Positions 1-64,000 of a stretch of DNA of 64,000 nt are shown here, piece by piece; within the stretch, counting starts at the first letter, position 1; each line of letters starts with the position of its first letter. This DNA is from Leuconostoc miyukkimchii (lineage in GTDB: Bacteria; Bacillota; Bacilli; Lactobacillales; Lactobacillaceae): assembly GCF_019656055.1 (NCBI RefSeq), contig NZ_BPKY01000001.1, forward strand, positions 372,001-436,000, read 5' to 3'. The notes beneath the pieces were generated by a model, which was not told the origin of the DNA, searched no databases, and worked only from the letters and a program-made list of their open reading frames with translations. Made by a program: the position numbers and the translations under genes.

Positions 1-57
1 ATCGTGAATAAATCGTAAAACTTGTAATTGTTTACTTTCTTGAATTTTAATTGTCAT
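1..57 (-). CDS. lexA: Probable LexA repressor, N-terminal fragment (cut by window edge)
   Basis: Only the first 19 codons are present; the gene runs leftward out of the window. The peptide begins MTIKIQESKQLQVLRFIHD, which resembles the start of the LexA winged-helix DNA-binding domain. An AAGGAC ribosome binding site (about 68-73) precedes the ATG at 57, and a TATAAT -10 on the minus strand lies at 90-95. The assignment rests mostly on context: divergent orientation to a UPF0154 gene is a common lexA arrangement in Firmicutes, and two SOS-box-like palindromes lie in the shared intergenic region. LexA represses SOS genes and cleaves itself when RecA is activated. The fragment is too short to exclude another wHTH regulator. 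Confidence 0.5.
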   Translation of the reverse strand, partial: MTIKIQESKQLQVLRFIHD

Positions 58-126
58 GGTGGGTTTAAGTCCTTAATACTACTCAATTTATTATAGTTTA
101 ATTGTAACTAAATATAAGTCATAAAT

Positions 127-140
127 CAAACATTTGTTCG
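127..140. promoter_or_regulatory. Putative LexA (SOS/Din) box 1
   Basis: CAAACATTTGTTCG differs at one position from the Gram-positive LexA consensus form CGAACNNNNGTTCG. It lies about 70 bp upstream of the probable lexA start, in the region shared with the divergent UPF0154 gene, as expected for LexA autoregulation. Confidence 0.6.
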
Positions 141-271
141 TTTTTTATATTTTAATAAGTTATCAAATGATAATGTTTATTAAATCTTTAATTTTCCGTC
201 AAATTCATGAGAAAAGCTGTGGATAATTGTATTAAAAAGTATGTCTTAGTATTAGCGTTAAAATTGGACGT

Positions 272-285
272 CATACATTTGTTCT
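272..285. promoter_or_regulatory. Possible second, weaker LexA box
   Basis: CATACATTTGTTCT shares the ACATTTGTTC core with box 1 but has three mismatches to the palindromic consensus. It sits directly upstream of the extended -10 of the UPF0154 gene, where repressor binding would block that promoter. Confidence 0.4.
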
Positions 286-288
286 TTA

Positions 289-297
289 TGCTATAAT
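289..297 (+). promoter_or_regulatory. Extended -10 promoter of the UPF0154 gene
   Basis: TGCTATAAT is a perfect extended -10. TTGGAC at 264-269 is too far upstream (22 bp spacing) to be a standard -35, so the promoter probably relies on the TGn extension. Confidence 0.6.
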
Positions 298-327
298 TAA
301 TTTTAGAAATTTATTAAGGGGAATGCT

Positions 328-567
328 ATGAATATAGGTATCGGATACGTTATCTTGATTGCAGTTTTGGCCTTGGTTATCGGATTGGCAGGCGGATTTT
401 TCTTAGCGCGCAACTCAATGAAGAGTTATTTAGCAAAGAACCCACCTATTTCAGAAGAAATGATGAAGTCAATGATGATGTCAATGGGTCAAAAGCCATC
501 ACAAAAGAAATTAAATCAGATGATGGCTCAAATGAAGCAACAAAGCGAACAAGCGCAAAAAAAATAA
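328..567 (+). CDS. UPF0154 family membrane protein (YneF-like)
   Basis: A 79-residue protein with a single N-terminal membrane segment (about residues 4-26) ending in the [14 protein letters not shown] motif typical of UPF0154, followed by [24 protein letters not shown] and a charged, Met- and Gln-rich tail. The length and motif order fit the family, which has no known function. It has its own extended -10 promoter and is divergent from the probable lexA. AGGGGAA lies just before the ATG. A hairpin terminator follows immediately. Confidence 0.9.
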
Positions 568-587
568 GCCAGTGGCTTATTTTTTTT
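563..587. terminator. Bidirectional intrinsic terminator
   Basis: ATAAGCC-AGT-GGCTTAT followed by eight T on the plus strand and an A-run on the other side. It serves the UPF0154 gene and the convergent acyltransferase, whose TAA stop lies inside the hairpin. Confidence 0.85.
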
Positions 588-1212
588 CACGTTTTGGATC
601 TGTATAGACCCAATCAGGATTGACTTCGTAATCTAGTTGATCAAAGGCATCTTGAATCATTTGTGTATATTTTGCGATATTGTCTTTGTTTAATCTGTCT
701 TTACGATCGATTATGATAGGATCACCAAAATTAATAACAGTATTATTTCTTTTAAATAACTGACCAAAAGTAACAGGACCTTGATAAACTGTAGGTACAA
801 TTACTTTACCAGACATTTTTGCTATTAATAATGATCCTGATTTTAATTCGTCACTGTGACGAGAACCAGACGGGAACATAATTAAAGAGCGTTTGCCGTT
901 TTTTAATTCGTCAACCGGTATTTTGATGACACTGGGACCAACGTTTTCTCTGTCTACGGGAAAAGCACCGGCAGATTTGACTAGCCAAGCTAATGGCGGA
1001 AACTTGAAAAGTTCAATTTTAGCCATAAATATAAAATGCTTGGGATAGGCAGCAATCGCATACCAAACCGGATCCCACCATGTACGATGTGGCCCAACCA
1101 AAATATAGTTGTCGTCAACAGGAATACGATCACGATTCATATATTTGATACGACCATTGATTGACCATATAATGCCTACAGCGATAACGCGTAGGAAATC
1201 ATAAAATTTCAT
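577..1212 (-). CDS. plsC: 1-acyl-sn-glycerol-3-phosphate acyltransferase family (PlsC-like)
   Basis: A 211-residue acyltransferase that would acylate lysophosphatidic acid to phosphatidic acid in membrane phospholipid synthesis. The catalytic H-X4-D box is visible as HRTWWD around residue 44. FPSGSRHSDEL corresponds to the family FPEGTRS motif, with Ser in place of the usual Glu-Gly pair's Glu. The start at 1212 (MKFYDFL) is chosen because GAGGTG lies at 1220-1225; a longer reading to 1341 would run through the start of the divergent methyltransferase gene. The gene is monocistronic. The exact substrate is not shown by sequence. Confidence 0.85.
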   Translation of the reverse strand: MKFYDFLRVIAVGIIWSINGRIKYMNRDRIPVDDNYILVGPHRTWWDPVWYAIAAYPKHFIFMAKIELFKFPPLAWLVKSAGAFPVDRENVGPSVIKIPVDELKNGKRSLIMFPSGSRHSDELKSGSLLIAKMSGKVIVPTVYQGPVTFGQLFKRNNTVINFGDPIIIDRKDRLNKDNIAKYTQMIQDAFDQLDYEVNPDWVYTDPKREKK

Positions 1213-1269
1213 TTTATTCACCTCATAAACTACCCTAACTATTTTACACGATAAAGCGAGAAAAACACA

Positions 1270-2028
1270 ATGAATGAAGTAATTCTTAAAGAAGGTGAGC
1301 GTATTGATGGGTTGCCTTCTCAAAATATTAATATTATCCAAAATCCAGATATGTTTTCATATTCACTGGATGCGATACTTTTAGCACATTTTGCTGGTGT
1401 GAAAGGTAAGGGACAGGGCCTGACAGTTGATTTAGGAGCTGGAACAGGCGCTGTAGGATTATTTTACGCGCCCAAAGTAGCGGGGCCTGTCACATTAGTT
1501 GAAATTCAGCCCGAATTAGCTGATATGGCAGTGCGGAGCATCGCCATGAATAACTTAGAAATGCGTGTGAATGTTTTACGTTCAGATATGAAAGCAATTT
1601 TTGATGACATTCGGCCGGGCTCGGTAGAAACGGTGTTGTCTAATCCACCTTATTTTCCATTACATGAAACAACTAAAACGAATCATGACGAGCATTATGA
1701 GCTTGCACGACATGAGCTAACAATTGATTTGCCAGGTTTGGCGCAAGTGGCTAATAAATTACTGAAAAACAATGGTAAATTTTATATGGTACATAGACCT
1801 GAACGACTGACTGATATTTTTTCTGCTTTCGCTGCACGAAAATTAATGATTAAGCGTATTCAATTTGTTTATGGAAAAGCGAATCGCGAGGCTAATATGG
1901 TACTTATCGAAGCAATCAAGTCAGGTCGTCCAGGTGGTGTTCGTGTGATGCCGCCAATTGTTGCCTATGAACAGTCTAACGAATACACAGCGCAGGTACA
2001 AGATATTTTGTATGGTCCCGTATGGTAA
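1270..2028 (+). CDS. tRNA1(Val) (adenine(37)-N6)-methyltransferase-like protein (TrmN6/YfiC family)
   Basis: A 252-residue Rossmann-fold SAM-dependent methyltransferase. Motif I reads VDLGAGTGAVGL (about residue 54) and the amino-methyltransferase motif IV is SNPPYF (about residue 123), which indicates N6-adenine or a similar amino group as target. The family acts on tRNA; the exact position modified is inferred from E. coli TrmN6. No strong ribosome binding site precedes the ATG at 1270. The gene overlaps the following GIY-YIG gene by 7 bp, a pairing often seen in Firmicutes (yabB-yazA), so the two are probably cotranscribed. Confidence 0.85.
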   Translation: MNEVILKEGERIDGLPSQNINIIQNPDMFSYSLDAILLAHFAGVKGKGQGLTVDLGAGTGAVGLFYAPKVAGPVTLVEIQPELADMAVRSIAMNNLEMRVNVLRSDMKAIFDDIRPGSVETVLSNPPYFPLHETTKTNHDEHYELARHELTIDLPGLAQVANKLLKNNGKFYMVHRPERLTDIFSAFAARKLMIKRIQFVYGKANREANMVLIEAIKSGRPGGVRVMPPIVAYEQSNEYTAQVQDILYGPVW

Positions 2029-2309
2029 CAACGAAACCTTATTTTTTTTATGTTTTATATACAGCTGATGGCTATTTTTATGCTGGGTTCACTGATAACG
2101 TGCAACGTCGATTTGAGACACATGCTGCACGTAAAGGTGCAAAGTTCACACGGGTTAAATCAAGACATCCGCTGCAATTAATTTATGAAGCACAATTTGA
2201 TTCAAAAAGTGAAGCACTACGTGCAGAAGCAGCGTTTAAAAAATTAACACGACAAAAAAAAGAACAATTTTTAAGTCAAAATAATGTTGATAAAAGAATT
2301 TGGCAATAG
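2022..2309 (+). CDS. GIY-YIG nuclease superfamily protein (YazA/YhbQ, UPF0213)
   Basis: A 95-residue single-domain GIY-YIG protein: FYVLYTADGYFYAGFTDN near the N-terminus holds the two tyrosine/glycine signatures (YVL and YAG), and the usual Arg follows in NVQRRFETH. The length fits UPF0213. The cellular role of the family is unclear; a DNA-repair nuclease role is only proposed. It overlaps the end of the upstream methyltransferase and is translationally coupled to it. Confidence 0.9.
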   Translation: MVTTKPYFFYVLYTADGYFYAGFTDNVQRRFETHAARKGAKFTRVKSRHPLQLIYEAQFDSKSEALRAEAAFKKLTRQKKEQFLSQNNVDKRIWQ

Positions 2310-2313
2310 TAAC

Positions 2314-2342
2314 TTGCAATATGTATGATAATCTCGTATAAT
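2314..2342 (+). promoter_or_regulatory. rpsB promoter
   Basis: TTGCAA, a 17 bp spacer, then TATAAT (2337-2342). This is near-consensus and one of the strongest promoters in the window, as expected for a ribosomal protein gene. It leaves a leader of about 105 nt before rpsB. Confidence 0.8.
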
Positions 2343-2348
2343 TATAGC

Positions 2349-2453
2349 TGTTGCAATTAGCAATAAATACACACGGCAAACGAGTTCACATAGGTGCAGA
2401 AATGTCATTGTGAATGTCGAATTTGTCGGCGGAAAAACCTAGGAGAACATATC
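2349..2453 (+). other. rpsB 5' leader, possibly structured
   Basis: About 105 nt between the expected transcription start and the rpsB ATG. It contains a hairpin-forming pair, TTCACA (2385-2390) with TGTGAA (2409-2414). S2 leaders bind S2 in some bacteria; I cannot match this one to a known motif. Confidence 0.3.
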
Positions 2454-3230
2454 ATGGCAGTTATTTCAATGAAAGAACTTCTCGAAGCAGGAGTACATTT
2501 CGGTCACCAAACACGTCGTTGGGACCCAAAGATGGATGAATATATCTTTACAGAACGTAATGGTATTCACATCATCGATTTACAAAAGACGGTAAAACTT
2601 GTTGATGAAGCCTATAACTTCATACGCAATGCTTCAACTGATGATGCTAACTTTTTGTTTGTTGGTACTAAAAAGCAAGCTTCAGATGCTATCGCTGAAG
2701 AAGCAACACGTGCTGGTCAATATTTCATCAACCACCGTTGGTTAGGTGGAACTTTGACTAACTGGAATACAATTAAGACACGTATTCAACGTTTAAAGGA
2801 TTTGGAAGCAATGGCCGAAGATGGCACATTCGAACAATTACCTAAAAAAGAAGTTGTTTTGTTAAACAAGCAACGCGAAAAGTTAAATAAGTTCTTGGGT
2901 GGTATCAAAGATATGCCTGGCTTGCCAGATGTATTGTTTGTTGTTGATCCTAAGAAGGAAGAAATCGCTGTTAAGGAAGCAAATATGTTGAACATTCCCG
3001 TTGTGGCTATGATCGATACAAATGCTAACCCTGAAGTAGTAGATGTTAAGATTCCTGCTAACGATGATGCTATCCGTGCTGTTCGTTTGATTACTGCTAA
3101 GATGGCAGATGCTATTATTGAAGGTCGTCAGGGTCAAGATTCAGCACCTGAAGATGCATTTGTAGCTGGTGATGAAAATACTGAATCAATTGAAGAAATT
3201 GCTAATATCGTTGAAGAAGGCAATAACTAA
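2454..3230 (+). CDS. rpsB: 30S ribosomal protein S2
   Basis: A 258-residue S2 protein, full length for Firmicutes. Recognisable blocks are [22 protein letters not shown] at the N-terminus, [11 protein letters not shown] in the middle and [14 protein letters not shown] near residue 190; an acidic tail follows. The start at 2454 is chosen because AGGAG lies at 2441-2445; upstream in-frame codons from 2394 belong to the leader. S2 assembles late on the small-subunit head. The order rpsB-tsf-pyrH-frr is the conserved bacterial arrangement, but here each of the first three genes has its own promoter. Confidence 0.98.
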
Positions 3231-3243
3231 TATTTAAGTAACG

Positions 3244-3290
3244 AATGCCGTTCCTGCAGACCTGTTTGGGATGCGGAATGGCATTTTTAT
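3244..3290 (+). terminator. Terminator after rpsB
   Basis: AATGCCGTTCC pairs with GGAATGGCATT (one G-U pair) around a 20-nt loop, followed by five T. It separates rpsB from tsf. Confidence 0.75.
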
Positions 3291-3313
3291 TTGCCCGAAA
3301 CATATAAAAAGCA

Positions 3314-3322
3314 TGTTATAAT
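3314..3322 (+). promoter_or_regulatory. Extended -10 promoter of tsf
   Basis: TGTTATAAT, a perfect extended -10, 33 bp upstream of the tsf start. Confidence 0.65.
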
Positions 3323-3354
3323 AAAATCATAAATATTTTTAGAGGAGCAATACA

Positions 3355-4230
3355 ATGGCAATTACTGCTGCACAAGTGAAAGAATTACGTGATAAGACGT
3401 CTGTTGGTATGATGGATGCAAAAAAAGCTTTGGTTGAATCTGATGGTGACTTGGATAAGGCTATCGACTTGCTTCGTGAAAAAGGCATGGCTAAGGCAGC
3501 GAAAAAGGGTGACCGTATCGCCGCTGAAGGTATGACTTATGTTGCTGTTAAGGGTAACAAGGCCGCTATTATTGAATTGAATTCAGAAACGGACTTCGTT
3601 GCTGGTAACGCGGAATTTAACGATTTATTAAAGGCCGTGGCAAATACAATTGTTGAATTTTCACCTGTAGATGTTGAAGCAGCATTAGCTTTAGAAGTTG
3701 GTGAAGGTCAAACATTGAACGACAAAATCATTGGTACAACACAAATTACTGGTGAAAAAATTACTTTGCGTCGTTTTACAGTTGTTGAAAAGTCAGATAC
3801 TGAAACTTTTGGTGCCTATTCTCATTTGGCTGGCTCAATTTCATCACTAGTTGTTATTGAAGGTGGTTCAGAAGAAGTTGCCAAAGATATTGCTATGCAT
3901 ATTGCCGCTATTGCACCACAATATGTTTCAGATAATGACGTACCAGCTGAAGTTGTTGCTAAAGAAAAAGCTGTTCAAAGTGCATCTGAAGACTTAGCTG
4001 GAAAGCCTGATAATATTAAAGAAAAGATGGTTGAAGGACGTATTAAGAAGTTCTTGGCAGAAATTTCATTATTAGATCAAGCTTTTGTTAAAAATAGTGA
4101 CCAAACAGTTGCGCAATTTGTTGCGTCAAATAATGGCTCTGTTAAATCATTTGTTCGCTACCAAGTGGGCGATGGTATTGAAAAGAAAGTAACTGATTTG
4201 GCTGAAGAAGTTGCTAAGCAACTCGGTTAA
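3355..4230 (+). CDS. tsf: Elongation factor Ts
   Basis: A 291-residue EF-Ts, the guanine-nucleotide exchange factor of EF-Tu. The N-terminal UBA-like module reads [19 protein letters not shown], and the core signature [15 protein letters not shown] follows near residue 80; the TDFVA residues intrude into EF-Tu. AGAGGAG precedes the ATG. The gene lies between its own extended -10 promoter and a strong terminator, so it can be expressed independently of rpsB and pyrH. Confidence 0.98.
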
Positions 4231-4235
4231 TGATG

Positions 4236-4270
4236 TAAAGTGTGTTATATGTGCATAACACACTTTTTTT
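4236..4270 (+). terminator. Terminator after tsf
   Basis: AAAGTGTGTTAT and ATAACACACTTT form a 12-bp stem around a short loop, followed by a T-run. Confidence 0.9.
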
Positions 4271-4282
4271 GCGGGATATTTT

Positions 4283-4291
4283 TGGTATAAT
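4283..4291 (+). promoter_or_regulatory. Extended -10 promoter of pyrH-frr
   Basis: TGGTATAAT, 26 bp upstream of the pyrH start and just downstream of the tsf terminator. Confidence 0.6.
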
Positions 4292-4317
4292 TGATTAGAT
4301 AGAAAATGAGGTAAATC

Positions 4318-5043
4318 ATGACTGAAATGAAGTACAAACGTGTTTTGATGAAACTTTCTGGTGAGGCACTGGCAGGCGACAAAGGTCAAGGCATAGATCT
4401 TGAAACAGTTTCTGAAATTGCGCAAGATTTAAAAGAGGTTCATGCTTTAGGAACACAAATTGCGATTGTTGTTGGTGGTGGTAATTTGTGGCGTGGTGAG
4501 CCTGCATCAAAGGTGGGTATGGAACGTTCACGTGCTGATTATACGGGTATGCTTGGTACAACAATGAACGCGTTAGTCTTACAAGATGCCTTAGAACGTG
4601 CTGGCGTTGATACACGAGTTCAAACAGCCATTACAATGCAACAAATTGCGGAACCATATATACGTGGTCGAGCAATTCGTCACCTTGAAAAAGGACGTAT
4701 TGTTATTTTTGCAGCAGGTACTGGTTCTCCTTATTTTTCAACAGATACGACAGCAGCTTTGCGGGCAAATGAAATCAACGCTGATGCCATTTTAATGGGT
4801 AAAAATGGTGTTGATGGTATTTATGATTCAGATCCGAACAAAAATGCTAATGCTGTCAAATTTGCTGAATTAACACATCTAGATATTTTGCAAAAGGGCT
4901 TAAAAGTGATGGATTCGACAGCGAGTTCACTTTCGATGGATAATAATATGCCACTCGTCGTATTTAACCTAAATACACCAGGTAATTTAAAACGTGTAAT
5001 ATTAGGTGAAAATATTGGTACAACGGTTACAGGAGGAAAATAA
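4318..5043 (+). CDS. pyrH: Uridylate kinase (UMP kinase)
   Basis: A 241-residue amino-acid-kinase-fold enzyme that phosphorylates UMP to UDP. Seen: KLSGEAL at the N-terminus (phosphate-binding Lys), the glycine-rich [27 protein letters not shown] (UMP/ATP site) and [12 protein letters not shown]. The length matches bacterial PyrH. Its TAA overlaps the ATG of frr by one base, so the two genes are translationally coupled. Confidence 0.98.
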
Positions 5044-5588
5044 TGGCTTTTGATTTAACAGATGCTAAGACACGTATGCAAGGCGCTCAAGATGCATTAG
5101 TGCGCGAACTAGGAAGTATTCGTACAGGACGTGCGAATCCACATATTTTAGATAGAATTGAAGTCGAATATTATGGTGCGATGACACCATTGAATCAAGT
5201 GGCTTCGATATCTGTTCCAGAAGCACGTATTTTGTTGATTACACCATTTGATAAGTCGGTTTTGGAAGAAATTGTGCGAGCAATCAACATTTCAGACTTA
5301 GGATTAAATCCAGCTTCTGATGGCAATATTGTACGATTAGCAATTCCGCAAATGACTGAAGAAGGTCGTAAAGATTTGGCTAAGCAAGTTAAAGCCGAAG
5401 CCGAGAAAGCGAAAGTTGCAATACGTAATGTACGTCGAGATGCAATGGATGCTGTCAAGAAAGATAAGGAATTACCTGAAGATGACGCACGTAATGCTGA
5501 AAATGATGTTCAAAAGTTAACAGATGAAAACATCAAAGGTATTGATGCAATTGCAGCAGATAAGGAAAAAGAATTGCTAACGATTTGA
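5043..5588 (+). CDS. frr: Ribosome recycling factor
   Basis: A 181-residue RRF, slightly shorter than the usual 185. The conserved SIRTGRANP block (about residue 28) begins the three-helix domain, followed by PLNQVASISVPEARILLITPFDKS and a long basic and acidic helical C-terminal half. With EF-G it splits post-termination ribosomes. Start codon overlap with pyrH and the AGGAGG inside the pyrH end (about 5032) give tight coupling. Confidence 0.98.
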   Translation: MAFDLTDAKTRMQGAQDALVRELGSIRTGRANPHILDRIEVEYYGAMTPLNQVASISVPEARILLITPFDKSVLEEIVRAINISDLGLNPASDGNIVRLAIPQMTEEGRKDLAKQVKAEAEKAKVAIRNVRRDAMDAVKKDKELPEDDARNAENDVQKLTDENIKGIDAIAADKEKELLTI

Positions 5589-5654
5589 TTATTGTACTTG
5601 AAATATGTTAAGTGTAATATGCTGAAATTGTGAGTCGTAAATTTTGTGAAATAC

Positions 5655-5683
5655 TTGACCTTTTAACAGTTGCAGTGCATAAT
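5655..5683 (+). promoter_or_regulatory. Promoter of the glycine T-box transcript
   Basis: TTGACC, a 17 bp spacer, then CATAAT (5678-5683). Transcription would start near 5690, immediately upstream of the T-box. Confidence 0.65.
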
Positions 5684-5690
5684 AATATAT

Positions 5691-5845
5691 ATTAGTTTTG
5701 CTAACTATGAAGTCACGTGGCGGTGATGGAGTTTGTAAACAAATCGAGTGTCGGGAAAACATTCTCGGAAATCAGGTGGAACCGCGCGTAAGCGTCCTGA
5801 TGTCAAGTATTTTGGCATTGATGGACTGTGTACGCGCGGTTTTTG
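5691..5845 (+). ncRNA. Compact T-box riboswitch, probably glycine-specific
   Basis: The T-box core AGGTGGAACCGCG (5774-5786) sits in an antiterminator where ATCAGG (5771-5776) pairs with CCTGAT (5796-5801). A competing terminator pairs 5780-5790 with 5831-5841 over 11 bp and is followed by a T-run. Stem III is visible as CGAG...CTCG (about 5744-5767). Only about 45 nt remain for Stem I: a lower stem 5697-5706/5730-5739 and a hairpin GTCAC(5712-5716)-GTGGCG-GTGAT(5723-5727) whose loop contains GGC, a glycine codon. Uncharged tRNA-Gly would favour readthrough. The T-box and terminator are clear; the specifier assignment is inferred from the GGC and from glyQS downstream. Confidence 0.8.
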
Positions 5846-5859
5846 TGTCGGAAAGGAAA

Positions 5860-6267
5860 ATGGATGTGACAGACTTTGAACATTTTTTTAATGATAATAC
5901 AGTACCCTCTGAACATTTAGAACGTTTGCGTTTAACCAGAACGTTAATTCATAATATTTATCCTAATATTGATGAACAAGTATCGTATGCTATGCCTGCT
6001 TTTTATCCAATTGAAGGAAAAAAGGCAACACAAGTACTAATGATGATAAAGGCTAACAAACATTGGTTAGGCATTTATGCCTTGCCGGATTTTAATGAAG
6101 AATATACTGATTTTTTGTTGAAAAGAAATCTAAAGATGGGTAAGGGTTCAATTCAAATACCCTATGATTTTGATGCAGAACAGTTAGATATATTATTACG
6201 AAAAATCATTTTGTATAATTTAAAACGTTTAAACTTTGCTGTTCCGATAGAAATTGATGAAAGCTAA
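5860..6267 (+). CDS. DUF1801 family protein
   Basis: A 135-residue soluble protein resembling the DUF1801 (YdhG-like) family, with the typical QVSYAMPAFYPIEGKKATQVLMMIKANKHWLGIYALP block, GKGSIQIPYD and a final helix. Family function is uncertain; a role in iron handling has been proposed for some members. The start at 5860 is used because GAAAGGAAA directly precedes it; an in-frame extension to 5698 would run through the T-box and its terminator and is not credible. The gene lies between the T-box terminator and glyQ, which puts it under T-box control. Confidence 0.75.
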   Translation: MDVTDFEHFFNDNTVPSEHLERLRLTRTLIHNIYPNIDEQVSYAMPAFYPIEGKKATQVLMMIKANKHWLGIYALPDFNEEYTDFLLKRNLKMGKGSIQIPYDFDAEQLDILLRKIILYNLKRLNFAVPIEIDES

Positions 6268-6322
6268 CAATATTTTTCGTCATATTAATTTTTGTAGTTG
6301 ACTAGTTATACATGATGTTCAG

Positions 6323-6340
6323 GTGATATTTTACTATCAC
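6323..6340 (+). other. Small hairpin between the DUF1801 gene and glyQ
   Basis: GTGATA-TTTTAC-TATCAC, a 6-bp stem in a 120-nt intergenic region without a clear promoter. It has no T-run, so it is not a terminator. It may be an mRNA processing or stability element. Confidence 0.3.
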
Positions 6341-6387
6341 AGTTTGATTATTAGGTTGTAAATATTTAAAAATAGAAAGTAGATAAC

Positions 6388-7332
6388 ATGACAAACACAA
6401 AATTATCTTTACAAGATATTATCTTAACTTTGCAACAATATTGGGCCCAGCAAGGTGCCAATTTAATGCAAGCGTATGATAACGAAGTTGGTGCTGGCAC
6501 ACAATCACCTTATACATTTTTGCGTGCAAATGGTCCTGAGCCTTGGAATGCAGCCTATGTGCAACCATCTAGAAGACCTGCTGATGGTCGTTATGGAGAT
6601 AATCCAAATCGCTTGTTTCAACATCATCAATTTCAGGTTGTAATGAAGCCATCACCATCAAATATTCAAGAATTATACCTTGGTTCACTTGAAGCATTAG
6701 GAATCAAACCACTAGAACATGACATTCGTTTTGTTGAGGATAACTGGGAAAATCCTTCAATGGGAGCTGCTGGCATTGGATGGGAAGTTTGGTTAGACGG
6801 TATGGAAGTAACGCAATTCACCTATTTTCAACAAGTTGGTGGCATTGAGGTTGATTCGGTGACAGCTGAAGTGACCTATGGTTTGGAACGATTAGCTTCT
6901 TATATTCAAGATGTCCCAACTGTATATGATCTTGAATGGGGCAATGGCGTACTTTATGGTGATATATTTAAAGAACCTGAGTATGAACATTCTAAATATG
7001 CGTTTGAAGAATCAAATCAAGAATTATTATTAAAACATTTTGATGAATTTGAAGAAGAAGCAACACATTTATTAGCATTGGGACTTGTACATCCAGCGTA
7101 TGATTATATTTTGAAGTCATCTCATGTCTTTAACCTTTTAGATGCACGAGGCACAGTTTCAGTCACTGAACGTGCTGGTTACTTACATCGTATTCGTACA
7201 ATGGCACGTCGCGTATCAAGTGTGTTTATTGAAGAACGTGCAAAACTTGGCTTTCCATTATTAAAAGATGCTGTCTTGCGTGATAAATATTTGGGTTCAA
7301 AAGGCAAGTATGCACCAAAGGAAGGAAAATAA
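6388..7332 (+). CDS. glyQ: Glycyl-tRNA synthetase alpha subunit
   Basis: A 314-residue class II aminoacyl-tRNA synthetase alpha chain. Diagnostic blocks include [62 protein letters not shown] and [14 protein letters not shown] (class II motif 2 region). It carries the catalytic site that charges tRNA-Gly, as an alpha2-beta2 enzyme with GlyS. glyS starts 2 nt after it. Expression is probably governed by the upstream T-box, with the DUF1801 gene in the same transcript. Confidence 0.98.
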
Positions 7333-7333
7333 A

Positions 7334-9397
7334 ATGTCAACATTTTTACTAGAGATAGGATTAGAAGAAGTGCCAGCACATTTGGTCACAAGTTCAAGAA
7401 TACAATTGGTTGAACGCACGACAACGTTTTTAGCAGCACACCATTTATCAGTGGAACAAATCAAAGCGTATGCCACGCCACGTAGGTTAGCGGTGCAATT
7501 GATTAATGTGGCGGAACAGTCTGAAGCACTTTCAGAAGAAAAGCGCGGGCCATCAATTGAGCGCGCTAAAGATGATAACGGTGGTTGGACAAAAGCAGCG
7601 CAAGGATTTGCTCGAGGGCAAGGTGCTACGCCAGATGACTTTGAAGAACGAGAAGGTTATGTTTGGTTGACTAAACGGACACCCGGTATTTCAGCATCGG
7701 AAATTCTAGCCAAAATTGGTGATGAAGTTGTCATGCAAATGAAGTTTACAACCTACATGAAATGGGCAAATAATGATTTTTTGTATGTCAGACCAATCCG
7801 TTGGGTAGTTGCACTGTTAGATTCAGATGTTATTAATTTTAATGTTTTAGAAGTCAAGACAGGTCGTGTCACACGTGGTCATCGTTTTTTGTCAAACGAA
7901 CATATTGAAATTCCTGATGCGGCGTCATATGTTGAAACATTGCAAGCACAGTATGTTATTGCTGATGCAGACGCACGTAAGTCAAAAATTCGAACACAAT
8001 TAGAAACTATTGCAACACAAAATAATTGGTTGTTAAATTTAGAATCATCTGCTGCAGAGGATTTATTGGAAGAAGTTAATAATATTGTTGAGTGGCCGAC
8101 AGCCTTTTCAGGTAATTTTGATAACAAATATTTAGAATTACCAGACGAAGTTTTGATGACATCAATGCGTGAGCACCAACGTTTCTTTTACGTAACAGAT
8201 GAAACCGGGAAATTATTGCCACATTTCTTATCAGTCAGAAATGGAAATGTTGAGAATATTGACAATGTTGTTGCGGGTAATGAGAAAGTGTTGGTTGCAC
8301 GACTGGAAGATGCTGAATTTTTCTACCATGAAGATCAACAAAAAACAATTGCTGAAAACATGGAGAAAGTTAAAAAATTAGTTTTCCATGAAAAAATTGG
8401 TACAGTTTATGAACATATGCAACGTGTTGGTGTATTATCAAAAACATTAGCCCGTGCATTGAATTTTGATGATGTTAAGAAAAATGATTTGGCACGCGCA
8501 TCAGAAATTTACAAATTTGATCTCATGACTGGTATGGTTGGTGAGTTTGATGAATTACAAGGTATTATGGGAGAACATTATGCCAAGTTGTTTGGCGAAA
8601 GTGATGCAGTCGCAATTGCAATTAAGGAACACTATATGCCTACATCAGCAACTGGTAAAATAGCGACTACAGATGTTGGGGCTGTTTTAAGTATTGCTGA
8701 TAAGTTAGATACAATTGTTACTTTTTTCTCTGCAAATCTTATTCCTTCTGGTTCAAATGATCCTTATGGTTTACGTCGCGCGGCGACAGGTATTGTGCGT
8801 ACGTTACAAGATAAACAATGGCATGTTGCATTGAAGCCTTTGTTGGTGAATTATGTTAAATCAACAGGATCAGTCACAAAAAACGCAAATTTATCTGCCA
8901 TAATTGAATTTATTTTGGATCGTGTGCGTAAGTTGACATTAGATAATGGTATACGCCAAGATATTGTTGCCGCTGGAACAACACAAACAGATGATATTGA
9001 TATTGTCAACATTGCAGCTCGTACGCAAGTTTTGTCAAAGCATCTAAATGATGTTGATTTTCGTGACATTATTGAAGCATTAACACGTGTTTCACGTCTA
9101 GCCGGTAAAGTTGAAACAGATAATCGTGATGTGGATGCTAATTTATTTGAAAATCAGTCAGAAGAAGCATTGTTCTCTGCCACAAAAGCAATTAATCTCC
9201 AAACAATTAATTCACAAAGTAGTGAAGATGTTTATCGTAGTTTGTCTGGATTACAAGATGTCATTTCTAATTATTTTAATGCTACAATGGTTAATGTTGA
9301 TAATGAAGTCGTTAAGAACAATCGGTATGCACAATTACACCAAATTAGTGATCTTATCTCAGAGTTAGGTGACTTGGAGAAAATAGTGATTAAATAA
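7334..9397 (+). CDS. glyS: Glycyl-tRNA synthetase beta subunit
   Basis: A 687-residue beta chain, full length. It starts MSTFLLEIGLEEVPAHLV, a family-typical N-terminus, and contains RGPSIERAKDDNGGWTKAAQGFARGQG, the RWVVALLDS block, REHQRFFYV and ADKLDTIVTFF. The HD-like and anticodon-binding C-terminal regions are present. The start at 7334 follows GAAGGAAAA at the end of glyQ; a longer in-frame reading from 7268 would overlap glyQ without its own ribosome binding site. Confidence 0.98.
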   Translation: MSTFLLEIGLEEVPAHLVTSSRIQLVERTTTFLAAHHLSVEQIKAYATPRRLAVQLINVAEQSEALSEEKRGPSIERAKDDNGGWTKAAQGFARGQGATPDDFEEREGYVWLTKRTPGISASEILAKIGDEVVMQMKFTTYMKWANNDFLYVRPIRWVVALLDSDVINFNVLEVKTGRVTRGHRFLSNEHIEIPDAASYVETLQAQYVIADADARKSKIRTQLETIATQNNWLLNLESSAAEDLLEEVNNIVEWPTAFSGNFDNKYLELPDEVLMTSMREHQRFFYVTDETGKLLPHFLSVRNGNVENIDNVVAGNEKVLVARLEDAEFFYHEDQQKTIAENMEKVKKLVFHEKIGTVYEHMQRVGVLSKTLARALNFDDVKKNDLARASEIYKFDLMTGMVGEFDELQGIMGEHYAKLFGESDAVAIAIKEHYMPTSATGKIATTDVGAVLSIADKLDTIVTFFSANLIPSGSNDPYGLRRAATGIVRTLQDKQWHVALKPLLVNYVKSTGSVTKNANLSAIIEFILDRVRKLTLDNGIRQDIVAAGTTQTDDIDIVNIAARTQVLSKHLNDVDFRDIIEALTRVSRLAGKVETDNRDVDANLFENQSEEALFSATKAINLQTINSQSSEDVYRSLSGLQDVISNYFNATMVNVDNEVVKNNRYAQLHQISDLISELGDLEKIVIK

Positions 9398-9738
9398 GGG
9401 TATTCGAGCATTACCTACGGCAAAAATCGAATAATGGTATATAATTTGACAAGTTTCATATTAACCGTCTTGTAACAAGTCAACATGTTTACTTGATGCT
9501 AAGCTGAATGCTCAATAAAAATTTACAATCGTTTGCTGAAGGTAACAACATAATTAGCAGTAGTATAGTAACCAAACTGGCAAGCAGTTGAATCAAATGA
9601 GATGCCACAAATTTTTAAATTTTAATAATAGTTAAATATGAGTTGTGATTTGATATCAGAAATGATTTCGGTCACGCTTTTTTTATGTTATTCATGATAA
9701 AATAGAATACATAGAATAATTGAAAGAGTGCGCACTTT
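9398..9738 (+). other. 341-nt intergenic region between glyS and lepA
   Basis: I see no gene here. TATAAT at 9439-9444 could be a -10. Downstream, TTGACAAG (9446-9453) can pair with parts of CTTGTAACAAGTCAA (9469-9483), giving two alternative hairpins. ATTCGA (9404-9409) and TCGAAT (9427-9432) can also pair. The lepA promoter is probably near 9690-9710. No terminator is obvious after glyS. Confidence 0.3.
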
Positions 9739-11607
9739 TTGCGTGATAAAAAAATGACAGAAATCAAGTTAGAACAGCTTAAAGAACGCCAAAAACATAT
9801 TAGGAATTTTTCCATTGTGGCACATATTGATCATGGGAAATCGACCATTGCAGATCGGATTTTGGAACAGACACATACTGTGGCTGAACGTGATATGCAA
9901 AATCAGTTGCTTGACACGATGGACTTGGAACGTGAACGTGGTATTACAATCAAACTCAACGCAGTTGAAGTGCACTATGATGCTAAAGACGGTGAAACTT
10001 ATATTTTTCATTTGATTGATACACCAGGCCATGTGGATTTTTCATATGAAGTCTCACGGTCATTAGCTGCAGCTGAGGGCGCTATATTGGTTGTGGATGC
10101 AGCACAAGGAGTTGAAGCACAAACACTTGCCAATGTGTACTTGGCATTGGATAATGATTTAGAGATTTTACCAGTTATTAATAAAATAGATTTACCCGCT
10201 GCAGATGCAGAAAAAGTTCGTGCGGAAATTGAGGATGTTATTGGCATTGACGCATCAGATGCCGTGTTAGCTTCAGCAAAAAAAGGCATTGGTATTCCGG
10301 AATTACTGGAAAAAATTGTAACAGATTTACCAGCACCAACAGGTGATCTAGAAGCACCTTTGCGTGCTTTGATTTTTGATTCAGCCTATGATGCGTACCG
10401 TGGCGTTGTTGTTAACATGCGTGTTCGTGAAGGTATTGTTAAGCCAGGCGACAAAATTAAAATGATGAACACTGGTGCTGAGTATGAAGTCAATGAAGTT
10501 GGTGTGATGTCACCAATTGCTCAAAAGCGTGATTATCTCATGGCTGGCGATGTTGGTTATTTGACAGCTTCGATTAAAGATATCCATACAACACATTCAG
10601 GAGATACTATCACTTCGGTGGTTAATCCCGCCAGTGAACCATTACCTGGATATAAACCAATGACACCAATGGTCTACTCTGGTCTGTATCCGTCAGATAA
10701 TGCTAAATATACGGACTTACGTGATGCATTAGAAAAACTACAGCTGAATGACGCAGCGCTAACATTTGAACCAGAAACATCACAGGCGTTAGGATTTGGT
10801 TATCGTGTTGGATTTTTGGGATTGTTACATATGGACGTTGTCCAGGAGAGGTTAGAACGTGAGTTTGACTTAGATTTGGTAACGACTGCACCTTCAGTAA
10901 CTTATCATGTCATGACTAATGATGATGAACTTGTTGCAATTGAGAATCCATCAGAAATGCCAGAAGTCTCCAAAATTAAATATATTGAAGAGCCCTACGT
11001 TGATGCACAAATAATGGTACCAAATGACTATGTTGGTGCAGTTATGGAATTAGCACAGCGAAAACGTGGTGAATTTGACACCATGGAATATTTAGATGAA
11101 ACACGTGTTAACGTCAAATATAAAATACCCTTGTCAGAAATTATTTTTAATTTCTTTGATAAGCTAAAATCTAGTACTCGTGGCTATGCGTCACTAGATT
11201 ACGAAATTTCTGGTTATCGTCAATCAGATCTTGTTAAAATTGATATTCTGTTGAACTCTGAAAAAGTTGATGCTTTGAGTTTTATTGTTCATCGTGACTT
11301 TGCTGCAGAACGTGGACGTATAATCACATCAAAGCTTAAAGAAATTATACCGCGTCAAAATTTTGAAATTCCAGTGCAAGCAGCAATCGGTGCAAAAATA
11401 TTAGCGCGTACTAATATTAAAGCTTACCGTAAAGATGTTACTTCAAAAATTCACACAGGTGACCCAGATCGTCGTGCAAAATTATTGGATAAACAAAAAC
11501 GAGGAAAAGCTCGTATGAAGTCGGTTGGCACAGTTGAAGTGCCGCAAGAAGCATTCATGGCTGTCTTAAAAACAGATGACGATACACAGTATGCTAAAGG
11601 GAACTAA
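9739..11607 (+). CDS. lepA: Elongation factor 4 (LepA)
   Basis: A translational GTPase of about 620 residues that back-translocates or rescues stalled ribosomes. Motifs in order: G1 [10 protein letters not shown]2 region RERGITIK, G3 DTPGHVDF, G4 NKID, and the LepA-specific C-terminal domain ending [11 protein letters not shown]. Start choice is uncertain. A TTG at 9739 has AAAGAG at 9723-9728 with a 10-nt spacer, giving 622 residues; the ATG at 9754 (MTEIKLEQ, 617 residues) matches family length better but has no ribosome binding site of its own. Confidence 0.97.
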
Positions 11608-11707
11608 ACATGTACTTCTTGTTTTATAAGTGAATGATGAAGGCATAGAATTGTAGGTTCATTTAGAAACAGGGCATAGAAAATTGTTCCAGTAAAGGGA
11701 AACGGAT

Positions 11708-12778
11708 ATGACACTATTTGCAAAAATTAAAAACTATTGGCCTTTTGGTGCTAAAAAAATGCGAGCAATCGGATTTGAACATGCACTAGCAATTGATCAG
11801 CACAATGTTTTTATTGAAAAGAAAATTTCACGACCAAAACCTACTGAACACGAAATTCTAGTCAAGGTGGCTGCCAGCGCTGTTAATCCGGTTGATATTA
11901 AAATGCGTAATAATTATCAAAACGATGGTCAATTTCGTATTTTAGGATTTGATGCTGTTGGGGAAGTTGTTGCAACGGGCAGTGGTGTTACAAAATTTGC
12001 AGTTAGTGATCAAGTATTTTATGCCGGTGTTCAAATCAATCAAGGTGCTCAGGCACAATATCAAACGGTGCATGAATTGCTAGCGGGTTTTGCACCAACT
12101 GCTCTTAACGCAGCTGAAGCTGCCGCCATGCCTTTGACATCAATTACGGCTACTGAAATATTAAAAGATGCCTTTGGTTATGATATTCGCGAAAATGTAG
12201 CTGTTGGAAAAAGTGTGTTCATTTTAAATGGTGCCGGTGGTGTTGGTTCAACACTAATTCAATTGGCAAAATACATTGGTATGACAGTCATTACAACTGC
12301 ATCACAACCTGATTCTGTGGCTTGGGTTAAATCACTAGGTGCAGATTATATTTTAGACTACCATCAGAATTTACATGATCAATTAATACAGATTAATCAT
12401 GAAAAAGTTGATTATATTGCTATTTTACAAGATACAAACGCATACTGGCCACTGGCTTTAATGTCAATCAAACCGTTTGGACGTATCGCATCCATTGTTG
12501 AAACGACCGCGCCAATTGATATTGGTCCATTGAAAAATATTGGTGCCCAATTTAATTGGGTATTTATGTTCGCAAAGGGTAACTATGGAGTAAATATGGC
12601 ATCTCAAGGTGAGGCGCTCAATCGTGTTGCTGAGTTACTTGATGAGGGACGTATCAAGTCGACTTTAAATAAAACATACACAGGGTTAACAGCTGAAAAT
12701 TTGCAGCAAGCAACTAAGGTAGTCGAGGATGGTCATATGATTGGTAAGGCAGTTGTTATACATGAGGTCTCTTCATGA
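11708..12778 (+). CDS. Zinc-type alcohol dehydrogenase-like / quinone oxidoreductase family protein
   Basis: A 356-residue medium-chain dehydrogenase/reductase. The GroES-like N-terminal half contains ILVKVAASAVNPVDIKMR and GFDAVGEVVATG; the Rossmann half has the nucleotide-binding FILNGAGGVGSTLIQLAKY (about residue 178). Structural-zinc cysteines are absent, which fits the zeta-crystallin/YogA-like branch rather than a zinc alcohol dehydrogenase. The substrate is unknown. The family core begins at MRAIGF (about residue 18), but the ATG at 11708 has the better ribosome binding site (AAAGGGA). The stop overlaps prmA by 4 bp. Confidence 0.85.
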   Translation: MTLFAKIKNYWPFGAKKMRAIGFEHALAIDQHNVFIEKKISRPKPTEHEILVKVAASAVNPVDIKMRNNYQNDGQFRILGFDAVGEVVATGSGVTKFAVSDQVFYAGVQINQGAQAQYQTVHELLAGFAPTALNAAEAAAMPLTSITATEILKDAFGYDIRENVAVGKSVFILNGAGGVGSTLIQLAKYIGMTVITTASQPDSVAWVKSLGADYILDYHQNLHDQLIQINHEKVDYIAILQDTNAYWPLALMSIKPFGRIASIVETTAPIDIGPLKNIGAQFNWVFMFAKGNYGVNMASQGEALNRVAELLDEGRIKSTLNKTYTGLTAENLQQATKVVEDGHMIGKAVVIHEVSS

Positions 12779-13653
12779 ACTGGCAGGGTATAACCATTGG
12801 AACTAATAATGAGGCTGTTGAAGCAATCGCTTATATATTGATATCAGCGGGGGCTGATGGTGTTCAAATTGAAGAAAAAGCAATTGTTTACGTTACAGCA
12901 TATTATGAAAATAATGAACATTTAGCAACCGTTGTTGCAGGCATTGAGTCACGGATTCAACATTTAAAAAATATAGGAATTAATGTCTCACCTGGAACAG
13001 TAACGTTACAGAATGTCTCTCAAACAGACTGGGAGGACAATTGGAAACAATACTACCATTCTCAGCGAATTACTAGACATTTAACAGTTGTGCCATCTTG
13101 GGAAACATTTAAACCAAAGCAAACGGAAGAAAAACCAATAATCATGGATCCAAAGTTGGCATTTGGCACAGGAACACATGAAACAACACGATTAATGATG
13201 CAAGCGCTAGAATCTGTCGTACGTGGTGGTGAATCAATGATTGATGTTGGCACAGGCTCTGGTGTTTTGGCGGTCGCTGCTAAACAGCTTGGCGTGCGGT
13301 CGGTTTTAGCAACAGATATTGATGAAATGTCTACAGTAGTTGCAAGAGAAAATTTAAAGTTAAATCCTATAGCTAATGATATCAAAGTTGTGATGAGTGA
13401 TTTATTAGTGAATGTTGAAACAGAACCTGTAGATTTAATCGTAGCTAATATTTTGGCAGATGTTATTGAGCGTTTAATTCCACAAACTATTCCAATGCTC
13501 AAGACAAATGGTTATTTTTTAGTTTCAGGAATTTATGATGCTATTGCCCCACACATTGAAGAACAGCTGGATTTTAACGGTTACACAATCATTCAGAAAT
13601 CGCAGATGGGTGATTGGCATAGCTATATTGCACAACTTAAAGGAAGTGAATAA
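12775..13653 (+). CDS. prmA: Ribosomal protein L11 methyltransferase
   Basis: A 292-residue SAM-dependent enzyme that trimethylates ribosomal protein L11. Visible signatures are DPKLAFGTGTHETTRLMM (about residue 123), motif I IDVGTGSGVLAVAAKQLG and the catalytic-loop-like VANILADVIERL. The length is normal. It is overlapped by 4 bp (ATGA) at the start and by 1 bp with rsmE at the end, so the oxidoreductase, prmA and rsmE form one operon. Confidence 0.95.
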   Translation: MNWQGITIGTNNEAVEAIAYILISAGADGVQIEEKAIVYVTAYYENNEHLATVVAGIESRIQHLKNIGINVSPGTVTLQNVSQTDWEDNWKQYYHSQRITRHLTVVPSWETFKPKQTEEKPIIMDPKLAFGTGTHETTRLMMQALESVVRGGESMIDVGTGSGVLAVAAKQLGVRSVLATDIDEMSTVVARENLKLNPIANDIKVVMSDLLVNVETEPVDLIVANILADVIERLIPQTIPMLKTNGYFLVSGIYDAIAPHIEEQLDFNGYTIIQKSQMGDWHSYIAQLKGSE

Positions 13654-14396
13654 TGCAGCGTTATTTTTTAAACAATGTGATTGAAGGCGAGTATATCATA
13701 TTGACATCAGACCAAGATATTTTCAAACATTTTGGTAAAGTGTTGCGTGCTCGTGCTGGATCACAAGCAGAATTTGTTAGTGAGAATCGCCAGGTAGTCA
13801 TTGGTGAAGTTGTCACTATTGACACGTCAAAAATAACCTTAAAAATTGTAAAAAGATTAGAAAATGATGTGGAACTGCCGCTTAATGTAACAGTGATTGT
13901 CTCGCCACTTAAAAATGATCGATCAGATTGGTTTGTTCAAAAAGCAACAGAATTGGGAGCTAATCGGATTGTTTTTACTGAAATGGTGCGCACTGTGGCC
14001 GATTGGAAGAAACAACGAGAAAAGAAAAAGCAACGTTTACAAAAAATTGCACAAGCTGCCGCAGAGCAAGCACATCGTTTAATGATTCCTGAAATCAGTT
14101 TTTTACATTGGCACGATATGATAAATTTACCAAAGCAGGTTGGCATTGTTGCTTGGGAGGAATCAGCTCGAGCTGGGGAAATATCAACTTTAATTAAATT
14201 AATTAAATTAGCACCTGAAAATGCAAATGTTAACTTAATCTTTGGTCCTGAGGGCGGTTTATCTGAGTCAGAAATTACAGAATTAACACAACTTGATTAT
14301 CAGCAGGCTGGATTAGGTCCTCGCATTTTACGAGCGGAAACAGCACCACTTTACGCATTGTCGGCCATCAGCGTCTTGCGAGAATTAAATGAATAG
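13653..14396 (+). CDS. rsmE: 16S rRNA (uracil(1498)-N(3))-methyltransferase
   Basis: A 247-residue SPOUT-class methyltransferase that modifies U1498 of 16S rRNA. The C-terminal knot region carries FGPEGGLSESEI and LGPRILRAETAPLYAL, which are diagnostic; the N-terminal PUA-like domain has HFGKVLRARAG. Pairing with prmA is very common in Firmicutes. The preceding prmA stop shares a base with its ATG. Confidence 0.96.
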   Translation: MQRYFLNNVIEGEYIILTSDQDIFKHFGKVLRARAGSQAEFVSENRQVVIGEVVTIDTSKITLKIVKRLENDVELPLNVTVIVSPLKNDRSDWFVQKATELGANRIVFTEMVRTVADWKKQREKKKQRLQKIAQAAAEQAHRLMIPEISFLHWHDMINLPKQVGIVAWEESARAGEISTLIKLIKLAPENANVNLIFGPEGGLSESEITELTQLDYQQAGLGPRILRAETAPLYALSAISVLRELNE

Positions 14397-14398
14397 TT

Positions 14399-14404
14399 TA
14401 TAAT
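14399..14404 (+). promoter_or_regulatory. Candidate -10 upstream of the 14478 membrane protein gene
   Basis: TATAAT begins just after the rsmE stop. A small hairpin, TTTACATT-AAA-AATGTAAA (14440-14458), follows in the leader. Confidence 0.35.
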
Positions 14405-14477
14405 AAAATTAACAATTTAAATTAATAATATTTCTTTTACATTAAAAATGTAAATTGCTCTATAAGGTGGTTATCGT

Positions 14478-14915
14478 ATGAAAAAAGCGTTTAAAAAATA
14501 TTATGGATATCAATTATTGACGGCTATCTTATTAAGCGTCCTACTACCTTTTTTGAGCCAACAAATGGGTTGGCATAGGATACACCGAGTAATTTGGCTC
14601 TACCTTGTTATTAATGGTATTTATACTTTGTATCTTGGATATGCAATACGTAAGAATGGTTATACGCCATTGTTAATTTTACTCACACCTGTTTTGTTTG
14701 CTGGCGTATCGTCAGTATGGTTGAATATTGTACCTATGCAATATGGTATTTATTTCAGTTTACTGTATCTTGTGTTAAGCTTATTCACGTTTTTTGGTGA
14801 TACACGTGATGATCCCGATGAAAAATTAATTCCTATCGAAAATGGTTATCATAGTTTACCATCTGGCTCAAAAGAAGAATTATTATTACCAATTGATGGT
14901 GGATTCAAGTCTTAA
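14478..14915 (+). CDS. Hypothetical four-segment membrane protein
   Basis: A 145-residue protein I do not recognise. About four hydrophobic segments are visible (residues 10-26, 36-54, 64-82, 86-104), followed by a soluble acidic tail with DTRDDPDEKLIPIENGYHSLPSG. The N-terminus is basic (MKKAFKKYYGY). AAGGTGG precedes the ATG. It is followed by a strong terminator, so it is probably expressed alone or at the end of the rsmE unit. Confidence 0.75.
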   Translation: MKKAFKKYYGYQLLTAILLSVLLPFLSQQMGWHRIHRVIWLYLVINGIYTLYLGYAIRKNGYTPLLILLTPVLFAGVSSVWLNIVPMQYGIYFSLLYLVLSLFTFFGDTRDDPDEKLIPIENGYHSLPSGSKEELLLPIDGGFKS

Positions 14916-14961
14916 CAAGATATCATATTTTTAACTGATTAAATACTTAGATCAACATTGT

Positions 14962-14990
14962 GAAAAAGCGCGAACTTTCGCGCTTTTTCT
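14962..14990 (+). terminator. Terminator after the 14478 gene
   Basis: AAAAGCGCGAA-CT-TTCGCGCTTTT, a near-perfect GC-rich hairpin followed by T. Confidence 0.9.
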
Positions 14991-15081
14991 GGTATAGTTA
15001 AAAGAGATATTTTACAATATTATGTTTATACTGGTATGGTTTATCAGCCTGTATGAATATAGTTCATTTGGAGGAAAAAAA

Positions 15082-16704
15082 TTGATCACAGTATCAGAAA
15101 TGAGTTTCAGCTTTGCTGGACCTAAATTATATCAAGATGTTAATTTGAAGCTGACTCCTGGAAACACATATGGCATTATTGGTGCTAATGGTGCAGGTAA
15201 ATCAACTTTCTTAAAATTATTACAAGGTGAATTACAGCCAACTGAAGGTGTTATTTCAATTGGTGAGGGGGAGCGAATGTCTTCCTTGCAACAAGATCAT
15301 TTCGCGTTTGATGATTTTACAGTATTAAATACTGTTGTCCAAGGACATAAGCGACTTTATGAAGTCAAGACAGAAATGGATGCAATCTACGCTAAGCCAG
15401 ATTTTAATGATGAGGATGGTGTTCGTGTTGCAGATTTAGGTGCTGAATTTGAAGAACTTGATGGTTGGAATGCTGAAGTTGAAGCGGGACAACTCTTAAG
15501 TAAGCTTGGCATTTCAGAGTCTTTGCAAGATAATTTAATGGGCGAGTTGACAGAAAACGATAAGGTTAAAGTTTTGCTAGCTCAAGCCTTATTTGGTAAT
15601 CCAGATATTTTGGTTCTAGATGAACCAACAAACGGTTTGGATGTTCAGACAATTAACTGGTTGGAGGATTTTCTAGCTGATTTTCCAAACTTGGTTATTG
15701 TTGTTTCCCATGATCGTCATTTTTTGAATGCTGTTTCAACAAATATTTTAGATGTTGATTTTGGTAAAATTACACCCTTTGTTGGAAATTATGATTTTTG
15801 GCGTGAATCATCAGAACTAGCACAACGTTTAGCTTCCCAACAAAACTCTAAAAAAGAAGAACAAATTAAACAGTTACAAGAGTTCGTTGCTCGTTTTTCT
15901 GCAAACGCCTCAAAATCAAAACAAGCTACTGCGCGTAAAAAGCAATTGGATAAAATCACACTTGATGACATTAAGCCTTCTTCGCGTAAATATCCTTTCA
16001 TCAATTTTTCACTCGGACGCGAGATGGGGAATGATATGGTCCGTGTTGAAAACATTTCAAAAACGATTGATGGTGAAAAGGTATTAGATAATATTTCCTT
16101 CATCGGTCGTCCGGGAGACAAAATTGCTATTTTATCTCGATCTGATTTAGCGACTACAACTCTTATGCAAATTATTGCTGGCACAATGGCTCCTGATTCT
16201 GGTACTGTGACATGGGGCGTTACAACGTCACAGTCATATATTGCCAAAGATTTAAATGACAACTTTGAAAAACAAGATGTCACAATATTAGATTGGCTTC
16301 GTGATTTTGCTGAAGAAGAACAAAAAGATAATACGAGTTTACGCGGTATGCTTGGTCAATTGTTGTTCCGTGGTGACGATTCGCTAAAAGAAATTAAAGT
16401 GTTATCTGGTGGTGAAAAGGTGCGAATAACATTGGCCAAAATGATGTTACTTAAGGCAAATGTTTTGCTAATGGACGATCCAACAAACCATTTAGATCTT
16501 GAGTCAATTCAGTCATTAAATGATGCTGTTGTGAGTTTTAAGGGTGGTATTATTATGACTTCTCACGATCATGAATTTTTGGCTACAACCGCTAATCATG
16601 TTATTGAGGTTTCTGCTAAGGGTGCAGTTGATCGTGTTGACACGACGTATGATGAATTTATTTCCACTGAAAGCATTCAAGATAAGGTCAAGGATCTGTA
16701 TTAA
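15082..16704 (+). CDS. ABC-F family ATP-binding protein with one degenerate ATP site
   Basis: A 540-residue soluble protein with two ABC domains and a charged linker (about residues 250-300), in the YkpA/YbiT-like branch. ABC-F proteins act on the ribosome rather than as transporters. TTG at 15082 is the chosen start because GGAGG lies at 15070-15074. In domain 1 Walker A is GANGAGKST (34-42) and Walker B VLDEP, but the signature reads LTEND (156-160) instead of LSGGE and the D-loop region is NGLD. In domain 2 the signature is intact (LSGGE, 441-445), but the Walker A position reads SRSDLATTT (352-360) without Lys, and Walker B is LMDDP. One composite site is therefore complete and the other degenerate on both sides. 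Confidence 0.92.
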   Translation: MITVSEMSFSFAGPKLYQDVNLKLTPGNTYGIIGANGAGKSTFLKLLQGELQPTEGVISIGEGERMSSLQQDHFAFDDFTVLNTVVQGHKRLYEVKTEMDAIYAKPDFNDEDGVRVADLGAEFEELDGWNAEVEAGQLLSKLGISESLQDNLMGELTENDKVKVLLAQALFGNPDILVLDEPTNGLDVQTINWLEDFLADFPNLVIVVSHDRHFLNAVSTNILDVDFGKITPFVGNYDFWRESSELAQRLASQQNSKKEEQIKQLQEFVARFSANASKSKQATARKKQLDKITLDDIKPSSRKYPFINFSLGREMGNDMVRVENISKTIDGEKVLDNISFIGRPGDKIAILSRSDLATTTLMQIIAGTMAPDSGTVTWGVTTSQSYIAKDLNDNFEKQDVTILDWLRDFAEEEQKDNTSLRGMLGQLLFRGDDSLKEIKVLSGGEKVRITLAKMMLLKANVLLMDDPTNHLDLESIQSLNDAVVSFKGGIIMTSHDHEFLATTANHVIEVSAKGAVDRVDTTYDEFISTESIQDKVKDLY

Positions 16705-16729
16705 TTTTTTAAATTAATACAGACCATTC

Positions 16730-16756
16730 AAAAGGCGTCTGATGACGCTTTTTTGC
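16730..16756 (+). terminator. Terminator after the ABC-F gene
   Basis: GGCGTC-TGAT-GACGC(T) stem with flanking A and T runs. Confidence 0.85.
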
Positions 16757-16757
16757 A

Positions 16758-16766
16758 TGGTATAAT
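16758..16766 (+). promoter_or_regulatory. Extended -10 promoter of mvaS
   Basis: TGGTATAAT directly after the preceding terminator and 18 bp before the mvaS start, giving a very short leader with the GAGGA ribosome binding site. Confidence 0.6.
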
Positions 16767-16784
16767 AAATTAGAGGATTTCTAA

Positions 16785-17948
16785 ATGATGACGGTAGGTA
16801 TTGATAAAATAGCATTTTATACACCAAATTATGTATTGGATCTTGTTGAGTTAGCAAAAGATCGTAATGATGAACCAGATAAATACACAATTGGCATTGG
16901 TCAGGATAAGCAAACAGTGGTGCCAAATTTTGAAGATGTGGTAACAATGGGTGCTAATGCTGCCAGTCAAATTGTTACACATGAAAACCGTGACACTATT
17001 GATACAATTATCTTTGCAACTGAATCAGGCATTGATAATTCAAAATCTGGTGCGATATACATTCAAAAATTACTTAATCTATCAGAATTTGTTCGGACAA
17101 TTGAAATTAAACAAGCGTGTTATGCTGGTACATTTGGTTTGATGCAGGCACGTGACTATGTGACATTACATCCAGATAGAAGCGTTTTGGTAATTGCATC
17201 AGATATTGCTAGATATGGTTTATCAACACCTGGAGAGGTAACACAAGGTGCTGGTGCTGTGGCTATGCTTGTTTCATCGTCACCTAAAATTTTGGCTTTT
17301 AATAATGATTCAGTTTATATGAGTCGTGATGTAGCAGATTTTTGGCGGCCGATAGATCGAGAAGAAGCAATTGTGGACGGCCATTTATCAACAACAATCT
17401 ATAAAGAAATGTTTCTGTCGTTGTGGCATCGCTACAAAGAACAGACGAATAATGAATTAAACAGTTTTGCTGGTTTTGCATTTCATTTACCCTACACAAA
17501 GATGGGAAAAAAGGCTTTGGATCAGATTATGGATGAGGCTAATCCAAAGCAACAAATAAAGTTGGCTGATAATTTAAGAGCGAGTCAAATTTTTAGTCGT
17601 GATGTTGGTAATCTTTATACCGGTTCAGTTTACTTGAGCCTATTATCGTTGCTAAGCCATGCAAAAAATTTGAAATCGGGTGATAAAATTGCAATTTTTA
17701 GCTATGGTTCTGGTGCGGAGGCAGAGCTTTATTCTGTCACACTTCAAGATGAGTTTCTAACAGGCATACCTGCTGAGAAAACTAGGCAACTATTGTCAAA
17801 GCGTAAGAAAGTAAGCGTATCTGAATACGAACATATATTTAGTTCACAACGTTTTAACTCACACGAAGATAAAAAAACAGACGCCTCTGAGAATGCAACC
17901 ACAGTTCAATTTCTAGGTTGGCAAAATGGCGAGCGTATATACCAATAG
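16785..17948 (+). CDS. mvaS: Hydroxymethylglutaryl-CoA synthase
   Basis: A 387-residue thiolase-fold enzyme that condenses acetyl-CoA with acetoacetyl-CoA to HMG-CoA, the first committed step of the mevalonate route to isoprenoids. The nucleophile is Cys112 in IEIKQACYAGT, the general-base Glu80 lies in FATESG, and the His in FAFHLPYTKMGKKAL (about 235) completes the site. The length fits bacterial MvaS. Two ATG codons occur in tandem at the start. It has its own promoter, and no other mevalonate gene is in the window. Isoprenoids also feed menaquinone side chains, whose head-group genes are at 36221-40897. Confidence 0.96.
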   Translation: MMTVGIDKIAFYTPNYVLDLVELAKDRNDEPDKYTIGIGQDKQTVVPNFEDVVTMGANAASQIVTHENRDTIDTIIFATESGIDNSKSGAIYIQKLLNLSEFVRTIEIKQACYAGTFGLMQARDYVTLHPDRSVLVIASDIARYGLSTPGEVTQGAGAVAMLVSSSPKILAFNNDSVYMSRDVADFWRPIDREEAIVDGHLSTTIYKEMFLSLWHRYKEQTNNELNSFAGFAFHLPYTKMGKKALDQIMDEANPKQQIKLADNLRASQIFSRDVGNLYTGSVYLSLLSLLSHAKNLKSGDKIAIFSYGSGAEAELYSVTLQDEFLTGIPAEKTRQLLSKRKKVSVSEYEHIFSSQRFNSHEDKKTDASENATTVQFLGWQNGERIYQ

Positions 17949-18051
17949 GTTAATTTTCACGTACGACCTGTCCCAGTTGAGATATTAAAAACATAGTATT
18001 TTATGACTAATTATTGTATAATATTTAAATAACTTTTAAAAGAGGAAGAAA

Positions 18052-18324
18052 ATGGCTAAAGCAGTTGTAACAGTTATCGGGAAAGACAAACCAGGAATTA
18101 TTGCCAGTGTAGCCAATACATTAGCAGATCATAACATTAATATTTTGGACGTATCACAGACGATCATGTCTGATATTTTCACAATGAGTATGTTAGTTAA
18201 CTTGGAAAAATTAGACGAAGAATTTAATAAATTACAAGATGATTTGACTGTACTTGGTAAGCATTTAAATGTTGAAATTCATACACAACGTGAAGAAATA
18301 TTTGATGCAATGAGTCGTGTTTGA
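18052..18324 (+). CDS. ACT domain-containing protein (UPF0237)
   Basis: A 90-residue stand-alone ACT domain: AVVTVIGKDKPGIIASVANTLADHNINILDVSQTIM, then IFTMSMLVNL, with a charged C-terminus. Such domains bind small ligands, often amino acids; the ligand here is unknown. AGAGGAAG precedes the ATG and a TATAAT lies at 18017-18022. It is 43 bp upstream of a UPF0210 gene, the conserved partner in many Firmicutes, so the two are an operon and probably work together. Confidence 0.93.
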   Translation: MAKAVVTVIGKDKPGIIASVANTLADHNINILDVSQTIMSDIFTMSMLVNLEKLDEEFNKLQDDLTVLGKHLNVEIHTQREEIFDAMSRV

Positions 18325-18367
18325 GTAAATCACGTCAATGTTTTACAGGTGAAAACTGGGAGAAAAT

Positions 18368-19711
18368 ATGGAAACCAATCAAATAACTGAAACCATTAAT
18401 ATGGTTTCAGAAGAACATTTGGATATTCGGACTGTTACAATGGGTATTTCATTGCTTGACACAATAGCTGGAACACCACAAGAAACTGCAAAAAATATTT
18501 ACAAAAAGATTACAACTTATGCAAAAGATTTAGTTAAAACTGCAAAACAAATTGAGCGAGAATTTGGCATTCCAATTACGAATAAACGTATTAGTGTCAC
18601 ACCAATTGCTCTGATTGCGGGGAAAGCAACACCAGATGAAATGCTTTATTATGCGCATGCTTTAGATGATGCTGCAAAAGCAGTTGGCGTAGACTTTATT
18701 GGGGGTTATTCAGCTCTTGTACAAAAAGGATTTGCTAACGGTGACTTGGCATTAATAGAGTCATTACCACGTGTTTTGACAGAAACAGACCTTGTCATGT
18801 CAAGTATTAATATTGGCTCAACCAAGGCAGGTATTAACTTAGACGCTATTAAATTAATGGGCGAAACCATTAAAAAAATTACAGATAAATCAGATACTGC
18901 TAACGCAAAATTAGTTGTATTTGCTAATGCTGTGGAAGATAATCCTTTTATGGCCGGTGCTTTTCATGGGGTCAGTGAAGCAGACGTTGTGATCAATGTT
19001 GGTGTCTCTGGACCTGGTGTTGTTAAACGTGCGCTTGAAAAAGTAAAAGGCGAACCAATTCAAAATGTCGCAGAAACTGTTAAGAAGACAGCGTTCAAAA
19101 TTACGCGTGTCGGGCAAATGGTTGGCGCGTTAGCTGCAGAACGATTAGGTGTTGAATTTGGTATTGTTGATTTGAGCTTAGCACCAACACCGGCACGTGG
19201 AGATTCAGTTGCTGAGGTGTTAGAAGAAATTGGTCTTGAGATGGTCGGGGCACATGGCACAACAGCTGCATTGATGTTACTCAATGATGCCGTTAAAAAG
19301 GGTGGTGTTATGGCTTCTCAACGTGTTGGCGGTTTGTCAGGTGCCTTTATACCGGTTTCTGAAGATGCTGGTATGATTGATGCTGTTAAGGCCGGTGTAC
19401 TGTCATTGGCAAAACTTGAAGCAATGACATCTGTTTGTTCAGTTGGATTAGACATGATTGCCATTCCAGGTGAAACACCAGCGACAACAATTTCTGCAAT
19501 GATTGCTGATGAAGCAGCAATTGGTGTTCAAAACAATAAGACAACCGCAGTACGTATTTTGCCCACTAATGGCACCAAGGTGGGCGATTTGGTTGATTAT
19601 GGCGGTCTTTTGGGTACAGCACCGGTTATGCCAGTTGTTGAGAAATCTAGTGCTGATTTTATCAATCGTGGTGGACATATTCCGGCGCCTATTCATTCAT
19701 TTAAAAATTAA
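18368..19711 (+). CDS. UPF0210 family protein (PFL family, DUF711)
   Basis: A 447-residue protein of the UPF0210 family, structurally related to glycyl-radical-fold proteins but of unproven function. Seen: [17 protein letters not shown] at the N-terminus, [18 protein letters not shown], the [12 protein letters not shown] stretch and [19 protein letters not shown]. The length is normal. It follows the ACT-domain gene, which is thought to regulate it, and ends at a very strong bidirectional terminator. Confidence 0.93.
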
Positions 19712-19718
19712 ATTCATT

Positions 19719-19768
19719 AAAAAAGTGGCTAATTGTCTGTTTATTATAGACAATTAGCCACTTTTTTA
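19719..19768. terminator. Strong bidirectional terminator
   Basis: An uninterrupted stem of about 19 bp (AAAAAGTGGCTAATTGTCT and its complement) around an 11-nt loop. It ends the UPF0210 operon and the convergent gene at 19769. Confidence 0.95.
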
Positions 19769-20149
19769 TTATTTGATACTGGTACTTTCAATAAAAATTT
19801 GTTTGTTTTTTAAATTATCTAAACATTCGTGTAAATATGTATCATTGTGTTCAGGATATATTGGTGATGTTAGTGGAACGGCGGGTAAGTTCAAGTACGC
19901 TGGGAGATGTTTACCACGGTAATAAGAATTCAACCATGCTACATCGGGTTTGTAGCCACGTTTTTGCATTTCCGTTATTACAAGGGAATGATATTGGTAT
20001 AATTTATATGGTGAATAGTTAAAAACATAGTCGACGGTGGCATGTTTTTTACCCCAACCTTTCCCTCTTAGGGCGCAACATTCACGATGTTGTCCGAGTA
20101 ATTGTTGGCGTGGTATTGCTTTTAGTAATGACTGATGCCATAATCTCAT
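19769..20149 (-). CDS. Pyrimidine dimer DNA glycosylase/endonuclease V family protein (TIGR02328-like)
   Basis: A 126-residue protein starting MRLWHQSLLKAIPRQQLLGQHRECCALRG, followed by GWGKKHATVDYVF. This matches the small T4-endonuclease-V-like family (Pyr_excise): the QHRE segment resembles the position of the catalytic Glu of the phage enzyme, and KKHATVDYVF the basic segment. The probable role is excision of UV dimers, but enzymatic activity of the bacterial family is not well established. The gene is monocistronic and convergent with the UPF0210 operon. It may also be regulated with DNA damage, although I see no SOS box in front of it. Confidence 0.75.
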   Translation of the reverse strand: MRLWHQSLLKAIPRQQLLGQHRECCALRGKGWGKKHATVDYVFNYSPYKLYQYHSLVITEMQKRGYKPDVAWLNSYYRGKHLPAYLNLPAVPLTSPIYPEHNDTYLHECLDNLKNKQIFIESTSIK

Positions 20150-20205
20150 AATGTGTTTGCTCCAATTAATTATAATTTATTTTGGTCTATAATTTTATAC
20201 GATAA

Positions 20206-20258
20206 AACACGCGAAAAATGGACACAATAACATGTCTGATTTTTTGCGTGTTTTTTGA
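20206..20258. terminator. Hairpin between the 19769 and 20285 minus-strand genes
   Basis: AACACGC (20206-20212) pairs with GCGTGTT, with an inner stem GACA/TGTC, and A/T runs on both sides. On the minus strand it ends the 20285 gene. Confidence 0.7.
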
Positions 20259-20284
20259 GTCATGAGAATAATTATTGCCGTTGT

Positions 20285-20719
20285 TTAGTTTGATTTGTGA
20301 ATAGGTTGTGTGATTGGTTGTTGGTTTGTTGTGGTAGCTTGACCTAACATTATTGCAATATAAACCAATAAAATAATGATAACAACGGTTGCTAAAATGC
20401 GTGCAGGATGATGAAACAATGATCTTGTCAAATGTCGCAAATTCCATGATTTGTGTGTATCGCTATTACTTTCGGTGATTGCAGATTCTAATGCATATGC
20501 AAAGCTGTTTGAATCAACAGCTTTAGCATTTGATTCGTAGGGCACAATAGCAATCTCTCGTGTATCGGACATTTTATACTTAATAGACTTTGACTTATGA
20601 ATATCACGGTTTGTCAAAATGTTCGTACGAAAAGTTGCAATGCCATGTAGGGCACTATTTTGTAATGATGACATGTTATCACGTAGTTGCTCCAATGGTG
20701 TTTGGACAGGAATTTTCAT
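20285..20719 (-). CDS. Hypothetical single-pass membrane protein
   Basis: A 144-residue protein I do not recognise. The N-terminal 90 residues are soluble and polar. One strong membrane helix lies at about residues 107-127 (ILATVVIIILLVYIAIML), followed by a short Gln/Thr-rich tail that would be outside if the N-terminus is cytoplasmic. AGGAGG (20727-20732) precedes the ATG. It is divergent from the recombinase gene at 20884 and ends at a hairpin terminator. No enzymatic motif is visible. Confidence 0.7.
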   Translation of the reverse strand: MKIPVQTPLEQLRDNMSSLQNSALHGIATFRTNILTNRDIHKSKSIKYKMSDTREIAIVPYESNAKAVDSNSFAYALESAITESNSDTHKSWNLRHLTRSLFHHPARILATVVIIILLVYIAIMLGQATTTNQQPITQPIHKSN

Positions 20720-20871
20720 AATTAATCCTCCTTCATGATCAGTTTAATAATTCAGCTTAAACCATATCTAACTATAATCATATCTAAAATAATAACGAAA
20801 ATGTGGAAGTTTGGACGATTATAACCAAATTAAAGTCTTCTTAATTTTTAAAATAATTATAAAGGAGCGCG

Positions 20872-20877
20872 TATAAT
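20872..20877 (+). promoter_or_regulatory. -10 element immediately upstream of the recombinase gene
   Basis: TATAAT ends only 6 bp before the ATG at 20884, so transcription would start at or next to the start codon (leaderless mRNA). AAGGAG (20862-20867) lies 16 nt from the ATG, too far for a normal ribosome binding site, and would be outside such a transcript. Confidence 0.4.
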
Positions 20878-20883
20878 AAAGTT

Positions 20884-21795
20884 ATGCAAACGCGAGAACA
20901 ACAATTATATCAAATTTACTTACAAGCAGAGCGACAGTATTCGCCGTTGACATTAAAAGCATACTTATCTGATATTGATGAGTTTGCTGTTTTTTTACGT
21001 CAAAATGGGGGATTTACGTCATTTAGAGCAGTTCAAACCCTAGATGTGAGAGTCTATTTAAATGATCTTTATGAACGTAAGTTAGCTAGAACAACAATTT
21101 CTCGGAAAATTAGTAGTTTGCGCATGTTCTATCAATTTATGATAACAAATGAATATGCAGTGGATAATCCGTTTGACAATATTGCATTACGTAAACATCA
21201 GAATCATTTGCCTGAATTTTTCTATGAAACAGAAATGACAATATTGTTTGATGTGGCATATAATAGAGATGATGAATTGTGGCAAAGAAATGCTGCGATG
21301 TTAGAATTTTTGTATGGTACTGGGACACGAGTAGCAGAAATAGCTGATCTTACCATATCACAACTAGATTTTAAACAGCGCCTCGTGCTAATTCATGGTA
21401 AAGGAAATAAGGATAGATATGTTCCTTTTGGTCATTTTGCTGCGCAAGCAATGACACAGTATTTGCAAGAAACACGTCCTAATTTGATTGCTAAACAAGC
21501 ACCACATGATTATGTCTTTGTTAACCATCGTGGAGAACCAATCACAACTGCAGGGATCACATATATCTTAAATAAATTAATGCAGCGATCAACGCTCACT
21601 GGAAAAATACATCCACATATGTTAAGACATACATTTGCTACACATTTGCTCAATAATGGCGCAGATATGCGAACTGTGCAAGAATTGTTAGGACATGTTA
21701 ATTTATCGACGACACAGATGTATACACATGTCACACGAGAAAGCCTGCAAAAAAATTATCAAAATTTTTTTCCACGTGCGAAAAAAAAACCGTAA
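20884..21795 (+). CDS. xerC: Tyrosine recombinase XerC
   Basis: A 303-residue tyrosine recombinase with a SAM-like N-terminal domain (about 1-95) and a catalytic domain holding all active-site residues: Arg in YGTGTRVAEI, Lys in HGKGNKDRYVP, His-X-X-Arg in HPHMLRHTFATHLL, His in ELLGHVNLS and the nucleophilic Tyr in TTQMYTHV. XerC with XerD resolves chromosome dimers at dif. The length and absence of integration-module neighbours argue for the housekeeping enzyme rather than a phage integrase. XerC rather than XerD is a tentative call. Confidence 0.88.
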   Translation: MQTREQQLYQIYLQAERQYSPLTLKAYLSDIDEFAVFLRQNGGFTSFRAVQTLDVRVYLNDLYERKLARTTISRKISSLRMFYQFMITNEYAVDNPFDNIALRKHQNHLPEFFYETEMTILFDVAYNRDDELWQRNAAMLEFLYGTGTRVAEIADLTISQLDFKQRLVLIHGKGNKDRYVPFGHFAAQAMTQYLQETRPNLIAKQAPHDYVFVNHRGEPITTAGITYILNKLMQRSTLTGKIHPHMLRHTFATHLLNNGADMRTVQELLGHVNLSTTQMYTHVTRESLQKNYQNFFPRAKKKP

Positions 21796-21821
21796 ACGAT
21801 TAACATTTAGACTTGAAAATT

Positions 21822-21830
21822 TGGTAGAAT
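21822..21830 (+). promoter_or_regulatory. Extended -10 promoter of the aldose epimerase gene
   Basis: TGGTAGAAT, ending 9 bp before the ATG at 21840. There is no ribosome binding site between it and the start codon, so this is another candidate leaderless or near-leaderless transcript. Confidence 0.4.
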
Positions 21831-21839
21831 ATAGATATT

Positions 21840-22718
21840 ATGATTAAACTAGAAAATAAAGATTTAAAAATAGAAATTAACGAAGAAGGCGCTGAACTAA
21901 CAAGTGTCTGGCATAAAGAAGCCGAATTGGAATACATTTGGATTGGCGACCCAAAATATTGGGGCCGTCATGCGTCAAATTTATTTCCAATTGTTGGCCG
22001 TTTGCGCGGTGATCAATATAAGATAGCTGGCGAAACATACTTTATGAATCAACATGGGTTCGCACGAAATACTGTTTTTGATGTCATTGAACAGACTGAT
22101 AAGCATGTTATTTTTAGAATTCATGATACCGATTCAACGAGACGTATTTATCCTTTTAAATTCCAATTTGATATACGATACGATTTGACGGATGATAATG
22201 AACTTAAAATCGCCTACATTGTCAAAAATACTGATACAGAAGAATCATTATTTTTCAGTGTTGGTGGGCACCCGGCATTTAATTTACCACTTGATGGCGG
22301 AAAATTTTCGGATTACTATGTTTCAATTGAACCAGAAAAGCTCTATGATCGTGTTCGTTTAACTGGTCCTTACTCTAATCCCAATACACCAACACCTTTT
22401 AATGCGAACATACCGCTTCGTTTGCGTCAAGAAGACTATCATGATGACGCAATTATTTTAAGATTAGAACGCCAAAAAACATCATTTTTATTAGCTCGTT
22501 TAGCTAATCAACATGGATTACGTATGACTTTGGATAATGCGCAATTCTTAGGTATTTGGACGCCAGCCGGAAAAGAGGCACCTTTTATTGCTTTGGAACC
22601 ATGGTGGGGAATTGCTGACACTGTTGATTCAACTGGTAACTTTAAAGAAAAATTTGGTGTCAATGTGTTAGCTGCGGGTGACACGTTTAATGGCACGTAT
22701 AGTTTGCAGTTTTTTTAA
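21840..22718 (+). CDS. Aldose 1-epimerase family protein (LacX-like)
   Basis: A 292-residue galactose-mutarotase-like protein. Seen: YWGRHASNLFPIVGRL and the catalytic-type histidine regions MNQHGFAR (about residue 70) and SVGGHPAFNLPL (about 140), plus LEPWWGIAD near the C-terminus. It would interconvert alpha and beta anomers of a hexose; the LacX branch has unclear substrates. It stands between xerC and the tryptophan T-box and appears monocistronic. Confidence 0.9.
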   Translation: MIKLENKDLKIEINEEGAELTSVWHKEAELEYIWIGDPKYWGRHASNLFPIVGRLRGDQYKIAGETYFMNQHGFARNTVFDVIEQTDKHVIFRIHDTDSTRRIYPFKFQFDIRYDLTDDNELKIAYIVKNTDTEESLFFSVGGHPAFNLPLDGGKFSDYYVSIEPEKLYDRVRLTGPYSNPNTPTPFNANIPLRLRQEDYHDDAIILRLERQKTSFLLARLANQHGLRMTLDNAQFLGIWTPAGKEAPFIALEPWWGIADTVDSTGNFKEKFGVNVLAAGDTFNGTYSLQFF

Positions 22719-22736
22719 AAATATTATTTAAAAGTA

Positions 22737-22765
22737 TTGACAAAATATTCATTTAGATTTAATAT
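22737..22765 (+). promoter_or_regulatory. trp operon promoter
   Basis: TTGACA, a 17 bp spacer, then TAATAT (22760-22765). Transcription would start near 22772 at the T-box. Confidence 0.75.
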
Positions 22766-22771
22766 TAGGTT

Positions 22772-23084
22772 AACAATTTAATCGTCCGAATAAACCAATG
22801 AGATGGAGATCAAACTTATTGTGCGCGCACAGGGAATCTGGGATACTGAGAGCCAGATCGAACGCAGATAAGCAAATGGACCATCGAGGGTCAGTTGAAA
22901 GCAGTAATGTTAGTAGGCTTGAACGTGTGGCATACGTCAGTTGTCAGGTTTGTGTTAGCAGACTGTGGAGGAGCGAGTCAACCAATTCAGTTTTTTTGTG
23001 GTGTGGTTGATTAGAAATCAGGTGGCACCGCGGGAAACCGTCCTGAAAATATTGCGAAGGCAAATATTTTCAGGACGGTTTTTT
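22772..23084 (+). ncRNA. Tryptophan-specific T-box riboswitch
   Basis: A full-size T-box leader. The base of Stem I pairs GATGG (22802-22806) with CCATC (22881-22885), which places the specifier TGG (Trp) at 22877-22879, followed by a purine as usual. The T-box core AGGTGGCACCGCGGG begins at 23020, in an antiterminator where TCAGG pairs with CCTGA (about 23041-23045). The competing terminator pairs the ACCGTCCTGAAAATATT arm with its complement and ends in six T (to 23084). Uncharged tRNA-Trp would allow transcription into trpB. An apparent 70-codon reading frame across it is not a gene. Confidence 0.95.
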
Positions 23085-23131
23085 ATTTGCCTTAAATTAA
23101 AAAAATATGAAATGCAATCAAAGGAGAAAAT

Positions 23132-24325
23132 ATGACATCATCAAAAAAGGGTTATTACGGTGTGTACGGGGGACAATTCATTCCAGAGCTACTTGTACCA
23201 GCTGTCACAGCGGTTGCTGATGAATTTGAGGCAGCAAAAAATGATCCTACATTTAAAACAGCTTTGAAAAATTTATTTGATGAATACGCGAATCGACCAT
23301 CACTTTTGTATCATGCAAAAAACATGTCAACGAAATTAGGCGGCGCACAAATTTATTTCAAACGAGAAGATCTAAATCATACTGGTGCTCATAAAATTAA
23401 TAACGTTTTAGGACAGGCTTTACTAGCTAAGCGCATGGGAAAAACGCGTTTGATTGCTGAAACAGGTGCTGGACAACATGGTGTTGCTACAGCCACTGCA
23501 GCGGCGTTAATGGGTATGGAAGCAGAAATTTTTATGGGTAAGGAAGATACAGATCGTCAAGCATTAAATGTCTATCGAATGGAGCTACTTGGGGCCAAGG
23601 TTCACCCTGTTACAACTGGGACGCAAGTTCTAAAAGATGCTGTTAATGCGACGTTCCAAGATTGGACGAAACGTGTTGATGATACCTACTATGTACTCGG
23701 TTCAGCTGTTGGTCCATATCCATTCCCTGAGATGGTGAAATATTTTCAATCAGTTATTAGTGAAGAAGCACGATCACAGTTTTTGGAACAAACAGGTCGA
23801 TTACCTGATGTGGTGATTGCAGCTGTTGGTGGGGGATCAAATGCTATTGGTGCTTTTGCTAAATTTATTGACGATCCCGAGGTAGATCTGGTTGGTGTGG
23901 AGGCTGCTGGAAAAGGCATTGACACGAATCAAACAGCAGCTACGATGGCTCGTGGTTCTGAAGGTATTTTTCACGGTATGAAATCACAATTTTTACAGTC
24001 CCCTGATGGTCAAATTGATCCAGTCTATAGTATCTCTGCTGGTTTAGACTATCCTGGTATTGGCCCAGAACATGCCTATCTGAAAGACATTAAGCGTGCG
24101 CAATATGTCCCCATTACTGATGATGAAGCAGTGGCAGCATTTGAATATATTGCGCGTACGGAAGGTATTATTGCAGCAATTGAAAGTGCACATGCAGTGG
24201 CTTATGCTATGAAACTTGCACCAACAATGAGTTCTGATCAACAAATTATGGTGAACTTAAGTGGTAGAGGGGACAAAGATGTTGCTGCTATAGCACGATA
24301 CAAAGGGGTAAATATTCATGAATAA
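23132..24325 (+). CDS. trpB: Tryptophan synthase beta chain
   Basis: A 397-residue PLP enzyme joining indole and serine to make tryptophan. Lys88 in [10 protein letters not shown] forms the Schiff base, [10 protein letters not shown] binds the phosphate, and [15 protein letters not shown] lies near residue 112. The start [13 protein letters not shown] is typical of TrpB1. AAAGGAG precedes the ATG. It is the first gene after the T-box, unlike the usual operon where trpB follows trpF. It overlaps trpD by 8 bp. Confidence 0.98.
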
Positions 24326-25343
24326 TGTTCAAGAAGCATTGAAGTTATTAGTTTTGCATCAAAACTTAACTGCTGAAATGGCTAGTGATGTGATGAATGA
24401 CATCATGGATGAAAAAGTAACTGAATCAGAAATTGCAGCATACCTCATGGGTTTAGCCGCCAAAAAAGAATCAATTCCTGAGATTGTTGGTTCAGCAAAA
24501 GCAATGATAAAACATGCTGTTAGTATAACGCCTGAATTTGACGCTATGGATATCGTCGGAACTGGTGGGGATCTAGCGAATACTTTTAATATTTCAACAA
24601 CTGCAAGTTTTATTGTAGCCGCAAGTGGTGTACCGATAGTTAAGCATGGCAATCGCGCTGCGAGTTCTAAATCTGGTACTGCAGATGTATTGGAGGCATT
24701 GGGTGTCAATATTATAATGACAGCAGAAAAGGCAACCAAAATATTACATCAAGCAGGTCAAACATTCTTGTTTGCACGCGAATTTCATCCAAGTATGAGA
24801 ATTGTAGGTCCTGTGCGAAAAAAGTTAGGTTTTCGTACGATATTCAACATCTTAGGTCCACTCACAAATCCAGCACGCCCGCGTACTATGCTTCTTGGGG
24901 TATACTCACAACAATTGTTAGTTCCAATAGCACATGTCTTATCTGAACTGGGTGTGACGGATGCGATTTTAATTCATGGTCAGGACGGACTAGATGAAAT
25001 CACTTTAAATGGTAAAACCAATCTAGCCATTTTACGTGATGGAGAAGTTAAAGAGACAATATTTGATCCTAAAGATTATGGATTTGAGTATGTTGCACCT
25101 GAAGAATTACTTGGGGGTACACCTGAAGAAAATGCGCACATTACGAGTGAAATTTTAAATGGTAAATTAACTGGTGCAAAAGCTAATATTGTGATTTTAA
25201 ATGCGGGCCTAGCACTGTACGTTGCTAAAAAAGCTGCTACGATTGCTGAAGCGATCAGTTTAGCCAGAGAAACCTTAGCTAGTGGTGCTGCCTTGCAACA
25301 ACTCAATTTATTACGTGAATTGACGCAGGAGGAGAAATCATGA
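24318..25343 (+). CDS. trpD: Anthranilate phosphoribosyltransferase
   Basis: A 341-residue enzyme transferring phosphoribose from PRPP to anthranilate. The PRPP-binding signature is [17 protein letters not shown] (about residue 76), followed by [21 protein letters not shown] and the [19 protein letters not shown] block. The length is normal and no TrpG domain is fused. It overlaps trpB by 8 bp and trpC by 4 bp. Confidence 0.98.
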
Positions 25344-26140
25344 TTCTAGATGATTTAATTCATGCTACAAGTATTAATTTAGCTAAGCGCCGCTCAACCA
25401 AGTCATTGGAAAAATTAATAGATGAAGTAGCACAGCTACCAATTGTAACGCATAGTTTGCTTGAAACACAGTTACGACAACCAGAAATCTCTGTAATTGC
25501 TGAAATTAAACAAGCATCACCTTCCAAAGGTCAAATTGTTGCGGCCGATGACTTTAATTATTTGAAATTTGCACGTGAATATGAAGATGCTAACGTTGCT
25601 GCGATCAGTGTATTGACTGAAGAAAACTATTTCAAAGGGTCATTAGATATGTTGAAAAACATAGTTAATGAGACTAACACACCAGTTTTGCGCAAAGACT
25701 TTACAATTGATCCATACATGATTTATGAAGCTAAAGCAGCTGGAGCATCAATAATTTTATTGATTGTTGCTATTTTAAATGATAAGCAGTTATACGATTA
25801 TTTAGCGTTAGCGACAGAACTTGGGATGTCAGTAATTGTCGAGGCTCATGATGAAGAAGAAGTTTATCGTGCCATTGCTGTGGGTGCAAAAATTATTGGT
25901 GTCAATAATCGTAATTTGAAAGATTTTACGGTTGATTTCAATAATACTAAACGATTACGTGAATTGGTGCCAGTAGACATTCTGTTTGTTTCAGAATCTG
26001 GCATTCAAAATCATTCAGACGTTGTAACATTAAAAGCGGCTGGCGTGAACGGTATTTTAGTGGGTGAAACATTCATGCGCGCGAATGATAAAAAAGCACA
26101 GATTAGAGACTTATTGGGAATTGGATATGACAAAAATTAA
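25340..26140 (+). CDS. trpC: Indole-3-glycerol phosphate synthase
   Basis: A 266-residue TIM-barrel enzyme that closes the indole ring from CdRP. Seen: [15 protein letters not shown] (catalytic Lys and Glu region), [33 protein letters not shown] and [19 protein letters not shown] lies just before the ATG, inside the end of trpD. The 3' end overlaps trpF by 14 bp. Confidence 0.98.
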
Positions 26141-26723
26141 ATTATGCGGTAATTTTAGAGTCGAAGATGCTGAATTACTTAATGTGGCAAAACCTGATAT
26201 GGCAGGCATGATATTTGCACCAAATCATCGTCGTACAGTTAATATCGGTACAGCTATAAAAATTCGTGATCGTTTAGATGATAGTATTCCACTTGTTGGG
26301 GTTTTTATGGATCAACCTGTAGCTGATATCATGACTATTTATCAATCGGGTATGATTCAAGTTGTGCAATTACATGGTTCAGAGACGGAATTTGACGTTG
26401 AAATATTACAAGAAAATAATATTCCAGTCATTCAAGTGCATCAACCAGATAATTTTCTCAAGCCAACAGCAGCAGACTATGTTTTGTTGGATGCTGGTGC
26501 CGGATCTGGTCAAACATTTGATTGGGGAATGGTACCACCAAAACCATTGCGTCAGCAGCCCTTAATGTTAGCGGGCGGGTTGACAGTCAACAATTTACAA
26601 CAGTCAATTAACAAAGTCCATCCTGATTTTGTTGATATTTCATCCGGGGATGAAGTCGATGGTATTAAAAATATTGAGAAAATGCAGGCATTAGTTGCCA
26701 TTGCGCATGCCAATCTTGAGTAA
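26127..26723 (+). CDS. trpF: Phosphoribosylanthranilate isomerase
   Basis: A 198-residue TIM-barrel enzyme isomerising PRA to CdRP. The catalytic Cys7 is in IKLCGNFR and the catalytic Asp in LLDAGAGSGQTFDW; VQLHGSE and LAGGLTVNN bind phosphate. The start at 26127 (MTKIKLCG) is chosen because the catalytic Cys must be near the N-terminus; a longer reading from 26064 lies inside trpC. Confidence 0.96.
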   Translation: MTKIKLCGNFRVEDAELLNVAKPDMAGMIFAPNHRRTVNIGTAIKIRDRLDDSIPLVGVFMDQPVADIMTIYQSGMIQVVQLHGSETEFDVEILQENNIPVIQVHQPDNFLKPTAADYVLLDAGAGSGQTFDWGMVPPKPLRQQPLMLAGGLTVNNLQQSINKVHPDFVDISSGDEVDGIKNIEKMQALVAIAHANLE

Positions 26724-26733
26724 GGAAAACAAC

Positions 26734-27504
26734 ATGACAGTAGAAAAAATAGAAAACGTTTTGAAAAATGGTAAAGGTTTTATAGGGTTTACCGTGGCTG
26801 GTGATCCAAATTTTAGTAAAAGTGTAGATTATGTTGTATCTTTAGCAGAATCTGGTGCAGACGTTGTTGAAATTGGTATTGCTTTTTCAGATCCGTCAGC
26901 AGATGGAGATACAATAATGAAAGCTGATTTGCGTGCGTTGAATGCTGGTTCAACAACTGAACGTGTATTTGAAATGGTTGGTAAAATTCGTGAACGTACC
27001 CAGGTACCATTGGTTTTTCTTACCTACGTTAATCCAGTTTTTAAATATGGTTTTGATAGATTTTTAGCCAAAATGCAATCACTTAATGTTGAAGGTATTA
27101 TTATGCCTGATATGCCATTAGAAGAACAAGCGGAATTTGTGACACTAGCTGAAAAATATGAGCGATCATTTATTCAGTTAGTCACTTTAAAATCAGGAAA
27201 TCGTATTCCAAAATTGATGTCACGTGCATCAGGCTTTGTGTATGTGGTCAGTTCATTAGGTATTACTGGTGCACGTAAGAAGTTAACAACTGAATCGCGA
27301 GCGATCATTGAAAAAATTCGCACGTTAACTGACTTGCCTATAGCGATTGGATTTGGCATTAGCACGCCAAAACAGGTGGCGCAGTTTGATTATGCCGATG
27401 CCGTCATTGTTGGTTCAGCCATTGTGTCTGAAATTGAGGCGCATCCATACGACGCTGAGCATTATCTTGAAAACATGGTACAAGCAATGAAAGCGGCAAG
27501 ATAA
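26734..27504 (+). CDS. trpA: Tryptophan synthase alpha chain
   Basis: A 256-residue TIM-barrel subunit cleaving indole-3-glycerol phosphate to indole, which passes to TrpB. Catalytic Glu in DVVEIGIAFSDPSADGDTI (about residue 49) and Asp in the same segment (about 60) are present, and the phosphate loop is visible as IGFGIST. AAGGAAAA precedes the ATG. In most operons trpA directly follows trpB, but here they are separated by D, C and F, so coupled translation of the complex is lost. Confidence 0.97.
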   Translation: MTVEKIENVLKNGKGFIGFTVAGDPNFSKSVDYVVSLAESGADVVEIGIAFSDPSADGDTIMKADLRALNAGSTTERVFEMVGKIRERTQVPLVFLTYVNPVFKYGFDRFLAKMQSLNVEGIIMPDMPLEEQAEFVTLAEKYERSFIQLVTLKSGNRIPKLMSRASGFVYVVSSLGITGARKKLTTESRAIIEKIRTLTDLPIAIGFGISTPKQVAQFDYADAVIVGSAIVSEIEAHPYDAEHYLENMVQAMKAAR

Positions 27505-27532
27505 CACGAATGCAGTTGCGAAAGGTGAAAAA

Positions 27533-28906
27533 ATGACACGATTTATTAAAACTATTGATGCTGATACCATTAGTGTTGTTAGTGCGTACTTACGGTTAAG
27601 AGGGGAACACACTTTTTTACTCGAATCAGTGCCGACAGAACAAACAACTGCTCGATACTCAATTATTGCCGTTGATCCAGTTCATGAGTTTAAAGCTACC
27701 GGCATTAAAGTAACGATTGATGGGTATACCAGTGAAAATGCTGATCCATTAGATGTTTTGAACGAATTGGTTGAAGATCAAACATATCTGAGCGAGAAAT
27801 TGCCATTCCAAGGTGGTGCAATTGGATATGTGGGATTTGACACAATTGGAATTTATGAAAAGATAGGTCAGACACCAACAGATGAATTAAATATGCCTGA
27901 TATACACATGTTTTTATATGAAACATTTATTATATTTGATCACCAAAAAGAAACGATTACAATCGTAGCAGATAATCTTTATTCCCATACTGATGAAATA
28001 ACACTCAAACAAACCTTGGTGCAAATTGAATCAAAACTCAAAAAACAAGTATCGGCTGAATTAAATGCTATACAAGTGTCACCAATTTCTCCTAAATCAA
28101 ATTTAACACCAACAGAATTCAAAACGATTGTGAATCGTACAAAATCATTAATTGTTGAAGGCGACATGTTTCAAATGGTACCATCTCAACGTTTTAGTTT
28201 TGATTTTAAAGATGATCCATTTGATTTTTATCGGCAGTTACGACGTACCAATCCATCCCCATACCTGTATTACATGGATTTTGGTGACAGTCAAATTGTT
28301 GGTTCTTCTCCTGAAAGTTTAGTGACAGTACGTGATCAAACAGTGACGACCAATCCAATTGCTGGTACGCGTAAGCGTGGAGAGTCGAATGCAGAGGATA
28401 ATATACTCTCAGAAGAATTGCGACATAGTGAGAAGGAATTGGCAGAACATAAAATGCTAGTTGACTTGGGTCGAAATGATCTGGGGAAAATTTCTGAATA
28501 TGGCAGTGTTGAAGTTACTAGCTTTTTAAAGATTCAAAAATACCGTTATGTGATGCATTTGGTGTCTGAAATTAAGGGAACTTTGCGTAAAAACACACCA
28601 GCAATTGACGCTTTAAAGGCGACTTTACCGGCAGGAACAGTGAGTGGCGCACCAAAAGTGCGAGCACTACAACGAATTTATGAAATGGAACCTGTTAAAC
28701 GTGGTGTTTATGCAGGGGCAATAGGATATTTATCACGTGATAACCAAATGGATTTTGCCATTGCAATTCGTACAATGATTATCAAAGATCAACGTGGTTA
28801 TGTACAGGCGGGTGCTGGCATCGTTTATGATTCAATACCTGAAAATGAATATCAAGAGACAATTAATAAAGCTAAAGCGTTACTTAATGTGGGAGGTGAG
28901 TCATGA
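27533..28906 (+). CDS. trpE: Anthranilate synthase component I
   Basis: A 457-residue chorismate-utilising enzyme. The N-terminal FLLES motif (about residue 27) belongs to the tryptophan feedback site. The catalytic half carries GTRKRGE, DLGRNDLGKI and LPAGTVSGAPKVRA. It makes anthranilate from chorismate with the TrpG amidotransferase. AAAGGTG precedes the ATG. It lies at the distal end of the operon, reversed from the usual trpEG-first order, and overlaps trpG by 4 bp. Confidence 0.97.
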   Translation: MTRFIKTIDADTISVVSAYLRLRGEHTFLLESVPTEQTTARYSIIAVDPVHEFKATGIKVTIDGYTSENADPLDVLNELVEDQTYLSEKLPFQGGAIGYVGFDTIGIYEKIGQTPTDELNMPDIHMFLYETFIIFDHQKETITIVADNLYSHTDEITLKQTLVQIESKLKKQVSAELNAIQVSPISPKSNLTPTEFKTIVNRTKSLIVEGDMFQMVPSQRFSFDFKDDPFDFYRQLRRTNPSPYLYYMDFGDSQIVGSSPESLVTVRDQTVTTNPIAGTRKRGESNAEDNILSEELRHSEKELAEHKMLVDLGRNDLGKISEYGSVEVTSFLKIQKYRYVMHLVSEIKGTLRKNTPAIDALKATLPAGTVSGAPKVRALQRIYEMEPVKRGVYAGAIGYLSRDNQMDFAIAIRTMIIKDQRGYVQAGAGIVYDSIPENEYQETINKAKALLNVGGES

Positions 28907-29469
28907 TTTTATTAGTTGATAATTATGATTCATTTACTTACAATTTAGCTCAAATTATTGGTCAAATTTCAGATCTGAAAATACTACGTAATGATGACGC
29001 GCAATTATATGAAGTGGCAGAAGAAGCTGATGGTATTATATTTTCGCCAGGTCCTGGTCGACCAAGTGAGGCTGGTGAAATGGAAAATATGATTCGACAA
29101 TTTTCTGAAACTAAACCAATACTTGGCATTTGTTTAGGACATCAAGCAATTGCGGAAGTATTTGGTGGTGCGGTTGAAAAAGCATCAGAAGTTCGGCACG
29201 GTAAAGTATCAACCATGTTATCAAAAGAACCCTCAAAATTGTTTGGTTCAAAAAATACAGAAATTATGCGCTATCACTCATTAATTGTTGCTCGTGACAA
29301 AATGCCTGCGAATTTTGTCGTAACTGGTGTTGCTAGTGATGATCTAGAAGTGATGGCAATGCAACATATGTCGTTACCTATTTTTGGTTTGCAATTTCAT
29401 CCTGAGTCAATCGGAACACCATCTGGTTCTAAAATGATTGAAAACTTTGTGACGTTGACTCAAAAATGA
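28903..29469 (+). CDS. trpG: Anthranilate synthase component II (glutamine amidotransferase)
   Basis: A 188-residue class I glutamine amidotransferase. The triad is visible: Cys in GICLGHQAI (about residue 78), and His and Glu in LQFHPESIG near the C-terminus. It supplies ammonia to TrpE. In some bacteria a single TrpG/PabA serves folate synthesis too; that cannot be decided here. It overlaps trpE by 4 bp. No clear terminator follows in the 200 bp before the next gene. Confidence 0.95.
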   Translation: MILLVDNYDSFTYNLAQIIGQISDLKILRNDDAQLYEVAEEADGIIFSPGPGRPSEAGEMENMIRQFSETKPILGICLGHQAIAEVFGGAVEKASEVRHGKVSTMLSKEPSKLFGSKNTEIMRYHSLIVARDKMPANFVVTGVASDDLEVMAMQHMSLPIFGLQFHPESIGTPSGSKMIENFVTLTQK

Positions 29470-29597
29470 ACGTAAAAGTCACACTAATCATTTACTAGTT
29501 CATTAAAATGCTATCAAAATTTAAGCTGTTTAAATATCAATCGTAATGGTAATTAGAGCTTGCCTTCTCCAGAAATGTTGATTAGTTTATTGTATGC

Positions 29598-29626
29598 TTG
29601 GACAACGTGGCTTCATATGGTAAAAT
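29598..29626 (+). promoter_or_regulatory. Promoter of the HAM1-like gene
   Basis: TTGGAC, a 17 bp spacer, then TAAAAT (29621-29626) with an upstream TGG extension. Confidence 0.65.
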
Positions 29627-29673
29627 AAAAAAACTAGTGAATTAAAAATATGTTACGAAATAAGGAGTCTCTA

Positions 29674-30282
29674 ATGGCTAATAAACTAGTGGTAGCATCA
29701 AATAATTCAGCTAAAACTAATGAGATTAAAAATGTATTTTTTGAATTTGGTTTTGAAGTTGTTAATTATCGGGAATTGATTGATGAAAAGGTTTTTCCAG
29801 TTGAGACAACGACGAATCAATATAGCAATGCATTAAACAAGGCTAAATTTATTCAACATTTTCTTCCAGATGAAAATATTTTAGCAGATGATACTGGTGC
29901 TTATTTTTCGGCCTTTCCGAAACGTTTTGGGCTAGCCACTTCACGTGAACTAAAAGCACTTGGGTTGAAATCAATTTCTGAAGAAGACAACTATTTATTA
30001 AATTTGTATACATCAGAATTAGATCGTTCGGCTTATTTAGAGGCACTATTTATTTTAGTCACACCTACAGGTAAAATATTCAAAAGTATCGGTAAGGGTG
30101 GGGTAACATTGGCTCACAGTGAACGGGGATCATATTCTGTGGGATTTGATACATTATTTGAAGCTGAAAATAGTAAAACCTTTGCTGAAATGCCAATGGC
30201 TGAGCGTGTTATTTATTCACATCGTGGTCGCGCAGCTGAAAAACTAGTGAAGAAGATAAACCAGAATCTGTACGAACAATGA
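29674..30282 (+). CDS. Non-canonical purine NTP pyrophosphatase family protein (HAM1/RdgB-like)
   Basis: A 202-residue Ham1-fold protein. It starts NKLVVASNNSAKTNEIKNVF, the family's nucleotide-binding opening (usually ATxNxxKxxE), and has ADDTGAYF with the catalytic-type Asp (about residue 75). The C-terminal GFDTLFEAE and SHRGRAAEKL parallel the GYDPIF and SHRxxA motifs of RdgB. It probably hydrolyses dITP/XTP to protect DNA. It is more divergent than the main RdgB, so the genome may carry another. AAGGAG precedes the ATG at 29674. Confidence 0.82.
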   Translation: MANKLVVASNNSAKTNEIKNVFFEFGFEVVNYRELIDEKVFPVETTTNQYSNALNKAKFIQHFLPDENILADDTGAYFSAFPKRFGLATSRELKALGLKSISEEDNYLLNLYTSELDRSAYLEALFILVTPTGKIFKSIGKGGVTLAHSERGSYSVGFDTLFEAENSKTFAEMPMAERVIYSHRGRAAEKLVKKINQNLYEQ

Positions 30283-30323
30283 GTGTGTAGATTACTTTTG
30301 TTTATGACTTAAATTTAAAAAGG

Positions 30324-30352
30324 TTGCTATTTTCAAATTATTGAGATATAAT
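30324..30352 (+). promoter_or_regulatory. Promoter of an orphan small transcript
   Basis: TTGCTA, a 17 bp spacer, then TATAAT (30347-30352). It is followed within 70 bp by an intrinsic terminator and no reading frame. Confidence 0.6.
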
Positions 30353-30358
30353 AAATGA

Positions 30359-30421
30359 GACCAACTGGGTAGAATCTATCTACCTACCCGCCACTTATTC
30401 TTCGGAGTAAGTGGCGTTTTT
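30359..30421 (+). ncRNA. Candidate small RNA or terminated leader upstream of tex (about 63 nt)
   Basis: Downstream of a near-consensus promoter there are two hairpins: GGGTAG (30369-30374) pairing with CTACCC, and CGCCACTTA with TAAGTGGCG closed by a TTCGG-containing loop, followed by five T (to 30421). The arrangement is that of a short stand-alone RNA or a leader with constitutive termination. It matches no RNA family I recognise. tex begins 140 bp downstream. Confidence 0.5.
30390..30421 (+). terminator. Intrinsic terminator of the orphan transcript
   Basis: GCCACTTA and TAAGTGGC stem with a UUCGG-type loop, followed by five T. Confidence 0.85.
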
Positions 30422-30560
30422 AATTGAAAAAAAATTTTGACATGCTTAATTTTTTTGGTCATTATTTTGTATTCACGTTATAATGAATGGTAAATGTAAA
30501 ATAACATTTTCTAAATAGGACAATATCAAATTTTGAAAGAAGATAACGGTAAACATTAAA

Positions 30561-32756
30561 ATGACTGAACTTGCTTTAACTAAATTGACACAAACAGACA
30601 CAGCTAAATATGTCGCAAAAATATTAAGTATTGGTTTTAAACAGGTCAACTCAACACTTACATTATTAAACGAGGGTTCAACGGTTCCATTTATTTCGCG
30701 CTATCGTAAAGAGATGACAGGTGAACTTGACGAAGTGCAAATTCGTGACATTCAATCAACTGCTAAGAAAGTTCAAGATTTAGCTGATCGTAAAAATACA
30801 GTTTTAAAAGCAATTGCGGATCAAGGACAATTAACACCAGATTTAAAATCAGCGATTCAAAAAGCAGAAACTTTACAGATCGTAGAAGATTTATATTTGC
30901 CTTATAAACAAAAACGACGTACTAAGGCGATGATTGCAAGGGAAAATGGCTTACAACCACTCGCTGATTTTGTCATCACACATATTACAGCAGATATCCC
31001 AAGTGATAACTACATCAATGAAAATTTACCTACAAAATCTGATGTTTTAGCAGGTGTACATGAAATTTTAGCTGAACAAATTGGTGAAAATGCGATTTAT
31101 CGACAATGGTTACGCACGCGAATGGGCACGGCTGGTGTTTTAGTATCCAATTTAAAACGTGGTGGACAAAGTAAGGACGAACAAGAAGTTTATAGTCAAT
31201 ATTATGATTATAGTGCGTCAATTAAAACGTTACTTGAAAATAAGTTTCGTATATTGGCAATAAATCGTGGTGAAAAAGATGGTGTGCTTTCTGTTAAAAT
31301 TGATTTTCCTGAAGCACGTATGGACCATTTTATTCAAACAAAAGAGTTAAATGGGCAAGCAACATTCGGGCCAGGTTATGACATCTTACGTTTGGCAATA
31401 GAAGATGCTTACAAGCGATTTATTCAACCTGCTGTTGAACGGGAAATTCGTCAGGACTTGACAGTTCAAGCACAAAATCAAGCTATTAAAGTATTTGGCG
31501 ATAACTTATATCATTTACTGATGCAAGCACCACTTAAAGGTAAAATTGTAATGGGTTTTGATCCAGGTTTTAGAACAGGGTCCAAATTAGCGATTATTGA
31601 TGAACATGGTAAATTTTTAAAAAAGCAAGTCATCTATCCGCACAAGCCTGCTAATGAAAAACAGCGAAATGATGCAGCTAAAACATTCGAGGCCCTTGTG
31701 AGTGATTACAATGTTGAACTGATTGCGATTGGTAATGGCACAGCATCTCGTGAATCTGAAGAGTTTGTCGCAACTCATTTACCGAAAGAAACGCAATACA
31801 CCATCGTTAACGAAGCTGGTGCTTCAGTGTATTCTGCTTCAGATGAAGCAAGATCAGAGTTTCCAGATTTACATGTGGAAGAACGTTCAGCTATTTCAAT
31901 TGGACGTCGTATTCAGGATCCGTTAGCAGAGCTCATTAAAATTGATCCCAAATCAGTTGGTGTGGGACAATATCAACACGATTTGAATGCGAAAGCACTT
32001 GATGAGCAGGTTGCCCACGTCGTAGAAACTGCTGTAAATCAAGTTGGCGTTAATTTAAATACCGCAAGCGTTGCATTACTAACACATATTGCTGGATTGA
32101 ATAAAACACTAGCTCAAAATATTGTTGCCTATCGTGATACGATTGGTCAATATACCTCCCGTATGCAACTCAAAAAAGTGACACGATTAGGACCAAAAGC
32201 TTTCGAGCAATCAGCAGGTTTCCTGCGTATTTTAGATGGTAAGAATGTGCTAGACAATACTGATATTCATCCTGAAAGTTACGCAGCGACTAAACAACTG
32301 ATAGAACTTGCCAATGTTAATCCTAGAAATTTAGCAACAGACGCAGCTAACCAAACTTTACAGGCTTTGAATCAAACACAAGTTGCAGATCAGCTTGGTA
32401 TCGGTATACAAACACTACATGATATTATTAGTAGCTTGCAAAAACCAGGGCGAGACGGTCGATCAGAGATGGTCGGTGCGTTGTTGAAATCAGATGTGTT
32501 ACATATTGAAGATTTAAAATCTGGTATGAAGATGCAAGGTACAGTAAGAAACGTTGTTGACTTTGGCGCCTTTGTTGATCTTGGTGTTAAACATGATGGT
32601 TTGGTGCATATTTCACGTTTATCAAAACGTCGTGTTAAATCACCATCAGAAGTTGTTGCAGTTGGCGATATTATTGACGTGTGGGTTATGGATATTGATG
32701 AAAAACGACAACGTATAGGTTTAACGATGATTGAACCAGCTGAGGAGGATTTATGA
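30561..32756 (+). CDS. tex: Tex family RNA-binding transcription accessory protein
   Basis: A 731-residue Tex protein. Domains in order: helical N-terminal region (FKQVNSTLTLLNEGSTVPFISRYRKEMTG), a YqgF-like RNase-H fold (IVMGFDPGFRTGSKLAIID, about residue 330), helix-hairpin-helix repeats (DLNTASVALLTHIAGL region, about 490-560) and a C-terminal S1 domain (GTVRNVVDFGAFVDLGVKHDGLVHIS, about 650). It binds nucleic acid and influences transcription. It overlaps the following GNAT gene by 4 bp. Confidence 0.96.
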   Translation: MTELALTKLTQTDTAKYVAKILSIGFKQVNSTLTLLNEGSTVPFISRYRKEMTGELDEVQIRDIQSTAKKVQDLADRKNTVLKAIADQGQLTPDLKSAIQKAETLQIVEDLYLPYKQKRRTKAMIARENGLQPLADFVITHITADIPSDNYINENLPTKSDVLAGVHEILAEQIGENAIYRQWLRTRMGTAGVLVSNLKRGGQSKDEQEVYSQYYDYSASIKTLLENKFRILAINRGEKDGVLSVKIDFPEARMDHFIQTKELNGQATFGPGYDILRLAIEDAYKRFIQPAVEREIRQDLTVQAQNQAIKVFGDNLYHLLMQAPLKGKIVMGFDPGFRTGSKLAIIDEHGKFLKKQVIYPHKPANEKQRNDAAKTFEALVSDYNVELIAIGNGTASRESEEFVATHLPKETQYTIVNEAGASVYSASDEARSEFPDLHVEERSAISIGRRIQDPLAELIKIDPKSVGVGQYQHDLNAKALDEQVAHVVETAVNQVGVNLNTASVALLTHIAGLNKTLAQNIVAYRDTIGQYTSRMQLKKVTRLGPKAFEQSAGFLRILDGKNVLDNTDIHPESYAATKQLIELANVNPRNLATDAANQTLQALNQTQVADQLGIGIQTLHDIISSLQKPGRDGRSEMVGALLKSDVLHIEDLKSGMKMQGTVRNVVDFGAFVDLGVKHDGLVHISRLSKRRVKSPSEVVAVGDIIDVWVMDIDEKRQRIGLTMIEPAEEDL

Positions 32757-33322
32757 AGATACAACCTGCCACAATACACGAACAAGAGGTCATTTTGTCA
32801 CTTGAACAAACAATTTTTGACGACATGGCATTAGAAATTTATGATGAATTAACTGTAGAAAACGTACAAGAAGCGCTATCGCTTGCTGTTTCAATGTCAG
32901 ATGAAAGTCGCTATCATTACAGTCGGGCATTGGTTGCTAAAAATGATGAAAATCAGGTTTTAGGCGTTATATTTGGTTATCCAGATACTGAAGAAAAACA
33001 TCTAGATCGTGCACTTCAATCCATTCTCGCTGATAAATTTAGTTATCATCGCTGGATGTTTCCTGATTCTGAAGTTTTTGATAATGAATGGTATGTGGAC
33101 TCAATTGTTGTGACAAGTGAGGCACGTGGTCAAGGTATCGGGAAAAAATTATTAGCGGCTGCTGAGAAAAAAGCAAAAGAATCAAATCGTGAGACAATTG
33201 GGTTAAATGTTGACGATGAAAATACGCGAGCACGAATGTTATACCAAAATATTGGATTTAAATCGGTCGGTCGCCTAACACTTGGCGCACACAATTATAC
33301 ACATATGCAAAAAGTAATCTAA
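32753..33322 (+). CDS. GNAT family N-acetyltransferase
   Basis: A 189-residue acetyltransferase. The acetyl-CoA-binding motif A is VTSEARGQGIGKKLLAAAEKKAKE (about residues 122-145), preceded by the strand WYVDSIVV and followed by NIGFKSVGR. The substrate is unknown. The start follows GAGGA within the end of tex (4 bp overlap), so the pair is cotranscribed and ends at a bidirectional terminator. Confidence 0.92.
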   Translation: MKIQPATIHEQEVILSLEQTIFDDMALEIYDELTVENVQEALSLAVSMSDESRYHYSRALVAKNDENQVLGVIFGYPDTEEKHLDRALQSILADKFSYHRWMFPDSEVFDNEWYVDSIVVTSEARGQGIGKKLLAAAEKKAKESNRETIGLNVDDENTRARMLYQNIGFKSVGRLTLGAHNYTHMQKVI

Positions 33323-33359
33323 AAAAAGTCATTGCTATTTATTAGCAATGACTTTTTTA
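33321..33359. terminator. Bidirectional terminator between GNAT gene and yitT
   Basis: AAAAAAGTCATTGCTA and its complement form a 16-bp stem around a 5-nt loop, with A and T runs on either side. Confidence 0.95.
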
Positions 33360-34241
33360 GAAGAAAATGAAACGTTTTTTAGGTCGTAGATATGAAAAGC
33401 CCTCACCTAATTGTTCTTGAGCAGTAAATATGGAGACAAATGCTTTGGGATCGATTTCTTGAATAATGTGTTGTACGGTGTTAACTTCCGATGGATCAAC
33501 AACAGCATAGACAACGCGTTGTTCACGATGTGAGTAACCACCTTCAGATTTTAATAGGCTCGTACCACGTTCTAACTCGTCCATTATTGCATGAGATATT
33601 TCTTCAGGATAGTCTGTAAAAATCATAAATGAACGAGCTGTGTAAGCACCTTGTTGTGTGAGACCGACAACTTGTGCAAATACAAATGATGCAATGAGCG
33701 TGTACATCATGTGAATCACATCAATGTATATTAAAGACATCAATAATACAACAGCATCTAGGGCAAACATAGTTCGTCCAATTTGAATACCTACTTTTTG
33801 TTCAATAATTCGAGCAATAACATCTGTACCACCTGATGTGCCGCCAAATCGGAAAACAATACCTAAGCCAATACCTGAGATTATACCCGCCAATAATCCG
33901 GCAATTAACATATCATGATGCAACGCTGGTGGCATGGGTATACGTTGCCAGAGGAAAAGCCAAAATGATAATGTCAGGATACCCCATATTGTATAAATGA
34001 GAGACCGACGTCCAAGGACACGATATCCAATGAGAAGCAATGGAATATTTAAAATCAAATTGCTATATGCTGGATTCCAGTTGAATAATGCGAGTAAAAT
34101 TAAGGTAATACCTGATAAGCCACCTTCAGCCAACTGGTTTGGAATATTGATATTAATTAAACTCCAACCGTAAAATCCTGTTCCAATGCTAATCATAAGG
34201 ATATCTTTTACTGAGATACGCGATAAATTTGTATTGTTCAT
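33357..34241 (-). CDS. YitT family membrane protein (DUF161/DUF2179)
   Basis: A 294-residue protein with about five membrane segments in residues 15-200, with NQLAEGGLSGITLILLALF and GIVFRFGGTSGGTDVIARII as family blocks, followed by a soluble DUF2179 domain (about 215-285) containing ERGTSLLKSEGGYSHREQRVVYAVV. The function of the family is unknown. AGGAGAA upstream of the ATG at 34241 serves as ribosome binding site. It is divergent from the Ser-rich protein gene. Confidence 0.92.
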   Translation of the reverse strand: MNNTNLSRISVKDILMISIGTGFYGWSLININIPNQLAEGGLSGITLILLALFNWNPAYSNLILNIPLLLIGYRVLGRRSLIYTIWGILTLSFWLFLWQRIPMPPALHHDMLIAGLLAGIISGIGLGIVFRFGGTSGGTDVIARIIEQKVGIQIGRTMFALDAVVLLMSLIYIDVIHMMYTLIASFVFAQVVGLTQQGAYTARSFMIFTDYPEEISHAIMDELERGTSLLKSEGGYSHREQRVVYAVVDPSEVNTVQHIIQEIDPKAFVSIFTAQEQLGEGFSYLRPKKRFIFF

Positions 34242-34313
34242 GGTAATTTATTCTCCTAAACGACATTGTTATAATCTTATCATATAATCTACTGGCAGTA
34301 GTGTAGGTATATT

Positions 34314-34322
34314 TGATATAAT
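34314..34322 (+). promoter_or_regulatory. Extended -10 promoter of the Ser-rich protein / vitamin kinase unit
   Basis: TGATATAAT, 21 bp upstream of the ATG at 34344. Confidence 0.55.
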
Positions 34323-34343
34323 AGTATCTATTGAGAGGTGCAT

Positions 34344-34847
34344 ATGGCAGATAACGATTATAAACGTCCTAAATTCCAAAAGAAAACGCATAGAATACGT
34401 AACTTTTTCCTTGTAATTGCTAGTCTGATAATTATTGGTCTAGGTGTATTTATATTTATCGGATATTCCTCATCACAAAAAACAACTGAACCGATTTCCG
34501 AAAAAGCATCTAATAGTAATACGGTAAATGAAACAATTGATTCTAATTCATCGGAAACTAGCAATGATAGCATTGAATCTAGTAGTGATAGCCAAGTTAC
34601 AAGTTCATCTGATACGCATTCGTCATCGACTACTAGCAGTTCCAAGTCTTCTAGTAGTTCTAAAAATGCTGACTCAAATCAGGACTCAGCACACTTAAAA
34701 GGCAAAACCATTACTGAGGCAATTAACTGGGCAAAAGCGCATGGTCGCTATTATTCTTGGTCAATTACATCAGGTGGGGATGATGCTATTGTGACCTCTG
34801 TAACTGATGATGGTCATAATATTAGTTTCGTTGCGTCTGCAAAATAG
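34344..34847 (+). CDS. Membrane-anchored Ser-rich protein with a PASTA-like C-terminal region
   Basis: A 167-residue protein. A basic N-terminus (about 1-20) precedes one membrane helix (about 21-41), then a low-complexity Ser/Thr/Asn/Asp stalk (about 45-115) and a C-terminal module LKGKTITEAINWAKAHGRYYSWSIT, which resembles a PASTA repeat. The topology would place stalk and module outside, where PASTA-like modules bind cell-wall fragments. The ATG at 34344 follows GAGAGGTG; a GTG two codons upstream is less likely. The vitamin kinase gene begins 18 bp downstream. The PASTA assignment is tentative. Confidence 0.7.
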   Translation: MADNDYKRPKFQKKTHRIRNFFLVIASLIIIGLGVFIFIGYSSSQKTTEPISEKASNSNTVNETIDSNSSETSNDSIESSSDSQVTSSSDTHSSSTTSSSKSSSSSKNADSNQDSAHLKGKTITEAINWAKAHGRYYSWSITSGGDDAIVTSVTDDGHNISFVASAK

Positions 34848-34865
34848 CATAACAAGAAGGGTAAA

Positions 34866-35681
34866 ATGCCAAATAAAATTTTAACAATTGCAGGTTCTGA
34901 TTCGCTTGCAGGTGGTGGGATACAGTCTGATTTGGCTACCTTTAATGAATATGGTTACTTTGGTTTAAGTGTGATGACATCAATTGTCACGGTTAAATCA
35001 CGTAATTTTAAGTTATTTCCAATCGCAACAGCAATTATTGAAGAACAATTACAGTCTGTATTGGCAGTCGATGATATTGTTGCGATTAAGGTAGGATTAT
35101 TACCAACAACTGATATTATCACGCTCGTTACCCAATATTTAAGTAATGTACACGTACCAATTATTATTGATCCCGTGATGGTTTTTAAAGAAACAACGCA
35201 TGTAGACACTAAAAAACTTGTTACTTCCGTCAGACGTCAACTACTGCCACTAGCTACGATAGTAACACCTAACATAAGAGAAGCTCAAATTATAGCCAAC
35301 CAAACAATTAATACCGTTGACGATATGAAACATGCTGCTAAATCAATTTTTGAATTTGGAGCACAGAACGTTCTCGTCAAAGGTGGCACATCAATTTTGG
35401 GTGATCAGGCGGTGGATGTGTTGTTTGATGGTTGTTCATTTCAAGTGTTTAAGCAGGATAAAATACAAGAAAAACGATTAAATCATAATGGTGCTGGTTG
35501 TACTTTATCGGCTAGTATAGCCACAAATTTGGGGCGTTCAGCAGATGTTGTATCGGCAATTGCTGATGCCAAAGACTTTGTTTGGCAAGGCATTAAAAAT
35601 GGTGTCAAGTTAAATGATGCATTTGATGACGGAAACGTTTGGCAAGGGGCTAGGAGAAGTAACTATGAAACAAAAATTTGA
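34866..35681 (+). CDS. pdxK: Pyridoxal/pyridoxine or hydroxymethylpyrimidine kinase (PdxK/ThiD family)
   Basis: A 271-residue ribokinase-fold kinase. Seen: LTIAGSDSLAGGGIQSDLATFNEYGYFG at the N-terminus (substrate and phosphate loop), VPIIIDPVMVFK, TPNIREAQII, NVLVKGG and the catalytic anion hole HNGAGCTLSASIA with its Asp position replaced by the N-G-A-G-C form typical of the PdxK/ThiD2 branch (Cys instead of Asp). It phosphorylates vitamin B6 or HMP; the sequence does not separate these fully. Overlap of 17 bp with an ECF S-component gene suggests salvage of the transported vitamin. Confidence 0.8.
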   Translation: MPNKILTIAGSDSLAGGGIQSDLATFNEYGYFGLSVMTSIVTVKSRNFKLFPIATAIIEEQLQSVLAVDDIVAIKVGLLPTTDIITLVTQYLSNVHVPIIIDPVMVFKETTHVDTKKLVTSVRRQLLPLATIVTPNIREAQIIANQTINTVDDMKHAAKSIFEFGAQNVLVKGGTSILGDQAVDVLFDGCSFQVFKQDKIQEKRLNHNGAGCTLSASIATNLGRSADVVSAIADAKDFVWQGIKNGVKLNDAFDDGNVWQGARRSNYETKI

Positions 35682-36162
35682 CACAAGACAGATGGTAATT
35701 GTAGCTGTCCTAATTGCCCTTAATGTTGCGCTATCATATATTGTTAGAATTCCAGTACCTGCAACAAATGGTTTTGTGAATTTAGTTGAGGCAGGCATAT
35801 TTATTGCAGCAATTCTTGGTGGTCCTCGAAATGGTTTGATTGTTGGTGGGCTAAGTGGTTTACTGCTAGATCTATTAGCTGGATATCCGCAGTGGATGAT
35901 TTTTTCATTACTCATTCATGGTATAGAAGGTTTCGTTGTTGGTTATTTTGGATATCATAAAAATATTTTCAGTCAAGTTATCGGTCTTTTTTTCGGCTCA
36001 GTCATTATGATTGTTGGTTATTTTTTAGCTGGCGCGTTCTTATATAATTGGACAGCTGGTATAGCCTCAATTATAGGAAATATTGCGCAGGCTGTTATGG
36101 GATTGGTTGTTGCGTTAGTTTTAATTCCAGTTTTAAGGCGATTACCACAAGTAAATTTTTGA
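35665..36162 (+). CDS. ECF transporter S component, probable vitamin B6 or HMP uptake
   Basis: A 165-residue membrane protein with about five to six helices, of the ECF-ribofla_trS (DUF1393) type: IVAVLIALNVALSYIVRIPVPATNGFVNLVEAGIFIAAILGGPRNGLIVGG is the family opening. S components bind one vitamin and share the EcfA-EcfA'-EcfT module encoded elsewhere. The start at 35665 is chosen for AGGAGAAG at 35652-35659. The link to the overlapping kinase suggests pyridoxine (PdxU-like) or hydroxymethylpyrimidine (HmpT-like) as substrate; this is inference. Confidence 0.82.
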   Translation: MKQKFDTRQMVIVAVLIALNVALSYIVRIPVPATNGFVNLVEAGIFIAAILGGPRNGLIVGGLSGLLLDLLAGYPQWMIFSLLIHGIEGFVVGYFGYHKNIFSQVIGLFFGSVIMIVGYFLAGAFLYNWTAGIASIIGNIAQAVMGLVVALVLIPVLRRLPQVNF

Positions 36163-36171
36163 AATTAAAGT

Positions 36172-36203
36172 AAAAAGCGACAGGGATTTTTCTGTTGCTT
36201 TTT
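36172..36203 (+). terminator. Terminator-like hairpin immediately before menF
   Basis: AAAAAGCGACAG pairs over 12 bp (one G-U) with CTGTTGCTTTTT, followed by CATATG. It lies only 5 bp before the menF ribosome binding site, and no promoter is visible between hairpin and gene. Confidence 0.8.
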
Positions 36204-36220
36204 CATATGAGGTGTACTTC

Positions 36221-37414
36221 ATGAAGTATCATTTTTCACGTGGATTACGTGATGACGATAAGCAGCATCTTTTGGCTGCACTTGATTGTTTTGATATAGT
36301 GGCTTATTTTGAAACGTCAAATGGTAAAAAAAAATTGTTTGGTTTTGGCGTGAAAGAGCAATCACAATCCCCTAAAGAATTAAAAGGTGATATTGTATTT
36401 GGTGGTTACGCCTTTGATGATCAGGTTATTGCAAATTCTAAATTGATGAATGGATTCTGGTTTATACCAAGCATTTTTGTGGCAATCAATGATGGGAAAA
36501 TTCGTTTTGAATCCGATGAAATCAGTGATTTTGATCAGTGGTTAATGCAATTTCTATTTTCAAAACAAAAAGCAGTGACAATCCGACGCACTTTTGAAGA
36601 AAAAGATTGGCAGTCACGTACAAGAAATTTGATTAACAAACTGAATAACGATGCTATTTTGGAAAAAGTTGTGTTTGGTCGTCAACAACAGTATGCTTTA
36701 TCTGCAAAAATAAAGATGTCATATCTTATTCAAAAAATGGCAAGTCAAGACAATACTTATCATGTCATTTTAAAAAGGCATGATGAAATATTTATTTCTG
36801 CGACACCAGAACGTTTAGTTAAAGTAACAGGTGGTAACTTAAAAACGGCTGCTGTTGCAGGTACCATTCGTCGAGGAAAAACAGTCTATGAAGATAAAGA
36901 ATTTGGCGAATATCTATTAAATAGTGTTAAAAACAAACGTGAGCATCAATATGTTGTTAATAACATATTTCAAAAATTACAAGGAATGACAACAAATTTA
37001 AATGTACCAAAACAGCCGATACTACTAAAAAATAAACAAATGCAACATTTATATACACCAGTTACTGCTGATGTCAATACAGCTTATAGTATAGTAGATA
37101 TTGTGCAACGATTACATCCTACACCTGCGCTTGGCGGTGTGCCTCAGATTCAGGCGTTAGAATATATACAAACACATGAACAATCACCCCGTGGGTTATT
37201 TGCGGCACCTATTGGTTATTACACAGCAGATAATAGCGGTGAATTTGTTGTTGGTATTCGATCAATGTACATCAATCAAATGGTCAATACGGCAACTCTG
37301 TTTGCTGGCGCAGGGATTGTTTCGGACTCGGATGCTACACAAGAATTTCAAGAGACAAGTTTGAAATTTAAGCCCATGCGCCAATTATTGAAGGGTTATA
37401 CATATGACGATTAA
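36221..37414 (+). CDS. menF: Isochorismate synthase
   Basis: A 397-residue chorismate-binding enzyme converting chorismate to isochorismate, first step of menaquinone head-group synthesis. The C-terminal catalytic half contains RNLINKLNNDAILEKVVFGRQ, FISATPERLVKV, AVAGTIRRGKT, LHPTPALGGVPQIQAL and FAGAGIVSDSDATQEFQET, the canonical MST-family blocks. The ATG at 36221 follows GAGGTG (36209-36214); a GTG at 36212 overlaps that site. It overlaps menD by 11 bp. Confidence 0.92.
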   Translation: MKYHFSRGLRDDDKQHLLAALDCFDIVAYFETSNGKKKLFGFGVKEQSQSPKELKGDIVFGGYAFDDQVIANSKLMNGFWFIPSIFVAINDGKIRFESDEISDFDQWLMQFLFSKQKAVTIRRTFEEKDWQSRTRNLINKLNNDAILEKVVFGRQQQYALSAKIKMSYLIQKMASQDNTYHVILKRHDEIFISATPERLVKVTGGNLKTAAVAGTIRRGKTVYEDKEFGEYLLNSVKNKREHQYVVNNIFQKLQGMTTNLNVPKQPILLKNKQMQHLYTPVTADVNTAYSIVDIVQRLHPTPALGGVPQIQALEYIQTHEQSPRGLFAAPIGYYTADNSGEFVVGIRSMYINQMVNTATLFAGAGIVSDSDATQEFQETSLKFKPMRQLLKGYTYDD

Positions 37415-39032
37415 CGTTTTGACTAAAAATACAAAACATTTATTACATGCGCTTTACCAAAGCGGGGTCCGACATTTTGTCATATCACCTGGGTCTAGAA
37501 CCACACCAGTAGCCTTGCTATTAGCCGAATACGCACAACAAAATAATAATATTAAATTATATGTTGATGTGGATGAACGTTCAGCAAGTTTTTTTGCATT
37601 AGGTATTGCTAAAGTACTGGGTGAACCAGTGGTTATTTTGGGAACATCTGGAACAGCTATTACTGAGTACACATCAGCAGTTGCAGAAGCATCTGTTTCG
37701 CATATACCACTCATTATTCTCTCCACAGATAGACCATCAGAATTGCAAAATAATGGTGCACCACAAACCTTACCGCAGCATCAAATATTTGGCAATTTGG
37801 CAAAAAATTACATAACATTGACGCTCCAAGATGCTCATCCAGATATCACAGAATATATTGACTATATGACGCAAAAATTAGTTCATAGCGCAAATTCTGG
37901 TATAAGGGGACCATTACAGATAAATTTACCACTGCGTAAACCTTTGATGCCACAATTAAATGACACAACGGAGATTACCGTTAAACCACTTATATTTAAT
38001 GAGTTAGAGACGACAATGTCACCTATAACACTTTCTGAATCTCGGGTAGTTATTCTTGCTGGACCAAATGAAGGGGAAGACTACCATTTACAACTGCGTA
38101 ATTTTGCAATAGAAAACAATGTACCAGTGATTGCTGATGTATTAAGTCGAACAAGAACGCAGGAAACAATTTATGGTATCGATGCATTAGTTAAAGCCAA
38201 TGTTTTAACAGAGAGTTATAAACCGGATTTAGTTATTCGTTTTTGTGCAACGCCAATTTCAGCAAGTATTTTACAATGGCTAAAAGATAAAAATATACCA
38301 GTTTGGCATGTTGGAATAGCTGCGGGTTCTGATCATTCAAGGCACGTTTCTCGTGTTTTTAAAATATTACCAGCAGCATTTATCGCACAACTTTCGTTAA
38401 AAAATGATGCATCTTTTTATGATTTGTGGCAAAATTTAAACAATAAGAAGCGCAAAATTATAGGTGAGGCTGCAGTATCTCGTACACTTGATGATATATT
38501 ACCTGAAAACACAGCGGTATTTGTTGCTAATAGTATGGCTATTCGTGATATGGATGACGTTTTTACTGGAAAACACACACGTCATGTATACGCAAATCGT
38601 GGTGCTAATGGTATTGATGGTGTTGTATCCACAGCATTGGGAATGGCTAGCACTTTAAAAGACCAGAGAAGTGTACTATTGACTGGTGATTTAACGTTAT
38701 TTCATGATATGAATGGGTTAATGATGGCACGTCAATATCACTTACCCATTGATATTGTTGTCATTAATAATGATGGTGGTGCTATATTTTCATTTTTACC
38801 TCAAGCAGAGGCTAAAGAATATTTCGACATGTTGTTTGGTACACCATTAGATTTAAATATGGCTAAAGTGGCGGACTTGTATGATTTAACCTATGTGAAA
38901 ATAGATAGCGCTGACGAGTTATTACAAACATTTAAATCATCTGTTAATGGGCCTAGATTAATTGAGATTAAAAGTGATCGTTTGCAAAATGTTAGTGCGC
39001 ATCGGGAATTGATGGATCATAACTATGAATGA
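37404..39032 (+). CDS. menD: 2-succinyl-5-enolpyruvyl-6-hydroxy-3-cyclohexene-1-carboxylate synthase
   Basis: A 542-residue thiamine-diphosphate enzyme joining isochorismate and 2-oxoglutarate. The N-terminal part shows HFVISPGSRTTPVALLL and VDVDERSASFFALGIAK (catalytic Glu of the ThDP fold); the C-terminal part shows GANGIDGVVSTALG and the ThDP/Mg motif GDLTLFHDMNGL to VINNDGGAIFSFLPQ. The length is normal. It overlaps menF by 11 bp and menH by 8 bp. Confidence 0.97.
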   Translation: MTINVLTKNTKHLLHALYQSGVRHFVISPGSRTTPVALLLAEYAQQNNNIKLYVDVDERSASFFALGIAKVLGEPVVILGTSGTAITEYTSAVAEASVSHIPLIILSTDRPSELQNNGAPQTLPQHQIFGNLAKNYITLTLQDAHPDITEYIDYMTQKLVHSANSGIRGPLQINLPLRKPLMPQLNDTTEITVKPLIFNELETTMSPITLSESRVVILAGPNEGEDYHLQLRNFAIENNVPVIADVLSRTRTQETIYGIDALVKANVLTESYKPDLVIRFCATPISASILQWLKDKNIPVWHVGIAAGSDHSRHVSRVFKILPAAFIAQLSLKNDASFYDLWQNLNNKKRKIIGEAAVSRTLDDILPENTAVFVANSMAIRDMDDVFTGKHTRHVYANRGANGIDGVVSTALGMASTLKDQRSVLLTGDLTLFHDMNGLMMARQYHLPIDIVVINNDGGAIFSFLPQAEAKEYFDMLFGTPLDLNMAKVADLYDLTYVKIDSADELLQTFKSSVNGPRLIEIKSDRLQNVSAHRELMDHNYE

Positions 39033-39840
39033 GAAAGTAATCACTGTTAACGGTTATCCGTACCATGTTTTTCATCAAATCAACAATAGTTTACCAATAA
39101 AATGGGTATTACTTCATGGGTTTATGGGCTCACATCATGATTTTGATACAATTGTTAATCAATTGCCTGGTGAGGTAATGACATTTGATTTGTTAGGATT
39201 TGGTTCTCAGGCTGAAACTGTCTATCGCCCATCGCGTTTTAAAATGGTTGAGCAAATTGATGATATTGTTAATATTTTAAAAATATATAATTGGTCATCT
39301 GTTAATCTACTAGGTTATTCAATGGGAGGAAGGATTGCGCTTGGCTTGGCAATTCGTCATAAAGAATCAGTGGCACATTTATATCTTGAAAGTACCACTG
39401 CTGGATTACAAACGCCTTTAGAACGTGAAAAACGACGCTTGATGGATGAAAAACGCGCTAAACAAATCATAAGTGATTTTGAAGAATTTGTTTTGTCATG
39501 GGAAAAACTACCTTTGTTTTCTACACAAAAAAAACTCACAGAACAACAACAACTAGCTATACGTTTGCAGCGTTTAGCACAAAAACCACAAAATGTTGCT
39601 AATTCTTTAAAGTATAACGGAACAGGTGCTCAGGATAATTATTGGTCACAATTACCACACATGGAAATTCAAACAACATTACTTGTTGGCGAATTAGATA
39701 TGAAATTTACTCATATTGCCGACAATATGCTGGCATTATTACCACATGCAGAGAAATATATTATTAAAAACGCGGGACATAATATACATATTGAACAACC
39801 TGATAGAGTCATCGAGGTAATAAAACATGTATCACATTGA
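39025..39840 (+). CDS. menH: 2-succinyl-6-hydroxy-2,4-cyclohexadiene-1-carboxylate synthase (alpha/beta hydrolase)
   Basis: A 271-residue alpha/beta hydrolase that eliminates pyruvate from the MenD product. Seen: LLHGFMGSHHDFD (oxyanion region), nucleophile Ser in NLLGYSMGGRIALGLA (about residue 98), an acid in LLVGELDMKFT and the catalytic His in NAGHNIHIEQP. Position between menD and menC supports the call. It overlaps both neighbours (8 and 14 bp). Confidence 0.92.
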   Translation: MNEKVITVNGYPYHVFHQINNSLPIKWVLLHGFMGSHHDFDTIVNQLPGEVMTFDLLGFGSQAETVYRPSRFKMVEQIDDIVNILKIYNWSSVNLLGYSMGGRIALGLAIRHKESVAHLYLESTTAGLQTPLEREKRRLMDEKRAKQIISDFEEFVLSWEKLPLFSTQKKLTEQQQLAIRLQRLAQKPQNVANSLKYNGTGAQDNYWSQLPHMEIQTTLLVGELDMKFTHIADNMLALLPHAEKYIIKNAGHNIHIEQPDRVIEVIKHVSH

Positions 39841-40897
39841 AAACATTGAAATGTTACCCATAACATTGGCATTAAAAAAGCCATTCCAAACTGCTCATCA
39901 TGTTATCACACAAAGGCCTATAACCCTTATTAAACTCAATGTGCATGATTTTAAGACAAATACGCGGGTAAATGGTTTTGGTGAAATACAAGCTTTTAAT
40001 GATTTTAACTACACTCTTGAAAATCAAGCAGTCAGTCAAGAAATCATCCGTACAATTATTGCACCAGTTATCAAAAGTTTATATTTTAAAACACCACAAG
40101 AATTTGCTGGGCAGTTGGCAAAGTTGACCCCATTTGGCTCATTTGCCAAGGCTAGTGTCGAGATGGCAGTTTGGGATGCTGTTGGTAAATTAACACATCG
40201 GTCATTGTCTCAAATGATAGGTGGTGTAAGGTCGAATGTGGCAGTAGGAATTGCTCTTGGTGTGAACGCCACACATGCGGAAATTGAAAATGCTATTAAT
40301 AAAGGTTATCAACGTATCAAAATAAAAATTGATGCACAGACATTGGAGATAAATAAACTTGTAAGTCTGATCAATGACTTTCCGAATCAACAGTTTTCAT
40401 TAGATGCTAATAGTAGTTTTAACTTAAAAAATGTACAAATCCTAAATCAATTGCCTGACAACATTGATTTTGTAGAACAGCCATTCTCTGAAAATGATTT
40501 TGTCGATCATGCGTGTTTTCAAAAAACAACAAAACATGTGTTGAGTTTAGATGAGAGCATTAATAGTATTGCCGATGTTCATACGATGATTGCACTGCGT
40601 GCCGCAAAAGCCATTACGATTAAACAAGCCAAAATAGGTGGTATTACAGCTGCTTTAACTGCTATTGATGAAGCCAATAATGCCGGTGTAAAACCGTGGA
40701 TTGGTGGCATGTTAAGTAGTAATTTAGGGCGCGGTGTTGATCTTGCATTAGCAAGTCTAGCAAATGTTGCCTTTCCAGGAGATATTTCAGAAAGTGAACG
40801 ATATTTTAAGCAAGATATAACTGTTGAAAAATTTCAACTATCTCACGGAACAATTGCTGTGCCTGAAACGTACGGTATTGGTGTTACTTTAGAATAA
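39827..40897 (+). CDS. menC: o-succinylbenzoate synthase
   Basis: A 356-residue enolase-superfamily enzyme dehydrating SHCHC to o-succinylbenzoate. Catalytic features: Lys pair in YQRIKIKID, metal ligands in FSLDANSSF, VEQPF and LSLDES, and the second catalytic Lys in ITIKQAKIGGI. It ends the menFDHC unit; menE, menB and menA are not in the window. The product needs MenE/MenB for ring closure, so those genes must be elsewhere if the pathway works. Confidence 0.95.
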   Translation: MYHIENIEMLPITLALKKPFQTAHHVITQRPITLIKLNVHDFKTNTRVNGFGEIQAFNDFNYTLENQAVSQEIIRTIIAPVIKSLYFKTPQEFAGQLAKLTPFGSFAKASVEMAVWDAVGKLTHRSLSQMIGGVRSNVAVGIALGVNATHAEIENAINKGYQRIKIKIDAQTLEINKLVSLINDFPNQQFSLDANSSFNLKNVQILNQLPDNIDFVEQPFSENDFVDHACFQKTTKHVLSLDESINSIADVHTMIALRAAKAITIKQAKIGGITAALTAIDEANNAGVKPWIGGMLSSNLGRGVDLALASLANVAFPGDISESERYFKQDITVEKFQLSHGTIAVPETYGIGVTLE

Positions 40898-40907
40898 TCG
40901 TTTGAAA

Positions 40908-40916
40908 TGTTATAAT
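40908..40916 (+). promoter_or_regulatory. Extended -10 promoter of the Fe-alcohol dehydrogenase
   Basis: TGTTATAAT, 38 bp upstream of the start codon. Confidence 0.55.
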
Positions 40917-40954
40917 AGACTCATTATAGTTGAAAAAAGGTAGGATAACTGATC

Positions 40955-42139
40955 ATGAATAATTTTAAATTTAAAAATGAGACATCTATTCGCTTTGGTA
41001 AAGATCGATTAGAAACAGAACTATATGACGCTGTGTCTCAGTTTGGTAATCGTGTTCTATTAACATTTGGTGGGGGTTCAATAAAAAAATCTGGGCTTTA
41101 TGATCGTGTTATTAATTTATTATCAGGTCTTGAGGTATTCGAACTTTCAGATATTGAACCTAATCCAAAAATCAACTCCGTTCGTCAGGGACAAAAATTG
41201 GTCAAAGAACATGATATTGATGTCATACTAGCAGTTGGTGGTGGTTCCGTAATAGATGCTTCAAAAGTGATTGCATCTTCAAAATTTTATGACAAGGATC
41301 CTTGGGAATTAGTGAAGGATTCGTCTAAGCGCTTTGGCATTAATCAACTACCAATAGTTGATATTTTAACATTATCAGCAACTGGAACAGAGATGAATGC
41401 TGGATCGGTTATCTCTAATCCAGAGACAAATCAAAAATTAGGCACAATGGGTCCTAATACGCCTGCTGTTTCGTTTTTAGATCCACAATTAACTTATTCA
41501 GTTTCTAAGTGGCAAACGGCAGCAGGTTCAATTGATATATTTAGTCACTTAACTGAGCAATATTTTGATACTGGTGCTAGTGATGTAACTTTAGGAATGA
41601 TAGAGGGCTTGTATCGTGCAGTAATTAAAAATACACCGTCTGTATTAGCTGATCCAAATAATTATGACGCACGGGCAGCGCTTATGTGGTCTTCCACAAT
41701 GGCACTAAATGGCTTGGTTAGTGTTGGCACACAAAATGGTTGGACGGTTCATCCCATTGAACACGAATTATCTGCTTATTATGACATTACGCATGGTATT
41801 GGACTAGGCATTTTGACACCGAGATGGATGAAACACATTTTGTCTGCGGAAACAGTACCACGCTTTGCGCAATTTGGTCGTCATGTTTGGCACTTAACAG
41901 GAACTGATGAAGTAGTTGCAAATCAAGCGATTCAAGCAACTTTTGATTGGGTAAAATCACTTAATGTACCAACAACACTACCTGGTGTTGAAATTAATGA
42001 CACAACGCATTTTCAGAAAATGGCTGAAAGTGCCGTGTTAGTTGGAGATTTAAATCATAGTGCATATGTTCCGCTAGAAGTGGCAGATGTTGTTAGTTTG
42101 TTTGAACAATCAATGACAAATAGCGGATTTGTGGATTAA
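40955..42139 (+). CDS. Iron-containing alcohol dehydrogenase (BdhA/YugJ-like)
   Basis: A 394-residue family III alcohol dehydrogenase. The NAD(P)-binding motif is GGGSVIDASKVIAS (about residue 94), followed by LTLSATGTEMNAGSVI. Iron ligands are visible as Asp in AAGSIDIFSHLTEQY and His residues in VHPIEHELSAYYDITHGIGLGI. It would interconvert an aldehyde and alcohol, like the butanol dehydrogenases; the substrate is unknown. It has its own promoter and terminator. Confidence 0.93.
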   Translation: MNNFKFKNETSIRFGKDRLETELYDAVSQFGNRVLLTFGGGSIKKSGLYDRVINLLSGLEVFELSDIEPNPKINSVRQGQKLVKEHDIDVILAVGGGSVIDASKVIASSKFYDKDPWELVKDSSKRFGINQLPIVDILTLSATGTEMNAGSVISNPETNQKLGTMGPNTPAVSFLDPQLTYSVSKWQTAAGSIDIFSHLTEQYFDTGASDVTLGMIEGLYRAVIKNTPSVLADPNNYDARAALMWSSTMALNGLVSVGTQNGWTVHPIEHELSAYYDITHGIGLGILTPRWMKHILSAETVPRFAQFGRHVWHLTGTDEVVANQAIQATFDWVKSLNVPTTLPGVEINDTTHFQKMAESAVLVGDLNHSAYVPLEVADVVSLFEQSMTNSGFVD

Positions 42140-42151
42140 TGATTAATTGAG

Positions 42152-42176
42152 GTTAGCAAGATATGCTAACTTTTTT
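42152..42176 (+). terminator. Terminator after the Fe-alcohol dehydrogenase
   Basis: GTTAGCA-AGATA-TGCTAAC followed by six T. Confidence 0.9.
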
Positions 42177-42218
42177 GTTGCAATGATATGAGTATTTGGT
42201 AATAGAACATGGGAATCA

Positions 42219-42227
42219 TGATATAAT
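42219..42227 (+). promoter_or_regulatory. Extended -10 promoter of trmK
   Basis: TGATATAAT, 20 bp upstream of the trmK start; GAAGGAAA follows. Confidence 0.55.
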
Positions 42228-42247
42228 AAAATGAAGGAAATATAATT

Positions 42248-42937
42248 ATGGACAGCACACATCTTTCAACACGCTTAAGTGCTGTGGCTGAATTTGTACC
42301 TTTGGGTGCACGGCTGGCTGATATTGGCTCTGATCACGCTTATTTACCGGCAAATTTGTTACGTAATCATAAAATAACTTATGCGGTTGTTGGAGAAGTA
42401 GCGAAAGGACCCTTAGATAATGCAGCACACGAATTAAGAAAGCATGATCTTTTAGCCACTTCATCAGTTCGATTGGCTGATGGACTAGCAGCAGTTAAGA
42501 ATACTGATGCTATTGATACGATTACCATTGCTGGCATGGGTGGTATTTTAATTAGTGATATCTTGGCAGCAGGAACACAACGTGGACAATCATTTGAAAC
42601 GTTAATACTACAACCCAATACGGATGAATCTGTTGTGAGACGTTGGTTGAATACGCATAATTATGTAATTACAGATGAAGAGATAGTCCAAGAAGATAAT
42701 CATTTTTATGAAATTATTCTTGCAAAACCAGGTAATCAGATATTATCTGAAATAGATATTGCATTTGGCCCTTATTTACGTATTAAAAAAACATCGGTTT
42801 TTGTTGCCAAATGGCAAAAAGAGCGTGATCGTATTATGTTGATTTTCAAAAACTTGGAATCTGCTGGAAAAACTAACACAGAGAACTATAAAAATTGGCA
42901 AGCTTGGTATAATCAAATTAATGAGGTAATTTCGTGA
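42248..42937 (+). CDS. trmK: tRNA (adenine(22)-N(1))-methyltransferase
   Basis: A 229-residue SAM-dependent methyltransferase of the TrmK (YqfN) family. Seen: RLADIGSDHAYLPANLL (motif I, about residue 20), VVGEVAKGPLDNAAHEL, and TIAGMGGILISDIL with QPNTDE, then a C-terminal coiled helical region. It methylates A22 of Tyr and Ser tRNAs in Firmicutes. It overlaps the Nif3-like gene by 4 bp, the usual arrangement in B. subtilis relatives. Confidence 0.95.
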   Translation: MDSTHLSTRLSAVAEFVPLGARLADIGSDHAYLPANLLRNHKITYAVVGEVAKGPLDNAAHELRKHDLLATSSVRLADGLAAVKNTDAIDTITIAGMGGILISDILAAGTQRGQSFETLILQPNTDESVVRRWLNTHNYVITDEEIVQEDNHFYEIILAKPGNQILSEIDIAFGPYLRIKKTSVFVAKWQKERDRIMLIFKNLESAGKTNTENYKNWQAWYNQINEVIS

Positions 42938-43722
42938 TTGTTGCACAAGATATAATTGACAAGATTGAAATGTTTGCACCAAAATATTTGGCCGAGATAG
43001 ACGACCCAACTGGTTTACAAATTGGTGATCCATCTCAGACCATTAATCGTGTCATGACAGTACTTGATGTGCGCCCAGAAGTTGTTCAGGAAGCAATTGA
43101 TAAACACGTCGACTTTATTTGGGCACATCATGAAGTGATGTTTTTTCCTGCAAAAAACTTGGATTTAAGTGTGCCACAAAATAAAATGTATGCTGATTTA
43201 ATAAAGCATAATATCCTAGTTTATGCTACGCATACCAATCTTGATAGTGCAAGAGGCGGTATGAATGATTGGTTGGCTGAGGCCATTGGTATCGAAAACA
43301 CTGTACCGCTAGAGAAAAATAGTGATGGTGAAACAGGGATTGGCCGGATTGGTCAACTTCGTCACAGCATGACGGTAAAGGCGTATGCCGAAAGCATTCG
43401 TGAGGTATTTGGCGTGAAAACTGTTCGTGTTATTGCAAATGATCTTAGCAAAAAAATCAAAAAAATTGCGGTTCTTGGTGGTGATGGTGGTCGCTGGTGG
43501 CCTGTAGCACAAGCAGCAGGTGCCGATGCTTACGTAACAGCCGACATCTATTACCATGTTGGGCACGATATTTTAGCAGCTGATTTTGTCGTAATTGATC
43601 CTGACCATCATATGGAAGCTATCGCAAATGAGCGAATGGTTGAAAAAGTTCAGACATGGTTTGGTGCAGAATTAGAAGTATTTGCTACCAGTATTAATAC
43701 AGATCCGTATACCTATCTTTAA
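42934..43722 (+). CDS. Nif3-like dinuclear metal-centre hexameric protein (YqfO family)
   Basis: A 262-residue NIF3/DUF34 protein without the PII-like insert found in B. subtilis YqfO. Metal ligands are visible in FIWAHHEVMFF (His pair), YATHTNLDSARGGMN (His and Asp) and the C-terminal YYHVGHDILAAD. The GTP cyclohydrolase I type 2 name is sometimes applied, but the activity is unproven. It is cotranscribed with trmK. Confidence 0.93.
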   Translation: MIVAQDIIDKIEMFAPKYLAEIDDPTGLQIGDPSQTINRVMTVLDVRPEVVQEAIDKHVDFIWAHHEVMFFPAKNLDLSVPQNKMYADLIKHNILVYATHTNLDSARGGMNDWLAEAIGIENTVPLEKNSDGETGIGRIGQLRHSMTVKAYAESIREVFGVKTVRVIANDLSKKIKKIAVLGGDGGRWWPVAQAAGADAYVTADIYYHVGHDILAADFVVIDPDHHMEAIANERMVEKVQTWFGAELEVFATSINTDPYTYL

Positions 43723-43831
43723 AAATTCGGGAACGTCCGGACAAAAGAGTCGACCAAATATTAAAAGGAGACGTGATTTTCATTTTGGTATCGTATCTTA
43801 ATGCCAATACTTGAAAGTCATATGAATATTA

Positions 43832-45073
43832 ATGGCTAACGAAAAATATCCTGAACTTACAAAACGCTTTTTAAAATATGTTGCAGTAGACACGCAATCA
43901 GACGAGTTTTCTCAAACGGTACCGTCGTCAAACAAAGAAGTAGCATTTCTAGCTGATTTAGCAACAGAGCTAAAAACAATTGGTTTGGAAAATGTACGTA
44001 CGATGTCTGATGGTTATGTTTTTGCTGAGTTGAAAAGTAATAATAATGACGACACGACACCAACAATTGGTTTTATTTCTCATGTCGATACGGCTGATTT
44101 TAATGGTGCGGGTATCAAACCACAAATTATAGAAAATTACGATGGCAAATCAAGTATCAAATTGGGTGATAGTGGTTATGAGTTGAATCCAAATGAATTT
44201 CCAAGTTTAACAAAATATGCTGGACATACATTAATTACAACAGATGGCACAACACTACTAGGCTCAGATGATAAAGCAGGAGTAGCGGAAATCATCTCAG
44301 CAGCACAACATTTAATTGCACACCCTGAAATTCTACATGGACAATTGCGTTTTGCTTTTGGTCCTGATGAAGAAATTGGTATTGGTGCAGATAATTTTAA
44401 CACGGCAGCATTTGATGCTGATTTTGCATATACTGTTGATGGCGGTCCAGCAGGTGAGTTGGAATGGGAAACATTTTCAGCTGCAGCTGCGACAATTGAT
44501 ATACAGGGTCGGAATGTCCATCCAGGAACAGCCAAAGACACAATGATTAATGCCATACAGGTCGCTTTTGATTTCCATTCACAATTGCCAGAAAATGAAC
44601 GACCTGAGCACACCGCTGGTCGTGAAGGATTTTGGCATGTCATATCAATTGAAGGTAATCCTGAATCTGCGCAGTTACGTTATATTGTTCGTGATCATGA
44701 TCGCGCTAAATTTGAAGAACGAAAGCAAAAACTATTAGACATTGCAAAGCAGTTCAATATGAAATTTGGTCAAGAGCGTGTAACCGTTACATTAAAAGAT
44801 CAATACTATAACATGGGTGAAATTTTAAAAGATGATATGCGATCTGTAGATCTAGCTGAAAAAGCAATGCGCTCACTTGATATTGAGCCTATTATTGAAC
44901 CTGTTCGTGGTGGTACTGATGGATCAAAAATTACTTTCCTAGGTTTGCCAACTCCTAATTTATTTGCTGGAGGTGAGAATATGCATGGTCGATTTGAGTA
45001 TGTGTCGACCACTGTTATGACACAAGCAACAGATACTATTTTAAAAATCATTGCACTAGCACAAGAAAAATAA
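43832..45073 (+). CDS. pepT: Peptidase T (aminotripeptidase)
   Basis: A 413-residue M20B zinc tripeptidase. Zinc-binding and catalytic positions: His and Asp in GFISHVDTADF (about residue 80), Asp in LLGSDDKAG, Glu pair in FGPDEEIGIG and the final His in ENMHGRFEYVS. It releases N-terminal residues from tripeptides, part of amino acid supply in lactic acid bacteria. The ATG has only a weak ribosome binding site; a good AAAGGAG at 43764-43770 is too far upstream. Confidence 0.96.
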   Translation: MANEKYPELTKRFLKYVAVDTQSDEFSQTVPSSNKEVAFLADLATELKTIGLENVRTMSDGYVFAELKSNNNDDTTPTIGFISHVDTADFNGAGIKPQIIENYDGKSSIKLGDSGYELNPNEFPSLTKYAGHTLITTDGTTLLGSDDKAGVAEIISAAQHLIAHPEILHGQLRFAFGPDEEIGIGADNFNTAAFDADFAYTVDGGPAGELEWETFSAAAATIDIQGRNVHPGTAKDTMINAIQVAFDFHSQLPENERPEHTAGREGFWHVISIEGNPESAQLRYIVRDHDRAKFEERKQKLLDIAKQFNMKFGQERVTVTLKDQYYNMGEILKDDMRSVDLAEKAMRSLDIEPIIEPVRGGTDGSKITFLGLPTPNLFAGGENMHGRFEYVSTTVMTQATDTILKIIALAQEK

Positions 45074-45080
45074 TGAAAAC

Positions 45081-45172
45081 AAGACAATCGCTAAAGTGGC
45101 TCTAGGAAACTTGGACAGATAAGTAAGTCCAATACACTATGTGGCTTGCTTAAGTAAAAAGATTGTCTTTTT
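45081..45172 (+). terminator. Large multi-branched hairpin ending in a T-run, after pepT
   Basis: AAGACAATC (about 45081-45090) pairs with GATTGTCTT (about 45160-45168), followed by T. The 70 nt enclosed are not a simple loop: TTGGAC (about 45112-45117) pairs with GTCCAA (about 45127-45132), and further short pairings are possible around GTGGCT repeats. It probably terminates pepT but is larger than a normal terminator. Confidence 0.55.
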
Positions 45173-45260
45173 ATATTTAATTCAGGTAGGTTTAACGAAT
45201 TTTTAGCGCACGAATGGTATTTTTGATACAATAAAGTAGACAAATTATTAGGAGCACAAT

Positions 45261-46169
45261 ATGAAAAAAATTATAGCTGGATTATTGTTGCTGGTAATGC
45301 TTGTTGGTGTTGGGGTATTTGGTTGGCAAAAACAGCAACAAAAAAGTAAAAATGCGGATCCAGTGCAGGCTGCCAAATTAGCACATGTTAAACATATTAA
45401 CCTGGTAGCACTAGGAGATTCATTAACTGAAGGTGTTGGTGATAATAAACAAGAACAAGGTTATTCAGGTCGTATTGCCAAAAAAATTAAAGCTAATTAT
45501 CGTGTGTCTGTTAAAATGTCTAATTTTGGGAAGGCAGGAGACCGATCAGACCAAATTCAAAAACGACTAACCACACAACCGAATTTACAAAAAGCCATTA
45601 AGCAAGCTGATGTTATTGTTCTGACTGCAGGTGGAAACGATCTACAACAGTCATTATTACAAAATGTGTTCGTAAAATCTCCAGCAAAATTATCAGCGGC
45701 GATAAAGTCCGAACAATCAAATTATCAGTATAAATTAAACACATTATTTAAAAACATTCGAAATTATAATCAACAAGCTCCAATTTTTATTTTTGGAAAC
45801 TATAATCCTGTATTCGTTCACTTTCCAAAACGAGTTGATATTAATCAAGATGTCCAATTATTTAATACAGTTAATCGTGAAGTAGCAAAACAAGACAAAA
45901 ATAGTTACTATGTGGGAACGTTTGACTTAACTTTTGGGCAATATCAAACGAAGACGCAAAAAAAATTATTAATGACGCAAGCAACTGATGTTTCCAAAAC
46001 TGCTAATCAGCAAATGACCGCTACGTTAACAGGTGAAACACATGTTAAAAATTCGTGGATTAGTGAAGCAGATAATTATCATCCAAATGATACTGGTTAT
46101 AATTACATGACAAAGCAGTTACTTAATGTTATGAGGAGAGAACAGTCAGCATGGTTGATAAAACATTAA
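45261..46169 (+). CDS. SGNH/GDSL-family hydrolase, membrane-anchored
   Basis: A 302-residue lipase/esterase-like protein with an N-terminal membrane anchor or signal (about residues 3-22, IIAGLLLLVMLVGVGVFGW). Block I is LVALGDSLTEGVGD (nucleophile Ser about residue 55), block II lies near GKAGDRSDQI, block III is VLTAGGNDLQQS and block V is NYHPNDTGYNYM with the Asp/His pair. It acts outside the membrane on an unknown ester; the YpmR-like branch is common in lactic acid bacteria. It overlaps a YpmS-like gene by 19 bp, matching the ypmR-ypmS pairing. Confidence 0.9.
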   Translation: MKKIIAGLLLLVMLVGVGVFGWQKQQQKSKNADPVQAAKLAHVKHINLVALGDSLTEGVGDNKQEQGYSGRIAKKIKANYRVSVKMSNFGKAGDRSDQIQKRLTTQPNLQKAIKQADVIVLTAGGNDLQQSLLQNVFVKSPAKLSAAIKSEQSNYQYKLNTLFKNIRNYNQQAPIFIFGNYNPVFVHFPKRVDINQDVQLFNTVNREVAKQDKNSYYVGTFDLTFGQYQTKTQKKLLMTQATDVSKTANQQMTATLTGETHVKNSWISEADNYHPNDTGYNYMTKQLLNVMRREQSAWLIKH

Positions 46170-46762
46170 AACGACAATCTTACTTATCCCCCAAAAAATC
46201 ACCATGGTTTTGGGCATTTTTGAGTCTCTTAGGGGTAATTATACTTAGTCTCGGCTTGGTTTTTTTTGCAGCTAAACAGACCGTTCCAATGACTGATAAT
46301 CGTTCTAAAATTGCTAATACAGATGCTACTTTTGATGTATCATTGAATAAGCGTCAAGTAAATGCATTAGTTGCCTATTATTTGAGTGATACGAATAATA
46401 GTGGCTATACTTTTCGAGTAGAAGATAACATCATGATGTACGGTAGTCAAAGTTTTCTTGGTCAAAAATTTAAGTTTGGTATGATGTTAAAACCAGAAGT
46501 AACTAAAAATGGTAATATTATTTTAACAGCTCAGAAATTAGCGATTGGTAATTTGCCATTGCCAATATCAGCTATTATGCAGTATGTTAGATCAAGTTAT
46601 CAGGCACCTGAATTTGTTAAAATAAATCCTAGTAAAAAGCAAATTTATATTGATATGACAAAATTACCGGTGACACAAGGCATGTCGTTTCGAGCTAAGG
46701 TGATTGACATGAAAGCAGATACTTTTATTTTTGAAGGAGGACTTGCTCATGGTAGACAATAA
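46151..46762 (+). CDS. YpmS family (DUF2140) membrane-anchored protein
   Basis: A 203-residue protein with one N-terminal membrane helix (about residues 21-42, WFWAFLSLLGVIILSLGLVFF) and an external domain resembling DUF2140: VSLNKRQVNALVAYYLSD and GNIILTAQKLAIGNLPLPISAIMQYV. The function is unknown. The overlap with the SGNH hydrolase gene and downstream YozE gene is a conserved cluster, so the three probably share one transcript. Confidence 0.88.
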   Translation: MVDKTLKRQSYLSPKKSPWFWAFLSLLGVIILSLGLVFFAAKQTVPMTDNRSKIANTDATFDVSLNKRQVNALVAYYLSDTNNSGYTFRVEDNIMMYGSQSFLGQKFKFGMMLKPEVTKNGNIILTAQKLAIGNLPLPISAIMQYVRSSYQAPEFVKINPSKKQIYIDMTKLPVTQGMSFRAKVIDMKADTFIFEGGLAHGRQ

Positions 46763-46985
46763 CCACCCCTTTTATAGTTGGTTGATGACACAAAAAAACA
46801 CTGTAGCAGCTAACGAAATTCAACAATTTGCCAATAATGCATTTTTAGACTCAACTTTTCCAAAACAAAGTTCAAACTTTGATGATATCTCAAAATATTT
46901 GGAAGAAAACACGACATATTTAATGAGTATGACAACATTTGATACGTCATGGGAAATATATATTCAGCAAACGAATAAATACTAA
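46749..46985 (+). CDS. YozE family protein (UPF0346)
   Basis: A 78-residue SAM-like helical protein: NHPFYSWLMTQKN near the N-terminus, AANEIQQFANNAFLDSTFPKQSSNFDDISKYLEEN and a final FDTSWEIY. The family is conserved in Firmicutes with unknown function. The ATG at 46749 has GGAGG at 46736-46740 inside the end of the YpmS-like gene (14 bp overlap). Confidence 0.9.
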   Translation: MVDNNHPFYSWLMTQKNTVAANEIQQFANNAFLDSTFPKQSSNFDDISKYLEENTTYLMSMTTFDTSWEIYIQQTNKY

Positions 46986-47042
46986 GATAGGAAATGTATT
47001 GTAGTTATGTCGTAACATAAACTAACAATTACAAATTATATA

Positions 47043-47906
47043 ATGGCACAAATAATTCAATGGTTCCCTGGCCATATGGCTAAAGCCTTTCGCTTGATGC
47101 GAGAAAATTTAAAACTGGTTGATGTTATTTTTGAACTAGTTGATGCGCGAATTCCAGAAAGTTCACGTAATCCAGAAGTTGATAAACTCATTGGTTCCAA
47201 GCCACGCTTATTAATTATGACAAAGGCTGATTTAGCAGATCCAGATCAGATCCGTGCATGGAAATTACGATTTGAGTCAGAAGGACATACGGTATTGGTA
47301 CTAGATACACGTGATCCACGGACACCACAACTAGTTACCAAAGCGGCTCGACGGGCAGTCGAATCTAAAAAGGCTGCCCAGTTAGCGCGTGGTATTCAAG
47401 ATCAGCCTATTCGAGCGATGATTACAGGTATTCCAAACGTTGGCAAATCTACTTTGTTAAATCATCTAGTGATGAAAAATGTCGCACCAACAGCTGATCG
47501 CCCGGGTGTGACTAAAAAGATAGCATGGTTAAAGACACCCACAAAGCTTGAACTATTGGATTCACCAGGTGTATTATGGCCTAAATTTGAAGATCAGCTG
47601 ATTGGCATGAAGTTGGCACTTACTGGCGCGGTGAAAGATACTATTTTTGCAAAAGATGATGCTGCTTTATATTTAATTAGTTTTTTTAGAACCTATCGCC
47701 CAGAAGCAATTATTGAAAGATATCATTTAGATAATAATATCTTTGATCAAGAAAATGTTCAGGTACTTCTTGATATTACTAATAAGCTGGGCTTTAAAGA
47801 TAATTATGAAAAAGCGAGTGAACGCTTATTAAATGATTTACGAAAGGGTAAACTAGGTACGTTTACACTAGATTTGATTGAGAATATTGATGACGGAAAC
47901 AATTAA
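47043..47906 (+). CDS. rbgA: Ribosome biogenesis GTPase YlqF/RbgA
   Basis: A 287-residue circularly permuted GTPase needed for late 50S assembly. The motif order is G4 (MTKADLAD), then G1 (GIPNVGKSTLLNHL, about residue 126), G2 region (RPGVTK) and G3 (DSPGVLWP), followed by a C-terminal RNA-binding domain. The N-terminus IQWFPGHMAKAFR is diagnostic. No clear ribosome binding site precedes the ATG at 47043. It overlaps rnhB by 17 bp. Confidence 0.97.
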   Translation: MAQIIQWFPGHMAKAFRLMRENLKLVDVIFELVDARIPESSRNPEVDKLIGSKPRLLIMTKADLADPDQIRAWKLRFESEGHTVLVLDTRDPRTPQLVTKAARRAVESKKAAQLARGIQDQPIRAMITGIPNVGKSTLLNHLVMKNVAPTADRPGVTKKIAWLKTPTKLELLDSPGVLWPKFEDQLIGMKLALTGAVKDTIFAKDDAALYLISFFRTYRPEAIIERYHLDNNIFDQENVQVLLDITNKLGFKDNYEKASERLLNDLRKGKLGTFTLDLIENIDDGNN

Positions 47907-48654
47907 CACAATTAAATCTCTACTAAAAACAATCTCTGATGTGTCAGATCAACGCATCGTAAAATGGCGATCAGATGCTAGATCAGGTGTTCAATTAGCA
48001 TTGAAAAGTTGGGATAATCAACAGCAAAAAACTTTGAAAAAAGAACAGGCTTTTCAGGAACGCTTTAGTTTTGAACGTCAACATTGGCAAGAAGGTTTGG
48101 TTAATATTGCTGGTGTAGATGAAGTTGGTCGCGGGCCGTTAGCTGGTCCGGTAATAGCAGCTGCAGTTATATTACCGCACGATTTTCATAGTATAGAGGT
48201 GATTGATTCCAAACAGTTGTCTGCTAAAAAAAGAAATGAATTGTATTATTTAATTATCGAGCAAGCTATTTCAATCGGTGTTGGCATAGTGGAAGCACCA
48301 CAAATAGATGAAATTAATATCTATCAAGCTGCTCGTGTTGCAATGACACAAGCTGTACAAGAATTGGCACCAACAGCTGAATTTTTGTTAATTGATGCAA
48401 TGTCATTGGATTTATCTACACCACAAGCATCATTGATAAAAGGCGACGCACGTAGTAATTCTATTGCTGCTGCTAGTATTGTAGCCAAAGTGACAAGGGA
48501 TAAATTAATGACTGATTATGATACTATTTATCCAGGTTACGGCTTTGCCAATAATGCCGGTTATGGGACGCAAGAACATCTTGAGGGCATTCAAAAATTA
48601 GGTATCACACCAATTCATCGCCGTTCTTTTGGACCAGTTCGTGAACGAATATAA
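47890..48654 (+). CDS. rnhB: Ribonuclease HII
   Basis: A 254-residue RNase HII that removes ribonucleotides and RNA from DNA hybrids. Catalytic acids are visible in NIAGVDEVGRGPLAGPV (Asp-Glu, about residue 77), the IDSKQLS block and LIDAMSLD; GDARSNSIAAASIVAKVTRD is the typical late motif. An N-terminal extension of about 70 residues is usual in Firmicutes. The ATG at 47890 is preferred over TTG at 47878. It follows rbgA with overlap, a conserved order. Confidence 0.96.
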   Translation: MTETINTIKSLLKTISDVSDQRIVKWRSDARSGVQLALKSWDNQQQKTLKKEQAFQERFSFERQHWQEGLVNIAGVDEVGRGPLAGPVIAAAVILPHDFHSIEVIDSKQLSAKKRNELYYLIIEQAISIGVGIVEAPQIDEINIYQAARVAMTQAVQELAPTAEFLLIDAMSLDLSTPQASLIKGDARSNSIAAASIVAKVTRDKLMTDYDTIYPGYGFANNAGYGTQEHLEGIQKLGITPIHRRSFGPVRERI

Positions 48655-48729
48655 GTATAATCATTTTTAAAATATAGTCACTCAAGTTGAGCGTTCACGC
48701 AAAAATTTAAATCAATAACAGTCAATCTT

Positions 48730-48760
48730 AAAGCCTGAAAAGACAATTCTGGCTTTTTTT
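48730..48760 (+). terminator. Terminator after rnhB
   Basis: AAAGCC(T)GAA pairs with TTC(T)GGCTTT around a 7-nt loop, followed by a T-run. Confidence 0.85.
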
Positions 48761-48777
48761 GTGTCAACTTAATTATA

Positions 48778-48811
48778 GATTTCAAAATGTAAGCGCTTGC
48801 ATTTTGAAATC
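48778..48811. promoter_or_regulatory. 34-bp near-perfect palindrome with cre-like core
   Basis: Positions 48778-48811 are self-complementary except for one G-T pair. The centre TGTAAGCGCTTGCA (48788-48801) fits a catabolite-responsive element (WTGNAANCGNNNNCW type) for CcpA. It overlaps the -35 box, so binding would block the promoter. Confidence 0.75.
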
Positions 48812-48825
48812 CACGGGTTTATAAT
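48797..48825 (+). promoter_or_regulatory. Promoter of the alpha-glucosidase operon
   Basis: TTGCAT, a 17 bp spacer, then TATAAT (48820-48825). The -35 lies inside the cre-like palindrome and a second operator follows the -10. Confidence 0.8.
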
Positions 48826-48838
48826 GGGCTTGTATAAA

Positions 48839-48850
48839 TGGAACGTTCCA
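48839..48850. promoter_or_regulatory. Perfect 12-bp operator palindrome downstream of the -10
   Basis: TGGAACGTTCCA, a perfect palindrome with a central CG as in LacI-family operators, lying at about +7 to +18 of the transcript. The probable ligand is the LacI-type regulator encoded at 52325 in the same operon region. Confidence 0.7.
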
Positions 48851-48869
48851 ATTTTAAAAAGGAGAAAAT

Positions 48870-50591
48870 ATGGTAGAAGAAATGTGGTGGAAAAAGGCTG
48901 TTGTATATCAGGTATACCCTAAGAGCTTTCAAGACAGCGACAATGATGGCATAGGTGACATACGTGGTATTATCAATCGGTTAGATTATATTAAACAGCT
49001 AGGAATTGACGTCATTTGGCTTAATCCTATCTATAAAACATCTAATATTGATGGTGGATACGATATTTCAGATTATCAAAGTATAAATCCTGTATTTGGA
49101 AATATGTTTGATTTTGAAGAATTGCTCGACAAAGCGCATCATAAGGGCTTAAAAATTATGATGGATTTAGTTGTTAATCACAGTTCATTTGAACATGATT
49201 GGTTTCTAAAAAGTCGGCAAAGTGCAAGTGAAAGTAATAAATATCGTGATTATTATATATGGCGTGATCCAGTGGATGGGCATGAACCTAATAATTGGGG
49301 ATCATTTTTTTCTGGTCCAGCATGGACATATGATGAACAAAGTGGTCAATACTATTTGCATCTATTTGCAAAGGAACAACCAGATTTAAACTGGGATAAT
49401 CCAGATGTCAGAAACTCAATATTTGATATGATGAACTGGTGGGCAAATAAAGGTATTGATGGTTTCAGAATGGACGTTATTTCTTTGATTTCAAAACCTC
49501 AAGGTTTGCCTGATGCACCAATTGAAGGACAATCATTATACGGCAATTCAGGTGATGCATCTGCTAACGGTCCTCATGTTCATGACTATTTGAAGGAAAT
49601 GAATCAGCAGGTTCTCCAAAAACATGATTGGATTACTGTAGGTGAGACAGCCGGTGTGACGACAGATGAAGCCGGAAAGTATGCGAATCTAGACGGTTCA
49701 GAGTTGAATATGGTGTTTCAATTTGAGCATGTAAGTTTAGATGGTAATCACAATCCCGCATTAGGAAAATGGTCAGATGATCACGTTACATTAACAGATT
49801 TAAGGGATAATCTGGTAAAATGGCAAAAAAAACTGAGCGGCAGGGCATGGAACAGTTTGTATTGGAACAATCATGATCAGCCTCGAGCCGTATCAAGGTT
49901 TGGGAATGATAGTGTTGAATATCGAGTAATATCAGCTAAAATGTTGGCAGCGGTACTTCATTTTATGCAGGGAACACCATACATCTATCAAGGTGAAGAG
50001 CTTGGTATGACCAATGCAAAGTTTACGGCGTTGAGCCAATACCGTGATCTTGAATCGATTAATGCATATCGAGAATTAGTAGAAGAGCGAAAATTGCTAT
50101 CTTCCGATGATATGATGAAGTACCTTAGCGCACGTTCTAGAGACAATTCACGTACGCCTATGCAATGGAATGCACAGGAAAATGCTGGGTTTACTAATGG
50201 CACACCTTGGTTAACAGTTAATCCAAATTATAAGTATATTAATGTCCAAGCAGCATTAGAAGATAAAGAATCATTATTTTATTTTTACCAAAAATTAATT
50301 ACTTTAAGGCATACGTTACCAATTATTACCGATGGTGATTTTGAATTAGTCGCTGGAAATGAAACAGATGAGTCAGTTTTTGCCTACACCAGACAGAATC
50401 ATGAACAAACGTTGTTTGTTATAGCCAATTTCACTTCTGAATCAGTTAATCGTCAATATAATATTCCCAGTGATCATCAACTATTGGTTCAAAATTATAA
50501 AGAGATAACAAGTGCGCAATTACGTCCATATGAAGTCAGAGTCTATTTGTTTTCAAATAGGTCCATAGTATCTGCAGAAAAGGAGGATTAG
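48870..50591 (+). CDS. Alpha-glucosidase, GH13 (oligo-1,6-glucosidase/isomaltase type)
   Basis: A 573-residue cytoplasmic GH13 enzyme with no signal peptide. Catalytic nucleophile Asp202 (GFRMDVIS), acid Glu259 (TVGETAG) and Asp336 (NNHDQPR) are visible; DLVVNHSS is conserved region I. The residue after the nucleophile is Val203, which in this family goes with alpha-1,6 specificity (isomaltose, dextran oligomers), whereas Ala or Thr goes with alpha-1,4. AAAGGAG precedes the ATG. It is the first gene of an operon with a GPH sugar transporter, so the substrate is probably imported unphosphorylated. Confidence 0.93.
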   Translation: MVEEMWWKKAVVYQVYPKSFQDSDNDGIGDIRGIINRLDYIKQLGIDVIWLNPIYKTSNIDGGYDISDYQSINPVFGNMFDFEELLDKAHHKGLKIMMDLVVNHSSFEHDWFLKSRQSASESNKYRDYYIWRDPVDGHEPNNWGSFFSGPAWTYDEQSGQYYLHLFAKEQPDLNWDNPDVRNSIFDMMNWWANKGIDGFRMDVISLISKPQGLPDAPIEGQSLYGNSGDASANGPHVHDYLKEMNQQVLQKHDWITVGETAGVTTDEAGKYANLDGSELNMVFQFEHVSLDGNHNPALGKWSDDHVTLTDLRDNLVKWQKKLSGRAWNSLYWNNHDQPRAVSRFGNDSVEYRVISAKMLAAVLHFMQGTPYIYQGEELGMTNAKFTALSQYRDLESINAYRELVEERKLLSSDDMMKYLSARSRDNSRTPMQWNAQENAGFTNGTPWLTVNPNYKYINVQAALEDKESLFYFYQKLITLRHTLPIITDGDFELVAGNETDESVFAYTRQNHEQTLFVIANFTSESVNRQYNIPSDHQLLVQNYKEITSAQLRPYEVRVYLFSNRSIVSAEKED

Positions 50592-50595
50592 TAAG

Positions 50596-52011
50596 ATGGT
50601 TGATAATGCAACAGCAACTGTAAAAAAAGGCACAGGAAAATTACCGTGGAATGAACGATTAAGCTATGGGGCCAGTGACTTTGCTTGTAGCTTCACTTTT
50701 AGCTTAATTGGAACATATTTGATGTACTTTTATACCGATGTTTTCGGTATTACAGCAGGAGCAGTTGGTACATTGATGCTGGTTGCTCGAATTATTGATG
50801 CGCTAGATGGTCCATTTTGGGGTATAATGATTGATCATACGCATACGAAATGGGGACGCAGCCGACCATATTTACTCTGGTTTAATGCACCATTTACGAT
50901 ATTTACCATTCTATGTTTCACCACCCCAGATTTACCTATGAATTGGAAAATTGTTTGGGCGTATGTCACATACATTGGTATTGATGTTTTGTATTCGGCT
51001 GTTAATATTCCTTTAACATCAATTCTGCCAAGTATGACAACTGATCCCGATGAACGTGTGCTCTTGTCAACAATTCGTTCTTTGTTTTCAAATTTTGGTG
51101 GTACCTTAATATCTGTCATTGCTTTACCACTGGTAACAGTTTTTGGTGGTACTGATAATCCACGACGTGGTTTCTTCTGGATAGCTGTGATGGCAGCCGC
51201 CGTATTCTTTGTCATTTACCTCTTTGTATTTGCTAACTTACGTGAGCATGTACAAACGAGACAATCTCAGAAGGCATTACCTATTAAGACGTCTCTTAAG
51301 GCGTTACGTAATAATTGGCCATGGGTAATTATTGTGGGTTTGAACTTTATCTATTGGTTAGGAATGCAAACCAAAGGACAGGTTACAATTTATTTCTTTA
51401 AGTACAACTTGGATAAGCCAGGATTAGCATCATTAGCTCTATTTTTTAACGCTGTGGGATTAATATCTGTATTCTTAACACCTAAGGTTGTTATGAAGAT
51501 AGGTAAGAAAAAGACAATATTATTTGGACTAGGGTTAAGCATTATTGGGCAATTGGTCCTTGGACTGGGTGCCCAATTGTTAAACATACCTTTAGTTATT
51601 ATTGGTACAATTATTGGTAATTTTGGTAACGGATTTGTTGGCGCATTGATTGCTGTACTTTTGGCAGATTCTGTTGACTATGGTGAATGGAAAAATGGTG
51701 TTCGTGCAGAAGGTATTGTGACATCTGCCTCAAGTTTTACAGCAAAATTTGGTATGGGGATTGGTGGTGCCATAACAGGTATGTTACTGTCTTTGGGTCA
51801 TTATGCACCGAACCAAAAACAATCAGCCGCCGCCTTGTTTAGTATAGAAGCAAACTATGTTTGGGTCCCATTAATTGCATTAGCTATCTCTTTTGTATTA
51901 ATAATGTTCTATCGTTTAACACCAGAAAAAGAAAGAGAAATGGCTCGTTTCGTCAATGCAAAACATGCTAGGGAAGACTTGGAAGATAATGTGACTGATG
52001 TGAAAGAATAG
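50596..52011 (+). CDS. Glycoside-pentoside-hexuronide (GPH) family sugar:cation symporter
   Basis: A 471-residue protein with about twelve membrane segments. The N-terminal LPWNERLSYGASDFACSFTFSLIGTYLMYFYTDVFG and the Asp-rich MLVARIIDALDGPFWGIMIDHTHTKWGRSRPYLLW are typical of the MelB/XylP branch; the Asp residues couple cations. There is no C-terminal IIA-like domain (the protein stops at about 470), unlike LacS. It lies 4 bp after the alpha-glucosidase and probably imports an alpha-glucoside such as isomaltose; this is inferred from the operon. Confidence 0.93.
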   Translation: MVDNATATVKKGTGKLPWNERLSYGASDFACSFTFSLIGTYLMYFYTDVFGITAGAVGTLMLVARIIDALDGPFWGIMIDHTHTKWGRSRPYLLWFNAPFTIFTILCFTTPDLPMNWKIVWAYVTYIGIDVLYSAVNIPLTSILPSMTTDPDERVLLSTIRSLFSNFGGTLISVIALPLVTVFGGTDNPRRGFFWIAVMAAAVFFVIYLFVFANLREHVQTRQSQKALPIKTSLKALRNNWPWVIIVGLNFIYWLGMQTKGQVTIYFFKYNLDKPGLASLALFFNAVGLISVFLTPKVVMKIGKKKTILFGLGLSIIGQLVLGLGAQLLNIPLVIIGTIIGNFGNGFVGALIAVLLADSVDYGEWKNGVRAEGIVTSASSFTAKFGMGIGGAITGMLLSLGHYAPNQKQSAAALFSIEANYVWVPLIALAISFVLIMFYRLTPEKEREMARFVNAKHAREDLEDNVTDVKE

Positions 52012-52022
52012 AAAGGTAACTC

Positions 52023-52265
52023 ATGAGTGAAAATAAAATAAACATTGATCCTAATGAATTTGCTATGTCGTTGATTAAAGCCATTAATAAATCAGACAAT
52101 ATGACAAATGAGCGTTTTATAAAAAATCAACTCACACTTTATTTAGAAGCGTACGTCATGATAGATGATTTTAATCATTTGGAAGTTGATCAAATAAAAA
52201 ACATGGAAAAACAGCAAATCTCTGAATTATTTGATAAAATGTTATCAGGAAGATTTACGCCATGA
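52023..52265 (+). CDS. Hypothetical small acidic protein in the sugar operon
   Basis: An 80-residue protein I do not recognise, predicted largely helical and soluble, with no membrane segment. GAAAGGTAA precedes the ATG, 12 bp after the transporter stop, so it belongs to the operon. A terminator follows directly. Its position between transporter and regulator suggests a link to sugar uptake, but nothing in the sequence shows the role. Confidence 0.7.
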   Translation: MSENKINIDPNEFAMSLIKAINKSDNMTNERFIKNQLTLYLEAYVMIDDFNHLEVDQIKNMEKQQISELFDKMLSGRFTP

Positions 52266-52272
52266 TAATTGT

Positions 52273-52297
52273 AAAAGTGCCTAACTGGCACTTTTTT
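52273..52297 (+). terminator. Terminator of the alpha-glucosidase operon
   Basis: AAAAGTGCC-TAACT-GGCACTTTTTT, ahead of the LacI-type regulator gene. Confidence 0.92.
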
Positions 52298-52324
52298 ATT
52301 ACAAATATTGTTTAGAGAAGGTAA

Positions 52325-53317
52325 ATGAAATTGGTCAATATGAATGATGTAGCTAACTTAGCAGGCGTTTCAAGGGGTTCCATATCAAATTACATCAATG
52401 GCAAAAAAACTAAATTAAGTACACAAAAAAAAATTGAGGAAGCCATTAGGTCATTAAATTATGTACCTAATGCCACTGCTCGTTCTTTGAAAACCAGCAA
52501 ATCAAATTTTGTTGTTTTCATTGTGCCAACTGTTAACTCACCATTCTTTTCTGAATTAAGTTATCATATGCAACAGGAATTGCAACAAAATGGTTACAAA
52601 ATGATTTTGTGTAACTCTAATAATAGTTCAAAAGAGGAAATTGAATATATCCAGATGGCTAATACACAAAAAGTTGCTGGTTTAATAACGATGTCTTATG
52701 CTGATGTAGCTAATTTAGTTGACACTAATATACCTCTTGTTTCCATTGAAAAACGCGTGTCAGATGATATTCCATTGGTGATTTCAGATAATTATGCTGG
52801 TGGTAGACTTGCTGGCGAAGTATTAACCAATCGTGGCGCAACGCGCTTATTATTTATATCAAAAAGACCTGTTCGAAATATTTCGGCTGTACGTGAAAAA
52901 GGTTTTTTGGACTATTGTCATGAAAATAATATTGCTGTTGAGCGGTTTTTAGCACGAAAAAGGACAAATTTCATCGCTGATTTTAAGCGTTTTATCTCTG
53001 AAAATATTGTTGACGGCTCTTTTGCATATGATGGTGTTTTTTCTGACTCTGATGAGTATGCAAGTGATTTTTACAATCTACTCATTCATGCAGGAATTCG
53101 GGTACCCAGCCAGGTTCAAATCATTGGATTTGATGGTTCACGTGTTTACCCAAGGCAAAAAATTATATTATCATCTATCAAACAGCATACTGAAATTATT
53201 GCAAAAACCGCTGTTGAAAAATTATTGACACAATTTGACGATCACAAAGTGGGTACTTTTTTTGGTGAACAAACTACTATACCCATTTCATTTGAAAAGG
53301 GAAGCACTACAAAATAA
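52325..53317 (+). CDS. LacI family transcriptional regulator
   Basis: A 330-residue regulator. The N-terminal HTH and hinge reads MNDVANLAGVSRGSISNYINGKKTKLSTQKKIEEAIRSLNYVPNATARSLKT; the hinge leucine pattern supports CG-centred palindromes. A periplasmic-binding-like ligand domain follows (FVVFIVPTVNSPFFSEL to IGFDGSRVYPRQKIILSSIKQ). It probably senses the operon's sugar and represses through the palindrome at 48839, inferred by proximity. It sits behind a terminator without an obvious promoter of its own. Confidence 0.93.
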   Translation: MKLVNMNDVANLAGVSRGSISNYINGKKTKLSTQKKIEEAIRSLNYVPNATARSLKTSKSNFVVFIVPTVNSPFFSELSYHMQQELQQNGYKMILCNSNNSSKEEIEYIQMANTQKVAGLITMSYADVANLVDTNIPLVSIEKRVSDDIPLVISDNYAGGRLAGEVLTNRGATRLLFISKRPVRNISAVREKGFLDYCHENNIAVERFLARKRTNFIADFKRFISENIVDGSFAYDGVFSDSDEYASDFYNLLIHAGIRVPSQVQIIGFDGSRVYPRQKIILSSIKQHTEIIAKTAVEKLLTQFDDHKVGTFFGEQTTIPISFEKGSTTK

Positions 53318-53367
53318 CAGACAAAGCGTTTAATTCAGAACGTTTAATTTATTTTTTTTGCTAAAAG

Positions 53368-53396
53368 TTGACATTGTGTCATCTATATGACACAAT
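53368..53396 (+). promoter_or_regulatory. hrtRBA promoter
   Basis: TTGACA, a 17 bp spacer, then CACAAT (53391-53396). Both hexamers lie inside the operator palindrome. Confidence 0.7.
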
Positions 53397-53401
53397 GTCA
53401 T
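53368..53401. promoter_or_regulatory. Double HrtR-type operator (two inverted 15-nt palindromes)
   Basis: A perfect inverted repeat (arms 53369-53382 and 53387-53400, 4-nt spacer). Each arm is itself a 15-nt palindrome-like unit: right copy ATGACACAATGTCAT (53387-53401), left copy the complement of ATGACACAATGTCAA (53368-53382). As I recall, the L. lactis HrtR operator is ATGACACAGTGTCAT, one base different. One unit covers the -35, the other the -10. Confidence 0.85.
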
Positions 53402-53425
53402 ATAGATAGAAATGGAGAATATTTT

Positions 53426-53956
53426 ATGCCAACTAAAACTTTTTTTAATTTAAATGCAGAAAAACAAAATAGTATTTATGAGGCACTTTATCAAGAATTT
53501 TCTCAAAGTGCTTTATCAGAAGCCAAAGTTTCAAGTATTGTTTTGGTGGCAAATATTCCTAGAGGATCATTCTATACTTATTTTGATAGTCTTATTGATG
53601 CTTATCAATGGGTCTTAAAAGCCGTACTGACTGATATACACCATGATATTAATCAGAGGAATTTTTTGTTATCAGCAGAACTATTTATTTCGAAAGCACA
53701 AGAGAGTAAACATTTTGATTTTTTGAGCAAGTACTATATTGTAAATGAAGCGCTGCTAGAACATGAGTCTTCTCAAAGTTACCACAAAAAAGTTTTTCCT
53801 ACGTTAACTGCTGATGCAACTCCCATTGAAATAGAAAACTGGTTATTATCAAAATCTATACACCAGTTAATTCGAGCCTTTTTTCTCAATCCGGATGAAA
53901 AACAAAATATAATTTTAACGCTTCATACTTTAAGTAATTGGAAAAAGGAAGTGTAA
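53426..53956 (+). CDS. hrtR: Heme-responsive TetR family repressor (HrtR-like)
   Basis: A 176-residue TetR-type regulator. The N-terminal HTH contains VSSIVLVANIPRGSFYTYFDSLIDAY (about 35-60). His72 and His146 fit the two axial heme ligands of L. lactis HrtR (reported as His72 and His149), which supports heme sensing. Heme binding would release the operator that overlaps its own promoter. The ATG at 53426 follows ATGGAGAA; an in-frame extension to 53387 runs through the operator. It is cotranscribed with a permease and ATPase. Confidence 0.82.
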   Translation: MPTKTFFNLNAEKQNSIYEALYQEFSQSALSEAKVSSIVLVANIPRGSFYTYFDSLIDAYQWVLKAVLTDIHHDINQRNFLLSAELFISKAQESKHFDFLSKYYIVNEALLEHESSQSYHKKVFPTLTADATPIEIENWLLSKSIHQLIRAFFLNPDEKQNIILTLHTLSNWKKEV

Positions 53957-53959
53957 CTC

Positions 53960-55015
53960 ATGTATCTAACTTTAAATGAAATGAATAAAGAGAAACTACG
54001 TTATGGTCTTATTATTACAGTCATTACTTTGATTAGTTATTTGATTTTTATATTAAGTGCTCTGGCATTGGGTCTTGCCCAACAAAATACTTCTGCTGTA
54101 AACGATTGGGGCGTGACACATGTTTCAATGACTAGCGATGCAAATGGCAATCTTAGTCAATCCTTAATGACACGAGAAGAAGTTTTAAATACCAAGACAA
54201 CGGAACATAGTGCCATAATCGGAGTAGCCCCAACTATCGTCAAATCGCATAAAAGTCCTATTTCAGCAACTTTTATTGGCACTCAAAAAAATGATTTAAT
54301 TGATAAAAGCATACGTTTAACTAAGGGTACTTGGCCTAAAAATCAGTACGAAGTGTTAATTTCTTCAGAGTTAAGTCAAAAGGGTTTAAATATTGGCGAT
54401 AAAATTAAACTTGGCATGCTTTCGCACAGTGTTCTAGTGGTAGGTTATGTGAAAAAGTTAGAATATAATATGTCACCAGTTATATATGGCGATTTAAATA
54501 ACTGGCGACCAATTAAGGGTGTAAGTGACCAGTTTTATGCAAGTGGCATTGTGCGTAAGGATGCAAAGCTAACTCATGCAACTAACTTAAAAAATTATAC
54601 CAAAGCACAATTATTTAATAAAATGCCAGGCTATTCAGCACAGAATAAGACATTTATATTCATGATAGGTTTCTTATTGGTCATTTCGGCTGTAATAGTA
54701 GCTATATTTTTGTATATTTTAACCATTCAAAAAATACCCAACTTAGCAGTTCTAAGGGCTCAAGGTGTTCCAGGTAAGTATCTTGTACTAAATACATTGA
54801 GCGAAACACTTATCATTATGATTGTTTCTGTGTTAATTAGCGCAATACTTTGTGGTATAACGGTTTGGTTAATACCCGCATCTGTTCCAATGTTTTTTGA
54901 TATTAAGTTGTTGTCTTTAGCTGCAATAGGCTTAATATTAACAGGTATTATAGGCGCTATTGTACCTGTGAGAATAATAACGAAAATTGATCCAATTTCA
55001 GTTATAGGAGGATAG
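53960..55015 (+). CDS. hrtB: Heme efflux ABC transporter permease (HrtB-like, FtsX/MacB fold)
   Basis: A 351-residue permease with one N-terminal membrane helix (about 17-37), an external domain of about 190 residues, and three C-terminal helices (about 236-258, 280-305, 318-340), the FtsX/MacB topology. It starts LTLNEMNKEKLRYGLI, a typical HrtB opening. With HrtA it extracts heme from the membrane and exports it. It begins 3 bp after hrtR and ends 4 bp before hrtA. Confidence 0.8.
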   Translation: MYLTLNEMNKEKLRYGLIITVITLISYLIFILSALALGLAQQNTSAVNDWGVTHVSMTSDANGNLSQSLMTREEVLNTKTTEHSAIIGVAPTIVKSHKSPISATFIGTQKNDLIDKSIRLTKGTWPKNQYEVLISSELSQKGLNIGDKIKLGMLSHSVLVVGYVKKLEYNMSPVIYGDLNNWRPIKGVSDQFYASGIVRKDAKLTHATNLKNYTKAQLFNKMPGYSAQNKTFIFMIGFLLVISAVIVAIFLYILTIQKIPNLAVLRAQGVPGKYLVLNTLSETLIIMIVSVLISAILCGITVWLIPASVPMFFDIKLLSLAAIGLILTGIIGAIVPVRIITKIDPISVIGG

Positions 55016-55019
55016 GAAT

Positions 55020-55691
55020 ATGACTAGTCTTAAACTGATTGATGTTACAAAATCATTTGGTATAGGTGAGAGTAAAGTTACAGCATTAGATCACATTAAT
55101 TTCGAAGCCAACTCTAAGGAATTAACCTTGATTGTTGGTCCATCTGGATCAGGTAAAAGTACGCTGTTGACAATTCTTGGTGGTCTACAATCTCCCAACA
55201 GCGGTCAAGTGTTGTTGGATAAAACTGATTTAAGTCATTTTTCTAAAAAGCAGGCTGATAAATTTAGACTAAATAACATTGGTTTTGTATTGCAGTCATA
55301 TAACTTAGTGCCTTATCTAACTGTGAAAAAACAGTTTGATTTAGTAGAAAAAGTCAAGCCTGAAGGCAATCTGTCTTCAGATACTTTTAAAAAATATTTA
55401 GAATATCTTGGTATTTCTAAATTACTTTCAAAATATCCTGACCAACTTTCTGGTGGGCAAACGCAACGCGTAGCAATTGCTAGAGCATTATACACTAATC
55501 CTCAATTTATATTAGCTGATGAGCCGACCTCTGCTCTGGATAGTGCTCGTGTTGAAGAAGTAGCAAAACTGTTTAAATCTATTGCTGAAAATGAAAATAA
55601 GGCTGTTGTTATTGTAACGCATGATCTTCGAATGAGAGAGTATGCAGACAAAATATATGAAATAGTTGATGGTAAAATTAGCAAAAAATAA
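55020..55691 (+). CDS. hrtA: Heme efflux ABC transporter ATP-binding protein (HrtA-like)
   Basis: A 223-residue ABC ATPase of the LolD/MacB type. Walker A GPSGSGKST (about residue 41), Q-loop FVLQSYNL, signature LSGGQTQRVAIARAL (about 147), Walker B FILADEPTSALD and H-loop VTHD are all present. It powers the HrtB permease. GGAGGA lies before the ATG. hrtA is the last gene of the operon. Confidence 0.85.
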   Translation: MTSLKLIDVTKSFGIGESKVTALDHINFEANSKELTLIVGPSGSGKSTLLTILGGLQSPNSGQVLLDKTDLSHFSKKQADKFRLNNIGFVLQSYNLVPYLTVKKQFDLVEKVKPEGNLSSDTFKKYLEYLGISKLLSKYPDQLSGGQTQRVAIARALYTNPQFILADEPTSALDSARVEEVAKLFKSIAENENKAVVIVTHDLRMREYADKIYEIVDGKISKK

Positions 55692-55841
55692 TTCCATTTC
55701 TATAGAACATGGTCTTTGGACTAAAAAATCATCGCGTTATCAGTAAATTATGTCTTTGTCAGTGCAGTCATTAATCATATTTAAAAGTTAATTTCTTAGG
55801 CTAATATTATTATTTAAGAAGTATAAAAAGTAAATCAATTT

Positions 55842-55885
55842 TGCCATTAATTTCAACTGTGAAGAAAAAATTAATGGCTTTTTTG
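55842..55885 (+). terminator. Terminator between hrtA and the crcB pair
   Basis: GCCATTAATTT pairs with AAATTAATGGC, followed by six T. It lies 150 bp after hrtA and shortly before a TACAAT -10 candidate of the crcB genes. Confidence 0.8.
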
Positions 55886-55967
55886 ATACAATACTATTAA
55901 GAGTGGCTAAGTATAGATGATTTTGACGAAGTCATTAAAGATGTTAATTTTTAGAAAGTGTACAGAT

Positions 55968-56357
55968 ATGAATAAAATAGCATTGACAAATATTTTGATT
56001 AATAGTAGCGCTGTTTTCTTTGGTGGTGCACTCGGTGGTTTAATCAGATTTTCATTTACGCAAATACCTGTCATAGGTGCTTCAACTATTGTTATAATGG
56101 TAATCAATATATTGGGCTCTTTTTCACTGGCTTTTTTTGCTGAAAAATATAGTAGTGTGAGTGCAAAAGCAGTGGTAATTAAGTCATTTATTGGGACAGG
56201 TATTATTGGTGGTTTTACTACGTTCAGCACGATGATTTTGCAAACAGCCAATTTAGCTAAAAAGAGTTTCGTATTATCTTTACTTTATCTATTTACCAGT
56301 CTCGTATTGAGTCTATTGTTAGTCAGGGCCGGTGGAAAGATGGGTTCAACAAAATGA
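55968..56357 (+). CDS. crcB1: Fluoride efflux channel subunit CrcB (first of a pair)
   Basis: A 129-residue Fluc-type protein with four membrane helices. The signatures GGALGGLIRFSF, MVINILGSFSLAFF and GGFTTFSTMIL are the fluoride-channel motifs. The start at 55968 gives normal family length; the ATG at 55917 would add 17 residues and cannot be excluded. It overlaps crcB2 by 4 bp. Paired genes of this kind usually form a heterodimer with antiparallel subunits. I see no fluoride riboswitch upstream. Confidence 0.92.
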   Translation: MNKIALTNILINSSAVFFGGALGGLIRFSFTQIPVIGASTIVIMVINILGSFSLAFFAEKYSSVSAKAVVIKSFIGTGIIGGFTTFSTMILQTANLAKKSFVLSLLYLFTSLVLSLLLVRAGGKMGSTK

Positions 56358-56719
56358 CAATACATGGCTTTTATTTATACGCTTTGATTGCGTTGGCTGG
56401 TGGTTTAGGTTCAGTTATTAGATATTTAATGACAATTTTTATGCCTGCAAATACTCAATATTTGACAGGTGTTTTCTTTGTGAATATTATTGGCGCTTTT
56501 ATGATGGGAATCATAATTCATACACAGTTTTCTACTAATATGAAACTAGTTTTAGCAAGCGGTTTTATTGGTGGTTTAACCACATTTAGCACAATGATGA
56601 TGCAAGGAAATCAACAAGAAAAAAGATATCAAAAGGCTATTTATTTCGTTTTACAAGTTATTTTTGGACTCATAATGTTTTATTTAGGCGTTTTATTATC
56701 TCATTTGTTAAAACTATAA
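56354..56719 (+). CDS. crcB2: Fluoride efflux channel subunit CrcB (second of a pair)
   Basis: A 121-residue four-helix Fluc protein with AGGLGSVIRYLMTIF, FVNIIGAFMMGI and SGFIGGLTTFSTMM. The overlap with crcB1 indicates coupled translation and a heterodimeric channel exporting fluoride. The Arg/Asn/Phe-Ser-Thr motif set is intact in both copies. Confidence 0.93.
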   Translation: MTIHGFYLYALIALAGGLGSVIRYLMTIFMPANTQYLTGVFFVNIIGAFMMGIIIHTQFSTNMKLVLASGFIGGLTTFSTMMMQGNQQEKRYQKAIYFVLQVIFGLIMFYLGVLLSHLLKL

Positions 56720-56762
56720 AAATCATTATGATGGAATCTGAAAGGGTAAGGAGATTGATTGT

Positions 56763-57887
56763 ATGACCAAAATTTATGATTTAATTGTTATAGGTACAGG
56801 ATCAGTTGGTTCTAGTACTGGATATTATGCAGCTAAAAGAGGTTTGTCTGTTTTAGAAATTGACGCTGGAACGCCCCCACATAGTGAGGGGTCACACCAT
56901 GGTGAAACGCGAATAATTCGTCATGCTCATGGCGAGAGATCATCTTATGTGCCACTCGTATTACGTGCGCAAGAATTATGGCATGATTTAAAATCAGAAA
57001 CCGATGTTGATTTATTTCACGAAACCGGTGTGCTTAATATAGCGCCAAAACAGTCTGATTTTTTAGGTAATATCATATCTTCTGCGCAAAAATATGATTT
57101 ACCGATAAATATTTATGACGCTGTCTCAGCTAACAAAAAATGGCCACAGTTCACGTTACCTGAACATTTCAAAGCTATTTTAGAAAAAAATTCTGGGTAT
57201 TTGAAATCAGAATTAGCAATAGATACTTATATTAAAGAAGCAAAAAGATTAGGTGTGGATGAGCAATTTAATACAAAAGTCATCTCAGTTAATAATATTG
57301 ATAATGATTTAGTTTCTGTCGTAACAAATGCTGGAACATTTATAGGAAAATCAGCTGTTATAACAGTTGGTACTTGGGTAAAAGACCTTATACCAAATAT
57401 ACCCATCCAACCAGTTAGAAAGGTTGTGTCGTGGTTTGAAGCACCGGAACATTTTTCTGAAAATGCACATTTTCCAGCTTTTACCATTCAATTAGATGAC
57501 AAAGTGCAGTATTATGGTTTTCCGGCTAACAACGGCTTAATTAAAATTGGTCGGCATCAAGGTGGTCAAAAAATAAAAACCCGAGAAGAACGTCTGAGTT
57601 TTGGTGCACTAACAGAGGATAAAATCGAAATACTACCTCTATTTGATAACATTTTGACAACTGTTGGAGAATTAAATCATGGTGTGGCATGTACCTATGA
57701 CTTGTCTCCGGATGAGGACTTTATTATTGACGATTTACCAGGAAAGAGGAATATCCAGTTCGTCACTGGACTGAGTGGTCATGGATTCAAGTTTGCTAGC
57801 GTGCTAGGAGAAATATTGGTGGCAAAATCCTTAAAAGAAACAATTGATTTTGATTTGTCGCCGTTTTTATTATCACGTTTCCAATAG
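56763..57887 (+). CDS. FAD-dependent amine oxidase (sarcosine oxidase / N-methyl-L-tryptophan oxidase family, SolA-like)
   Basis: A 374-residue flavoprotein. The dinucleotide-binding motif is DLIVIGTGSVGSSTGYYAAKRG (about residues 6-27), followed by the family block EGSHHGETRIIRHAHGE. A Cys in GVACTYDLSPDEDFIIDDLP (about residue 309) corresponds to the covalent-FAD Cys of monomeric sarcosine oxidase. It would oxidise an N-methyl amino acid; the substrate is unknown. It is 43 bp after crcB2, with AAGGAG upstream. Confidence 0.88.
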   Translation: MTKIYDLIVIGTGSVGSSTGYYAAKRGLSVLEIDAGTPPHSEGSHHGETRIIRHAHGERSSYVPLVLRAQELWHDLKSETDVDLFHETGVLNIAPKQSDFLGNIISSAQKYDLPINIYDAVSANKKWPQFTLPEHFKAILEKNSGYLKSELAIDTYIKEAKRLGVDEQFNTKVISVNNIDNDLVSVVTNAGTFIGKSAVITVGTWVKDLIPNIPIQPVRKVVSWFEAPEHFSENAHFPAFTIQLDDKVQYYGFPANNGLIKIGRHQGGQKIKTREERLSFGALTEDKIEILPLFDNILTTVGELNHGVACTYDLSPDEDFIIDDLPGKRNIQFVTGLSGHGFKFASVLGEILVAKSLKETIDFDLSPFLLSRFQ

Positions 57888-57906
57888 AATAGGAAAGAAG
57901 TTTATC

Positions 57907-58518
57907 ATGTTAGATGATTATAAAAAGAAAAGGCAAAAATTCTATATAAAAGTTAAGAAGCAATCTAAATGGGCTATAGTGATTGGTCTATTTATCGGAC
58001 TTGTAGATTACTGGTTTTTATTTTGGAGTGATTTATCAAATTTTTTAATACTATTTATGACTGTAATGTATGGTTTGGTATCAATAATTTATATTTTTGC
58101 GTTAATAAGATACATCAATAATTTGAGACTTCTGAAGCAAACGGTTAACATTGAGAATGTGGCATCTACTGATATTAATTTTCTAAAAAAGATACTTGAT
58201 TCAAATCAATCAAATGCTAAAACAGCGTCTTCTTTGTCAGATTACAGAATATTATCAATATATGAAACAGAATTTGATCTACTAATCGAGTTCAACATAC
58301 ATAGACATCATGATAATTGGCCAAAATATAAACCTTACCTTGCAATTTTTAAAATAAACAATGATGAAATACGTAATTTAATTACCTTAAGTAAAAATAA
58401 TGGAAAATTAGCACAAGCAAAATATATTCATGAAGGCTTAACTCAGTTAGACTATCGATATATGTGGCAGCAATTGCTATACATAGATGCTACTACCCGA
58501 AATAATAATGAAATTTGA
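57907..58518 (+). CDS. Unknown two-helix membrane protein
   Basis: A 203-residue protein I do not recognise. A very basic N-terminus (about 1-22) precedes two membrane helices (about 24-42 and 46-68), and a cytoplasmic-looking domain of about 130 residues follows, rich in Asn, Lys and Ile. The ATG at 57907 follows GGAAAGAAG; an in-frame extension into the oxidase gene is unlikely. The next gene begins 15 bp downstream, so they form a pair. Confidence 0.7.
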   Translation: MLDDYKKKRQKFYIKVKKQSKWAIVIGLFIGLVDYWFLFWSDLSNFLILFMTVMYGLVSIIYIFALIRYINNLRLLKQTVNIENVASTDINFLKKILDSNQSNAKTASSLSDYRILSIYETEFDLLIEFNIHRHHDNWPKYKPYLAIFKINNDEIRNLITLSKNNGKLAQAKYIHEGLTQLDYRYMWQQLLYIDATTRNNNEI

Positions 58519-58533
58519 AGGATTTTACATGAC

Positions 58534-59205
58534 ATGAGTCGATATAATAAACAGAAGTTATGCCTCGTAGTAAGTTTTTTGATTCTGAGCCTCTTGATAA
58601 CAATTGCTATCTACGTTCCTATGCAATTTGTAAAAGCAGCGCATTCACCCAAGCAGGTCGTATTAAAAGAATTGGGTTCTAAATATATTACTGGTAAAGT
58701 GATTAACAATTACTATTTTGGTGGTGATGATATCGAAGATAATATGGCAAAATGGCATATTAATCCGAATAAGGCTATTTTTGGAGAAAAACAGTATTAT
58801 ATTAAGGTATTAACAGATGATACTACTTTTAACCACTTAAATGAGTTTGTTCAACCAGGCGATGTATTGGATGCTAAACTAAGTCAAAAACATAACAACA
58901 ATGAGTTGAAGGTGGAAAATACAGCTGTTTTTTATGGCAAAGACACGTCTTCAAATATAATTAGGACGTTATACCTTTTAAGGTTTTCTACCAATAGAGC
59001 ATTAGAGGACAAAGAAGAGGTGAAAATAAAAGTAAAAAGACCAATGGTAGTTGTGCCAGATAAATTTCTGAAAAATGATGAAGTGCGGGTGAAATCTGGG
59101 AAACAATGGATAATAAAGTACGTAAAGGTATCTTATCATATCAAAAATAAGAATTATATTTCAACAAATTACCTTAAAAATGGCGATATAATAAAGAAAT
59201 ACTAG
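58534..59205 (+). CDS. Unknown membrane-anchored extracellular protein
   Basis: A 223-residue protein I do not recognise. A basic N-terminus and one membrane helix (about residues 10-32) precede an external domain of about 190 residues rich in Lys, Asn and Asp, with predicted beta strands and no Cys beyond the N-terminus. GAAGGA lies about 15 bp before the ATG. It follows the two-helix protein gene at 15 bp. It ends next to the AT-rich gap. Confidence 0.65.
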   Translation: MSRYNKQKLCLVVSFLILSLLITIAIYVPMQFVKAAHSPKQVVLKELGSKYITGKVINNYYFGGDDIEDNMAKWHINPNKAIFGEKQYYIKVLTDDTTFNHLNEFVQPGDVLDAKLSQKHNNNELKVENTAVFYGKDTSSNIIRTLYLLRFSTNRALEDKEEVKIKVKRPMVVVPDKFLKNDEVRVKSGKQWIIKYVKVSYHIKNKNYISTNYLKNGDIIKKY

Positions 59206-59240
59206 TTCAATTATGTATGTGGATAAAGTTTTTTGATGAT

Positions 59241-59519
59241 TTAATGTCCAAAAGAATTAAAACTATAGAGTATGCCAAAAAACCAATTACTACGATGTAA
59301 TTTTTGTAGTAGTAAAAATCCATCTTTTGATAGCTGGCTATTGAGTGATAATTTTTGTAGTGAATGAGTAATACTTGTTAATTCCTGATATTGTGATACT
59401 TTTGGGTTGCTAAGTTTATTAGCTGTATCAGTGATTAATCTTTTTTCATTTTCAGTCAGATCAGGATGGTTTTCTAAAAAGTTTAATATATATTTTCGTT
59501 TATTAGATTGAAACCTAAA
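59241..59519 (-). pseudogene. 5'-truncated minus-strand gene, possibly bacteriocin-immunity-like
   Basis: An open frame of 92 codons ends in TAA at 59241 but has no ATG, GTG or TTG anywhere; the frame closes upstream at TAA (59520-59522). The peptide looks like real protein: helical and charged, with LNFLENHPDLTENEKRLI, YQELTSITHSLQKLSL and SKDGFLLLQKLHRSN. Size and helical pattern recall class IIa bacteriocin immunity proteins, but this is a weak resemblance. A frameshift or deletion near 59520 probably removed the start. Confidence 0.45.
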
Positions 59520-59599
59520 TTATTTCACCAATTTTTGGAATTATTTTTGAATGAGCAATGGATTATTCCTTTGGTTAGCTGCTATATATTGTCTTTATA

Positions 59600-59623
59600 A
59601 TGATTAATGATATCATTAATCAT
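59600..59623. repeat. Perfect 24-bp palindrome
   Basis: Positions 59600-59623 are fully self-complementary (half-site ATGATTAATGAT). It lies in the gene-poor gap upstream of the decayed minus-strand gene and might be an operator or a remnant of a mobile element end. Confidence 0.6.
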
Positions 59624-59646
59624 ATTGTGTGAACAAGTTTTTTCTA

Positions 59647-59723
59647 TGCGGTATTTTCATGTATTGCTGATATGGCAGACTGCAGAAGAAAAAGAAAAAG
59701 AAAAATAAAAATGAAAAACCGCA
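59647..59723. repeat. Inverted repeat flanking a purine tract
   Basis: TGCGGTATTTTCAT (59647-59660) is inverted as ATGAAAAACCGCA (59711-59723), one base shorter. Between them, about 59693-59710, lies a tract of only A and G (AGAAAA repeats). Its role is unknown. Confidence 0.55.
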
Positions 59724-60169
59724 GATATTTTTAGTGTTGTTTTTAGTAGATAGAGCAGTTTCTTATCTTAATTTTAAATTTCATAATATATAGCATTAAA
59801 ATAATTGTTATCGTTAGACATTTTTTATATTGAAACGAGTTGGTCCAACATTTATATAATCGTGATCGATTATTAATAAACCGAACAAAAGCAACTCTAT
59901 TTATTGATCCCTGTGTAATAATTATTATTGTGTTTATTCTATATTTCTATTCTTTTTTGTTTTTAAATATGTTAATATTATATGAAGATATACACTTAAA
60001 TATGTATATTTTATATCTTAATAAAAATAATTATGATTCAAAATTATCTTGTTTCATATTGATTATTATTTATCGATAAATGTACAGTCCGGAATAAAAA
60101 AAATGATGAATCTTACTTAAATATTCTGATACTTATTGTATGTAGCGTTCACCATACAGGGAGAGAGTG

Positions 60170-60895
60170 ATGAAAATCAAATTAGTTACTTATTTAATAA
60201 GCGTGGGAATCATTATTTTAACTCTAATAGGAACATGTAGATCAGTCTCAGCGGACAGTTGGGAATATGGTCCGTTAAACGATAGAATTGCGTCCAGTAA
60301 TGCTGGTGGTACTAAATATGATACCTATCGACAAGTTGGATTAAGTGTAGATGATAAAAATGTATATATATATGTAAGTATGGATCCCTACAAATATGCA
60401 AGTGATGATCCAAATTTTAATACAGGCGATAATGGAATCCAACTTACTGGCTATGTTCTGAATGCCGCGAATCAAACAATATATATCGACAGTCATTCTT
60501 ATGATTTTTATCAATTACAGTATAGTTCTCAAAATGGAACTAAATCATTCCCACTTGATATATATAATTCAACTAAAGGTACAAATGTTCATATTGAAAA
60601 TAGCGTGACAGTTGATCACTTAGTACGTGATAACGGTAACCGTGTAAATAATATTATGAGGTTAATAATACCTATTAGTGCTTTAAATATTGGCGAAGTT
60701 CCTGCGAAGTCAACAATAATTTTAAGTAATAGTAATATATGGCAAGGACAAGTACCTATTACATTAATGGGAGCGTCAACAGGTCCTTGGCTGTTAGTAG
60801 TTATTGGAATTGTAATTGCGGCAATTGCTTATTTTAAATTGCAACATACGGAAGCATTGAAAATAAATCAAAGGCAGCATCAGTATGCTTATTAA
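60170..60895 (+). CDS. Secreted protein with Firmicu-CTERM-type C-terminal sorting signal (probable XrtG substrate)
   Basis: A 241-residue protein. A signal peptide (about 1-28, cleavage after SVSA) precedes an external domain of about 170 residues with YRQVGLSVDDKNVYIYVSMDPY and no known enzymatic motif. The tail has the three-part sorting structure: GASTGPW at 201-207, a membrane helix at about 208-222, then a basic, polar end. This corresponds to the Firmicu-CTERM signal associated with exosortase G. GGGAG (60159-60163) favours the ATG at 60170 over GTG at 60167. It overlaps the exosortase gene by 11 bp. Confidence 0.8.
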   Translation: MKIKLVTYLISVGIIILTLIGTCRSVSADSWEYGPLNDRIASSNAGGTKYDTYRQVGLSVDDKNVYIYVSMDPYKYASDDPNFNTGDNGIQLTGYVLNAANQTIYIDSHSYDFYQLQYSSQNGTKSFPLDIYNSTKGTNVHIENSVTVDHLVRDNGNRVNNIMRLIIPISALNIGEVPAKSTIILSNSNIWQGQVPITLMGASTGPWLLVVIGIVIAAIAYFKLQHTEALKINQRQHQYAY

Positions 60896-61463
60896 AACAA
60901 TTATAATTTTTTCACTAATTATTTGGGTATATGGCTTATCAGTTTTAAAACGAGCAAAAACTGATGCTTTTTATTTTTTATTTGGAAGTATTGGGCTATT
61001 TATAATTTTAATCATGGTAAGCAAACCTTATGGTGTCTGGTTATTTTCAAGTATCGTGACGTGGGGTGTGGGATTGATTGGCAAATTAACTGGATTGTTT
61101 ACAACGCTATATAGTTCACATATTATTCAAGTAATTGCGAATCACCGCACTAGTATTTTATTAGTCGACTATGAATGTTCAGGTATTATTGAAACTACAG
61201 CTTTTTGGGGATTAATAGCATTTTATCCAGTCTACAACGGGCAAAAGCGATTCATATTGGGAATAATTGGAATGTTTTGGATTTTCATGGCAAACGTAAT
61301 TAGATTATCTGTTGTTGCTGTTATAGTGTACTACTTTGGAGATGGGTCTTTTTATTTAGCACATTCAATTATTGGACGATTAATATTTTACATATTGGCA
61401 ATTATTCTATATTACTTAGTATTCACTAAGGGACAATTAGTCAATAGGTTATTAATCCATTAA
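60885..61463 (+). CDS. xrtG: Exosortase family protein XrtG
   Basis: A 192-residue membrane protein with about six helices. The exosortase triad is visible: Cys98 in VDYECSGIIE, Arg140 in MANVIRLSVVA and His160 in LAHSIIGRL. In Gram-negative relatives these enzymes process PEP-CTERM proteins; XrtG is the Gram-positive form. It probably recognises the GASTGP tail of the protein encoded just upstream, whose stop it overlaps. It is 10 bp ahead of a GT2 gene. Confidence 0.9.
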   Translation: MLIKTIIIFSLIIWVYGLSVLKRAKTDAFYFLFGSIGLFIILIMVSKPYGVWLFSSIVTWGVGLIGKLTGLFTTLYSSHIIQVIANHRTSILLVDYECSGIIETTAFWGLIAFYPVYNGQKRFILGIIGMFWIFMANVIRLSVVAVIVYYFGDGSFYLAHSIIGRLIFYILAIILYYLVFTKGQLVNRLLIH

Positions 61464-61472
61464 GGAGGACCT

Positions 61473-62819
61473 ATGTCTTTTTATTTTGATCAATTAATTT
61501 ATCAAATTGGCTTTTGGTTCACATGGCTGTTAATTCCGATTATTGTCGAAATTCTACCTGCTACAACTTATTTTTTTAAATTAATAAAAATAGCCCATCT
61601 GACTGATGAATTGAAACAACCACTTAAATTACCTATGATTTCGATAATTCTACCAGTTTATAATTCAGCAGATACCTTGTATACTTGTATCGAATCAATC
61701 TATAAATCTACATATTCAAAAGAGTTGATTCAAATAATTGTTGTTAATAATCACAGTACCGATAACAGTTTTCAAGAATACAAGAGAGCTCAAGAACAAT
61801 TTAATGAATTACGTATTCAATGGATGGATACTGATCAAGGTAAAGCACAGGCTTTAAACGCTGCAATATACAGTAGTATTGGTCAATACGTAGTTAATCT
61901 CGACACAGATGGTATCTTACATACAGAGGCACTAAATAATTTAATGATGTATTTTGAAAATAATCCTAATATCGATGCGGCCACTGGAACAATTTTAACA
62001 CAAAAAAAATTAATTGATGCTACGAAAAAAAATAGTCTTCGGATTTTGCAATCAAATGAATATTTTGAGTATGCACAGTCATTTCTAGCTGGACGTAGTA
62101 TGGAAAGTCAGAATAATCAATTATTTACTATGTCTGGTGCTTTTTCAGCATTTAGAAGAAATGCACTGATTAATACATTTTTGTACAATGTGAATACTGT
62201 TGGTGAAGATACTGATATGACTTTTCAATTGCGTGATAGATTAGGCAAAAAAGTTGGTTTTTGTTTTAATGCTATTTTTTACGTTGAACCAATTTCTGGG
62301 TTATCAGAACTTTATCTCCAAAGGCAACGTTGGCAACGAGGTGAAATAGAGGTGGTTCAAAAATTTATGAAGAATAAATTGAACGTGCGTCATTTCTTTA
62401 AAGAGTTTATGATTAGTCGATTGATGATAGATCACACGTTTATGTTTCCAAAGTTAATATGGGTTGTTGGACTATTTGTATTATTGTTTTTTGGATACTC
62501 ACCAATAGTTATTGGATTATCAATCATTTTTATGTATCTACTATATGTTGTCTACGCCACAATGAATTTTGTAAATGCTGGTCTGTTATTACAAAAATTT
62601 GTCCTAGAAAAAAATTACCTTAATCATAAATGGTGGGTTGTTTTTACAATGCCATTGTATAATATGTTATGTTCACTAATTAGATTTATTGGCATAATCA
62701 ACACAATCACGCAAAAAGCGAGTTGGCAGACGCTCAATTTTAAAGATGAGATAAAAGAAATTAAGCAAGTGATTACTAATGATTATCATAAGTTTAAAGA
62801 GGATAAAGATAATGGTTAA
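61473..62819 (+). CDS. Membrane glycosyltransferase family 2, exosortase G-associated
   Basis: A 448-residue GT2 enzyme. One N-terminal helix (about 10-30) precedes the GT-A domain: ISIILPVYNSADTLYTCI, the VVNNHSTDNS strand, LDTDG (metal-binding DXD, about 150), GEDTDMTFQLRDR and QRQRWQRGE (about 285), typical of processive or lipid-linked GT2s. Three to four C-terminal helices follow. The product is unknown; the exosortase context suggests glycan attached to or carried with the sorted protein. AAGGAGG precedes the ATG. It overlaps the next gene by 8 bp. Confidence 0.9.
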   Translation: MSFYFDQLIYQIGFWFTWLLIPIIVEILPATTYFFKLIKIAHLTDELKQPLKLPMISIILPVYNSADTLYTCIESIYKSTYSKELIQIIVVNNHSTDNSFQEYKRAQEQFNELRIQWMDTDQGKAQALNAAIYSSIGQYVVNLDTDGILHTEALNNLMMYFENNPNIDAATGTILTQKKLIDATKKNSLRILQSNEYFEYAQSFLAGRSMESQNNQLFTMSGAFSAFRRNALINTFLYNVNTVGEDTDMTFQLRDRLGKKVGFCFNAIFYVEPISGLSELYLQRQRWQRGEIEVVQKFMKNKLNVRHFFKEFMISRLMIDHTFMFPKLIWVVGLFVLLFFGYSPIVIGLSIIFMYLLYVVYATMNFVNAGLLLQKFVLEKNYLNHKWWVVFTMPLYNMLCSLIRFIGIINTITQKASWQTLNFKDEIKEIKQVITNDYHKFKEDKDNG

Positions 62820-63183
62820 AGTATACAATTACAGATTAAGAACTTTTATCAATGCGAGCCATGCCATAAGGTGGAGTCAAGGAGAGGGCGAAGAGCATCC
62901 GCATACGTGGGAATTAATTTTAGAAATAGAGCCAGAGAGTTATCCAATTAATTTGAAATTTGAGGATATTGAAACGGTTATTAGTGGTTCATTAATTAAA
63001 TTTTCTGGTCAGAAAATAAATAACATTGCACCATTTAATACAATTAATCCTACGTTAGAAAATTTTTCCGACCATCTGTTTGATATCTTACAAATAGCGC
63101 TTAAAAAAATTAATTGTCAATTGGTCAAATTAAGTGTTGGAGAATCTCCTATGCGCTTTTATACTGTTAGTGCAGATCGGTAG
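62812..63183 (+). CDS. 6-pyruvoyl-tetrahydropterin synthase-like protein, exosortase G-associated
   Basis: A 123-residue T-fold protein. The zinc-type histidines are present: His17 in FINASHAIR, and His29 and His31 in EEHPHTWELIL, as in PTPS/QueD. A catalytic Cys equivalent is not evident: the one Cys (in INCQLVKL) is far C-terminal. ESPMRFYTV parallels the late family strand. No pterin or queuosine genes are nearby, so the substrate is unknown. The ATG at 62812 gives the family length. Confidence 0.85.
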   Translation: MVKVYNYRLRTFINASHAIRWSQGEGEEHPHTWELILEIEPESYPINLKFEDIETVISGSLIKFSGQKINNIAPFNTINPTLENFSDHLFDILQIALKKINCQLVKLSVGESPMRFYTVSADR

Positions 63184-63193
63184 TATAAGAAAT

Positions 63194-64000
63194 ATGCAAA
63201 AAATTTACCATAAAATCAGTGAGAAAATATTAAAAATAACGAATGCTTTTTTTGGTGTCTTTATTTTTTTAGTTTTCTATTTTGCGTTAACCTCTCCAAA
63301 TTTAACATTAGGAGATAATGTTAATAAACAGACAATTGGTGACAGGACTACTTGGGTAGTAGTTTTATTTTTAGTGACTCTTATTTTGGTAACATTAATT
63401 ACCTTGGTTAATAGAAAAATTAGAGTTATCTCTAGGGTCCTATTTATTGATTATGGGCTGATAACTGGCAGTATTTTATTAACACTCTCTTTCATTCTAC
63501 AACTGATTGTTATCTTCCATACACATCCTGCAATCGGATTTGATCCCGGGGCAATTCATGATGCGTTACTTGATCCTAATCGAGAGGATTTAAAAAGTTA
63601 TTTCAGTTACAATACGAATAATTTACCGCTATTGTTGGTTCAACGTGCAATAAGTGGGGGTTTGAAAAATTCAAGTTGGCTAACGTTTGATTTAATAAAC
63701 TCATTATTGTTACTAGTAACAGTACTTTTGAATCTGTTGACCGTGTACCTACTCGATAAAAAAAGTTTAAAAGTAACATTATATATTCATGCTCTTTGGA
63801 TTGTTGTGTTTCCAATGGTACTAGTACCGTATTCTGATGTTGCGATATTGCCAATGGTTAGTGCATTATTAGCACTTTATGCATTAACAAGTAAAACGAA
63901 AAACTACTTTGTAATATTATTATCCGCAATTGGTATTGGAATAGTAGTCACCTGTATTTATTTCATCAAACCTTCTGCAATAATTCCTATTATTGCTATT
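63194..64000 (+). CDS. Multi-pass membrane protein, GT-C glycosyltransferase-like, exosortase G-associated (cut by window edge)
   Basis: An open frame from ATG at 63194 to the window end (269 codons, no stop). Membrane helices are visible at about 16-36, 55-75, 85-107, 155-180, 195-225 and beyond. The loop after helix 3 reads HTHPAIGFDPGAIHDALLDP, with an Asp as in GT-C catalytic loops, followed by YNTNNLPLLLVQRAI. This fits the integral membrane protein family (TIGR03766) that accompanies XrtG. It starts 10 bp after the PTPS-like gene. It probably transfers a sugar from a lipid carrier; this is inference. Confidence 0.8.
   Translation, partial: MQKIYHKISEKILKITNAFFGVFIFLVFYFALTSPNLTLGDNVNKQTIGDRTTWVVVLFLVTLILVTLITLVNRKIRVISRVLFIDYGLITGSILLTLSFILQLIVIFHTHPAIGFDPGAIHDALLDPNREDLKSYFSYNTNNLPLLLVQRAISGGLKNSSWLTFDLINSLLLLVTVLLNLLTVYLLDKKSLKVTLYIHALWIVVFPMVLVPYSDVAILPMVSALLALYALTSKTKNYFVILLSAIGIGIVVTCIYFIKPSAIIPIIAI

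Follow-up and report, generated by a model that had tools for sequence, protein, structure and literature searches.

The exosortase-G locus of Leuconostoc miyukkimchii as a possible c-di-GMP-responsive surface-glycan module

Introduction

The PEP-CTERM exosortases of Gram-negatives, which occur together with exopolysaccharide, act on many substrates each. The Gram-positive exosortase XrtG, reportedly known through comparative genomics (the 2012 work of Haft), has so far lacked an assigned reaction, product or trigger; our literature search found no established reaction or product, as the initial annotation had maintained for this Gram-positive enzyme, and no link between XrtG and c-di-GMP. The Pgf protein glycosylation system of Streptococcus mutans pairs a GT2 with a GT-C enzyme. 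Gram-negative exosortases and the archaeosortase ArtA are Cys/Arg/His membrane proteases that come with a tripartite C-terminal tag and glycan genes nearby (PMC11980579). In Lactobacillus acidophilus, the gts operon comes with DgcA, PdeA and PdeB, and raised DgcA leads to more EPS (He 2018, PMC6123363); its membrane GT2, linked to GGDEF and EAL genes, has been likened to BcsA and PgaC, and that paper does not mention an exosortase (PMC6123363). For Lactobacillus plantarum, a complete XrtG set is among the over-expressed transcripts of interferon-response-activating strains (PMC12854382), and a sigma-54 paper with passages about L. plantarum and cyclases (PMC3162934) does not mention an exosortase.

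Results

Toward the end of the window, that is, the whole stretch of 64,000 nucleotides analysed, the initial annotation had recognized a five-gene exosortase-G locus at 60170-64000. Searches with TIGR03110, TIGR03111, TIGR03112, TIGR03766 and TIGR04145 bear this out, all five proteins being in place and each matching above the NCBIfam cut-off of the XrtG system (Table 1). The TIGR03766 frame opens at 63134, has its likely start at 63194 and crosses the window end; past 64000 the genome supplies the rest of an uninterrupted gene (L002 5134-6732, up to about window position 64732), which is followed, about 300 bp to its 3' side and on the same strand, by a GGDEF gene with an intact signature (GGEEL). 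Being located beyond the window, the GGDEF gene escaped the first reading. The CTERM and XrtG genes overlap by 11 bp, a 9-bp gap separates XrtG from the GT2 gene, the GT2 and PTPS-like genes overlap by 8 bp if the latter starts at 62812, and the TIGR03766 gene follows after 10 bp if it starts at 63194. A terminator scan of L002 1100-8500 gave 2 sites against 2.1 in shuffles, one of them after the GGDEF gene on the minus strand. Judged by its sequence, the locus, which holds the only XrtG copy of the genome, is a genuine XrtG set, here in a lactic acid bacterium, and a further case of a known system of unexplained function for whose five genes NCBI models already provide names.

Table 1. Genes of the XrtG locus and the cyclase gene that follows it (window coordinates)
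Feature	Position	Strand	Profile match
Firmicu-CTERM substrate, 241 aa	60170..60895	+	TIGR04145, 104.4 bits (cut-off 50)
Exosortase XrtG, 192 aa, C98/R140/H160	60885..61463	+	TIGR03110, 216.3 bits (cut-off 102.75)
Membrane GT2 glycosyltransferase, 448 aa, processive-type	61473..62819	+	TIGR03111, 596.1 bits (cut-off 363.95)
PTPS-like T-fold protein, 123 aa	62812..63183	+	TIGR03112, 107 bits (cut-off 69.35); PF01242
TIGR03766 GT-C membrane glycosyltransferase (predicted fold)	63134..64000, continuing to ~64732	+	TIGR03766, 629.7 bits for the whole gene (cut-off 500)
GGDEF diguanylate cyclase gene	~65034-66170 (L002 7034-8170), outside window	+	TIGR00254, 111.7 bits (cut-off 37.4)

Cys98, Arg140 and His160, the full triad pointed out in the initial annotation, do not vary in any of the 22 XrtG proteins aligned, that of the window included. 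The single dedicated substrate proposed there also holds: the genome encodes one Firmicu-CTERM protein, and a tail-only profile search matched this substrate alone (E 7.3e-16; next match E 8.7). The substrate comprises an N-terminal signal, a beta ectodomain, a GASTGP-type motif, a TM helix and a basic tail (alignment A3). By analogy with exosortase chemistry, XrtG would cut it at the GASTGP-type motif and fix it to the envelope, where a lipid or a glycan would presumably accept it. The ectodomain matched no Pfam name, its best PDB profile match reached only E 0.066, and the matches that Pfam lists for 33 members do not include CBM9. In a fold search with the predicted model (pLDDT 81.8), CBM9 or CBM9-like structures took the top five rows at Z 6.4-7.6, with unrelated rows tied (archaellum filament 6.2, DUF4426 5.8), Z still 4.7 at rank 50 and a weak best Foldseek E of 0.013. 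The protein is probably secreted and, if the weak CBM9-like model is a guide, may bind or carry glycan.

D, DxD, ED and QxxRW make up the residue set of processive GT2 synthases, and the corresponding D144, D146, E245-D246 and Q283xxRW287 are invariant in 29 of 29 aligned GT2 proteins; from this motif, the enzyme would polymerise sugar at the membrane. BcsA cellulose synthase can be aligned to it over 18-360. Two known identities were rejected for this protein, namely PgaC/IcaA PNAG synthase, the second-best model, whose 128 bits fall short of its cut-off (422.3), and BcsA cellulose synthase, with 25.9 bits to the CelA model against 699.1 and no PilZ match in the protein. The predicted model of the TIGR03766 protein (pLDDT 88.7) matched ArnT (5f15) at Z 21.7 with an rmsd of 3.9 over 309 aligned residues; by title, all 44 rows with Z above 10 were GT-C enzymes or GT-C-like subunits, and the first row of another kind stood at Z 5.8. 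The predicted structure sharpens the earlier "GT-C-like" label to a GT-C fold, and such an enzyme would add sugars from a polyprenyl-phosphate donor outside, onto glycan or substrate. Because a GT-C fold is combined here with a processive GT2 signature, the product is no less likely to be a polymer than a glycan attached to a single protein, so that of the dedicated surface glycoprotein put forward in the initial annotation the single substrate stands, whereas its glycan may as well be a polymer.

In PTPS/QueD, to which the PTPS-like protein gave a PDB profile match, three histidines bind Zn, an acidic residue anchors the base and the catalytic Cys sits between the Zn histidines. Across 75 PTPS-like rows (matches of 100-180 aa plus seven fused domains, from 78 matches), the three His columns are kept in 75 and the Glu/Asp in 74, and none has a Cys between His28 and His40; in the PDB alignment, a Cys of 2g64 lies opposite the Trp column. 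Assignment as a 6-pyruvoyl tetrahydropterin synthase or QueD enzyme was rejected, the Zn histidines and acidic residue being kept but the catalytic Cys absent. PTPS is fused to the GT-C-clan domain PF10131 in Clostridia (Pfam-confirmed in L122, L130, L131, L133 and L134), and one protein of L133 unites PTPS, PF10131 and a CTERM homologue (31% identity, E 3e-34). In L109 and L128, PTPS is preceded by two hydrophobic stretches, which are likely a membrane sensor. No PTPS match was found in 12 of the 81 loci of our set, whose 80 named loci ranked best among 207 confirmed XrtG loci; L062 and L080 are cut at a contig end. The residues and fusions suggest a protein that is a pterin enzyme no longer and may regulate the GT-C enzyme as a subunit that binds a ligand.

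Genes for c-di-GMP enzymes accompany XrtG in the family. Across 151 family genomes, GGDEF was present, among the matches listed, in 25 of 27 XrtG-positive and 43 of 124 XrtG-negative genomes (25/27 and 37/124 with matches over cut-off only) and EAL in 25 of 27 and 31 of 124, respectively; two of the 27 lacked both. Among the matches listed, a GGDEF or EAL gene lay within 5 kb of XrtG in 8 of 27 genomes against 0.66 expected, and within 10 kb in 9 against 1.30, these expectations being slightly low as they rest on the same matches, and the match in G507 being a degenerate 30-bit GGDEF. Within the genus, c-di-GMP enzyme genes occur in 7/7 XrtG-positive and 1/12 XrtG-negative genomes (P 1.6e-4). 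Enterococcus (EAL, GGDEF) and Clostridium (degenerate GGDEF) also carry such genes within the XrtG set, and a Streptococcaceae MAG has them immediately ahead of it. On a tree of 78 of the 81 loci (L062, L095 and L097, with no usable GT2 frame, left out), 18 rows are GGDEF/EAL-linked with 12 state changes, gain and loss being indistinguishable by this quick method, which carries a long-branch warning.

Discussion

We favour, by a slim balance of probability, the reading of the XrtG locus as a c-di-GMP-responsive surface-glycan module. The comparison of relatives suggests, at the level of gene content, that c-di-GMP switches the XrtG system on, association not being mechanism; output would be set by c-di-GMP, here partly via the adjacent diguanylate cyclase. 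The association provides a handle, since a cyclase could be used to switch XrtG on in food-grade laboratory strains and the processed protein and glycan then sought.

XrtG might instead glycosylate and anchor one adhesin by Pgf-like O-glycosylation, the GT2 making a lipid-linked sugar that the GT-C enzyme would move to the substrate; c-di-GMP would then exert no control, and the cyclase would be a chance or unrelated neighbour. The GT-C rows retrieved with the TIGR03766 model do include protein O-mannosyltransferases and oligosaccharyltransferases, the Clostridium ljungdahlii set has an extra GT2 beside it (236 bits to PgfS; cut-off 500), and 58 of the 81 loci have no GGDEF or EAL match within 8 kb, as judged with home-made models of one seed each, which degenerate domains may escape, and with 17 of the 81 having 5 kb or less on one side; a domain in L119 with a Pfam E of only 0.021 was left out of this count. 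Of the 64 loci whose flanks each exceed 5 kb, 20 have GGDEF/EAL. An even phylum sample likewise gave 0 of 9 loci with GGDEF/EAL within 8 kb, the GGDEF of L128 lying slightly beyond that distance and no EAL being seen; L128 was also the only one of the nine with a CTERM model match. Set against this are the presence and proximity statistics, the within-genus pattern, the cyclase and EAL genes inside or beside the XrtG set in several lineages, and the QxxRW motif of all 29 GT2 proteins, which is unusual for lipid-linked sugar synthases. We consider this explanation rather unlikely, though it deserves to be kept in view.

The c-di-GMP enzymes could also have their targets elsewhere, in cellulose synthase or other proteins, and XrtG would then co-occur with them only because both belong to genomes rich in surface functions. 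PilZ occurs in 13 of the 151 family genomes, 6 of them among the 27 XrtG-positive ones, where it offers an alternative target; all 15 PilZ matches listed sit in frames of 652-685 aa, and the order GGDEF-EAL-GT2(657 aa) in G451 and G556 places a cyclase beside the PilZ protein. The genus also includes an XrtG-negative genome with a GGDEF-EAL pair (G557). Yet 21 of the 27 XrtG-positive genomes lack PilZ, and 19 combine GGDEF with no PilZ, including the L. miyukkimchii genome itself, where PilZ gave no match and the other GGDEF-EAL pair sits in what reads as a housekeeping neighbourhood. Together with the 5-kb proximity excess, this makes such a bystander role improbable. That this strain carries the locus as a relic, decaying or inactive, is scarcely credible, since its five intact genes exceed their cut-offs and keep the XrtG triad and GT2 motif residues, even if Oenococcus oeni (G542) has a substrate frame with an internal stop and the PTPS and TIGR03766 frames of G509 are broken up.

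How the favoured glycan module might read c-di-GMP leads back to the PTPS-like protein. A riboswitch was rejected as the direct link: none was found in window positions 56000-64000, at the operon, and we do not count C. ljungdahlii (L122) as proof. The latter was the only one of 25 scanned sources (24 places, L009 and L132 overlapping) with c-di-GMP-II riboswitches; of its two, one precedes a presumed chemotaxis receptor gene, after which come about 90 bp with no detected terminator and then glycan genes. A c-di-GMP-I scan of the 151 family genomes gave no match, nor did its control. In T-fold proteins, the binding of pterin and guanine-like rings relies on an acidic residue, and the PTPS-like protein could, as a long shot, represent a receptor class new among those for nucleotide second messengers, one that senses c-di-GMP (or a guanine nucleotide) and acts as a gate on the GT-C glycosyltransferase. 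This would explain signal reading in lactic acid bacteria that have diguanylate cyclases and no PilZ; it would add a new fold to the c-di-GMP receptors and make XrtG the main c-di-GMP output of PilZ-less lactic acid bacteria.

Compared with known systems, the locus has all five components and the one substrate of the NCBIfam XrtG/Firmicu-CTERM system, followed here by a diguanylate cyclase gene. It shares the protease triad, the tripartite tag and nearby glycan genes with the Gram-negative exosortase/PEP-CTERM systems and ArtA, whereas XrtG differs from PEP-CTERM exosortases in serving one dedicated substrate rather than many, and in a Gram-positive envelope. Its GT2 shares a core, the QxxRW motif and membrane helices with BcsA and PgaC/IcaA but, unlike BcsA, has no PilZ domain. 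The Pgf system is similar in its GT2 and GT-C pair, with a PgfS-like GT2, below the PgfS cut-off, beside the C. ljungdahlii set, but it has no exosortase. The gts operon, compared by description, resembles the locus in having a membrane GT2 linked to GGDEF/EAL genes.

The exosortase-G gene set and its substrate

The five-gene exosortase-G locus recognized in the initial annotation is intact, 5/5 of its genes scoring above their NCBIfam cut-offs, and extension of the contig beyond 64000 showed that the TIGR03766 gene runs on and is whole in the genome. The Cys98/Arg140/His160 triad attributed to the exosortase (XrtG) is unchanged in 22/22 aligned sequences, and among named organisms the locus is nearest to those of Leuconostoc citreum, L. 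holzapfelii, Oenococcus oeni, and L. fallax, which makes Leuconostoc the most likely host genus. XrtG was found in 27 of the 151 genomes sampled from the host family, to judge by the named matches the Lactobacillaceae, and in 13 of the 398 genomes of an even phylum sample, 9 of them above cut-off. XrtG-like proteins from four phylum-sample genomes (loci L005, L006, L008, and L009) have Asn where the catalytic Cys would stand (IENSG) but retain Arg and His; these are possibly non-catalytic or differently acting exosortases. The gene set on an archaeal-labeled contig (L123) may reflect horizontal transfer or misbinning. The PTPS and TIGR03766 frames are broken in the set of locus L144 (genome G509), and the substrate frame of O. 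oeni (L046, genome G542) has an internal stop; these sets may be decaying or affected by assembly errors.

Features of the window and of related loci (scores from hmmscan, each above the curated NCBIfam cut-off)
Feature	Source	Position	Observation
Window	Own genome, 1.91 Mb	G000:C1:372001-436000	
Firmicu-CTERM substrate (TIGR04145)	Window		104.4 bits
XrtG exosortase (TIGR03110)	Window		216.3 bits
GT2 (TIGR03111)	Window		596.1 bits
PTPS-like protein (TIGR03112)	Window		107 bits
TIGR03766 protein	Window		629.7 bits
Two neighboring proteins, 224 and 223 aa	Window, 5' of operon	57844-59205	No Pfam match above cut-off
EAL-GGDEF-XrtG-GT2-PTPS-TIGR03766-CTERM	L123, archaeon MAG contig JAISTD010000016.1 (label Candidatus Methanovirga australis)	3832-10800	All on one strand
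1300-residue fusion protein	L133	2013-5915 (-)	PTPS, PF10131 GT-C-clan membrane part, sorting-substrate homologue with tail
c-di-GMP-II riboswitch	L122, Clostridium ljungdahlii	3312-3395	Terminator-like platform; heads a likely chemotaxis receptor gene just 5' of the XrtG set
c-di-GMP-II riboswitch	L122, Clostridium ljungdahlii	18598-18681	On the other side of the XrtG set
GGDEF/EAL	Enterococcus		Between TIGR03766 and CTERM
GGDEF/EAL	Streptococcaceae MAG		Ahead of gene set
Degenerate GGDEF	Clostridium		Between GT2 and PTPS
GGDEF/EAL	Ligilactobacillus apodemi, Pediococcus		After gene set

The proposal of one dedicated substrate also held, as the genome encodes one Firmicu-CTERM protein and a tail-only profile reveals no second. 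Across the family, a Firmicu-CTERM match is present in 27/27 XrtG-positive genomes and above cut-off in 26/27, that of genome G501 lying just below (47.7 bits vs 50), and the sole match among the 124 XrtG-negative genomes (G544, E 7.9e-4) is under cut-off. The substrate model (pLDDT 81.8) predicts a beta ectodomain, with a putative carbohydrate-binding protein, an ethylbenzene dehydrogenase subunit, and three CBM9 entries as its top structural rows (Z 6.4-7.6) and CBM9 likewise as the best Foldseek match. Because an archaellum filament (Z 6.2) and a DUF4426 protein (Z 5.8) are level with the CBM9 rows, rank 50 having Z 4.7, and the Foldseek E-value is 0.013, a CBM9-like ectodomain is only a lead.

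Glycosyltransferases and the PTPS-like protein

The GT2 is most like processive synthases. Its best NCBIfam match beyond its own family is PgaC/IcaA (128 bits, far under the PgaC/IcaA cut-off); the BcsA structure aligns to residues 18-360, with higher scores coming from shorter matches to other GT2 enzymes; and residues D144, D146, E245-D246, and Q283xxRW287 are unchanged in 29/29 sequences. The TIGR03766 protein, which had been called GT-C-like, gave no match against Pfam, and its AlphaFold2 model (pLDDT 88.7) bears out that description with a predicted GT-C fold, matching ArnT at Z 21.7 and rmsd 3.9 over 309 residues. Classed by their titles, the top 44 rows are GT-C enzymes or GT-C-like subunits, after which scores fall to Z 5.8.

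In the PTPS-like protein, three histidines are kept in 75/75 aligned rows and the acidic residue preceding a conserved proline is Glu/Asp in 74/75; Cys between the first two histidines occurs in 0/75, and at the column where PTPS structure 2g64 has a Cys, 56/75 rows have Trp. Given the roles that we take these positions to have, retention of the histidines and acidic residue and absence of the Cys suggest a ligand binder that has lost catalysis. Fusions indicate what this protein serves. In Clostridia, the PTPS domain forms one protein with a PF10131 membrane part, and Pfam confirms this fusion in L122, L130, L131, L133, and L134; a PTPS match also lies near the start of ~1000-residue frames in L094, L109, L113, L114, and L119, which stood outside that confirmation. 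PF10131 is counted in the GT-C clan in PMC7801869. In L109 and L128, the PTPS domain follows a putative membrane sensor, a segment that contains two hydrophobic stretches and matches no family above cut-off; at the same position, Clostridium loci L094 and L122 encode a membrane protein whose GGDEF domain is devoid of the signature. The substrate-like part of the L133 fusion has 31% identity to the L131 CTERM-like protein (E 3e-34); in L133 the enzyme itself appears to bear the exosortase tag. L129 and L134 encode proteins of similar size. A PTPS match is absent from 12 of 81 loci (the window's and the best 80 of 207), including L. plantarum EGD-AQ4 and two truncated by contig ends (L062 and L080), and the protein is therefore not essential everywhere.

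Association with c-di-GMP enzymes

A diguanylate cyclase gene (signature GGEEL) lies ~300 bp 3' of the TIGR03766 gene on the same strand, and a terminator scan, itself at chance level (2 sites vs 2.1 in shuffles), found none between them. Among the 151 family genomes, GGDEF is present in 25/27 XrtG-positive vs 43/124 XrtG-negative genomes (above cut-off only, 25/27 vs 37/124) and EAL in 25/27 vs 31/124, kinship being considered in these counts solely via a within-genus comparison and a tree count. In the 19 genomes of the window's genus, GGDEF occurs in 7/7 with XrtG vs 1/12 without (P 1.6e-4). Among the matches listed, 8/27 genomes have GGDEF/EAL no farther than 5 kb from XrtG, vs 0.66 expected from gene numbers, and 9/27 no farther than 10 kb, vs 1.30. 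In the same 81 loci, labeled with home-made models, it lies within 5 kb in 18 and within 8 kb in 23 (15 and 20, respectively, of the 64 loci whose two flanks each exceed 5 kb). A quick tree covering 78 rows needs 12 state changes to account for the 18 with linkage, which may mean repeated gain or repeated loss of the linkage.

Against such a link, GGDEF/EAL is absent within 8 kb in 58/81 loci, and both domains are absent from the XrtG-bearing genomes of Lactobacillus selangorensis (G407, L097) and O. oeni. In nine phylum-sample loci labeled with the same models (one just 12 kb), GGDEF occurs in L128 only, slightly more than 8 kb from XrtG, and EAL and TIGR03766 in 0/9; the CTERM model is matched by L128 alone, with a CTERM-like protein (19.4 bits) in L131. 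A c-di-GMP riboswitch scan found none near the window operon.

Part of the co-occurrence may instead reflect cellulose, since in genomes G451 and G556 of the window's genus a GGDEF-EAL pair adjoins a 657-residue frame matching the GT2 model and carrying a match to PilZ, a c-di-GMP target domain. Genomes G557 and G553 retain the pair in a similar place without this frame, G557 also lacking XrtG. The two arrangements are represented by loci L142 and L143 and by loci L138 and L139, respectively. PilZ is found in 13/151 family genomes, in 652-685-residue frames for all 15 matches listed, and in 6/27 XrtG-positive genomes; 19/27 have GGDEF without PilZ, the window's own genome included, where a second GGDEF-EAL pair sits amid genes read as housekeeping.

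A testable reading of the gene content, residues, predicted folds, fusions, and association is that the XrtG locus is a module that would make a surface glycan, anchor one protein together with it, and be gated by c-di-GMP; all of its reactions, the way in which control runs, and the identity of the receptor are inferred. A search of the literature for exosortase with c-di-GMP or diguanylate cyclase, mostly covering papers outside subscription, returned none on this link, so that its absence from print is unproven. A complete XrtG set is listed among the transcripts that certain L. plantarum strains over-express (PMC12854382), and the family name of the system appears in a table entry (PMC8951740). 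In L. acidophilus, GGDEF and EAL genes adjoin a GT2 operon and EPS rises with raised DgcA, in a text in whose accessible part the word exosortase was not found (He 2018, PMC6123363). XrtG is a known kind of system with an unexplained function, of which the window's locus is another member, and the c-di-GMP-gated reading of it is new.
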